NCBI GenBank assembly: GCA_026390585.1
Contig: JAPLFP010000218.1
Span: 1 to 33,076 of the forward strand
Source of the DNA: Ignavibacteriales bacterium
Lineage (GTDB): Bacteria > Bacteroidota > Ignavibacteria > UBA10030
Direction: 5' to 3'
Length of the DNA: 33,076 nucleotides
Shown: in pieces, positions 1 through 33,076 of the stretch
Layout of the letters: the number at the start of each line of letters is the position of its first letter
Position numbering within the stretch: position 1 is the first letter of the stretch
Made by a program: the position numbers and the translations under genes
The notes under the pieces: model-generated
The model's input: the letters and a program-made list of their open reading frames with translations, nothing else
The model's database searches: none
Told to the model about the DNA's origin: nothing

Positions 1-2033
1 CAACGGACAACATAAATGAGCTCATCGTCCGCGGCGGTGCGCCGTTTGAAAATCTGACGGTGATGGAATACATGGAAATCCCATCCATCAATCATTATCC
101 AAACCAACTCAACTCTGCCGGCCCGATCAATATGGTGAACATCGATCTGGTGGAGGATGTGCAGTTTTCGTCGGGGGGATTCGGAGCTCAATACGGTGAC
201 AAGTCGTCGTCGGTCATGGATATTACGATTCGCGAAGGAGATCGGAACAAGGTCTTTGCTTCAAACACAGGCTTCAACATGGCAGGCATCGGAACGCTGA
301 TGGAAGGGCGGCTGGCTGACGGCAGAGGATCGTGGATCGTTTCCGCCCGCCAAAGTCTGCTGGAATTCGTCGATAAGATCGTGGGAATCTCAGCAATTTC
401 TCTCACTGCTATACCGAAATACTGGGACGCACAAGCAAAAATCGTTTACGACCTCACCCCAACGCAAAAGCTCGCTTTCAACGGCCTATTTGGAGACAGC
501 CGAATCTCGATCGAAGGCGATCCCAAGAAAACGGACGAGCAACGTGCGAATAAAACCGACTCCTCCGCTGTGGACGACATTACTACGCGCAGTCGTCAGT
601 ACGCGATCGGTTTAAGTCTCAAGAGCCTGTGGGGCAAAGAGGGTTACTCGGTGCTGTCTCTCTATGCGGCGGGTACCATCTCCAAAGTCGGCGTGCAGGA
701 GAATTTCACGAGCCAAATCTATGGGAGCAAAGGCGAGGTTCTCAACTACACGAAGCTCAACACCCGAGAGATCTTCAGCCACGATTCCGACGAGCAGTAC
801 GTCGCCGCCCGCTATGATCTCTTTTATCAGGTCCATCCGCAACACGATCTTTCGATCGGAGGACAGGTCCAGGCGTCGAGCCGATGGAATGACGTAGCAC
901 GGTATTACAGCGATACCACGCGGTATCTTATGCCAGCATCAGGTGGTTGGACAGGACCGATAACTTTCCCCAATGGCCAGATACAAAACAACATTGGCTT
1001 CGGGGATGCAAGCAAACTCTATGCATACATATCGGACAAGTACCGGATCTCGCCGAGGTTCAACGTAACGCTTGGCCTTCGATATGATTACTTCTCATAT
1101 TCAAAACAGGGACAATTAAGTCCCCGGTTGAGTGTCTCGTATGAGATCTTGCCCCCGCTCACGACGCTCTCCCTCGCGGGGGGAGAATATTGGCAGACGC
1201 AGCCATTTCCGTACTATGTGGACAATCGGAACCTCGGATATAACAAGACCCTGCCAAACGCGAAGGCAACGCATCTGGTCCTCAGTCTTCAGCATATCCT
1301 GGATGACGGGATCAAATTGAGTGTGGAGGGCTACTACAAGAAGTTTCGGAATGTCGTGGTCTCGGAGGAGTTCGTGTACTCCGCCATCGACACGTTTCGA
1401 TCCGATCGATATCTGGCCATCGGTGAACGGAGGTCGTACGGCGTGGAATTCTTCCTGCAGAAGAAACAGGTCGAGAACTACTACGGCACAGTGAGCATTT
1501 CGTATTCAAAAACCGAAGACTTTGACCCGCGCATCCCAAAACAGACCGACACCTATCCGTCGCAATATGATTATCCGGTTATCGTGAGCACGGTTGGCGG
1601 CTTGATCGTTAAAGAGACCCGCTCGTGGCTCAATGAGTTGCCATTTTTCATCAAGTACCCATTGTACATCCTTCCTCTGTCTGACGAAATGGAGGTGAGT
1701 TTTCGATACCGCTATCAAACCGGCGGACCCTACACGCCGCTCGACTATTCACGGTCGGTTCAGAAGCGAGAAGGGGGAATAAAATGGTCCAGCGGGGCCT
1801 GGCAGACTTCGCAACGCGTCTACACCGAGCGCTATCCGGATTACAGCCGCCTCGACCTTCAATGGATCAGCCGATTCTATATGAAGAACTGGAACATGAA
1901 CGTCTACATTTCACTCAACAATGTGTTCAACACCAAGAACGTGTTCTACTACGAGTATCGAAGCGATGGCACACGCGAGACTGTGTATCAGTTCAGTTTC
2001 TTCCCTGTCGGAGGAATCGAGATCGAATTCTGA
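1..2033 (+). CDS. TonB-dependent outer membrane receptor, 5' end cut by window edge
   Basis: The frame is open from base 3, so the gene begins left of the window; about 676 residues are visible. The first visible residues carry the plug-domain pattern (a VRGG turn, then INHY, then GGFGAQYG followed by SSSVMDI), which is typical of the second half of the TonB plug. The rest alternates in the way of a 22-strand barrel, with many aromatic-rich strands, and the protein ends in Phe (IEIEF), as expected for an outer membrane beta-barrel recognised by the Bam complex. Receptors of this family import siderophores, vitamin B12, sugars or peptides using TonB energy. The substrate cannot be told, because the N-terminal carboxypeptidase-like or signal region is missing and the neighbours give no hint. 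The GTG at 60 lies inside the plug and is not a start. The family is secure; the specificity is unknown. Confidence 0.92.
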   Translation, partial: TDNINELIVRGGAPFENLTVMEYMEIPSINHYPNQLNSAGPINMVNIDLVEDVQFSSGGFGAQYGDKSSSVMDITIREGDRNKVFASNTGFNMAGIGTLMEGRLADGRGSWIVSARQSLLEFVDKIVGISAISLTAIPKYWDAQAKIVYDLTPTQKLAFNGLFGDSRISIEGDPKKTDEQRANKTDSSAVDDITTRSRQYAIGLSLKSLWGKEGYSVLSLYAAGTISKVGVQENFTSQIYGSKGEVLNYTKLNTREIFSHDSDEQYVAARYDLFYQVHPQHDLSIGGQVQASSRWNDVARYYSDTTRYLMPASGGWTGPITFPNGQIQNNIGFGDASKLYAYISDKYRISPRFNVTLGLRYDYFSYSKQGQLSPRLSVSYEILPPLTTLSLAGGEYWQTQPFPYYVDNRNLGYNKTLPNAKATHLVLSLQHILDDGIKLSVEGYYKKFRNVVVSEEFVYSAIDTFRSDRYLAIGERRSYGVEFFLQKKQVENYYGTVSISYSKTEDFDPRIPKQTDTYPSQYDYPVIVSTVGGLIVKETRSWLNELPFFIKYPLYILPLSDEMEVSFRYRYQTGGPYTPLDYSRSVQKREGGIKWSSGAWQTSQRVYTERYPDYSRLDLQWISRFYMKNWNMNVYISLNNVFNTKNVFYYEYRSDGTRETVYQFSFFPVGGIEIEF

Positions 2034-2054
2034 AGCAAGATGAGAGCGAGGGAC

Positions 2055-2354
2055 ATGGCAGACGAAGATTGTTACTCAAGAAAGATTTCTTCTGAGGAAT
2101 CGAAGAAGGGATACATCTTTGTGTTGAAAGGAAGGCTTTCGTTCTTTCCTCCCAAGGGGAAAACATTTACTTTGAGTGAACTGCAGAACGAGAAAAGGGT
2201 GAAGATGGAATCGTATCATTGTACTTGCCGCGGCCCTGCGTTGCCCCACAAACATTACTTCATTCAATGGGATGGCGTACAGCGTGGCGAGAAGATCACG
2301 ATCACAAAAGACCGGAAGATCGCAGGGAGGTACTTCTTAGTCTCGAAGAAGTAG
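2055..2354 (+). CDS. small hypothetical protein with CxC and HxH motifs
   Basis: An open frame of 99 codons starts 21 bases after the receptor stop. I chose the ATG at 2055 (start MADEDCY), with a purine-rich GAGCGAGGG just before it, although the spacing is short; an in-frame ATG at 2040 would add five residues. I do not recognise a family. The protein is charged and soluble, with no signal peptide or membrane segment. It has Cys-x-Cys followed nine residues later by His-x-His (YHCTCRG...LPHKHY), which could bind a metal. The C-terminal half reads like a compact beta domain (GEKITITKDRKIAGRYFLVSKK region). Its position suggests co-transcription with the receptor. It could still be a chance ORF, but its residue use looks protein-like. 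Confidence 0.5.
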   Translation: MADEDCYSRKISSEESKKGYIFVLKGRLSFFPPKGKTFTLSELQNEKRVKMESYHCTCRGPALPHKHYFIQWDGVQRGEKITITKDRKIAGRYFLVSKK

Positions 2355-2773
2355 CAGAGGAGCAAGACCAGCTGTCGATTTTTGCCTTCGGCTCACGCGA
2401 CAAGCCCCGATCAAAAGGTGATCAGGGTAAATCGGTGGGCCCGTCCGCCAATCTTGGCCCGAGGAGGCCGGGCGGAGATTCTTTGTCTTGCTCAGGTATT
2501 CTTCAATCACACCCCAACTTCTTCCTCAAATTGAACGCCTTTCCACAATTCTTTGGGCGAAGCCTGCTTTCTCTAGCCGTTGGTACGCCATGCTACAAGC
2601 TCGTCGGTACTTTCCGGACTTGAAACTTCAGCAATGTTGCGGTATCATTGCCTCGTTGTTCCTATCGAAGCACCGTCGATAACAATCAAAGCTCCTGCAC
2701 GGCGTGTCCCAGTCACTGGCATGCTTCGCTCAACAGACGAACGTGCATTACGCATAGGACCTAGACTTCTGCG
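2355..2773. other. gene-free stretch between small ORF and channel gene
   Basis: About 420 bases hold no convincing gene. The left third contains copy 1 of an interspersed structured repeat (2388-2515) with a nested GC-rich hairpin. From 2516 to the channel start I see nothing recognisable: no promoter I would defend, no tRNA, and only short frames that lack coding character. Confidence 0.6.
2388..2515. repeat. interspersed structured repeat, copy 1 (with nested insert)
   Basis: This stretch shares with 3979-4068 an ordered series of blocks: TCGGCTCACGCGACAAGCC, a hairpin, AATCGGTGG, GATTCTT, TTGCTCAGG, ATTCTTCAATCA and ACCCC. The hairpin is GATCA (2409-2413), loop AAAGG (2414-2418), TGATC (2419-2423), with further CCC/GGG pairing beyond a bulged A. 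About 38 extra bases at roughly 2439-2476, absent from copy 2, form a second hairpin with arms TCCGCC (2444-2449) and GGCGGA (2471-2476). The role is unknown; a small mobile palindromic element or a structured RNA segment are both possible. Confidence 0.75.
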
Positions 2774-3769
2774 ATGAAACCCTTCAGGGAAGCCCTTCGT
2801 ATTGTCAGCCTTCTTGGCTCCATTCTCCTTGTTGGTGTAGCCGGCTACCATTTCATTGAGGGATGGTCGCTCTTTGACGCGTTGTATATGACCGTGATAA
2901 CGCTTGCGACGGTTGGTTATGGAGAGACTCATCCTCTTTCGACGACAGGGCGCGTATTCACGATGTTCCTCATCCTCGGCGGCATGGGCATGATCCTGTA
3001 CGGCGTTTCGCGGATTACCTCGTTTGTCGTCGAAGGTGAAATGAGCGGTATCTTAAGGAGGCGGAGAATGAATCGAACAATCAGCCATATGTCGAACCAC
3101 TACATCGTCTGCGGCTGGGGGAATACGGGGTACTATGCGGTTGAGGAACTGCATCGAACGCGACGACCATATGTAGTTGTAGAAAATGACCCTTCGAGGA
3201 TTGAGCAGCTGGTGGCGGGAGAGATGATGTACATCGAAGGGGACGCGACGAGCGATGCAACATTAATTGCTGCGGGAATCCAGCGTGCTGCGGGACTTAT
3301 CTCGAGCCTTCCAACGGACAGAGACAATATGTTCGTTGTCATCACAGCGCGTGGACTGAATCCCACATTTAAAATCGTCAGCAAGATCGAGGATATTTCG
3401 TCACGTGACAAATTCCTGAGAGGCGGTGCAAACATTGTTATCTCGTCGGACTTCATTGGCGGTCTCAGGATGGTCTCAGAACTTGTCCGTCCCGGCGCGA
3501 CCAGTTTTCTTGATTCGATGCTCCGTGACAACTCGGCGCTTCGTGTTGAAGATGTGAAGGTCGGCCTTCATTCAAAATACGTCAAGAAGCCGGTCGGCAG
3601 TTGCGATGTATTCGCGAAGTCTGGGGTGCTCCTGGTGTCGATGAAGCGCGCCGATGAATTTCATTTCAATCCGCCCCCCGCCACCATTCTTGAAAGCGGC
3701 GACACCCTTGTCGTCATTGGCAATCCGGAGCAGCTTCAATCGGTGCGCGGGGTGCTGAGCGGTTCGTAG
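2774..3769 (+). CDS. potassium channel with RCK (TrkA-N/TrkA-C) gating domain
   Basis: The 331-residue protein has the two-helix channel plan: helix 1 at about 10-28, pore helix and selectivity filter TVGYG at residues 46-50, and helix 2 at about 60-86. A basic linker follows (RRRRMNR), then a Rossmann-type TrkA-N/RCK domain that starts with IVCGWGNTGYYAVEEL (GxGxxG at 114-119) and has an acidic VVEND strand end, as in nucleotide-binding RCK domains. The last ~85 residues match a TrkA-C fold, where regulatory ligands bind in related channels. It sits in the inner membrane and should pass K+ as a tetramer, gated by an RCK ring as in MthK-type channels. The length and all domains are intact. 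The gating ligand (Ca2+, nucleotide or other) cannot be read from the sequence. It stands alone between two copies of a repeat. Confidence 0.95.
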   Translation: MKPFREALRIVSLLGSILLVGVAGYHFIEGWSLFDALYMTVITLATVGYGETHPLSTTGRVFTMFLILGGMGMILYGVSRITSFVVEGEMSGILRRRRMNRTISHMSNHYIVCGWGNTGYYAVEELHRTRRPYVVVENDPSRIEQLVAGEMMYIEGDATSDATLIAAGIQRAAGLISSLPTDRDNMFVVITARGLNPTFKIVSKIEDISSRDKFLRGGANIVISSDFIGGLRMVSELVRPGATSFLDSMLRDNSALRVEDVKVGLHSKYVKKPVGSCDVFAKSGVLLVSMKRADEFHFNPPPATILESGDTLVVIGNPEQLQSVRGVLSGS

Positions 3770-4262
3770 AATTTTCATCGGCTGAGTTCCCAGCCTGAGA
3801 TGCCCCTGCCGTCCGGTTCTGTGAACAGCGGGACGTCCCGCTTCTCAGGATTCCGCACATAAGCGGCATTCAGAAAGCGGAACGAACAATGCGCAATCTC
3901 ATTAGAGAAGAATTCCAGCCTGGCCTGTCTGCGCCTACTGCGGAGGACACGCTCATCGGTGAAGCTCCCATTTCGCCCTCGGCTCACGCGACAAGCCCGA
4001 TCGAAAGGCGATCGGGTTGAATCGGTGGGGATTCTTGGTTTTGCTCAGGAATTCTTCAATCATACCCCGGTTTCCCCCGAGGTTGTTTCCTGCTTGGCGA
4101 TCCTCGTATTGCGTTTCACTTTGAACTACACTAGCTTTGTAGTGTTGCATTTTCCTGCCGCTCTTGCCAGAGCACCGTCACGGTCTGGCTTCTCATATCG
4201 TGGTCTAGATTGAAGTTGCCTGAAAGGATGATCGGCTTGTGCCGATGAAAGACTTTGGTGCA
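3770..4262. other. gene-free stretch upstream of the T9SS-secreted protein
   Basis: About 490 bases contain copy 2 of the interspersed repeat (3979-4068) and a small hairpin with arms ACTACA (4125-4130) and TGTAGT (4138-4143). The segment 3775-3978 has an open frame on the - strand of about 70 codons, but I recognise no family and do not call it. The promoter of the downstream three-gene set should lie here; I cannot point to it. Confidence 0.55.
3979..4068. repeat. interspersed structured repeat, copy 2
   Basis: This is the shorter copy of the repeat at 2388-2515. It carries a perfect 8-base-pair hairpin: CCCGATCG (3996-4003), loop AAAGG (4004-4008), CGATCGGG (4009-4016). Relative to copy 1 the loop-closing pair is G-C instead of A-T, with the loop unchanged, which is a compensatory change that keeps the stem. 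The nested GC-rich insert of copy 1 is missing, so the AATCGGTGG block runs straight into GATTCTT. Confidence 0.75.
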
Positions 4263-7200
4263 ATGAAAACTATCCCTCTGTCTCTCCTGTGCTTTGCGCT
4301 TCTCTGCGTTCATCCCGCGTCTGCTCAGAATTTCTGGCAACAAACAAATGGACCATTCGGCGGCAACGTGTCCTCTCTTGCTGTTGCTCCGAATGGATCG
4401 GTCTTTCTCGGGAGCAACGGCGGGGGCGTTTTTCGCTCAACAGACGGAGGTCAGAGCTGGATTCAAATGGGATTGGCAAACATTGATGTCAGGGTGCTTG
4501 CGATCAATGCCAACGGAACCGTCTTCGCGGGCGCGTACGTCGGCGGTGTCTACCGGTCAACCGATAATGGCAGGAGTTGGACGCAAACCGGGTTGATGTA
4601 TGATGGCGTGCGCTCTCTGGCGATAGCTCCAAACGGCGACATCTATGCAGGAGCGTATGCGGACGTGTTTGGCGTCTCCGAGAGTGTCCTCCGCTCGACG
4701 GACAATGGCGCCACGTGGTCCGTGACTGGCTTGACGGTCGAATGGAATGATATCATGACTTTGGCCGTCAATTCGAAAGGAAATATTTTCGCCGGTGCCG
4801 TTTCCGGCTTGTTCGACTATACAGGCGGAGTTTATCGCTCGCTTGACAGCGGGAAGACCTGGACGCCAGTGACGTTAGGCTTGACGAGCGTTCCTGCTTA
4901 TGCAATTGCCACTAGTCCCGGCGGCGATCTTTATGCCGGGACAAACGCAGGGGTGTTTCGCTCCTCGAACAATGGCGGAAACTGGACAAAGACCGCGTCG
5001 ACAGTTACAGACGCTGGAACACTTGCAATCAACGCGAATGGAGACGTTTTCGCGGGCAATGGCAGCGGCATCTTTCGATCGACCAATTCCGGCGCCACTT
5101 GGACCCGAATGAATGTCGGTTTGACCAGCACCGATGTCAACGCTCTCGCACTTGGCTCGACGGCACAGGTTTTTGCTGGAACAGGAAACAGTGTGTTCCG
5201 TTCGTCAGATAACGGAGGAAGCTGGACTCAAACTAATAATGGCTTCGTCGGTACTCGCATCCAGTGTCTTGGCTCCCTTTCAAACGGAAAGCTCATCGCC
5301 GGTACCAATATCGGTGTCTTTTTCTCTCCGGATAATGGCGATCACTGGGCATCTTACAATTTCGGATTGACCAGCACGGATGTCCGGTCCATCGTCGTAA
5401 GCACCAATGGGAGCATCTTGGTCGGGACAACAGACGGGGTTTCACGATCGCCAGACACGTTGTACAACTGGATTCCAAGCGGTCTATCATCTCATACTGT
5501 CCAAACGCTGGCCGTCAACTCGAGCGGGGACATCTTTGCAGGCACCGATTCGGGTATGTTTCGGTCGACGGATAACGGAGGAAAATGGACGCCAGCCGGT
5601 CCTGCCGGTAAGGAGGTCTCGGTCGTGGCCATTCAATCTGGTGGATATGGCTATGCAGGACTGAGGATCGGTGTCTATCGCTCGACTGACAATGGCGCGA
5701 ATTGGTACCCAAGTGGATTGACAAATGTTGTCGTCCAAACGCTTGCCTTCACTTCGAGTGGGTGGGTACTCGCGGGTACACAAGATGGTGTCTATCGTTC
5801 ACAGAATAATGGTACGAGTTGGCAACCGATGAATCCGTTACCGAGCGTTGCCAATGCATTGGTGGTCAATGCAACCGGTCAGGTTTTTGCCGGAACGGAG
5901 TCGGATGGAGTGTTTCAATCGACCGATGAGGGAGGGACTTGGAATTCTCTCACAACCGGACTCTTGAATTCATCCACTCTCTCTCTCGCGGCAGATCCCA
6001 TCGGATTCCTGTTTGCCGGGAGCGGTGGCAGCGGCGTGTTCAAGAGCGTGCAGTCAACGCTGGCAGTCGTGACACAGCCGGCGACATCCGTTGACGCCAT
6101 TTCTGCTACTCTCAACGGCATAGTGAATCCAAGCGGAATGTCGACGACAGCATATTTCGAATCGGGAACCAGTAGTACGCTCTCAACGGTCACGACCACA
6201 AAGCCGAAGTCGATTGGATCCGGAGTGGTTGCCATCTCGGTATCAGACAGTCTGCGGGGACTCAGTCCCAGCACGACCTATTATTTTCGGATTGTGAGCG
6301 AGAACAGTGCCGGAACGAAAAAAGGTCAGATCCTCAGTTTTGCTACGAGCTCAAAACCGCCGACGGTGACGACAAACGGGGTGAGCTCAGTGACAGTGAA
6401 TTCTGCAACGCTCAACGGCACTGTAAATCCCAATGGAGCAACGACCACAGCCTACTTCAAATGGGGAACCACCGCCAACCTGGCGACTTCGGACTCGACG
6501 TCGGTTCAGAACAAGGGCTCCGGGCTCAATGATCAAGCGGTCACTGCATCGATCTCAGGGTTGACTTCGAACACTCCGTACTACTTTCAAATTGTCGCAC
6601 AGAATAGTGCCGGTTCTCAAAAAGGTTCTATCGAGAGTTTCACGACGCATGTGGCAGCGCCGGGCGCAGTTGCACTTTCGTCTCCTCAGTCCGGTGCCAT
6701 GAATCAACTTCTCACACCCACCTTGAGCTGGTCGGCCGTCGCAACAGCGACGATCTATCATCTACAGGTCTCGGCAAACTCTTCGTTCACGCCCCCCCTT
6801 GTCGTTGACGATTCAACACTGACATTGACATCGAGACAAATCGGTCCGCTCTTGTTCAATACGATCTATTATTGGAGGGTCAGTGCATCGAACAGCGGAG
6901 GAACAGGCCAATTCTCGAACTTTGCAAGTCTTATGACTCTTCCTTCTGCTCCTGCGAACATTGCGGCGCGCACGACGCTTAACTTTCCAGCCAGAACAAA
7001 GCGAGCTGACTACGGGGCTGCGGACTATCGAATTGTCGGTCTGCCGGGTGCAAGCAACCTGAGCATTGGTTCCATCGTTACTGGAAATCACTCTGAAGAC
7101 TGGGAAGTGTACTGGGACAATGGCACCGCGAACGACTATCTGCAGCAGTACGACGGGGGAGCAGCGTTTCAATTCTCGGTCGGCAGGGCCTTCTGGGTCC

Positions 7201-8270
7201 TGTCGAAGAGTGCCATCAACATCGATCGCTCGGTGGCCGCGGCCCCGCTGAGTTCAGCCTATGAAGCGGACGTGCCACTCCACCCCGGCTGGAACCTCAT
7301 CACCAATCCGTTCGGTTCATCTATTCCGTGGTCGAGAATCCAGGCGGCGAATGGCAACCTGACCACTCCGATTTATTCCTTCTTTGGTTCGTTTGCCCCT
7401 TCAACGAGTTTCGATCCGTGCGTGGGTTACTATTTCTTTAATGGCTCACCTGCCACAACACTCTCTTCAATAAAGGTGCCTTATCAGGCAATCTACGCCG
7501 ATCTCGTTGATGTTCCGGTGGGAATGCGAGCAGGATGGGTGGCGAGTGTCCAGCTTTCAGCGAGTGGGGTGGTCGACTGCAGCACTCGGTTCGGAATGTC
7601 TGATGCGGCGGAAAGAGGGCTTGACCAATTCGATGTTCATAAACCGCGAGCGATTGGCTCTCTCCCCAGCATTGCGTTTGAAAGACCTCAATGGGATCCT
7701 GAGTTCACGTCCTTTGCGGCGGACATACGATCGCCAATCGGTGATCTTGAGAAATGGGAGATTGATGTGAGATCGGAGCGAGGGAGTGAGACATCGCTTA
7801 CCTTCCGAGGCATCAAGAGTATTCCATCGCAATTTGAGGTGTATCTGGTCGACAAGGAAAGGACGCACTCGGCTGATCTTCGAAAAGATTCAGTCTACAT
7901 CTTTACTGCCACAGGGGATCATGCCGAATTGTGTATTCTCGTAGGGAGAAAAGATCTCGTCATCAAGCAAGCAGCCGAGGTGATCCCGACTGAACTGAGC
8001 CTAAGCCAGAATTATCCGAACCCGTTCAATCCTGTTACCAGCGTTGTGGTCTCGCTTCCCACTGTTTCCGTGATTCGGCTTGCGGTATTCAACATCTTGG
8101 GTCAGTCTGTGCGCGTCCTCTTTGCGGGCAGCCTGGAACCGGGACAGCATCGGTTCAGTTGGGATGCAAAAGATGAACGTGCTCTTTCGGTCCCAAGTGG
8201 CGTCTATTACTGTCGTCTTGATGTCTCAAATGCTCGATCCCTCACGTCCAAGATGATTCTCATCAAATGA
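4263..8270 (+). CDS. large secreted beta-propeller / FN3 protein with T9SS sorting tail
   Basis: I start at the ATG at 4263, which gives a clean signal peptide (MKTIPLSLLCFALLCVHPASAQ); the frame is open to a GTG at 4239. After the signal come 14 repeats of about 41 residues, built on a motif of the type VFRSTDNGxSWTQ, as in BNR/Ycf48/sortilin-type propellers. Three fibronectin-III-like domains follow at about residues 600-900, each ending in a YYFRIV-ENSAG or YYWRVSASN strand. Next is a ~330-residue region common in FCB secreted proteins (LHPGWNLITNPF), and last a T9SS type A sorting domain (QNYPNPFNP, then VFNILGQ, then SGVYYCRL, to the C-terminal Lys). The protein should cross the outer membrane by T9SS and be attached or released at the cell surface. 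Its ligand is unknown; no catalytic motif is visible. Its stop overlaps the start region of the next gene, which suggests an operon with the two genes that follow. Confidence 0.93.
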   Translation: MKTIPLSLLCFALLCVHPASAQNFWQQTNGPFGGNVSSLAVAPNGSVFLGSNGGGVFRSTDGGQSWIQMGLANIDVRVLAINANGTVFAGAYVGGVYRSTDNGRSWTQTGLMYDGVRSLAIAPNGDIYAGAYADVFGVSESVLRSTDNGATWSVTGLTVEWNDIMTLAVNSKGNIFAGAVSGLFDYTGGVYRSLDSGKTWTPVTLGLTSVPAYAIATSPGGDLYAGTNAGVFRSSNNGGNWTKTASTVTDAGTLAINANGDVFAGNGSGIFRSTNSGATWTRMNVGLTSTDVNALALGSTAQVFAGTGNSVFRSSDNGGSWTQTNNGFVGTRIQCLGSLSNGKLIAGTNIGVFFSPDNGDHWASYNFGLTSTDVRSIVVSTNGSILVGTTDGVSRSPDTLYNWIPSGLSSHTVQTLAVNSSGDIFAGTDSGMFRSTDNGGKWTPAGPAGKEVSVVAIQSGGYGYAGLRIGVYRSTDNGANWYPSGLTNVVVQTLAFTSSGWVLAGTQDGVYRSQNNGTSWQPMNPLPSVANALVVNATGQVFAGTESDGVFQSTDEGGTWNSLTTGLLNSSTLSLAADPIGFLFAGSGGSGVFKSVQSTLAVVTQPATSVDAISATLNGIVNPSGMSTTAYFESGTSSTLSTVTTTKPKSIGSGVVAISVSDSLRGLSPSTTYYFRIVSENSAGTKKGQILSFATSSKPPTVTTNGVSSVTVNSATLNGTVNPNGATTTAYFKWGTTANLATSDSTSVQNKGSGLNDQAVTASISGLTSNTPYYFQIVAQNSAGSQKGSIESFTTHVAAPGAVALSSPQSGAMNQLLTPTLSWSAVATATIYHLQVSANSSFTPPLVVDDSTLTLTSRQIGPLLFNTIYYWRVSASNSGGTGQFSNFASLMTLPSAPANIAARTTLNFPARTKRADYGAADYRIVGLPGASNLSIGSIVTGNHSEDWEVYWDNGTANDYLQQYDGGAAFQFSVGRAFWVLSKSAINIDRSVAAAPLSSAYEADVPLHPGWNLITNPFGSSIPWSRIQAANGNLTTPIYSFFGSFAPSTSFDPCVGYYFFNGSPATTLSSIKVPYQAIYADLVDVPVGMRAGWVASVQLSASGVVDCSTRFGMSDAAERGLDQFDVHKPRAIGSLPSIAFERPQWDPEFTSFAADIRSPIGDLEKWEIDVRSERGSETSLTFRGIKSIPSQFEVYLVDKERTHSADLRKDSVYIFTATGDHAELCILVGRKDLVIKQAAEVIPTELSLSQNYPNPFNPVTSVVVSLPTVSVIRLAVFNILGQSVRVLFAGSLEPGQHRFSWDAKDERALSVPSGVYYCRLDVSNARSLTSKMILIK
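4428..6059 (+). repeat. 14 tandem propeller-blade repeats inside the secreted protein
   Basis: The coding region repeats with a period of about 120-130 bases. Blade motifs by eye, in order: VFRSTDGG, VYRSTDNG, VLRSTDNG, VYRSLDSG, VFRSSNNG, IFRSTNSG, VFRSSDNG, VFFSPDNG, VSRSPDTL, MFRSTDNG, VYRSTDNG, VYRSQNNG, VFQSTDEG and a degenerate VFKSVQST. Fourteen units fit two seven-bladed propellers; this is a count by eye and the domain split is inference. Units 8, 9 and 14 are the most diverged. Confidence 0.85.
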
Positions 8271-8809
8271 GGAGAAGCACGTTGCAGACGATCATGAAAA
8301 GATTTCGATCACTGTGCCATTTGCTTGTGGCGACACTTCTCCTGGAAACGAGCTTCATTTCCGCGGCACGTGCAGGGGAAGATGTGTCCGTGAAAAATGT
8401 TCGCTTTGAAATGTCGGGCCAGGTGATCAATGTGTTCTATGATCTCCAGGGGCCCGAGGGAGAAAACTACAATGTCAGACTTCTTCTCAAGAGGAAGCAA
8501 AACCCTTCCTTCCAATATGCGCCGCGCTCATTGACTGGTGATTTCGGGCAGGGGCGGTTTGCGGGGATCAAGCGCCAGATTACTTGGGATATACTAAAGG
8601 AGTTTCAGGAGGGACTGGAAGGAACGGACTATTATTTCGTGGTCGAAGCGGAGATGATTTCGTCGGGAACCAGCATCCTCTGGTATATTGGAGGAGGCGC
8701 AGCGATCATTGCTGGGGCGGCGGTTCTCTTGTTGGGAAAACAAGCGCAAACTGGGACTGCGGCTACTGATGTGTTCCCAAAACCGATTGGAAGGCCGGCT
8801 GGAAATTGA
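8267..8809 (+). CDS. exported small protein with C-terminal membrane anchor
   Basis: The frame starts in an ATGA overlap with the upstream stop (ATG 8267). Two other starts are plausible: TTG at 8282, which has AGGAGA seven bases upstream, and ATG at 8294, which gives the neatest signal peptide (MKRFRSL, then a hydrophobic run to SAARA). The mature part (about residues 37-130 from 8267) looks like one beta-sandwich domain (VKNVRFEMSGQVINVFYDL, then a ...FVVEAEM strand). It is followed by a single transmembrane helix at about 136-157 (SILWYIGGGAAIIAGAAVLL) and a short polar tail. It is thus likely periplasmic and tethered to the inner membrane. I do not recognise a named family, though proteins of this shape occur near caspase-like genes in FCB genomes (recollection, not searched). 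Its tight position between the secreted propeller and the caspase argues for a joint role. Confidence 0.8.
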   Translation: MRRSTLQTIMKRFRSLCHLLVATLLLETSFISAARAGEDVSVKNVRFEMSGQVINVFYDLQGPEGENYNVRLLLKRKQNPSFQYAPRSLTGDFGQGRFAGIKRQITWDILKEFQEGLEGTDYYFVVEAEMISSGTSILWYIGGGAAIIAGAAVLLLGKQAQTGTAATDVFPKPIGRPAGN

Positions 8810-8838
8810 AAGCAAGGGAATTGTGCATTGGAGCTCCC

Positions 8839-9999
8839 ATGAAAACTGCTACGTTCTTTTCTTGCATCGTTTTGCTGGCGTCTCTTGCCTTTGAGACATC
8901 TCTGGCGCAAACCTCTAAGGCTGAGAGCAACACGGGATCGTTGTCTCTTGGAGCCAGGAAGGTGCTCGACACAACTGGTCCGACGATTGAACTTCTGGAG
9001 CCCCACGGCATGACGCAACGGGGTCTGGAAACTACGGCGCAGGTTCTGGCAGCCACGACGAGTACTTCCTCGCTCGTGGTCAGGGGAATCGCTAGGGACT
9101 CGAGCGGTGTTGCTATGGTGCTTGTGAATGAACGAGAAGCGGAGCTCAAGCTTACTCCGTCTGGTGCTGAATTCAGCTATTCTGTACTCCTGGTTATCGG
9201 GGAGAACGAGATTGAGATTCGAGCGATTGACAGGTTTAAGAACAAGACTGAGCTCAGGCTGGTCGTTGTCCGGGAGGAATCGATCATCACTGGAAAGTTC
9301 TTTGCTCTCATCATTGCAGTCCAGAATTACAAGGACCAGACGATCAATTCATTGGATTATCCTCTGCAAGATGGTGAAAACGTCGCAAATGCTTTGACGG
9401 AAAACTACACATTTGACAAACGTGACATCACCATGCTCAAGGACCCGGACCGGAAGGAAATCATAAAAGTCTTCACTGATCTGAGAACGAAGTTGACGTC
9501 GAATGACAATCTGGTAATCTTCTACGCGGGTCACGGCATTTGGGATGAAGGACTTCGACAGGGATATTGGCTGCCAAGCAACGCAAACGCCACCGAACCG
9601 TCAGAATGGCTGCCAAACAGTACGGTGCGAGACTACATTCGCGGAATCAAATCGAAGCATACGCTCCTTCTTGCCGATGCCTGTTTTAGCGGTGGCATCT
9701 TTAAGACAAGAGATGCGCTCCCGCGCCCGGATATGGCGGTTCAGAAGACTTACGAATTGCCGAGCAAGACCGCCATCACGAGCGGCGCGATGAAAAGTGT
9801 CCCAGACAAAAGCGTCTTCATTGAGTATCTCGTCAAAAAGTTGAGGGAGAACAAAGAAAAATACCTCTATGCTCAGAGACTCTATCTGCAGTTGAAAGAC
9901 CCGGTCATCAACAATAGCCCCAACAGCCAAACCCCTCTTCACGGAGTGATCAATGAAGCTGGTGACGAAGGGGGAGATTTTATTTTCGTGAAGAGGTGA
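8839..9999 (+). CDS. exported caspase-like (peptidase C14) protein
   Basis: The ATG at 8839 has GGAG five bases upstream and opens a signal peptide (MKTATFFSCIVLLASLAFETSLAQ), so I prefer it to the upstream in-frame TTG at 8806. Residues ~45-145 look like a single Ig-like domain (GPTIELLEPHG, then GENEIEIRAIDRFKN). The caspase domain begins at GKFFALIIAVQNY. The catalytic pair is present: His232 in YAGHG and Cys282 in DACFSGG, numbered from 8839. Metacaspase-type members usually cut after basic residues, but the S1 pocket cannot be read with confidence here. There is no T9SS tail, so the protein probably stays in the periplasm. It is the third gene of the set with the T9SS-secreted propeller and the anchored protein. 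It may process or activate a partner; this is inference. Confidence 0.92.
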   Translation: MKTATFFSCIVLLASLAFETSLAQTSKAESNTGSLSLGARKVLDTTGPTIELLEPHGMTQRGLETTAQVLAATTSTSSLVVRGIARDSSGVAMVLVNEREAELKLTPSGAEFSYSVLLVIGENEIEIRAIDRFKNKTELRLVVVREESIITGKFFALIIAVQNYKDQTINSLDYPLQDGENVANALTENYTFDKRDITMLKDPDRKEIIKVFTDLRTKLTSNDNLVIFYAGHGIWDEGLRQGYWLPSNANATEPSEWLPNSTVRDYIRGIKSKHTLLLADACFSGGIFKTRDALPRPDMAVQKTYELPSKTAITSGAMKSVPDKSVFIEYLVKKLRENKEKYLYAQRLYLQLKDPVINNSPNSQTPLHGVINEAGDEGGDFIFVKR

Positions 10000-10120
10000 G
10001 GGGAATTGGATCAGCGCTTCATTCAGTGAGTGCGGGTGTACCACAACAGGGGGGTGATTGCGCCAAGGAAATAGCTCTTGTGCAGAGTATACGCCAGACC
10101 CCCGCTGCAAAAAGCAACGA

Positions 10121-10140
10121 GCCCAGCCGCAAGGCTGGGC
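10121..10140 (+). terminator. perfect 8-bp hairpin with GCAA tetraloop
   Basis: GCCCAGCC (10121-10128), loop GCAA (10129-10132) and GGCTGGGC (10133-10140) form a perfect stem closed by a GNRA tetraloop, 121 bases after the caspase stop. It is followed by GCAGTTGTTTCT, which is only weakly T-rich. It may be a transcription terminator for the three-gene set, or a structured element in the leader of the next gene. Confidence 0.5.
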
Positions 10141-10212
10141 GCAGTTGTTTCTATGGGATGAATTGACATTCGAAGTGTGACAATGTAACTTTAGGAAAGC
10201 AGGAGGCTTTCC

Positions 10213-11052
10213 ATGGCACGTCGCATCGAGTTTCTGTTCCTGATCTTGCTCACTGTTTCCGTATCGGCCTTTCCGCAAGGACCACTGGCCAGTGAGCGTC
10301 CGGTGGTTGTGCAGGGGGCGATGAAATCGGAAACTGAAAAGTTGGTGAGTTGCCTCGACAACGTCAGCATTGAAAAGGTTGGTGGCTGGACGTTCTGGCG
10401 TGGTACGATTGATGGCTATCCTGTGATTGTCTCGAGAACCCTCAAAGGCGTGGCAAATGCCGCAGCTGCGACCGCGTTAGTTATCCAGCGATACAATCCT
10501 ATCGCGATTATCAACCAGGGTACCGCCGGCGGGTATGAGCCAAGTCTGCATCTTTATGACATTGTCCTCGGGACAAGCTCGGTGAGCCTGGGGGCTTTCA
10601 AAACTCCATACCGATCGGCGGGAGCGGGAAGCAATGCGCTCGATTGGGTGCCACTCAACTTGCTGTTAGAAGGAAGCGCTGGAAATGATTCCGCGGCACG
10701 CAAGGTTTCCCGATTTCCCGGAGATAGTGCGCTCTTGGCATCTGCTCGAAGTGTGGCCGGGCTGTACACACGCGGGCATGTGGTAGACGGCGTCATCGGA
10801 TCGAGCGACATGTGGAACGACGAAATCGATCGCATCGCACAGTTCCACATCAAGTACGGGGTCTCGGTGGAAGAAATGGAAACCGCGTCTGCGGCACAGA
10901 TCGCTAATCTCTTCCACGTCGCCTTCCTCGGTATCCGAGTGGTTTCCGACAACACGACCAACGGCGACGCCTATGATCCTAAGACCGGTGAAGCATGTCA
11001 GGATTACGTCTACGAAGTTGTGAAAGCTTGCGTTGTCACAGTTCTGCACTAG
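10213..11052 (+). CDS. exported MTA/SAH nucleosidase-like enzyme (phosphorylase superfamily)
   Basis: The start is fixed by a strong AGGAGG at 10201-10206, six bases before ATG. A signal peptide (MARRIEFLFLILLTVSVSAFPQ) precedes a complete nucleoside phosphorylase/nucleosidase fold. The key motifs of 5'-methylthioadenosine/S-adenosylhomocysteine nucleosidase are there: GAMxxE (residues 35-40, Glu40 matching the catalytic Glu of the first strand), NQGTAGG (101-107), the EMET segment (221-224) that holds the ribose, and SDN (245-247) with the Asp that protonates the base. Family members split adenine from MTA, SAH or related nucleosides. What is odd is the export signal: the classical enzyme is cytosolic. 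A periplasmic nucleoside-scavenging role is likely, and the exact substrate is open. The gene appears monocistronic. Confidence 0.9.
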   Translation: MARRIEFLFLILLTVSVSAFPQGPLASERPVVVQGAMKSETEKLVSCLDNVSIEKVGGWTFWRGTIDGYPVIVSRTLKGVANAAAATALVIQRYNPIAIINQGTAGGYEPSLHLYDIVLGTSSVSLGAFKTPYRSAGAGSNALDWVPLNLLLEGSAGNDSAARKVSRFPGDSALLASARSVAGLYTRGHVVDGVIGSSDMWNDEIDRIAQFHIKYGVSVEEMETASAAQIANLFHVAFLGIRVVSDNTTNGDAYDPKTGEACQDYVYEVVKACVVTVLH

Positions 11053-11410
11053 TGTCGCGTCGCGGATTGAATTTTCAGACATCCTTCCTTATGTTAGTCA
11101 AGTTGACCGCCTTTCGGGAGGGGTTGAAACTCCTAGAAATACTGATTGATATTTATGGCCATCGTCCTGAACTTTTTACCCGCTGTAGTCCGAAAGACGA
11201 AGGCGGGCAGGTCAGGGAATTCGAAAACCACTAACCCTCCAAAGGGCTTTAGCCATTTTTCAACAAGCGGTCAACTTGAGTCATGTTAGTCACAGCGCCT
11301 GATGTTCTTCAGGCATTTATGAAATGGTGCGGTCTGGATTGTTGTATCTTTCGAACGCGATTGACGTCGAGATCGTTGTGAGCTGACTACGAACGACATA
11401 ATGGTGCATA
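11053..11410. other. gene-free stretch with a MITE-like structured element
   Basis: About 358 bases lie between the nucleosidase and the MFS gene. The middle (11091-11292) is an inverted-repeat element described separately. From 11293 to 11410 I see only the leader of the MFS gene, with no clear promoter. Confidence 0.6.
11091..11292. mobile_element. MITE-like element with 13-bp inverted repeats and 10-bp direct repeats
   Basis: TCAAGTTGACCGC (11098-11110) is exactly reverse-complemented by GCGGTCAACTTGA (11267-11279). The outer ends are ATGTTAGTCA in direct orientation (11091-11100 and 11283-11292), as a target-site duplication would be, although the left one overlaps the inverted repeat by three bases. 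Inside there is a second pairing, GGAGGGGTT (11117-11125) with AACCCTCC (11233-11240), and a palindrome GGCTTTAGCC (11245-11254). No ORF of note lies within. It may be a non-autonomous insertion or a folded RNA. Confidence 0.55.
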
Positions 11411-12709
11411 GTGCTTGAATGGTTTTTTGGACCGGAGGTAAGGGAAAAGAGGGGCGTTCTTCGACAGAATGTCGTAGCAAATATCATCGACGGGGGAATG
11501 TATGCATTCGGGATCAGTTTTGTAGCGATCCAGACAGTGATCCCTGTGATGGTCAAGCACATCAGCGGCAGTGATTTTGCTGTTGGTCTGGTTCCGGTGC
11601 TTTGGGCGGCCGGCTTCAATTTCCCACAGATTTTCATCGCTAATCACGCACAGCGTTTTCCCTACAAGATGCGGCTGTTCCTCCGGGTGGCTCTTGTTCA
11701 ACGAGTGCCCTGGCTGATGCTCGCGCTCCTGTCGTTCTTCATGCTTGGCCGGCTGAGTCCGACTACCGGCACACTTCTTTTCTTCTTTCTGTTCACACTT
11801 GCAGCTATCACAGGCAGTCTCTGTTTTCCAATCTGGTTCGACATGATCGCCAAGCTTACACCAGTCGATCTTCGAGGGCGGCTCTTTGCTGCACGGAATC
11901 TGCTGGGTGGGATTCTTGGTGTTTTTGCCGGTATGGTTGTGGGGTGGGCGCTCGTGGAGATCGAGTATCCGTTGAGCTATGGGGTCTTGTTCACGCTCGC
12001 CGTTCTCTTCATGGTGGTGTCATACTGGGCATTGACAAGATTGAGCGAAGAGGTCGCGTCGCCAGTTGCCGAGGAAGTTCACATTCTTGAATACTATCGA
12101 AACCTCCCCCGGATTCTCAAGGGTCAAAAGAACTTTCGCAATTTCCTGATTTCGGACGCGTTGCTGCTCGCGGCAACCATGGCAAGTGCATTCTATGCCG
12201 TTCATGCTATTCAGAAGTTTGCTTTGAGCGATTCCTCGGCCGGCCTCTTCACAGTGATGATCATGTTCAGTACCATCGTCGGAAATATGTTCTTTGGGTA
12301 CATCGCCGATCGGTATGGCCATAAGGTGAATCTGGTGCTTGCTGCTGCATCGACGGCGCTGTCGTGCTTCGCAGCACTTTTGGCACCTGACCAGGGGTTG
12401 TATCTCATTGTCTTTGTCGGGTTGGCGTTTCAAATTGGATTGAGTGGGATCTCGAGACTCTCAATCGTTGCCGAGTTGTGTTCCGAGGAGGAACGTCCGA
12501 CGTACGTTGCGCTCACAAACCTTGTGACGTCCCCGTTCATTCTCTTCGGTCTCGTTGCCGCTGGTATAGCGGGTCAGTTCGGATATGACGCCGTGTTTCT
12601 CATCGCAGGTCTTCTGGCAGTTGCCTCGGCGCTGTGGATGGCAATCAGAGTAGAGGAGCCGCGGAAGATTGTGCGAAGGCCGATCGTTCAATCTGCACAA
12701 TACGAGTAG
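11411..12709 (+). CDS. major facilitator superfamily (MFS) transporter
   Basis: The 432-residue protein has about 12 hydrophobic segments and the MFS loop signature GYIADRYGHK at residues 296-305 (the repeat of motif A between helices 8 and 9). A weaker form, TPVDLRGRLFAARN, is at about 150-163. A cytoplasmic loop rich in charges (residues ~208-245) separates two six-helix halves. I use the GTG at 11411 as start (LEWFFGPEV); an in-frame ATG exists at codon 30 but would cut into the first helix. The gene sits alone between an inverted-repeat element and a glycosidase gene. Substrate is unknown: the MFS is too broad to assign from sequence by eye. It could serve the neighbouring glycosidase as a sugar carrier, but a CRP-type site separates the two and nothing ties them directly. 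Confidence 0.9.
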   Translation: MLEWFFGPEVREKRGVLRQNVVANIIDGGMYAFGISFVAIQTVIPVMVKHISGSDFAVGLVPVLWAAGFNFPQIFIANHAQRFPYKMRLFLRVALVQRVPWLMLALLSFFMLGRLSPTTGTLLFFFLFTLAAITGSLCFPIWFDMIAKLTPVDLRGRLFAARNLLGGILGVFAGMVVGWALVEIEYPLSYGVLFTLAVLFMVVSYWALTRLSEEVASPVAEEVHILEYYRNLPRILKGQKNFRNFLISDALLLAATMASAFYAVHAIQKFALSDSSAGLFTVMIMFSTIVGNMFFGYIADRYGHKVNLVLAAASTALSCFAALLAPDQGLYLIVFVGLAFQIGLSGISRLSIVAELCSEEERPTYVALTNLVTSPFILFGLVAAGIAGQFGYDAVFLIAGLLAVASALWMAIRVEEPRKIVRRPIVQSAQYE

Positions 12710-12788
12710 ACAGAACCACCCATGCTTCCGGTCGAGGCCTTCGTCATCGCCCCGATGTTCCGTCTTTGGCCGGGTTCTTTCATGGCAC

Positions 12789-12804
12789 TGTGAATATTCT
12801 CACA
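12789..12804. promoter_or_regulatory. CRP/FNR-type operator upstream of the glycosidase
   Basis: TGTGA (12789-12793), six bases, TCACA (12800-12804) is a perfect match to the classical Crp consensus TGTGANNNNNNTCACA. It ends 19 bases before the ATG of the glycoside hydrolase, in a 114-base gap. This close position would fit repression or a leaderless or short-leader promoter better than classical activation, unless the true start codon lies further downstream. Confidence 0.5.
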
Positions 12805-12823
12805 CATACATAGGGCACGTCCA

Positions 12824-14443
12824 ATGAGGCAATTCGCCCCCGTCATCCTTTTCTCATCTCTCTTGCTGTGCCTGCTCAGTCTCGCGACGGCTCAGTCAAA
12901 AGTGGAACAGTGGGATCGTTTTGAGGTGACCCTGAAACACGCCTATTCGGGGAATTGTTTCAAGGACGTTCATCTGTCCACCACTTTTTCAGGAAAGGAC
13001 ACCTCCTTTGTTGTGGCTGGATTCTATGATGGGAAGAACATCTTCAGGATCCGTTTCATGCCGCAGCAGATTGGAACATGGACGTATACGACGTCGAGCA
13101 ATATTCCTGAATTGGACAAGAAGCAGGGAACATTCGAATGCATAAAGGCGACGGGCAAGAACCATGGTATGGTCAACGTCAGCAATACATACAATTTCAA
13201 GTACGGTGACGGCAAACAGTACTACCCGTTCGGGACCACAGCGTATGCCTGGATACACATGAAGGAAGGTGTCCAGGAATTGACACTGAATACCTTGAAG
13301 AACTCAGGTTTCAACAAAGTGCGCATGTGTGTGCTTCCCAAGAACTACGCTCTCGTAAAACAAGAACCCGACATCTATCCTTTTCCGACTAAAGAGGTAA
13401 GACAGGAGCCCCGCGGAAAGGAGACTAAAATGTGGGACTTCGATCAATTCAATCCGGATTTCTTTCAACATCTCGAAAAAAGGATTGACGACTTGTCGAA
13501 GTTGGGCATCGAAGCTGATGTGATCATTTTCCACCCTTATGACAAGGGACGTTGGGGGTTTGACTCCATGCCTATGGAAGTGAACATCAGATATGTCAAG
13601 TATCTGACAGCTCGGTTGTCTTCATTTCGCAACGTTTGGTGGTCCATAGCCAATGAGTGGGATCTTGTCAAAACCAAAACCCACGATGATTGGGATTTAC
13701 TGTCAAAGGCGGTTGTAGAATCAGATCCATACCGGCATTTGTGCTCCATCCACGGCAGTACGGCAAAATACTATGAGTACTGGAAACCGGAATTTACGCA
13801 CATAAGCATCCAGGATGAGGCACCACTTGAGAATTTTGGAGGTGCCGCCATATTGCGGAACGCATATTTCAAACCGATCATCTATGACGAAGTAGGTTAT
13901 GAGGGCAATCTTCCACAACGCTGGGGTCGGTATAGCGGTGAACAAATGCTGTACTTGGTATGGATGGGTGTGATTGCCGGAACGTACGTTACTCACGGTG
14001 AGACCTACATGTTCAAGGATGAACGAGACACCATCTTCTGGGCCGACGGTGTTGCATTGAGAGGCACGAGCTGGCAACGCATCGCATTCTTGAGGAGAAT
14101 CGTAGAGGAATGTCCCAACCCTCTCCAACTGGCAGACATCAGTCGTGATCACCGGACTTCTACAGCAGGTAAGGGCTACTATCTTGTCTATTTCGGCAAA
14201 GAAGTGATCGACTCGTGGCCCTTCAGCCTTCCGGGCAAGAACGCTGGGTATGAAAGACCGAAACCAGGAACTCGCTTCAACGTTGAGATCATCGATACAT
14301 GGAATATGACGATTCAAACGTATCCACTGACTTTTGAAACTGCACCGGAGAACGATTATCGTGTCTTCGACAAGGATTTCAGGAGAGTCATGCTTCCCCT
14401 GAGACCCTATGTTGCCTTGCGAATAACCGAAGCGATCAATTGA
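12824..14443 (+). CDS. exported glycoside hydrolase, DUF5060 / DUF4038-type TIM barrel
   Basis: The 539-residue protein starts with a signal peptide (MRQFAPVILFSSLLLCLLSLATAQ). Residues ~28-105 match the N-terminal beta-sandwich called DUF5060 (VEQWDRFEVTL, then FRIRFMPQQIGTWTY). Then comes a (beta/alpha)8 barrel of the DUF4038/clan GH-A kind, opening at YPFGTTAYAWIH. The expected catalytic pair is in place: acid/base Glu278 in SIANEWD and nucleophile Glu356 in IIYDEVGYEG. The last ~80 residues form a beta-rich C-terminal domain like DUF5605. Relatives act on plant or microbial side-chain sugars; apiosidase-like activity is one option, not shown here. It is probably periplasmic, since no T9SS tail is seen. 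The upstream TGTGA-N6-TCACA site suggests catabolite or redox-type control. Confidence 0.9.
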   Translation: MRQFAPVILFSSLLLCLLSLATAQSKVEQWDRFEVTLKHAYSGNCFKDVHLSTTFSGKDTSFVVAGFYDGKNIFRIRFMPQQIGTWTYTTSSNIPELDKKQGTFECIKATGKNHGMVNVSNTYNFKYGDGKQYYPFGTTAYAWIHMKEGVQELTLNTLKNSGFNKVRMCVLPKNYALVKQEPDIYPFPTKEVRQEPRGKETKMWDFDQFNPDFFQHLEKRIDDLSKLGIEADVIIFHPYDKGRWGFDSMPMEVNIRYVKYLTARLSSFRNVWWSIANEWDLVKTKTHDDWDLLSKAVVESDPYRHLCSIHGSTAKYYEYWKPEFTHISIQDEAPLENFGGAAILRNAYFKPIIYDEVGYEGNLPQRWGRYSGEQMLYLVWMGVIAGTYVTHGETYMFKDERDTIFWADGVALRGTSWQRIAFLRRIVEECPNPLQLADISRDHRTSTAGKGYYLVYFGKEVIDSWPFSLPGKNAGYERPKPGTRFNVEIIDTWNMTIQTYPLTFETAPENDYRVFDKDFRRVMLPLRPYVALRITEAIN

Positions 14444-14514
14444 GCAGACTAGATGCCGCAGACAAGACATCCTGTCTCTCTTCACGCAACAAGCCTTCAA
14501 AGGACTCTAAAGCT

Positions 14515-15123
14515 ATGAACACTCTTGCCGGACGTCGACGAAGTATTGGCCTCGTCGGCGGTGCCCTCTGGATGATAGCGATCAGTATCGTTTTCATCAC
14601 ATGGTCGCTTCTGGCAATTGCGACACCGATCGCGAGACAGGTTCTTCTCGGCTCGTTCGTCCTTTTGGGTGTCCTCGTTGCTGCTGGTGTCGTGGTGCTT
14701 CGCGGGGCTTTGGCTTTGCCGGCAAGCACTACGCCACGATCTCCGGAAGAACAACTGATTGGGCGTCGGTTCGCATGGGTCTTCGGTGCTGAGATGATAG
14801 CGTTCGCAGTGGTCAACTCAACCATTGCAGCCAGCGGAGACTACGCATTGATACCCTCGCTCAACCTCATAGTGGTGGGAATACACTTCTTTCCGTTGGC
14901 ACGGATATTTCGTGTGCCACGTTACAATGTCATGGGATTGCTCTTCTGCGCAATTCCAATCGTTACGCTACTCGCGATTTCAAAACAGTGGATGGTCGGG
15001 CAAGCGCTCGCCTGGTATGTTGTCCCGAGCCTGGGATGCGGGTTTGTGGCTTCATTGACTGCCGCAGCGGGCTTGCGCGAAGCATGGAAATGCGTCTCTG
15101 AATCAAGATCATCCGCCGTCTAG
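14515..15123 (+). CDS. multi-span integral membrane protein of unknown function
   Basis: The ATG at 14515 (MNTLAGRRRS) begins a 202-residue protein; AAAGGA lies about ten bases upstream. The frame runs back to a TTG at 14440 that overlaps the glycosidase stop, but those 25 codons (rich in Ser, Lys and Asp) look like leader. I count about six transmembrane helices: two before a polar loop (TTPRSPEEQLIGRR) and four after it. One helix holds the pattern NLIVVGIHFFPLARIF, where the His and Pro inside the membrane are notable. I do not know the family name; similar small membrane proteins are annotated as hypothetical. It runs in the same direction as the DUF1569 gene behind it, but the 57-base gap does not prove an operon. 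Confidence 0.75.
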   Translation: MNTLAGRRRSIGLVGGALWMIAISIVFITWSLLAIATPIARQVLLGSFVLLGVLVAAGVVVLRGALALPASTTPRSPEEQLIGRRFAWVFGAEMIAFAVVNSTIAASGDYALIPSLNLIVVGIHFFPLARIFRVPRYNVMGLLFCAIPIVTLLAISKQWMVGQALAWYVVPSLGCGFVASLTAAAGLREAWKCVSESRSSAV

Positions 15124-15180
15124 CAACGGTCAGGTAGCTTGCACAACTGGTGTTTGAACTGAGAAGGATCTCATTCTGAC

Positions 15181-15693
15181 ATGACTGCAATTCCCTTTGA
15201 CGTCAATGATGAGAAGCTACGAGAAACATTCCTCGATCAACATTTCGTTGCTTGTATCGCTCGCCTCACTGAGAACTCTCCGCCTCTGTGGGGCAAGATG
15301 ACCGCACAACACATGATCGAGCACCTTCTCTGGGCTTTTGATTGCTCTACAGGGACCCTCGATCTTCCTTGTTCTACTCCTGAGAACCTGCTCGAGCGGG
15401 CGAAGAGATTCCTCTATGACAATCGACAAACACCTCATTCTTTCAGGAATCCCTTGCTCAGGGAGAACCCGCTCCCGCTTCGCTTCACGAGCTTCGCTGA
15501 CGCGAAAGCTGCTTTGCAAAACGAAGTGACTCGCTTTAAGGATCATTTCCGTCAGCAACCGAATGCGACTCATGTTCACCCCATTTTTGGCCCGCTCGGA
15601 GCGGAAGAATGGCAACGGTCTCACTTCAAGCACTGCTATCATCACTTGCAGCAATTCAAACTCATCGATGAACCCGGAACTGTTTCGCCATGA
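15181..15693 (+). CDS. DUF1569 protein (DinB-like four-helix fold)
   Basis: The 170-residue protein matches the DUF1569 group by two signatures: PLWGKMTAQHMIEHLLWAF (His44 and His48 in the position of DinB metal ligands) and the C-terminal FGPLGAEEWQRSHFKHCYHHLQQF with its cluster of His residues. DinB-like proteins are small helical bundles that bind a divalent metal; several are thiol-dependent transferases or stress proteins, but DUF1569 itself has no settled function. There is no signal peptide, so it is cytosolic. Length is complete. The start ATG at 15181 has a weak GAAGGATCTC upstream. The neighbours (membrane protein before, LysE-type exporter after) do not point to a pathway. Confidence 0.88.
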   Translation: MTAIPFDVNDEKLRETFLDQHFVACIARLTENSPPLWGKMTAQHMIEHLLWAFDCSTGTLDLPCSTPENLLERAKRFLYDNRQTPHSFRNPLLRENPLPLRFTSFADAKAALQNEVTRFKDHFRQQPNATHVHPIFGPLGAEEWQRSHFKHCYHHLQQFKLIDEPGTVSP

Positions 15694-15752
15694 GCAACTG
15701 ATCAATCAACAATGTCACCATTAACCTCACTCTCTTCTTCCCGAGAACCGTC

Positions 15753-16376
15753 ATGCCTCTTGTCTATTTGCTGGAAGGAATAGTCGTTGGCTTTGTGGGG
15801 GCTATGCCGATAGGGCCGATCGGAATCCTCTGTATCCGACGTGCGCTGACATTTGGCAGGAAACAAGGGATTGTCACCGGGCTCGGTGGTGCCGCGGCGG
15901 ATATTGTCTATGTTACGATCGCGCTCTTTGGCGTCAAGCTTGTCGCTGATTTCGTTGCGCTCGAACAGCATTCGATACGATTTTGTGGCGGGATAGCCGT
16001 TCTGGCGATCGGCATCTTCGTCATGCGCTCTCATCCGACTTCTCGCGTGACTGCAAACAACATGTTCGAACATACTCGCCTTTTCGTTTCGACACTTCTT
16101 CTCGCTCTCAGTAATCCCGTCCCCCTCCTCGGATTCGCCGCAATGCTCTCCGCCATCGGTATCAAGCATATCGCAGGGGAAACTATCACGCGCATCCTTT
16201 TTGTCGCGGGCGTTTTTCTTGGTTCTCTCATTTGGTTCTCCTTGCTCGCGAATGTGGCAAACGCAATGAGACGTACCATGACAGACCAGAAATTATCGAT
16301 CATCAACAAGGTCGCCGGCTTGGTCCTCATCGTCCTGGGTCTTGTTGCAGCAGGCAGCGGCCTCAGCGGGCTCTAG
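15753..16376 (+). CDS. LysE/RhtB family exporter
   Basis: The 207-residue protein has six hydrophobic segments and the family hallmark near the N-terminus, GAMPIGPIGILCIRRAL (PIGPIG at 19-24), followed by a glycine-rich second helix (GIVTGLGGAAADIVYV). The C-terminal half repeats the three-helix plan, with the proline-containing helix LALSNPVPLLGFAAML. Proteins of this family export amino acids or small cationic metabolites from the cytoplasm using the proton gradient. The exact substrate is not readable. ATG 15753 follows a TTCTTCCCGAGAACCGTC leader with no clear ribosome site. The final helix ends in a GLSGL tail at the stop. Downstream comes a palindrome-rich gap, so it is likely the last gene of its transcript. 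Confidence 0.9.
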   Translation: MPLVYLLEGIVVGFVGAMPIGPIGILCIRRALTFGRKQGIVTGLGGAAADIVYVTIALFGVKLVADFVALEQHSIRFCGGIAVLAIGIFVMRSHPTSRVTANNMFEHTRLFVSTLLLALSNPVPLLGFAAMLSAIGIKHIAGETITRILFVAGVFLGSLIWFSLLANVANAMRRTMTDQKLSIINKVAGLVLIVLGLVAAGSGLSGL

Positions 16377-16456
16377 CATTGCCCGCGAACAATCCAGGAC
16401 CTGCAATGTTCGGTACGTTCCGATCGTTGATTTTGACCGAATACTCTCTTACCATC

Positions 16457-16570
16457 GCACCTAGTGCCGCTTCCAAAAAGTAATATTGTGTTTTGTTTTC
16501 GAGATTTCAAATGGAAGCGAGCACTAGTGCCTTACTGAATACAAGATCTCTTATTAGAGGTGGCACTAGT
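16457..16570. repeat. cluster of GCACTAGTGC-type palindromes
   Basis: Three related sites lie in the 267-base gap before the AI-2E family gene: GCACCTAGTGC (16457-16467), perfect GCACTAGTGC (16521-16530) and GCACTAGTAC (16563-16572, partial). The first two also sit in longer inverted arms: GCACCTAGTGCCGCTTCCA (16457-16475) against TGGAAGCGAGCACTAGTGC (16512-16530), which pair except for single-base bulges. This may be a set of operator sites or the ends of a small palindromic element. Confidence 0.5.
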
Positions 16571-16643
16571 ACTATTGAACCGACTCACAATTCTCGCTGA
16601 CCCGCGAACAACATCGTAATCTTACAGCCCCCGAGGCGCACGT

Positions 16644-17696
16644 ATGACTGATCAAAGCCACTCCTCTCAAGGAACGCAGTTCCTTTTCGTGATAGCAGCA
16701 CTTGTCATCATCATCTGGGGCTTCACTCTGGCCCAGTCCGTTATCGTGCTCTTCCTGGTCGCCGTATTCCTTGCTGTCCTCGGTACACCCCCTGTGTTGT
16801 GGTTGCAGCGGAAACGCGTTCCTTCCGTTCTCGCCGCCTTGACAGTGATCGCTGCAATGGTGGCTATTCTCTTGAGTGCGGGAGTTCTCGTCGGCGCATC
16901 TCTCGGCGATTTTACCAGCAACGTTCCGGCCTATCAGGTGCGGCTGCAGGAACAGGTCCAATCGCTCAAGGTGTTTCTCGCGAGCAAGGGGATAGAAAAC
17001 GTGGATAAGATCCTCACGGACTATGTCAATCCGGCTGCACTCATGCGTCTTACGGCGAGCCTTCTCTCGGGTCTGGGCTCCACGCTTTCCAATATTTTCC
17101 TCATCCTCCTTATCGTGACATTCATTCTCCTGGAAGCGCCGAGCTTCCCCAAAAAACTCAGGGCTGCATTCGGGGGCAGACTGCTGGGGGCTCATTCATT
17201 CATGAAATTCACTGACGACATCTATCGCTATGTTGTTGTGAAGACGGGTGTCAGCGCGAGCACGGGAATCTTGACGGGTGTTTGGCTGGTAATTCTCGGA
17301 GTCGATTATCCTGTACTCTGGGGATTTCTGTCATTCTTGCTCAACTATGTTCCGAACCTGGGTGTCGTGATCGCAGCTGTTCCACCAGTTCTGCTGGCGC
17401 TCGTTCAATATGGATTGGGCCGTGCGTTGCTCGTGGCCGCCGGCTATCTCGCAGTGAATATTGTTGTCGGCACAATCCTGGAGCCGAGGATTGTAGGCCG
17501 TGGGGTCGGTCTGTCGACGCTGGTTGTCTTTCTTTCATTGATTCTCTGGGGGAGTATTTTCGGTCTGGTTGGAATGGTACTGTGCGTCCCTATTACAATG
17601 ACGCTCAAGTTTGCACTTGAGACTCATGAGCAAACACGCTGGCTTGCTGTGCTGCTGGGAAGGGAGCCGTCCAACGGCGGACAGGCCGGCGGGTAG
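16644..17696 (+). CDS. AI-2E family (PerM/UPF0118) transporter
   Basis: The 350-residue protein shows the layout of this family: two N-terminal helices (residues ~12-48), a third at ~62-85, a long amphipathic soluble stretch (~90-140) and a C-terminal block of five helices. The conserved NYVPNLG (234-240) and the ILEPRIVGRGVGLSTLVVFLSLILWG segment typical of the family are both seen. Some members export the autoinducer AI-2, others act as Na+/H+ antiporters, so the name alone does not prove signalling. The start ATG at 16644 (MTDQSHSSQ) has a CCCCGAGGCGCACGT leader. The sequence is full length with no defects. A cluster of GCACTAGTGC palindromes upstream may control it; that is inference. Confidence 0.92.
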   Translation: MTDQSHSSQGTQFLFVIAALVIIIWGFTLAQSVIVLFLVAVFLAVLGTPPVLWLQRKRVPSVLAALTVIAAMVAILLSAGVLVGASLGDFTSNVPAYQVRLQEQVQSLKVFLASKGIENVDKILTDYVNPAALMRLTASLLSGLGSTLSNIFLILLIVTFILLEAPSFPKKLRAAFGGRLLGAHSFMKFTDDIYRYVVVKTGVSASTGILTGVWLVILGVDYPVLWGFLSFLLNYVPNLGVVIAAVPPVLLALVQYGLGRALLVAAGYLAVNIVVGTILEPRIVGRGVGLSTLVVFLSLILWGSIFGLVGMVLCVPITMTLKFALETHEQTRWLAVLLGREPSNGGQAGG

Positions 17697-17754
17697 GCGG
17701 TTTGCCCAGAAACCATCTCAAAAATACGTATCGGTGGTTCTGATACCAGATCTT

Positions 17755-17822
17755 CCTTGCGTTTCTCTGCGTTCTCTGCGGTTAAATTCAAACCGCAAAG
17801 GCCGCAGAGGGGCGCAAAGAGG
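17755..17822. repeat. long imperfect palindrome of GCAGAG/GCGTT units
   Basis: The left arm (about 17755-17784, ending TCTCTGCGGTT) and the right arm (from 17791, beginning AACCGCAAAGGCCGCAGAGG) are imperfect reverse complements around a six-base centre. Within each arm, units like CGCAGAGA or CGCAAAGG repeat. Palindromes of this AACCGCAAAGGACGCAAAG type are scattered in many bacterial genomes (recollection). It lies 59 bases past the AI-2E family gene and could act as a bidirectional terminator. Confidence 0.6.
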
Positions 17823-17914
17823 CTTTTGAGATAAGTTCTAAACTGCTTGCGTTGGGCTGATGTGCGGAGGTGGGATTGGTCAAAACATATGTTAGAAAAT
17901 AGAACAGGAAGACA

Positions 17915-20020
17915 ATGATGAAATTGTTGTGGCCTTTGTTATTTTGTTTCGCATTCGAAGCCCTGGCACAAGAGGCGACTCTGCCTTTTTCTTTCAAGGT
18001 GTCGGAGCGGACCGAGAACCTCCCGGTGTATGTGTCTCCGCCTCTTCCCAATCTCTATAACGCTAATGCCAATTTGAAAGTTGGATGGGGGATTGATTCT
18101 CCAACTGGACATGTGATCATCGATCACGAAGCTTGGGTCATGTTCAATAGCGGCAATCAGTATGGAACACATGTTAAGGTCGCACGCTTTAAAGGCACTG
18201 ATTTTGAACATACCACTCGTGAATCTGACGGATCCATCGATGTTGAAAAAGATGGGTCTACCCATTTTTGCGGAGGGATGTGGTACGACAACAGCACGGG
18301 GATTCTCTATGCTCCCATTCATTGTGAATACAAACACGACATCAACCCTCCCGCCGGATGGTGCCGGAAAAAGGTAAGATTGGCAACGAGCACGGATAAA
18401 GGACTTACATGGCATATGGAGGGGGATATTCTAACGGACTATTTCTCCAAAGATGATGACTGGCTAAAATATTCCGGATCTTATTTCGAAGCGGGACCGG
18501 GTGATTTTGATTTCTTTGCAGATTCCCTGGGGGGATATTTCTACATATTTTCGTGCGACTCTTATGCTCCCAAGAATGGCACAATGAATAACTATCTTTG
18601 GTTCAATGAAGTGGCGCGCTGCGCTTTCAGCGACAAGATGGCGCCGGGCACGTGGCAAAAATTCTGCAATGGCGCATGGACTGAGCCGGGACTCGGCGGT
18701 CACTCGTCCAAAGTGTCTATGAATTCCTATGGCATCTATGGCCGCGTCATGTACAGCACTTTTCTCAAGAAATATTTGCGGATTGGTGTCTGCCTGGGAG
18801 TTGTGGACAAAAGGTTCACCGATTTGGGATTCAGAGATGGTTCAATCTTTATGTCGACATGCGATGATCTCGCCAAACAGGAATGGTCCCCCCAACTCAA
18901 GCTTTTCGACGTGCCTGACAATGACAAATTCGGCATTACATTAACAGATGGCAATTCGAGAGATCCCTTTGTCTGTGGAAATGCTCTTCGCATCTACAAT
19001 TACTGGCTGTACAATATTCCTTCAAGGGCCATCGATGTTACGTTTGCGGCGGGAAACACACCGACTGCAGGATTTCCGCGATATGGATCGTATGCTTATG
19101 AACCGCTCCCGGAATCCGGCGACCCCATCGTAAGCCGTAAAACCAAGATCGTTGGTTGCACTCATCCTGATATCATGTATGCCGGCAGGGCATGGATTGT
19201 GAAGAATGCTCCGACGTATTACCGGATGCAAATAAAAGAATGCGATGTTCCCGGTAGCAGCGTGCAATTCTCTTTCAAAGGAGCCGATATCTATTGGCGG
19301 GCTGTTGCAGACAGTGACGCTGGCAAAGCCGATGTTTACATCGACGGTAAACTGGAAGAGACCGTTGACTGTTACTACAGGGAATCTCTTCCATTTCAAT
19401 TTGCTTTCATCAAGACCGGACTGGATCCGGAACAAACTCATACCGTCAGGATTGTCATCAGGGCTGACAAGAACCCCCGGTCACGAGGAACAATGATCCG
19501 GCATATGGCTTTTGAGTATGCCGCTGAAAGCTATAATGCATCAGCAGGTTTTACCAGCGTCATGGGAAAAAACAACTGGCTATATCAGCAATGGGGTGAC
19601 AACAAGTACGGCAATTTGGATTTTCTCTATACCCATAAGGAGGACATAAGAACAGGAAAAGAAAATTCTTTCTATCCCAATTGCTGGGGGAGAAAGGAAA
19701 TCTGCCTCGTTGGCAACAATTATCAAATTCCCGGGAGGATGGATGCCGTCAGAACTTTCATGGTGCCACATGCCGGTAAGATTCGTATTGAAGGCAACAT
19801 TGAAATCGCAAAAGATGCAAACGCCGCTTATGCAGTAAAAATCGTGAAAAATGACAAAGATACGTTGCTGGCGACGGTCGTGAAGTTCGCAAAACCGATT
19901 TCGCATGATTTCATCGTTCCGGTGCAAAAGGATGACGCCATTGTTTTTATCGTAAAAAGGAATGATGGGAAGAACGACGAGAAAGTGATTTGGGAACCCA
20001 CTATAACTTTTTTACATTGA
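17915..20020 (+). CDS. exported multidomain beta-propeller/beta-sandwich protein, probable carbohydrate-active
   Basis: ATG-ATG at 17915 has AGGAAG just upstream and opens a signal peptide (MMKLLWPLLFCFAFEALA). Residues ~25-400 look like a five- or six-bladed propeller of the sialidase/GH43-like kind, with Asp and Glu in conserved-looking turns (HEAWVMFNSGN, STDKGLTWHMEGD, DGNSRDPFVCGN). This is followed by a beta-sandwich at ~430-555 (VQFSFKGADIYWRAV, VYIDGKLEETVDCYY) and a second one at ~570-701 that ends in a WEPTITFLH strand, both like carbohydrate-binding domains. There is no T9SS tail. I cannot assign a family number. The gene lies 80 bases before the folate-corrinoid module and, like it, is AT-richer on sampled lines than the genes to its left. 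It may supply a methylated substrate to that module; this is speculation. Confidence 0.8.
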   Translation: MMKLLWPLLFCFAFEALAQEATLPFSFKVSERTENLPVYVSPPLPNLYNANANLKVGWGIDSPTGHVIIDHEAWVMFNSGNQYGTHVKVARFKGTDFEHTTRESDGSIDVEKDGSTHFCGGMWYDNSTGILYAPIHCEYKHDINPPAGWCRKKVRLATSTDKGLTWHMEGDILTDYFSKDDDWLKYSGSYFEAGPGDFDFFADSLGGYFYIFSCDSYAPKNGTMNNYLWFNEVARCAFSDKMAPGTWQKFCNGAWTEPGLGGHSSKVSMNSYGIYGRVMYSTFLKKYLRIGVCLGVVDKRFTDLGFRDGSIFMSTCDDLAKQEWSPQLKLFDVPDNDKFGITLTDGNSRDPFVCGNALRIYNYWLYNIPSRAIDVTFAAGNTPTAGFPRYGSYAYEPLPESGDPIVSRKTKIVGCTHPDIMYAGRAWIVKNAPTYYRMQIKECDVPGSSVQFSFKGADIYWRAVADSDAGKADVYIDGKLEETVDCYYRESLPFQFAFIKTGLDPEQTHTVRIVIRADKNPRSRGTMIRHMAFEYAAESYNASAGFTSVMGKNNWLYQQWGDNKYGNLDFLYTHKEDIRTGKENSFYPNCWGRKEICLVGNNYQIPGRMDAVRTFMVPHAGKIRIEGNIEIAKDANAAYAVKIVKNDKDTLLATVVKFAKPISHDFIVPVQKDDAIVFIVKRNDGKNDEKVIWEPTITFLH

Positions 20021-20100
20021 CTGTCGAGCTTGAACTCTTCATGATGTTGAACGCGGTCGCAGTGATTTCTTCCTCAATGCTTTCTCAAGGGGGTCGGTGA

Positions 20101-20973
20101 ATGAGTATCCCTGGTCTCACGATCATCGGTGAATCGATTAATGACTCTGTCCCATCCACTCACACATTGTTTGAAGAAAACAACATTGATGGCATCGTTG
20201 ATTTGGCGAGAGTGCAGGCTGAAAAGGGGGCGGCTTGCATTGATGTAAATGTCGGGTCCCGTTCTCCGGGCTTCATGGCAGAGGTTGTTAAGAAAATCCA
20301 AGAGCGCATCTCGCTCCCACTTTCCATAGATACCCCCGATTTGGAAATTGCAGCTGCAGGACTCGAAGCATACGATGCCGAACGTGCCGGAAATCAAAAG
20401 CCGATTCTGAATTCAATTTCTGAATCACGCCTGGAATTGTTTGACCTTTATGCAACTCAGCCGTTCATCCCCATTCTACTCGTCACCGAAGGGTTGGACA
20501 ACTCCGGTGAAATGATCATGAATACGACAGCCGGACAAATCCACGCTACGGCGAAATCGATGGTTGGCATTGCCCGAAAACGGATAGAACGCATAACGAA
20601 CGACAAAATCACTCTTGATCCCGGCATCATGCCGATCGGGAGTGATTCAAAGGGAGATTTCAAGCGGCTCATGGAGGCAATGGCGTTGATTCATCAGGAT
20701 AACGATCTCGCCGGTGTAAACATGTCAGTTGGATTGAGCAACTTTACAGCTATGTTGCCTTCAAAGCGGGGAGACGGTTCGCCGGTGAAAAGCCCACTCG
20801 AGAGTGCATTTCTGACCATGGCAATGCCGCTGGGATTGAATACCATCATCGGTTCTGTGAACCGCAAATACTCGCTTCTGACAGATGATGACGCGGCTAT
20901 GCAATGTCTGAGAGATGCGTTGAAACTGGAGGGGGTAGACATAATAACGAGAGTGATGATGTACTTTTCATAA
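20101..20973 (+). CDS. methyltetrahydrofolate:corrinoid protein methyltransferase (pterin-binding)
   Basis: The 290-residue protein is a single pterin-binding TIM barrel of the dihydropteroate synthase/AcsE/MtvA kind. Seen in order: IIGESIN at the first strand, IDVNVGSR (47-54) with the conserved Asp and Asn, SIDT (75-78), Asn104 in PILNSISES, DPGIMPIG at the sixth strand and GVNMSVGLSNFTAMLP at the seventh. The GLSN turn is typical of B12-dependent folate methyltransferases and unlike folate-synthesis DHPS. The enzyme moves a methyl group between a corrinoid protein and the N5 of tetrahydrofolate. The partner corrinoid protein is encoded at 22836. ATG 20101 follows AAGGGGGTCGGTGA. It is the first gene of the one-carbon set and is cut off from the others by the inverted-repeat unit at 20984-21437. 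Confidence 0.9.
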   Translation: MSIPGLTIIGESINDSVPSTHTLFEENNIDGIVDLARVQAEKGAACIDVNVGSRSPGFMAEVVKKIQERISLPLSIDTPDLEIAAAGLEAYDAERAGNQKPILNSISESRLELFDLYATQPFIPILLVTEGLDNSGEMIMNTTAGQIHATAKSMVGIARKRIERITNDKITLDPGIMPIGSDSKGDFKRLMEAMALIHQDNDLAGVNMSVGLSNFTAMLPSKRGDGSPVKSPLESAFLTMAMPLGLNTIIGSVNRKYSLLTDDDAAMQCLRDALKLEGVDIITRVMMYFS

Positions 20974-20983
20974 GACGTCTTAC

Positions 20984-21437
20984 TTACCACCGATGGCACA
21001 CGGATGATCACCGATAAGAACGAAAAGATAGATCTTTTGTACGAAGAGATAACATATAAGGTCATCGGTGCCGCGATTGAGGTCCATAAAGTCTTAGGTC
21101 CAGGGTATTTAGAGTGAGTATATGAGGATGCATTCTGTTATGAATTGGAAAAGGTGAGCGTTTGTTTTGAACGACAAGTGGAATTGGATGTGAAGTATAA
21201 GGATGCAATTTTCAAGAGGAGGTTTAAGGCGGATTTGATTGTAGAAGAGAAAGTTCTTGTTGAAAACAAAGCGATAGCAGCACTCACCGCCAGCGACGAA
21301 GCACAACTGTTCAATTACTTGAAGACCACTGGATTGCGAGTAGGTTTGCTTTTTAACTTCGGGAATTCCAAGCTGGAAAAGACTAGGCGTATTTTGTAAT
21401 TCAACATCCGTGTGACTCGGTGTGCCATCAGTGGTAA
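20984..21437. mobile_element. inverted-repeat-bounded unit carrying a GxxExxY gene
   Basis: The ends are TTACCACCGATGGCACAC (20984-21001) and GTGTGCCATCAGTGGTAA (21420-21437); reverse-complemented, the right end matches the left at 17 of 18 bases. A further CACACGGATG-like block follows inside both ends, with ten extra bases on the right. The unit is 454 bases and holds one gene, broken by an in-frame stop. It lies between two genes that would otherwise form one operon. I see no clear target-site duplication. A GxxExxY gene is the only cargo, so movement would have to depend on enzymes elsewhere. Confidence 0.65.
21004..21399 (+). pseudogene. GxxExxY family protein, interrupted by UGA
   Basis: Reading from ATG 21004, the frame gives MITDKNEKIDLLYEEITYKVIGAAIEVHKVLGPGYLE in two parts (motif IGAAIEVHKVLGPGYLE), then stop TGA at 21115-21117, and continues in the same frame with VYEDAFCYELEK to RVGLLFNFGNSKLEKTRRI and stop. 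The family motif is GPGFLESVYE, so the stop has replaced the Ser codon, most simply TCA to TGA. The rest is intact (conserved KADLIVEEKVLVENKA and ASDEAQLFNYLK). GxxExxY proteins are related to PD-(D/E)xK nucleases and have no settled function. A restart at TTG 21145 could give an N-truncated product, but the family core would be missing. No SECIS-like element is obvious, so recoding is unlikely. Confidence 0.8.
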
Positions 21438-21491
21438 ACTCAATGAGCAACTACCACACGTCATCAATAATGTGAAGACAAGGAACTATCT

Positions 21492-21950
21492 TTGTTAAAA
21501 GATTTCGTCAGTTTCAACATGCCCCCCATCACGGCAAAGGAACGAAGATTCTCACGTCTTCTCCTCTTTTTTGAAGACATCGTAAAAGTCCCCTTGTTTC
21601 GCTGTCAACATTGTGGCGAATGTATTTTGTCCTCAACAGCGTTTATCTGCAGCCAGAATTGTCCCAAACGGCTGCGCAATGGTCCGTGTGGGGGAACCGG
21701 CGAGGATGGGTCGTGTGAAGTGTATCCCGAACGGAAGTGCGTATGGTACAAAATATACTATCGATCAAAACTGTTGAATCGAATGAGCTTGCTGTACAAA
21801 ATCAACAAGATCCACAATTACAATCTGGAACGCACATCATCGTGGCTCAATGTATTCAGAAAGCGTATCGATCCGCCAATGTGGTTTGTCCGCAATGACA
21901 AGCAAAAAGTGAAGGACCTGATTTCTGATGACGTTCAAAGAAAAGATTGA
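21492..21950 (+). CDS. metV: MetV-like Cys-rich partner of methylenetetrahydrofolate reductase
   Basis: The 152-residue protein has the eight-cysteine pattern of the MTHFR C-terminal/MetV family: Cys38, 41, 44, 53, 57, 66, 75 and 83, within RCQHCGECILSS, SQNCPKRLRNGPCGG and GSCEVYPERKCVWY. In acetogens MetV forms a complex with MetF and helps electrons reach the reductase through an iron-sulfur or zinc site. The start is TTG at 21492 with AAGGA upstream; ATG at 21519 (MPPITAKERR) is an alternative. The last 23 bases overlap metF, which implies translational coupling. The C-terminal third (about residues 88-152) is basic and carries no motif I know. The start codon lies 55 bases past the right end of the inserted GxxExxY unit, so any upstream operon promoter now has to read through that unit. 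Confidence 0.88.
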   Translation: MLKDFVSFNMPPITAKERRFSRLLLFFEDIVKVPLFRCQHCGECILSSTAFICSQNCPKRLRNGPCGGTGEDGSCEVYPERKCVWYKIYYRSKLLNRMSLLYKINKIHNYNLERTSSWLNVFRKRIDPPMWFVRNDKQKVKDLISDDVQRKD

Positions 21951-22824
21951 ATCGAATCAGTTTATCGTTTGCGGGGAAGTCGGCCCGCCGCAAAGCTGCG
22001 ATGGCGATGTCATCCGCAGCAAATCAAAATATTTCAAAGGCTACGTTGATGCTGTCAATATCACCGACAACCAGACGGCGACCGTTCGACTTTCGAGCAT
22101 TGCCTCAGCAAAGATATTGCTGGACGAAGGTGTTGAACCAATCATGCAGATGACTTGCCGGGACCGCAACAGATTGGCGATTCAAAGCGATCTCCTGGGC
22201 GCCGCCGCGTTAGGCATCCGGAATGTGCTCTGCCTGACGGGCGATCATCAGACAATTGGTGACCAACCCGAAGCCAAAGGGGTGTTTGATCTTGATTCCA
22301 TCCAGCTCATAGCCACGGTCTCTGAAATGAACAGGGGATTCCTGCTTTCTGGTTATGAAATGAAAACAGCCACTGCGTTTCTCATTGGCGCAGCGGCGAA
22401 TCCATTCGCTGAGCCGTTTGAAATGCGACTCATTCGTCTGCATAAAAAAATTGAAGCCGGGGCGCATTTCATCCAAACGCAGCCTGTTTTTGATCTGGAG
22501 ATTTTCACCCGATGGATGGAGAGAGTAGTCGAAATGGGTCTTCATGAAAAAACGGCGATTCTCGCCGGCGTCTTGCCGGTAAAATCGCCAAAGACGTTAC
22601 TGTGGATGAAGAAAGAAGTGCCCGGCGTTAAGATACGTGATGAATATATTCACAGAATGAGAGATGCGAGCGATCCGGAGGAAGAGGGCGTCAAAATGGC
22701 TGTTGAGATTATTCAAACGCTAAGAAACATAAAAGGAGTTCGAGGCATCCATTTGATGCCTGCGATGTGGGAGAGTATCACTCCAACGATCATCAAAGAG
22801 GCGCGACTGAATACGACAAACTAG
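21928..22824 (+). CDS. metF: 5,10-methylenetetrahydrofolate reductase
   Basis: This 298-residue TIM-barrel flavoprotein of the MetF family starts MTFKEKIESNQFIVCGEVGPP; Glu17 is the catalytic acid position. Further signs are the VDAVNITDN strand, MQMTCRDRNRLAIQSDLLGAAALGIRNVLCLTGD (the typical folate/FAD region) and GAHFIQTQPVFD, followed by ILAGVLP. It interconverts methylene- and methyl-tetrahydrofolate. The short form paired with MetV is the one used by acetogens and other anaerobes, often run in the methyl-oxidising direction in demethylation pathways. ATG 21928 lies inside the end of the metV-like gene. The corrinoid protein gene follows after 11 bases, so the three are one transcript. 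The direction of the reaction here is inference. Confidence 0.95.
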   Translation: MTFKEKIESNQFIVCGEVGPPQSCDGDVIRSKSKYFKGYVDAVNITDNQTATVRLSSIASAKILLDEGVEPIMQMTCRDRNRLAIQSDLLGAAALGIRNVLCLTGDHQTIGDQPEAKGVFDLDSIQLIATVSEMNRGFLLSGYEMKTATAFLIGAAANPFAEPFEMRLIRLHKKIEAGAHFIQTQPVFDLEIFTRWMERVVEMGLHEKTAILAGVLPVKSPKTLLWMKKEVPGVKIRDEYIHRMRDASDPEEEGVKMAVEIIQTLRNIKGVRGIHLMPAMWESITPTIIKEARLNTTN

Positions 22825-22835
22825 GGAGAAGGATC

Positions 22836-23498
22836 ATGCAAGAGATTGTTGAACAAATTGCCATGTACGTTGCTCGAGGCAAAGTTTCGAAAACAGCCTG
22901 GTGGCCGCCCGATATGAAAGACCAAGACGGCGCCGACGAATTTGCGGCGGACGCGCTGAAGAAGGGCGTTCCACCGAGCGTGCTCTTGGCGGGCTGTATC
23001 CTGGGAATGGAACGAATCGGGAAAGAATTCGGTGAGAACAAAGCGTTTGTAACCAATCTGATCGTATCCGGTGTTGCTATGAATGCTGTTCTGAAACACA
23101 TAAAACCATACCTGGAATCCGGTGAGGTGAAACGCAAAGGCACATTTGTCATTGGAACCGTTACCGGCGATATGCATGACATCGGTAAAAATCTTGTGTC
23201 CATGATTATCAAAGGGGGCGGATTTGAAGTGATCGATCTTGGCGTGGATGTACCAACCAACAAATTCTTGGATGCAATTGCTCAGCACCCGGGTTGTTCT
23301 GTTGGCCTTTCCGCATTGTTGACGACGACAAAGCGCAATATGGCAACCAGCGTTGAAGCCATCAGGAAAACCTATCCTGGCACCAAAGTATTGGTCGGAG
23401 GTGCTCCCATTACGCAAGAATTCTGTACTCAAATTGGCGCCGATTTCTATTCACCAAATGCAAATGAGGCAGTAGGGTATTTGAACAAGTGGGTGTGA
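22836..23498 (+). CDS. corrinoid (B12-binding) methyltransferase protein
   Basis: I place the start at ATG 22836, which has GGGAGAAGG a few bases upstream; the frame is open to 22767, but that part overlaps metF and has no family character. The 220-residue protein has a four-helix cap domain (residues ~1-95, with LLAGCILGMERIGKEFGENKAFVTNLIVSG) and a Rossmann B12 domain. The B12 domain carries DxHxxG (Asp112, His114, Gly117; His114 is the lower ligand to cobalt), VGLSALLTTT and VLVGGAP. This is the MtaC/MtbC-like layout that carries methyl groups on cobalamin between a substrate methyltransferase and a second methyltransferase. The second one is encoded at 20101. No substrate methyltransferase (MtaB, MttB or MtvB type) or reactivating ATPase is in the window. 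Confidence 0.93.
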   Translation: MQEIVEQIAMYVARGKVSKTAWWPPDMKDQDGADEFAADALKKGVPPSVLLAGCILGMERIGKEFGENKAFVTNLIVSGVAMNAVLKHIKPYLESGEVKRKGTFVIGTVTGDMHDIGKNLVSMIIKGGGFEVIDLGVDVPTNKFLDAIAQHPGCSVGLSALLTTTKRNMATSVEAIRKTYPGTKVLVGGAPITQEFCTQIGADFYSPNANEAVGYLNKWV

Positions 23499-23528
23499 AA
23501 ATCCGTAGTATCCTCGAAAGAACGAAAG

Positions 23529-23547
23529 CCCACCGTCGCCCGGTGGG
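23529..23547 (+). terminator. hairpin after the one-carbon operon
   Basis: CCCACCG (23529-23535), loop TCGCC (23536-23540) and CGGTGGG (23541-23547) form a perfect 7-bp stem 30 bases past the corrinoid stop. AACCCC follows and not a T tract, so it is either a weak terminator or an RNA 3'-end stabiliser. Confidence 0.45.
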
Positions 23548-23639
23548 AACCCCGCCGTAAGATCAGAAGAAGAATCCTCGCCTGACCGACGTCTGGCCGA
23601 AATCATGCGGGCCCTGACCTTGTCGGGGCAGGCACGCCC

Positions 23640-23673
23640 GTCCGCCTGTTTGGTGCAAGATGGCCGGGCGGAC
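23640..23673. repeat. GC-rich hairpin related to the insert at 2439-2476
   Basis: GTCCGCC (23640-23646) pairs with GGCGGAC (23667-23673) around a 20-base loop. The flanks GCCCGTCCGCC and GGCCGGGCGGA are shared with 2438-2476, while the loops differ. The reverse strand of this loop carries CATCTTGCACC where copy 1 has AATCTTGGCCC, so the two elements may also be related in opposite orientation. Confidence 0.5.
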
Positions 23674-23947
23674 TCATCAGTGAAGACCCCGTTTTGTCGC
23701 TCAGAGTAACATCCACTCTCTACTCAGTTAGGCCATCGTAGTTCTGTAGTCGTAGCCAGCCTAGCGCCTAATGCCATGATCGTCGCCTCATGGTCGAAAA
23801 GGGATTAATTCCTTTTTCGTCCTTTCGGAGTATTACACTTCAACGCAATCATAGGTATACTTTCTAACGAGGGACGGAGCTCTTCATCGACACAAAGAGG
23901 GCGATTCTCCTTGGAGTGATTTTCCACCAGCAAAGCTGAAACATACT

Positions 23948-24337
23948 ATGGAACCAATAAGCGTCGGAATCTTCCTCGCTACGATGGGAATCAACACTGT
24001 CATCAGCTTCATTGCAGGCATGCTGACCGAACGAGCCAGTACGGAGCGAAAGATCGCTGAACTGAAGAGGCAGATTCTTATCTTATCAAACAAGTCTGCC
24101 ACCATTGGAGATCGACACAAGAAGCTTCTCTGCGCATGCGCTCTCTATGATATCGCTCTTATTAAAGCATCAGAATCCGCGGATGAGGAGGTCCGTAGTC
24201 TTATTTTGGAATTCTCCCCGGTTGCAGCTCTGCTCAAAGAAGGAGGCAGTGGTTGGATCGAACGGATGAAAATTCACTTCCAAATGGAATCGGTGAAGAA
24301 GAAATACCTGGATGGACTTAAGGGGATGGCGAAATGA
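23948..24337 (+). CDS. small membrane-anchored coiled-coil protein, unknown
   Basis: The 129-residue frame starts at ATG 23948 (MEPISVGIFL). Residues ~4-25 form one hydrophobic segment (ISVGIFLATMGINTVISFIAG), followed by a charged heptad-like helix (TERASTERKIAELKRQILILSNK) and a mostly helical rest with two Cys (LLCACALYD). The C-terminus is basic (VKKKYLDGLKGMAK). It should be an inner membrane protein with a cytoplasmic helical domain. I know no family for it. It lies between a gene-poor region and the convergent tamL, and no partner is evident. The coding character (amphipathic helices, no rare-residue runs) is good enough to call it. Confidence 0.6.
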   Translation: MEPISVGIFLATMGINTVISFIAGMLTERASTERKIAELKRQILILSNKSATIGDRHKKLLCACALYDIALIKASESADEEVRSLILEFSPVAALLKEGGSGWIERMKIHFQMESVKKKYLDGLKGMAK

Positions 24338-24413
24338 GGTCAAAAAGAGAGAGGGAAATAGTGGTTTCAGCAACTTGATGGAATCCATATCACCCAACGC
24401 CCACTCACACGGC

Positions 24414-26723
24414 TCAATATGGATATCCAATGCCAACATTCAACACGAGGTTGTTCTTTCTCCACGACGGATTGCCGAAATCTATCTTCGACATGACCCA
24501 ACGCTCACCACTAGGCATCGATGGGATGCGCAATGGGAACGCAAGGTCAAACCGAAGAATGAAAAAGGACAGATCAAGCCGCAAGCCGAACCCTGTTCCA
24601 ACCGCCACTTCATCGAAGAATGTTTTGCCGGAGAACTGACTGCCCGGGCGGCTCGGGTCTTCCTGCAGCAGCCAGATATTTCCGGCATCGACGAACAGCG
24701 CGCCTCTGAGAATACTGACGATGGGGAACCGGTACTCGCAATTTGCTTCAAGTTTGATATCCCCGGCCTGGTCAATGAAGGATTTTGCAGCAACACTATC
24801 AGGAATTCTGTACGAACCAGGGCCAAGACCGCCTGCAACGAAAGCCCGCACGCTATTACTTCCCCCGATATAAAATTGCTTCACGTAGGGCATCGTCGCG
24901 GAGTTGCCATAGGGGACCCCTATTCCCACGATCAACCTGCTGGCAAATGACGCTGTTTGATCACTGGAATTGTAGTACTTCCGCACGTCGATGTCAAACT
25001 TGTAGTACTCTGAATATGTCGTCCCAAAGATCTCATAAGGAGTATCGGGCGTCGCTTTGTGCTTGATGAACAGTGATTGCACAAGCTGCAACAGGTTCCC
25101 CGACAAGTCTATGCTTCCTTTGAAGTACAGGTGGTTCTTGTGATCCTTCTCAAGTTGGTCATTGTATGTGAAGGAATAATTCTGTCCGATGATAAACTGC
25201 TCCTCAAAACTTTTTCTCAAAAATGGATTGGTGCTCAATAAGTCGTCGAATTTCTGCGTTCTATTTGTCAGATGTGCAAACGTAATCGAGAGCGGGCTGA
25301 GATTGTGTTCCGTGTTGATGGATTCCTTCCAGTTGTATCCAAATGAACCATCCACCGACAATAGCTGATAGTAGAGCAGTCGTTGGAGCAAGCTCAATCC
25401 AAGCACGATGCGTGTCTTTGGCACGAAGAGGCTCGATACGTTTTCGAGTCTGAACGGAGTAACGAACTTCGGCAGGTCTAATTCTGCACGCGTGCCAATC
25501 TCAAACGAATTCCCTCCCGACGGTCCCCCGCCAACAGGTATCTCAAGACCAGTTTCAAAACTCAGCGTAAACAGTTCAGCCCCACCGAACAAATTCCTGT
25601 TCCGGAAGCTGGATTCAAACACCGGTCCTGCAAGATTGTTCGATTGGGAAACGCCTCGCAATTCAATGCGAACGGTTTTTGTCGGCAACGGCGTCAGATA
25701 AATATGAGGTTCCAAACGCGGGATGCCTGCCGAATCAGCCTCGACAAATCGTATGTTCACGAACTTGAACACACCGAGATTCATGAGCCTGTTCAATGTG
25801 AGATCGTGGTTGTTTCTGCTGTAGGGGACTCCTTTTCTGAAGAAAACCGAACGGACGATGACGTCAGGGTCAAACTTCTTATCAAGGTCAAGGTAGTAGC
25901 AGCTGCCAATGCTGACAGTATCGCCCGCAGGCGTTGTGACACTGTCACGATTAAGCGAATAACCGGACTCAATGTAGGTGTTTCCTATCGTATAGGTGCG
26001 GGTTGCCTCGATGGGTATATCTCTTTTGACTTGAAGGGAAAGATCAACCGTTCTTTTCCCGGCGGTACTATCTGCTTGAAACACTATGAAGTCGGGAGAG
26101 AAATAGAAGTAGCCTTTTTCTTTGAGCGCAGCGTCAATGCGTTCCCGCTCCTGTTTGAGTTTCACGAGATCGTATTGGTCTCCCGCAGTGAGAATTGTCT
26201 CCCCCATGGTAGAACGAATTGCGTCAATCAGCGTGGTGCTGTCGCTTTTCACAGCAATACCATTGATTCTGTATGGTGAGTGAACTGCAATACCGTACTG
26301 AATATCTGCGGTTTTTTCCTGTTCACGTACCGTGTGGTGGACATCCGTTTGGAAGTATCCTTTGCTTTCCAACAGCGCTCGCATTCTTGCGGCAACCCGA
26401 TCGGGTTCGACAGATTGCAGCAACACCGGGGGTTCGCCCAAACTCTCCTTGAAGAACCCGATGTTGTACAACCATAACTTAAGGCGGAAGAGTCCGAGGA
26501 TTTTTCCATTCGGCTTCGGCTTGGCAAGGAGGTCCAATTGATTTTCCAGAACGCTTTTGTCCGGGATGCCCTCTTTCTCTTCGACATGCACATAGGCACC
26601 GGTATACAGCTTCTCACCTCGAGTGAGATATGCCGTGTTGCTGCAGCCCGAGGCGAAAGCCGCGAGAACCCCGGCGACCGCAGCAAGTACGAGAGAATCG
26701 GTCAGGGAGAATCCTCTTCGCAT
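24414..26723 (-). CDS. tamL: TamL, lipoprotein Omp85-family outer membrane protein
   Basis: The 769-residue protein starts at ATG 26721-26723 with a lipoprotein signal: MRRGFSLTD, a hydrophobic stretch, then ASGC with Cys27 as the lipidation site. Residues ~30-330 contain POTRA-like repeats (ALLESKGYFQTDV, ALKEKGYFYFSP, LMNLGVFKFVNIRFVE). The C-terminal ~400 residues are an Omp85 16-strand barrel that ends in an aromatic (GIGYPY) and carries a GGSNSVRAF block (the RGF-type lid loop motif of the family). In Bacteroidota, TamL is the lipid-anchored counterpart of TamA and works with TamB in envelope assembly and lipid transport. The start codon directly follows the tamB stop (TAG-ATG), so the pair is translationally coupled. 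Codon use and length are ordinary. Confidence 0.92.
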   Translation of the reverse strand: MRRGFSLTDSLVLAAVAGVLAAFASGCSNTAYLTRGEKLYTGAYVHVEEKEGIPDKSVLENQLDLLAKPKPNGKILGLFRLKLWLYNIGFFKESLGEPPVLLQSVEPDRVAARMRALLESKGYFQTDVHHTVREQEKTADIQYGIAVHSPYRINGIAVKSDSTTLIDAIRSTMGETILTAGDQYDLVKLKQERERIDAALKEKGYFYFSPDFIVFQADSTAGKRTVDLSLQVKRDIPIEATRTYTIGNTYIESGYSLNRDSVTTPAGDTVSIGSCYYLDLDKKFDPDVIVRSVFFRKGVPYSRNNHDLTLNRLMNLGVFKFVNIRFVEADSAGIPRLEPHIYLTPLPTKTVRIELRGVSQSNNLAGPVFESSFRNRNLFGGAELFTLSFETGLEIPVGGGPSGGNSFEIGTRAELDLPKFVTPFRLENVSSLFVPKTRIVLGLSLLQRLLYYQLLSVDGSFGYNWKESINTEHNLSPLSITFAHLTNRTQKFDDLLSTNPFLRKSFEEQFIIGQNYSFTYNDQLEKDHKNHLYFKGSIDLSGNLLQLVQSLFIKHKATPDTPYEIFGTTYSEYYKFDIDVRKYYNSSDQTASFASRLIVGIGVPYGNSATMPYVKQFYIGGSNSVRAFVAGGLGPGSYRIPDSVAAKSFIDQAGDIKLEANCEYRFPIVSILRGALFVDAGNIWLLQEDPSRPGSQFSGKTFFDEVAVGTGFGLRLDLSFFILRFDLAFPLRIPSMPSGERWVMSKIDFGNPSWRKNNLVLNVGIGYPY

Positions 26724-29700
26724 CTATTTCCCTTCTTTATCAGGAATCGGCTTGAGCGTAATGCCGAAAAGTTTTTCGAAATCGATCGTGAACACGACGC
26801 CAACACCCGTCTTGGTGATATCCCCGTCAATCGCGCCCGCGTATGAGTTTTGTCTGAAGACCTGCAACTGCCAGCGACCATCCTCGGTGAGTTTGTACAA
26901 CACTTTGAGATCGCCCGCAAAACTGTTGAGCGAGTTCTGCTGACTTCGCCGTCCCTCAAGGTCCACATTCCCTCCCACCTGAACGGTCACACGTTCGTCG
27001 AAGAGTTGTTTCGAGAGAGCCAGTTTCAATTGGGTCCGCCCTACAGCATTACCGGAAGAGTAATCTTGATATGAGTCCAAACCCACATTAAGGTTCGCGC
27101 CTGCAAGGTACTGTTCAGACAAACGGTTCAGCTGCGCAGAGAGAATTTGGCTGCCACTTGAACGGGCAAAATCGGAAAGCCCCCCGTTTCCACCGGCAGA
27201 GGCAAGCGGGTTTTCCGGGATGAACCTGCCCAGGACCAGAAGCGCAAATACTTGCTTGTTGAGTTCGGATTCTCGGCCATTCAGCTCATTAAGTTTCGCG
27301 TAAATAGATCCACTCAACACACCTCGTTGGTCCGGAGGCAGATCGAGTCTGAAATGAATATCCGGCTTCAGGAGTTTTCCCTTCATCATGAGGTAGACCT
27401 GGATGGGGAGTTCCTGCCTGTATTTGTTGCGTTCTTCCTGACTTATTCCGGTAAGTTGAGCCTGAATCAAATCCAGCGCCGCGGCTTTCACCGTGTAAAT
27501 TGCAGTGATATCGACGTCAGCTTCATACGGCGATCCAAACCACGTGAGGCTGCTTCCTTTTTCGATGGCGAAATCTCTCCTGATAACGTCCCCAAACGAA
27601 AGTTGGTACGATCCTTTGAGGATTTCATAACGCCCTGTGAGAGTCAGCTTTCCGCTTGGGTCAATGGTGAAGCTCAAAGTCGCTTCGCCCTGGATCACCA
27701 GTGAATCGCCCGCAATGGGGTCAATCAATATCCGGAGTTTGGAATCCTTGTTCACCGAGATATTTGATGTGAGGTCGATGGAGGAAAGCCTTGCTTCCGC
27801 GGTGTCCCTGCTTGTTCTGAGGTTCTGTCGAGACATGATAGTGTTGAGAGGAGTGTTGACGTCGACGAATCTTACAATGCCATAGAGCTCCTCCACAGCG
27901 AGTTGTGATTCCGGCAGGACGAATGCGAGATTGGTCCCCTTGTCCAGCTCTGCCTGCATGGTGACTATTGGTCTTCTCTGATCTCCTTTTACGGAAACAT
28001 CACTGTTGAGGATCACGGTGCCATAGTAGAGAGCGTCGCGGCTTGCGGGCTTGTTCAAAACAAGAAACTTGTCAGTGTGCGCTCGCAAATCGTAACTGTA
28101 GCTGCGGAAGTCTTCGGTAAACAAACGACCGCTCAAAGAAGCTGTGTTGCCGAGAGTATCGACAAGATCAAAGGACCTGATTTCGACTCCTTGAGCGTCA
28201 ATCTCTATCTTGCCATTGTTGAGATGCAGGTAGGTATCCAGGAATGTCGGGTTGAATGCAGTATTGGTGAAATTCAACTCCCCGCTCATGGAAGGTTTCT
28301 TCCTTGTACCTGTCACATGTAATCCGCCTGTCATTGTTCCTGATAGACGCCGCACGTGGCCGAAGGTAAAAGGCTCAATGCTGGCAAGATTCACTTTCGT
28401 GAAATCGCACGTAAGGTCCAGCTCGTTCCCGCCCTCCTCACTCCGATATTTCCCCCGCACGGCAATCTGGTTCCCATTGCCGGCAATGTCCATGGCTACT
28501 TCGTAGACATTTTCTGTCTGATTATTTGCACGCAGTGCAACATCGCCCACGTGTCTTTGACCGAAGCTGAAGTCTTTGATTGCGAGGTCAGACGTGAATG
28601 TCATCTTTGTTTCCAGATTCTGCAATGCGACATTCCCATTGAGGACTCCACCGAGCAGTCCGCTCTCGCGCTCCACGACATGAGAGAGTGTGGCGAGATC
28701 AAAATCGTTGAATTCAATCCTTAGTGGAGAGAGCAGGTTCTTCTCGTCAGTGCTCTGGAGAGAGAGGGATTGTCCCGCACCTCGCAACACGACATTATGT
28801 GCAACAAGCTTGTTCTTGCCAAAGAGCAGGTAATTGTCAGAAGGAACGTTCCACGGAAGATTTTGGAACACGATTCCATCCTTGTTGAATCGCAGCTTGT
28901 ATCCATCTGGAACACTATTGAATACTCCGGCAAGCAGCATTTTTGTGGAACCGTCGCTGCGGGTACTCTTGAGCGCAACATCGATGCTATCGTGCCCGGC
29001 TTTTCCGGCAAGTTGAAGATTTGTTACTCGGAACGTCGAATCTGCTATTGATCCCACCTTCAATGTTGCCAGCAGCAGATCGGCATCAGATGTGACCTTG
29101 ACACGAAGGCTATCGATCTTAAAATCATTATAGTCAACACTTGGGATGTCAATACTCACATTCAGGTTCTTTTTGTTGCTATCGTAATTGCCCTCAATGG
29201 ATCCTGCGGATAGTCGGTGGAGTTCCGGAAAGAATACGCCCGTGAGAGTGGCCGGATCGCGCAAGGTAATGTGAAACGTGAAAGCCTGGGCTTTGAGGTT
29301 CCTTCCGCGTTGCTCTCCCTGCAGGGTGAAATAGTGAGCAAAATGTCCTTTCAATAGTTCCGGCAAATCACCAGGAGCTATCGTGCCGTCGAATCGGCCT
29401 CCGAAGATCGTGGATTCGATACTGATGTGGGTTTGCCCTTCTTTGTTTGCCGATGCATAAACAAGAGAATCTATAGCATACCGTTTGCGGTTTTTGATGA
29501 TTAAGACATTACGCACATCGATCCTGCCATTGATGTCGTTTATGTCCCTTCCTGAAAGGTTGGATGTCATGATTCCTGCTACCTGAACCTCATCCGGGGT
29601 GAAGTTGAGCCGATGCAGGTCGGCGCCTTTCAGGTCGAGTGTGAATTTGTAAGTCGGATTCTTTTTGCTCGTGTTGACGCTGCCGTTCAATGTAAAGGCG

Positions 29701-31712
29701 ATGTTGGAATCCTGAATCTCGGCCTTCCCGTCGAACATGTTCGGGCTGGCAGTTCCCTGCAGCGAGAATCGCCGGTAGGGATAGCCGTTCACAACCGCCT
29801 TGTCCACCTGGACATTCAGCTGCGCTTCGATGTTATCCTTGCTGAGTCCCGTTCCGGCGGCGGATGCCTTCAACGAAACCGGACCGAATGTTTCTGGATC
29901 GTTAAGAAGCAAACCGACATTGAAATCCTCTACGATGACATCTGTATTCCAACGACTCCCTCTTGAGCCGGGTCCTTGACCGGAGTTGAATGTCGCATTT
30001 CCGCTCACGCTTCCGATGCTGGTCGTTATGACAGATGAAGCGGAGAAATTCTTCGCGGTACCTTTGAAGTTTCCGCTCATTCTCACGGAAGCCGGCAAAA
30101 CGACATTCTTGGGCAGCACTGAATCCGCAATGAGCGCCTGAATGTCATTCCGACCGGAGGAGAGTAGACGCAGGTTCACATCATAGTACGCCGTTTCCGC
30201 CTCTGGTAATCCGCGGATTGAACCGTTGAGATCAACCGTAGTGGAATCGCCCACCGCACCCTGGAACTCTTCCACCTGCAAGTCGCGTACAAGTCCCGAG
30301 AGTTGGGAAGTGAATCTTATCGACGCACCCCGAGAGTTCCTTATCGGAAGAGAAGGCTGGAAAAAAAGCAAATCCGCAATGGCGAGACGAGAATCACCGA
30401 TTGTCGCCTTCACGTTCACAGTACCCGGGAGGTTCTTCAGCGCAGAAAGGGAAGAGTAGCTGAGGAGAGTGTTCTGGCGAATGCGGCTTCCCGCGGTTTC
30501 CACAGTGAAGTCCGTGAGCCGCGCATGCAGAGAGTCAAGCGTACATCCGCCCGATAGTTCACGCAACTCGAGGCCGGAGCGCTCCCGAAAGGATGTATGA
30601 CGGATGTCTGCCGAAATGCGGTTTTCACTGAAGTATATGTTGTCTGCCCGCATTGTCAGGCCATCAAGTCGGAGATGATTTAAATCCACACCTTTGATTT
30701 TGGCCGCACCTTCAACATCATACTGGGCGCTGTTGCTGTTGAGAATCAGATGATCGAGGCTGATAATCCACGGCAAAACAGTGGCATCAGACTGTTTTGT
30801 CTTGTTCTCCTGCGTTTTCGGCTGTACGGCAACAATGTTCGTATTTTCGAGCAGGAATTTCTTGAGCGCCAGATGGTGCGATGGTAGATCGATCTTCTCT
30901 GCAAGGAGAGTCGACGTTCCAAGGTCAACGCTGTAGCGTTCTCCCGTTACGATGTTTTCATAATTGAGGTGAAGGTTTGCCAGCGACATGGCTCCGACCT
31001 CGAAGTCCACGTCTGCCGATGGTGATTCATCAGGTGGTGACTCTTTTGTTTGTACGACACTCGCTATCGCATTCGTAAGAGATAATTCGTCAACGTGAAA
31101 CTGCATCTTATCGAGATCAAACTTGTCGATCGAGGCCTCCAGGGTGCCGAACCGGAGGCGCAGATTCAATCCGCTCACCTCGTCATCGTATGTACCATGA
31201 ACGCCGTTGAGACTCAATCCGCCCAACCTTATTTCCCAACCTGGCTCTACAGATGGTGCGGGATGAAGATCAGCAGTAGTTGAGTCGGGGCTGAGTGCGT
31301 GAAGGATAAAATCGAAATTGAAGCTGCTGTCTGGTAGTGTGCGGGTGATGTGCGCAGTAAGCGAGTCAATCCGGACGTTTCTCAACTTGATGTGGTGCGA
31401 GAAAAGTCCAAGCAGGTTCACGTCCGCTGCCAGCGTTTGAATAGACAACAAAGTATCCCGCTGGCGGCTTTCAACGAATATGTTATGCAGAACGACCGAG
31501 TTCGTGAAAGCTATGGTGACCGAACCAACCTCGATGCGGGTATGTGTCTTTTCCGATATCGATGACAATACATAGTGCGCGATGTAGCGCTGCACGCCGT
31601 GGAACTGTAGCGCCACCACGGCGAGGATGATCAAACCCAATATGCCGGCAAGTATCCATAGAACAGTCTTGATGGCGCGGCGGGCGTAAGTTTTGATCTT
31701 ATGCTCTATCAA
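26724..31712 (-). CDS. tamB: TamB, AsmA-like envelope bridge protein
   Basis: The 1,662-residue protein has one N-terminal transmembrane helix (residues ~16-38, WILAGILGLIILAVVAL), then a very long beta-rich stretch with repeated short strands of the AsmA/VPS13-like kind, and the DUF490/TamB C-terminal domain. The last part shows PDIHFRLDLP, then NKQVFALLVLGRF, then GLSDFARSSGSQILSAQLNRLSEQYLAG, and ends near the expected barrel-interacting segment. TamB spans the periplasm from the inner membrane and, with TamA/TamL, takes part in outer membrane protein insertion and phospholipid transport. The start is a TTG at 31710-31712 (IEHKIKTYARR); it is the farthest upstream start in frame and no ATG lies near, so I accept it with some doubt. 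It forms a two-gene operon with tamL. Confidence 0.93.
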   Translation of the reverse strand: MIEHKIKTYARRAIKTVLWILAGILGLIILAVVALQFHGVQRYIAHYVLSSISEKTHTRIEVGSVTIAFTNSVVLHNIFVESRQRDTLLSIQTLAADVNLLGLFSHHIKLRNVRIDSLTAHITRTLPDSSFNFDFILHALSPDSTTADLHPAPSVEPGWEIRLGGLSLNGVHGTYDDEVSGLNLRLRFGTLEASIDKFDLDKMQFHVDELSLTNAIASVVQTKESPPDESPSADVDFEVGAMSLANLHLNYENIVTGERYSVDLGTSTLLAEKIDLPSHHLALKKFLLENTNIVAVQPKTQENKTKQSDATVLPWIISLDHLILNSNSAQYDVEGAAKIKGVDLNHLRLDGLTMRADNIYFSENRISADIRHTSFRERSGLELRELSGGCTLDSLHARLTDFTVETAGSRIRQNTLLSYSSLSALKNLPGTVNVKATIGDSRLAIADLLFFQPSLPIRNSRGASIRFTSQLSGLVRDLQVEEFQGAVGDSTTVDLNGSIRGLPEAETAYYDVNLRLLSSGRNDIQALIADSVLPKNVVLPASVRMSGNFKGTAKNFSASSVITTSIGSVSGNATFNSGQGPGSRGSRWNTDVIVEDFNVGLLLNDPETFGPVSLKASAAGTGLSKDNIEAQLNVQVDKAVVNGYPYRRFSLQGTASPNMFDGKAEIQDSNIAFTLNGSVNTSKKNPTYKFTLDLKGADLHRLNFTPDEVQVAGIMTSNLSGRDINDINGRIDVRNVLIIKNRKRYAIDSLVYASANKEGQTHISIESTIFGGRFDGTIAPGDLPELLKGHFAHYFTLQGEQRGRNLKAQAFTFHITLRDPATLTGVFFPELHRLSAGSIEGNYDSNKKNLNVSIDIPSVDYNDFKIDSLRVKVTSDADLLLATLKVGSIADSTFRVTNLQLAGKAGHDSIDVALKSTRSDGSTKMLLAGVFNSVPDGYKLRFNKDGIVFQNLPWNVPSDNYLLFGKNKLVAHNVVLRGAGQSLSLQSTDEKNLLSPLRIEFNDFDLATLSHVVERESGLLGGVLNGNVALQNLETKMTFTSDLAIKDFSFGQRHVGDVALRANNQTENVYEVAMDIAGNGNQIAVRGKYRSEEGGNELDLTCDFTKVNLASIEPFTFGHVRRLSGTMTGGLHVTGTRKKPSMSGELNFTNTAFNPTFLDTYLHLNNGKIEIDAQGVEIRSFDLVDTLGNTASLSGRLFTEDFRSYSYDLRAHTDKFLVLNKPASRDALYYGTVILNSDVSVKGDQRRPIVTMQAELDKGTNLAFVLPESQLAVEELYGIVRFVDVNTPLNTIMSRQNLRTSRDTAEARLSSIDLTSNISVNKDSKLRILIDPIAGDSLVIQGEATLSFTIDPSGKLTLTGRYEILKGSYQLSFGDVIRRDFAIEKGSSLTWFGSPYEADVDITAIYTVKAAALDLIQAQLTGISQEERNKYRQELPIQVYLMMKGKLLKPDIHFRLDLPPDQRGVLSGSIYAKLNELNGRESELNKQVFALLVLGRFIPENPLASAGGNGGLSDFARSSGSQILSAQLNRLSEQYLAGANLNVGLDSYQDYSSGNAVGRTQLKLALSKQLFDERVTVQVGGNVDLEGRRSQQNSLNSFAGDLKVLYKLTEDGRWQLQVFRQNSYAGAIDGDITKTGVGVVFTIDFEKLFGITLKPIPDKEGK

Positions 31713-32038
31713 AAAGGAATCGGGTATATGTTCCTCCCACGGTCAGAGTGCGCACACAGGGAATGCTCAAAGAACAACAGACATGAACTACGGGGAACAT
31801 GTCTTCGTCAGAGTTAGAGCCCGCTCTTTTGAGGGGGGATTCAGGACAAACAAGCGAAGTGGGAGAAGGCATGATGCGCCTCCTGCTTGGCGAGACGAGA
31901 ACAACTGTTCCGCTTGATTGAATTCTCTGACAACCTCCTGTAGTCTTCCCATCCTTTTGCCAAAGGCGTGACTATGAACAGCGGGGGGCACGAGCCGTAC
32001 TTGTGCTTTGGATCTGTCTGGCATCGAGCGGTCGATTC
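31713..32038. other. gene-free stretch upstream of tamB
   Basis: About 326 bases between the YtxH stop and the tamB start. The tamB promoter and leader should lie here on the - strand. I see one hairpin, AGACATG (31779-31785) with CATGTCT (31798-31804) around a 12-base loop. Open frames on both strands exist (for example 31788-32042, - strand), but they look like repeat-derived or chance translation. Confidence 0.55.
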
Positions 32039-32311
32039 TCACTTGGCATGCTTTGCTCTTGCCAAGGAGGCGGCTTTCTCTTTTCCCTTATCAACCCAAT
32101 CCAAGGCACCCTCTTTGACGGTGTCATATTCTTCAGCCAAGGCATCAACGTATTCGTTGAACTTTTCCTTTGCATCTTCAGCGTAATCTGTGCCCTTCTG
32201 GGCTATTCTCTTTCTCATTGCAGAGCCTTTTGCAGGAGCGAATAGCATTCCCAATATGGCACCGGCGGCGGCACCTGCGACAACACCTATCAATATTTTT
32301 CGTGAATCCAT
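32039..32311 (-). CDS. YtxH domain protein
   Basis: The 90-residue protein starts at ATG 32309-32311 (MDSRKILIGVVAG), placed eight bases after AGGAG; the in-frame GTG three codons upstream is too close to that site. It has the YtxH layout: a short glycine/alanine-rich transmembrane helix (GVVAGAAAGAILGMLFAPAKGS, residues ~8-28), then a charged amphipathic helix (RKRIAQKGTDYAEDAKEKFNEYVD) that runs to the Lys-rich end. YtxH proteins are small stress-linked membrane proteins in many phyla, with no settled mechanism. It is the last of the - strand genes before the tamB leader. The next gene upstream on this strand is a small lipoprotein, and both may belong to an envelope-stress set. Confidence 0.88.
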   Translation of the reverse strand: MDSRKILIGVVAGAAAGAILGMLFAPAKGSAMRKRIAQKGTDYAEDAKEKFNEYVDALAEEYDTVKEGALDWVDKGKEKAASLARAKHAK

Positions 32312-32596
32312 GGTTTTCACTCCTCTATTGTTGAATATGAATTGTCCAGTGGCAACAAAGCCCTGATCGCAGCGAAAATGAGGATTTGACTAACCTATCA
32401 AGTCCCTGATCTTTCAGTGTCCACGCGAGAGCATGAACTGTTCGGAGGAATAATTGCCAAGGCGTTTTTTGACGTCTAGCCTTGTCACCCTTCAAGATCG
32501 CCATGCCCACGAGCACGACTAAGCCCGCTACAATCCATCGTGTGTCAGCCGGAAGAACCACCGGTAGACAATACCAGACATTTTCCAACGTACGTT

Positions 32597-32728
32597 CTAT
32601 CGTGATGACGTAGAAGACGGCTGGTTTTGCTGCTTGCCTATGGTAGCGCTCGCCGACGCCGAGCAGCCGTATGCGAGGAAAGAGATCGCTAGTGCAAGCA
32701 ATAAAAATATGCTGGTTCGATTCTTCAT
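32597..32728 (-). CDS. very small lipoprotein
   Basis: A frame of 43 codons starts at ATG 32726-32728 with GGAG eight bases upstream, the best ribosome site in this stretch. The product is MKNRTSIFLLLALAISFLAYGC followed by a Ser/Ala/Gln-rich tail of about 21 residues. It is a lipoprotein signal (hydrophobic core, then AYGC) with almost no mature domain, in the manner of entericidin-like small lipoproteins. Its frame is open further upstream, but only the part from this ATG makes sense. No family name can be given. It shares the strand with the YtxH gene. Confidence 0.6.
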   Translation of the reverse strand: MKNRTSIFLLLALAISFLAYGCSASASATIGKQQNQPSSTSSR

Positions 32729-33076
32729 AATAGTACTCCAGTTTAGGATGGTTGAAGACCTCTGTATGCCGATGCTTCCATGATTGTATGTATAGGGTAC
32801 AGAGATGTAGGGCGCGGGACAATCGCCCAAAGTAATGAAAGAGTAGTTAATCCCCCTTTTTGAACGAAATCTGGTCGCCAAGGTAGACATTGTGTCCATT
32901 GTCTGCTACTCAATTTCATCAAGCGCAGGCCAACACGATGGATCTTCGGCGATTGGGAGGAGCTAGACCCCGCACCGAAACGATGTCTTCCCGATTGCAG
33001 AACATGTGAGCGACTATTCGGGGGGATGGGTGGAGTCGAAGGAGGTGATCTTGAGTTGTGAAACCTCCGCACAGAG
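32729..33076. other. right-edge stretch without a supported gene
   Basis: About 350 bases hold the leader of the small lipoprotein (- strand) and an extended ribosome-binding site on the + strand at 33039-33050. An open frame on the - strand (32743-33072) is rich in Pro, Ser and Arg and looks like non-coding translation. Confidence 0.5.
33039..33050 (+). promoter_or_regulatory. extended Shine-Dalgarno at the window edge
   Basis: AAGGAGGTGATC is a 12-base match to the full anti-Shine-Dalgarno of 16S rRNA. A TTG start at 33051 (spacing five from AGGAGG) or a GTG at 33058 follows, both open to the window end. This probably marks a + strand gene that begins here and runs out of the window, or a chance match. 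Confidence 0.4.

Follow-up and report, generated by a model that had tools for sequence, protein, structure and literature searches.

The window analysed here is a 33,076-nucleotide stretch of an Ignavibacteriales contig (JAPLFP010000218.1), in which three genes lie tightly packed on the forward strand and encode a T9SS cargo, a small anchored protein (SM) and a caspase. The arrangement agrees with the initial annotation of the locus: the cargo and SM genes overlap by four bases (ATGA, 8267–8270), about 30 bases separate the end of the SM gene (8809) from the ATG of the caspase gene (8839), and signal peptides are found on all three products. A terminator-like stem-loop, read on both strands, follows the caspase gene (10121–10140), 12 such sites being present in the region against 6.0 expected by shuffling.

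The cargo gene (4263–8270, forward strand; its open reading frame opens at GTG 4239) encodes 1335 residues that comprise, from N- to C-terminus, a signal peptide, a propeller, FN3-like domains, a conserved pre-tail domain and a T9SS tail. The Asp-box/Sortilin-type β-propeller region (approximately 4320–6060) holds 11 Asp-box motifs and matches the Pfam models Sortilin-Vps10 (1.9e-21) and BNR (4.7e-10), while the FN3-like domains (approximately 6120–6900) are recognized by Pfam fn3 and Pur_ac_phosph_N. The pre-tail domain (6876–7958; alignment A5) is an unnamed unit of about 360 residues whose consensus holds LHxGWNLITNPF, and searches of Pfam and the PDB returned no meaningful match to it. The tail (8013–8258; NYPNPFNP...) matches TIGR04183 (4.9e-7) with 29.6 bits against a cut-off of 23, which identifies it as a type A sorting domain, and scores under the cut-off of Pfam PF18962. 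The genome also encodes the PorU sortase (985 bits) and SprA (in pieces, best 644 bits), so that a T9SS is present and the earlier assignment of the propeller protein as a T9SS cargo is borne out.

The SM gene (8267–8809, forward strand) encodes the 180-residue protein that forms the hub of the system, with a signal peptide, a β-sandwich and one C-terminal hydrophobic helix. In the AF2 model residues 41–131 (8387–8659) form an Ig/FnIII-like β-sandwich with a block pLDDT of 94–98, for which a structure search of the PDB gave Z scores of at most 7.0 and only the widespread Ig/FnIII arrangement. A single Gly/Ala-rich membrane helix follows (8678–8734), indicated by hydropathy and modelled at low pLDDT as residues 138–156, and then the conserved tail FPKPIGRP (8774–8797), commonly (F/L)PxPPxRP in the family, in which P171 and R176 are invariant among 49 aligned members. 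From the signal peptide and hydropathy we infer a periplasmic β-sandwich, an inner-membrane helix and a short cytosolic tail; a simple hydropathy cut is passed by 51 of 63 SM helices, and Arg/Lys are more numerous just after the helix than before it in only 37 of the 63. None of the 49 members matched Pfam or NCBIfam and matches to PDB sequences were at chance level (E 0.63 and 0.97); by these comparisons SM is an unnamed family matching neither a curated model nor a solved sequence. A first scan of contigs with the SM query matched no relative; later searches did.

The caspase gene (8839–9999, forward strand) encodes 386 residues. Its open reading frame opens at TTG 8806, and the ATG at 8839 is preceded by GGAG and yields a good signal peptide. 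An N-terminal Ig-like domain (9052–9267), visible as β strands in the model and as a Glucodextran_B match under the Pfam cut-off (1.5e-4), precedes the caspase domain (9301–9936), which matches Peptidase_C14 (4.2e-16; 59.8 bits, Pfam cut-off 21.4). The best PDB matches of the model are MALT1 paracaspase and metacaspases, and the best 50 comprise caspases, paracaspases and metacaspases, with no C25 chains among the matches listed, although a kinship with that family may still exist. The T9SS_sortase model NF033707 gave no match at E up to 0.1, and NF047832 (EACC1-associated type) scored 68.2 bits, under its curated cut-off of 140. The catalytic His (9532–9534), the DAC motif that joins the second pocket Asp (D280) to the catalytic Cys (9676–9684), and the Asp of the predicted S1 pocket (D178, 9370–9372; aligned with the Asp of metacaspase CIND) are invariant in 29 caspases chosen for alignment among about 41 found in the fetched pieces; in the second caspase of locus L072 GHA replaces GHG. 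The His and Cys are thus in place and no T9SS tail was found on the window caspase, both as first described. Two acidic pocket residues go with a basic P1 preference (PMC6426788), and the enzyme is predicted to cut after Arg or Lys. A hydrophobic stretch resembling a signal peptide lies near the N-terminus of 19 of 20 SM-adjacent caspases, in some of them only if a later start codon is assumed, and on this basis they look exported.

The linkage of the three families was compared in the 100 nearest relatives (63 SM loci) and in a sample of more distant genomes of the phylum (31 SM loci). The near set takes in 63 of 64 strong SM places, G081 being left out and weaker near matches not being counted as SM, and the far set leaves out nine places beyond the order that scored less than 60 bits; genes at the loci were called by a codon-scored finder followed by stop-to-stop scans. 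Counting pre-tail matches from 20 bits up, a pre-tail domain lies on the same strand within 9 kb of SM at 56 of 63 near and 24 of 31 far loci, a caspase on the SM strand and at most 5.5 kb away at 22 and 17 loci respectively, and both at 20 and 10. In 52 of the 63 near loci a T9SS tail motif is found within 1 kb upstream of SM, and in 52 the pre-tail domain within 1.5 kb upstream. By a simpler gene finder, 43 of the 58 SM genes that have an upstream neighbour are preceded within 300 bases by a T9SS gene as the next gene on their strand, against 15 of 448 other genes in the same pieces. At the level of genomes, with kinship ignored, 47 of the 49 that hold a strong pre-tail domain (at least 200 bits) fall among the 52 of 100 with a strong SM; this test, like those of caspase association and CHASE2 distance below, used 106 pre-tail matches, weaker ones being left out. 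The gene grouping is, on these counts, not due to chance, and the comparison shows the pre-tail domain and SM to be a conserved pair; that SM and the T9SS protein work together is very probable.

All three families occur together at 30 of the 94 SM loci, in line with the proposed linkage. The initial annotation had taken independent occurrence in most relatives as the outcome that would undo it: this is not seen for SM and the pre-tail domain, together at 80 of 94 loci, but is partly seen for the caspase, which was not found within 5.5 kb of SM at 55 of the 94 loci and which also occurs without SM. The idea that the propeller is the key partner found no support, since a Sortilin-type match occurs in just 6 of 23 cargos scanned, which rules the propeller out as a conserved unit; it is the variable part of the cargo family, the surface part elsewhere being lectin-like, Ig-repeat or of other types, and the part that travels with SM is the pre-tail domain just N-terminal of the T9SS tail.

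Neither a pre-tail domain nor a caspase is in reach at five near loci (L092, L101, L110, L119 and L123), among which L092 and L119 are preceded by a T9SS tail, L123 begins close to a contig end, and the truncated gene at the end of L110 clusters with caspases. A caspase without a pre-tail domain in the piece is seen at two near loci (L107, L122) and seven far ones (L180, L182, L189, L190, L191, L199, L201), some of these pieces stopping within a few kb and the end of L182 holding a weak pre-tail fragment. Other genes after SM were considered as a fixed third partner and rejected: the ten proteins scanned are mostly housekeeping (NAD synthase, asparagine synthase, class II tRNA synthetases, malate synthase, a GlmS-like protein) or a sensor kinase, with one CARDB/TPR protein and one without a match. 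A protein of 174–201 residues without a known domain recurs after SM in seven loci.

An exported caspase with a complete dyad is shown by the comparison to join SM in a large minority of loci. Strong pre-tail genes have a caspase nearby in 18 of 55 cases with SM and in 0 of 21 without it (Fisher 0.0018), so that the caspase goes with SM and not with the strong pre-tail gene alone; in the family to which the window belongs, 11 of 12 genomes with a strong SM have it on the SM strand and at most 5.5 kb away. No caspase was found at 55 of the 94 SM loci, which means that it is dispensable for the SM–cargo pair. Caspases without SM just upstream were found at 18 places, 14 of them in pieces chosen for caspase matches away from SM. 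We consider it probable, with somewhat less assurance than for the cargo, that caspase and SM belong together. The system is scattered, SM occurring in 31 of 296 genomes of the phylum sample.

Gene order differs between the two samples. T9SS–SM–caspase is the order in 17 of 20 near trios and 1 of 10 far trios, SM–caspase–T9SS in 2 of 20 and 8 of 10, with one odd case in each set. The window caspase also belongs to a different subfamily from its positional counterpart in four of five congeners. Relative to G001, G002, G004, G005 and G015 the last 480 cargo residues are 43–48% and SM 48–53% identical, while the caspase domains share only 26–31% identity in short local alignments; relative to G003 the cargo end (30%) and SM (31%) are the divergent parts and the caspase domain is 53% identical. 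On the caspase tree SM-adjacency requires 10 changes, at least eight by starred branches, and these may be gains or losses; shuffled labels require 14.1 on average and only 11 of 500 shuffles are as low, so that part of the caspase–SM pattern reflects inheritance. Three or more Asp-boxes are present in five of six cargos encoded next to SM-linked caspases from the 17-row clade that includes the window enzyme (the exception being L070) and in two of ten beside other caspases, L088 not being counted and several cargos, that of L070 included, being cut by contig ends; caspase subfamily and cargo surface part may thus change together.

The reading we prefer, held tentatively and as a whole given somewhat less than an even chance, is that of an envelope module dedicated to handling and processing one T9SS surface protein. 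SM, held in the inner membrane with its β-sandwich in the periplasm and its short conserved tail in the cytosol, would contact the pre-tail domain of the cargo during periplasmic transit, ahead of T9SS export to the surface; since the mature cargo would lie beyond the outer membrane and SM would be held in the inner one, we argue that the two could meet only in transit. The caspase would act in the periplasm on the SM–cargo complex, trimming the cargo or releasing SM, and this action would set, or report on, delivery of the cargo, whose exchangeable surface part would perform the work outside. In some lineages nearby CHASE2 proteins or cyclases may read the state of the module. Gene association gives neither the direction nor the order of these actions, and the negative cleavage-site test described below counts against this reading too.

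The CHASE2 neighbours also bear on a different explanation, surface sensing by regulated proteolysis, possible but less likely, in which the propeller binds a ligand at the surface, the caspase is activated in the periplasm and cleaves either SM or a CHASE2 protein, and cyclic nucleotide is produced by a class III cyclase. Of 150 CHASE2 places listed, 12 have a caspase match no more than 8 kb away and 11 a pre-tail domain at the same range, against about 0.65 and 0.8 expected by crude estimates from partial lists. A CHASE2-cyclase adjoins the trio in G003, G004 and G005 and adjoins SM in L183, and in L184 the genes for SM, caspase, T9SS protein and a CHASE2 protein are tightly packed in a single run; the invariant Pro and Arg of the predicted cytosolic SM tail would also suit signalling. 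Against this, only three of the 150 listed places (G004, G005 and G007) have a strong SM at a distance of 12 kb or less, no CHASE2 match was found among 18 window proteins scanned, and the explanation requires a signal to pass from the outer surface to the periplasm. In its most extended form, a phylum-spanning, scattered pathway in which a periplasmic Arg/Lys-specific caspase controls a swappable T9SS surface sensor via SM, as an inner-membrane adaptor with a conserved cytosolic tail, and signals to CHASE2 receptors, the idea is rather improbable; if true, it would be a bacterial signalling protease system without a counterpart known to us or found.

PorU is itself a peptidase of caspase-like fold (family C25) in the T9SS pathway, and the window caspase might likewise trim its cargo beside or in place of PorU, with SM merely a chaperone. 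Individual T9SS cargos are known to have partners dedicated to them (PMC12618676), and the possible joint change of caspase subfamily and Asp-box content would fit. We nevertheless regard this as unlikely: all 21 genomes tested have PorU, the CHASE2 neighbours go unexplained, and a crude test for enrichment of cleavage sites at caspase loci was negative. Arg/Lys near the SM membrane helix average 0.8 at 21 loci with a caspase against 1.0 at 41 without, the corresponding values over the 30 residues that precede the T9SS tail motif are 3.5 (n = 14) against 2.9 (n = 31; p 0.39), and the 12 residues before the helix of the window SM hold no Arg or Lys.

A role in cell death or defence, with the caspase as an executioner set off by the surface protein, appears very unlikely. 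In its favour, the PADLOC caspase model matches the window caspase weakly (1.5e-10), and a survey from 2012 takes up metacaspases outside the cytoplasm in connection with cell death (PMC3501461). Pycsar cyclase models (best 1.1e-23) also recognize the CHASE2-cyclase next to the trio in G004, as they may a class III cyclase domain; the last match raised our estimate slightly from a still lower one. Against it, each of the three window products has an export signal, SM and cargo mostly persist where there is no caspase, and PADLOC, run on the three window proteins, is silent on SM and cargo. Neutral linkage, in which the genes are inherited together with no shared task, is disfavoured and highly improbable, for although all counts come from related genomes, the genome-level test ignores kinship and SM-adjacent caspases tend to cluster on their tree, gene order varies by lineage and the caspase subfamily has been swapped while the neighbourhood was kept.

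The repeated co-encoding in more than one gene order, among bacteria of the Bacteroidetes/Ignavibacteria kind, points to a shared envelope task, for which the dedicated module is our candidate. Judging from surveys, few natural partners or substrates of bacterial caspases are known; comparison alone here yields two candidate partners, one of them from a family without a name, and the grouping persists across separate lineages of the phylum despite changing gene order and caspase subfamily. The T9SS gains a kind of cargo partner predicted on the inner-membrane side, and a large unnamed domain adjoining its sorting tail is brought to attention. The initial annotation knew of no described system with exactly this set, and in agreement with it no paper that appears to describe caspase, SM and T9SS cargo together was found among the best-ranked results of a literature search whose coverage excludes most subscription journals.

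Several known systems share individual features. SprB and other type B cargos have cognate PorP/SprF-like shuttles (PMC12618676; PMC9143113), and the likeness lies in a T9SS surface protein with a specific partner encoded beside it; here, however, the tail fits the type A model, a caspase often joins, and the partner is small, single-helix and Ig-like, its lack of family matches and its predicted β-sandwich with one helix setting it apart from a PorP/SprF-like outer-membrane protein. PorU, a peptidase of caspase-like fold in the T9SS pathway, may resemble the window caspase in its fold. Its role there is that of a sortase (PMC4804311; PMC8545088), whereas the window caspase is a Peptidase_C14 member without a T9SS tail, encoded with one cargo in a genome that has PorU too. 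Orthocaspases and prokaryotic metacaspases share the C14 domain, the HC dyad and the two pocket Asp residues (PMC6426788; PMC3501461), and differ from the window enzyme in that the latter is predicted to be exported, has an Ig-like N-terminal domain and is tied to SM and a T9SS cargo. Closest to the CHASE2 association is the Trichodesmium metacaspase–CHASE2 fusion, which likewise links a caspase with a CHASE2 sensor; as described in PMC3501461 it is one protein with its caspase predicted to be cytoplasmic, whereas here the proteins are separate and the caspase looks exported.

The initial annotation had proposed an exported caspase in an operon with a T9SS-secreted propeller and a membrane-anchored partner, and all three genes of this trio were located on the forward strand of the window, which is a single contig of a 4.7 Mb genome. 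The T9SS cargo gene (4263–8270) is followed by the gene of the small anchored protein SM (8267–8809), with an ATGA common to the end of the former and the start of the latter, and by the caspase gene (8839–9999), whose likeliest start is the ATG at 8839, preceded by GGAG. A terminator-like stem-loop (10121–10140) lies 3′ of the caspase gene. The window also carries a folate/methionine-type cluster of consecutive pterin-binding, MTHFR and B12-binding proteins (20101–23498, forward strand) and a TAM-like pair in which an Omp85/POTRA protein adjoins a TamB protein (24414–31712, reverse strand).

Comparison of gene neighbourhoods shows that SM and a T9SS cargo form a conserved pair at which a caspase is repeatedly present. 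An SM profile (>100 bits) matched 64 places in 52 of the 100 nearest relatives, and 63 of these were examined. At 52 of the 63 loci the 1 kb upstream of SM contains a T9SS tail motif, and at 52 a conserved unnamed domain of ~360 residues that precedes the tail (the pre-tail domain) is found within 1.5 kb upstream. Same-strand neighbours included the pre-tail domain (≤9 kb) at 56 loci, a caspase (≤5.5 kb) at 22, both at 20 and neither at five. With the same pieces and gene finder, a T9SS gene was next upstream within 300 bases for 43/58 SM genes versus 15/448 other genes, and the trio was present in all six genomes examined of the window's genus. Samples of the phylum (296 genomes, 31 matched) and the class (149 genomes, 34 matched), both of which include the near genomes, added 31 SM places (>70 bits) to the near set; all were examined, and the pre-tail domain accompanied 24, a caspase 17, both 10 and neither none. 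The order in these 10 trios was SM–caspase–T9SS in eight and T9SS–SM–caspase in one, the last having caspases on both sides. That membership is kept although order has changed is predicted by a shared task and not by plain block inheritance.

The first protein of the trio contains an Asp-box propeller, FN3-like domains and a T9SS tail. Across 23 cargos preceding SM, near-full alignment occupancy begins only at about residue 760, and the N-terminal parts are variable (Sortilin-type in 6/23, ASH in three, LamG in three, FG-GAP in two, β-helix in two). The pre-tail domain has a mean column identity of 46% across 20 chosen members; it matched no Pfam family except for one chance-level hit, and a search of PDB chains gave nothing at E < 0.2. 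The window's own genome has a single profile match to this domain (threshold E 1e-10) and a single one to SM (threshold E 1e-4), both at this locus. The initial observation is confirmed, with stronger support than the sequence alone had given it; the emphasis on the propeller is replaced by one on SM and the pre-tail domain. In one relative (G002), four strong pre-tail genes lie between positions ~70 and ~115 kb of a single contig, C3; there and in G004 a gene of 189–190 aa sits between the T9SS gene and SM.

SM comprises a signal peptide, a confidently predicted β-sandwich, one helix and a short tail. None of 49 members matched a curated family (Pfam, NCBIfam); P171 and R176 are invariant across the 49 aligned. 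The tail frequently reads (F/L)PxPPxRP, and a strict PxxPxR, which we take to resemble SH3 ligands, occurs in 44 of 63 SM proteins and is absent from the window's own tail, FPKPIGRP. Two SM relatives (L185, L187) have N-terminal signals that look lipoprotein-like by eye, plus a C-terminal helix. An SM-type membrane helix with a Pro-rich tail also ends three caspases (L067, L069, L076), one of which, L069, has PEGA repeats, and a CsgG-like protein (L140) with its look-alikes (L142, L155); some of these proteins are near weak pre-tail genes. The helix and tail are possibly a shared anchor module.

The third protein is a C14 caspase whose N-terminal part is Ig-like; Foldseek ranked MALT1 and metacaspases top for its model. 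The catalytic dyad and both pocket aspartates are invariant among 29 aligned sequences; since the two corresponding aspartates of a trypanosome metacaspase accommodate basic residues (PMC6426788), the window caspase is predicted to cut at Arg/Lys. An export-signal-like stretch is present in 19 of 20 SM-adjacent caspases, the exception (L099) having masked bases at that place. Near pre-tail genes of ≥200 bits, caspases were found only at those with SM (18/55 versus 0/21 without). In a tree built from 42 caspase domains, adjacency to SM takes 10 changes, at least eight of which are required by well-supported branches; even so, few shuffles cluster it as tightly (11/500 as low). The window caspase clusters with that of G003 and with SM-free caspases, mostly of other families; in five relatives (G001, G002, G004, G005, G015) the matching slot holds another caspase subfamily, and compared part by part the window trio is a mosaic.

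CHASE2 domains occur in 98 of the 100 relatives, so their presence says little; their position may be informative. Among the 150 CHASE2 places listed, 12 have a caspase match no more than 8 kb away (~0.65 expected, a crude estimate) and only three have a strong SM within 12 kb. At locus L184, genes for CHASE2, an unknown protein, a papain/DUF4384 protein, SM, a caspase and a T9SS protein are packed on one strand. A second, related conserved and packed locus without SM or caspase (L150, L151 and L152, in G085, G053 and G040) runs from a T9SS gene, whose pre-tail domain is weaker, through a barrel-like protein (by eye) and proteins of 253–260 and 831–858 aa to a CHASE2-cyclase. The cyclase beside the trio of G004 also matches Pycsar cyclase models. 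At two further loci (L153, L154) a caspase of ~800 aa is followed by a protein of ~230–250 aa, which in L153 carries DUF4384; the L153 run also includes a CHASE2-cyclase. The other caspase of the window's own genome (L138, contig C7) has a nearby protein that clusters with CHASE2-cyclases.

From sequence we infer the cellular locations of the trio's products and cutting at basic P1. Because the outer membrane separates SM from the mature T9SS protein, the simplest picture is that SM would meet this protein in transit, and for that reason we rank a handling and processing module first and a signalling module second; both may hold.

No description of a comparable SM/caspase/T9SS set was found in the literature searched. 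A 2012 survey of prokaryotic metacaspases lists operon neighbours by Pfam domain, with 16 operons of cell-surface functions, and names a CHASE2 fusion (PMC3501461). The nearest published kind in that search is the type B T9SS cargo paired with a cognate PorP/SprF-like shuttle (PMC12618676; PMC9143113).
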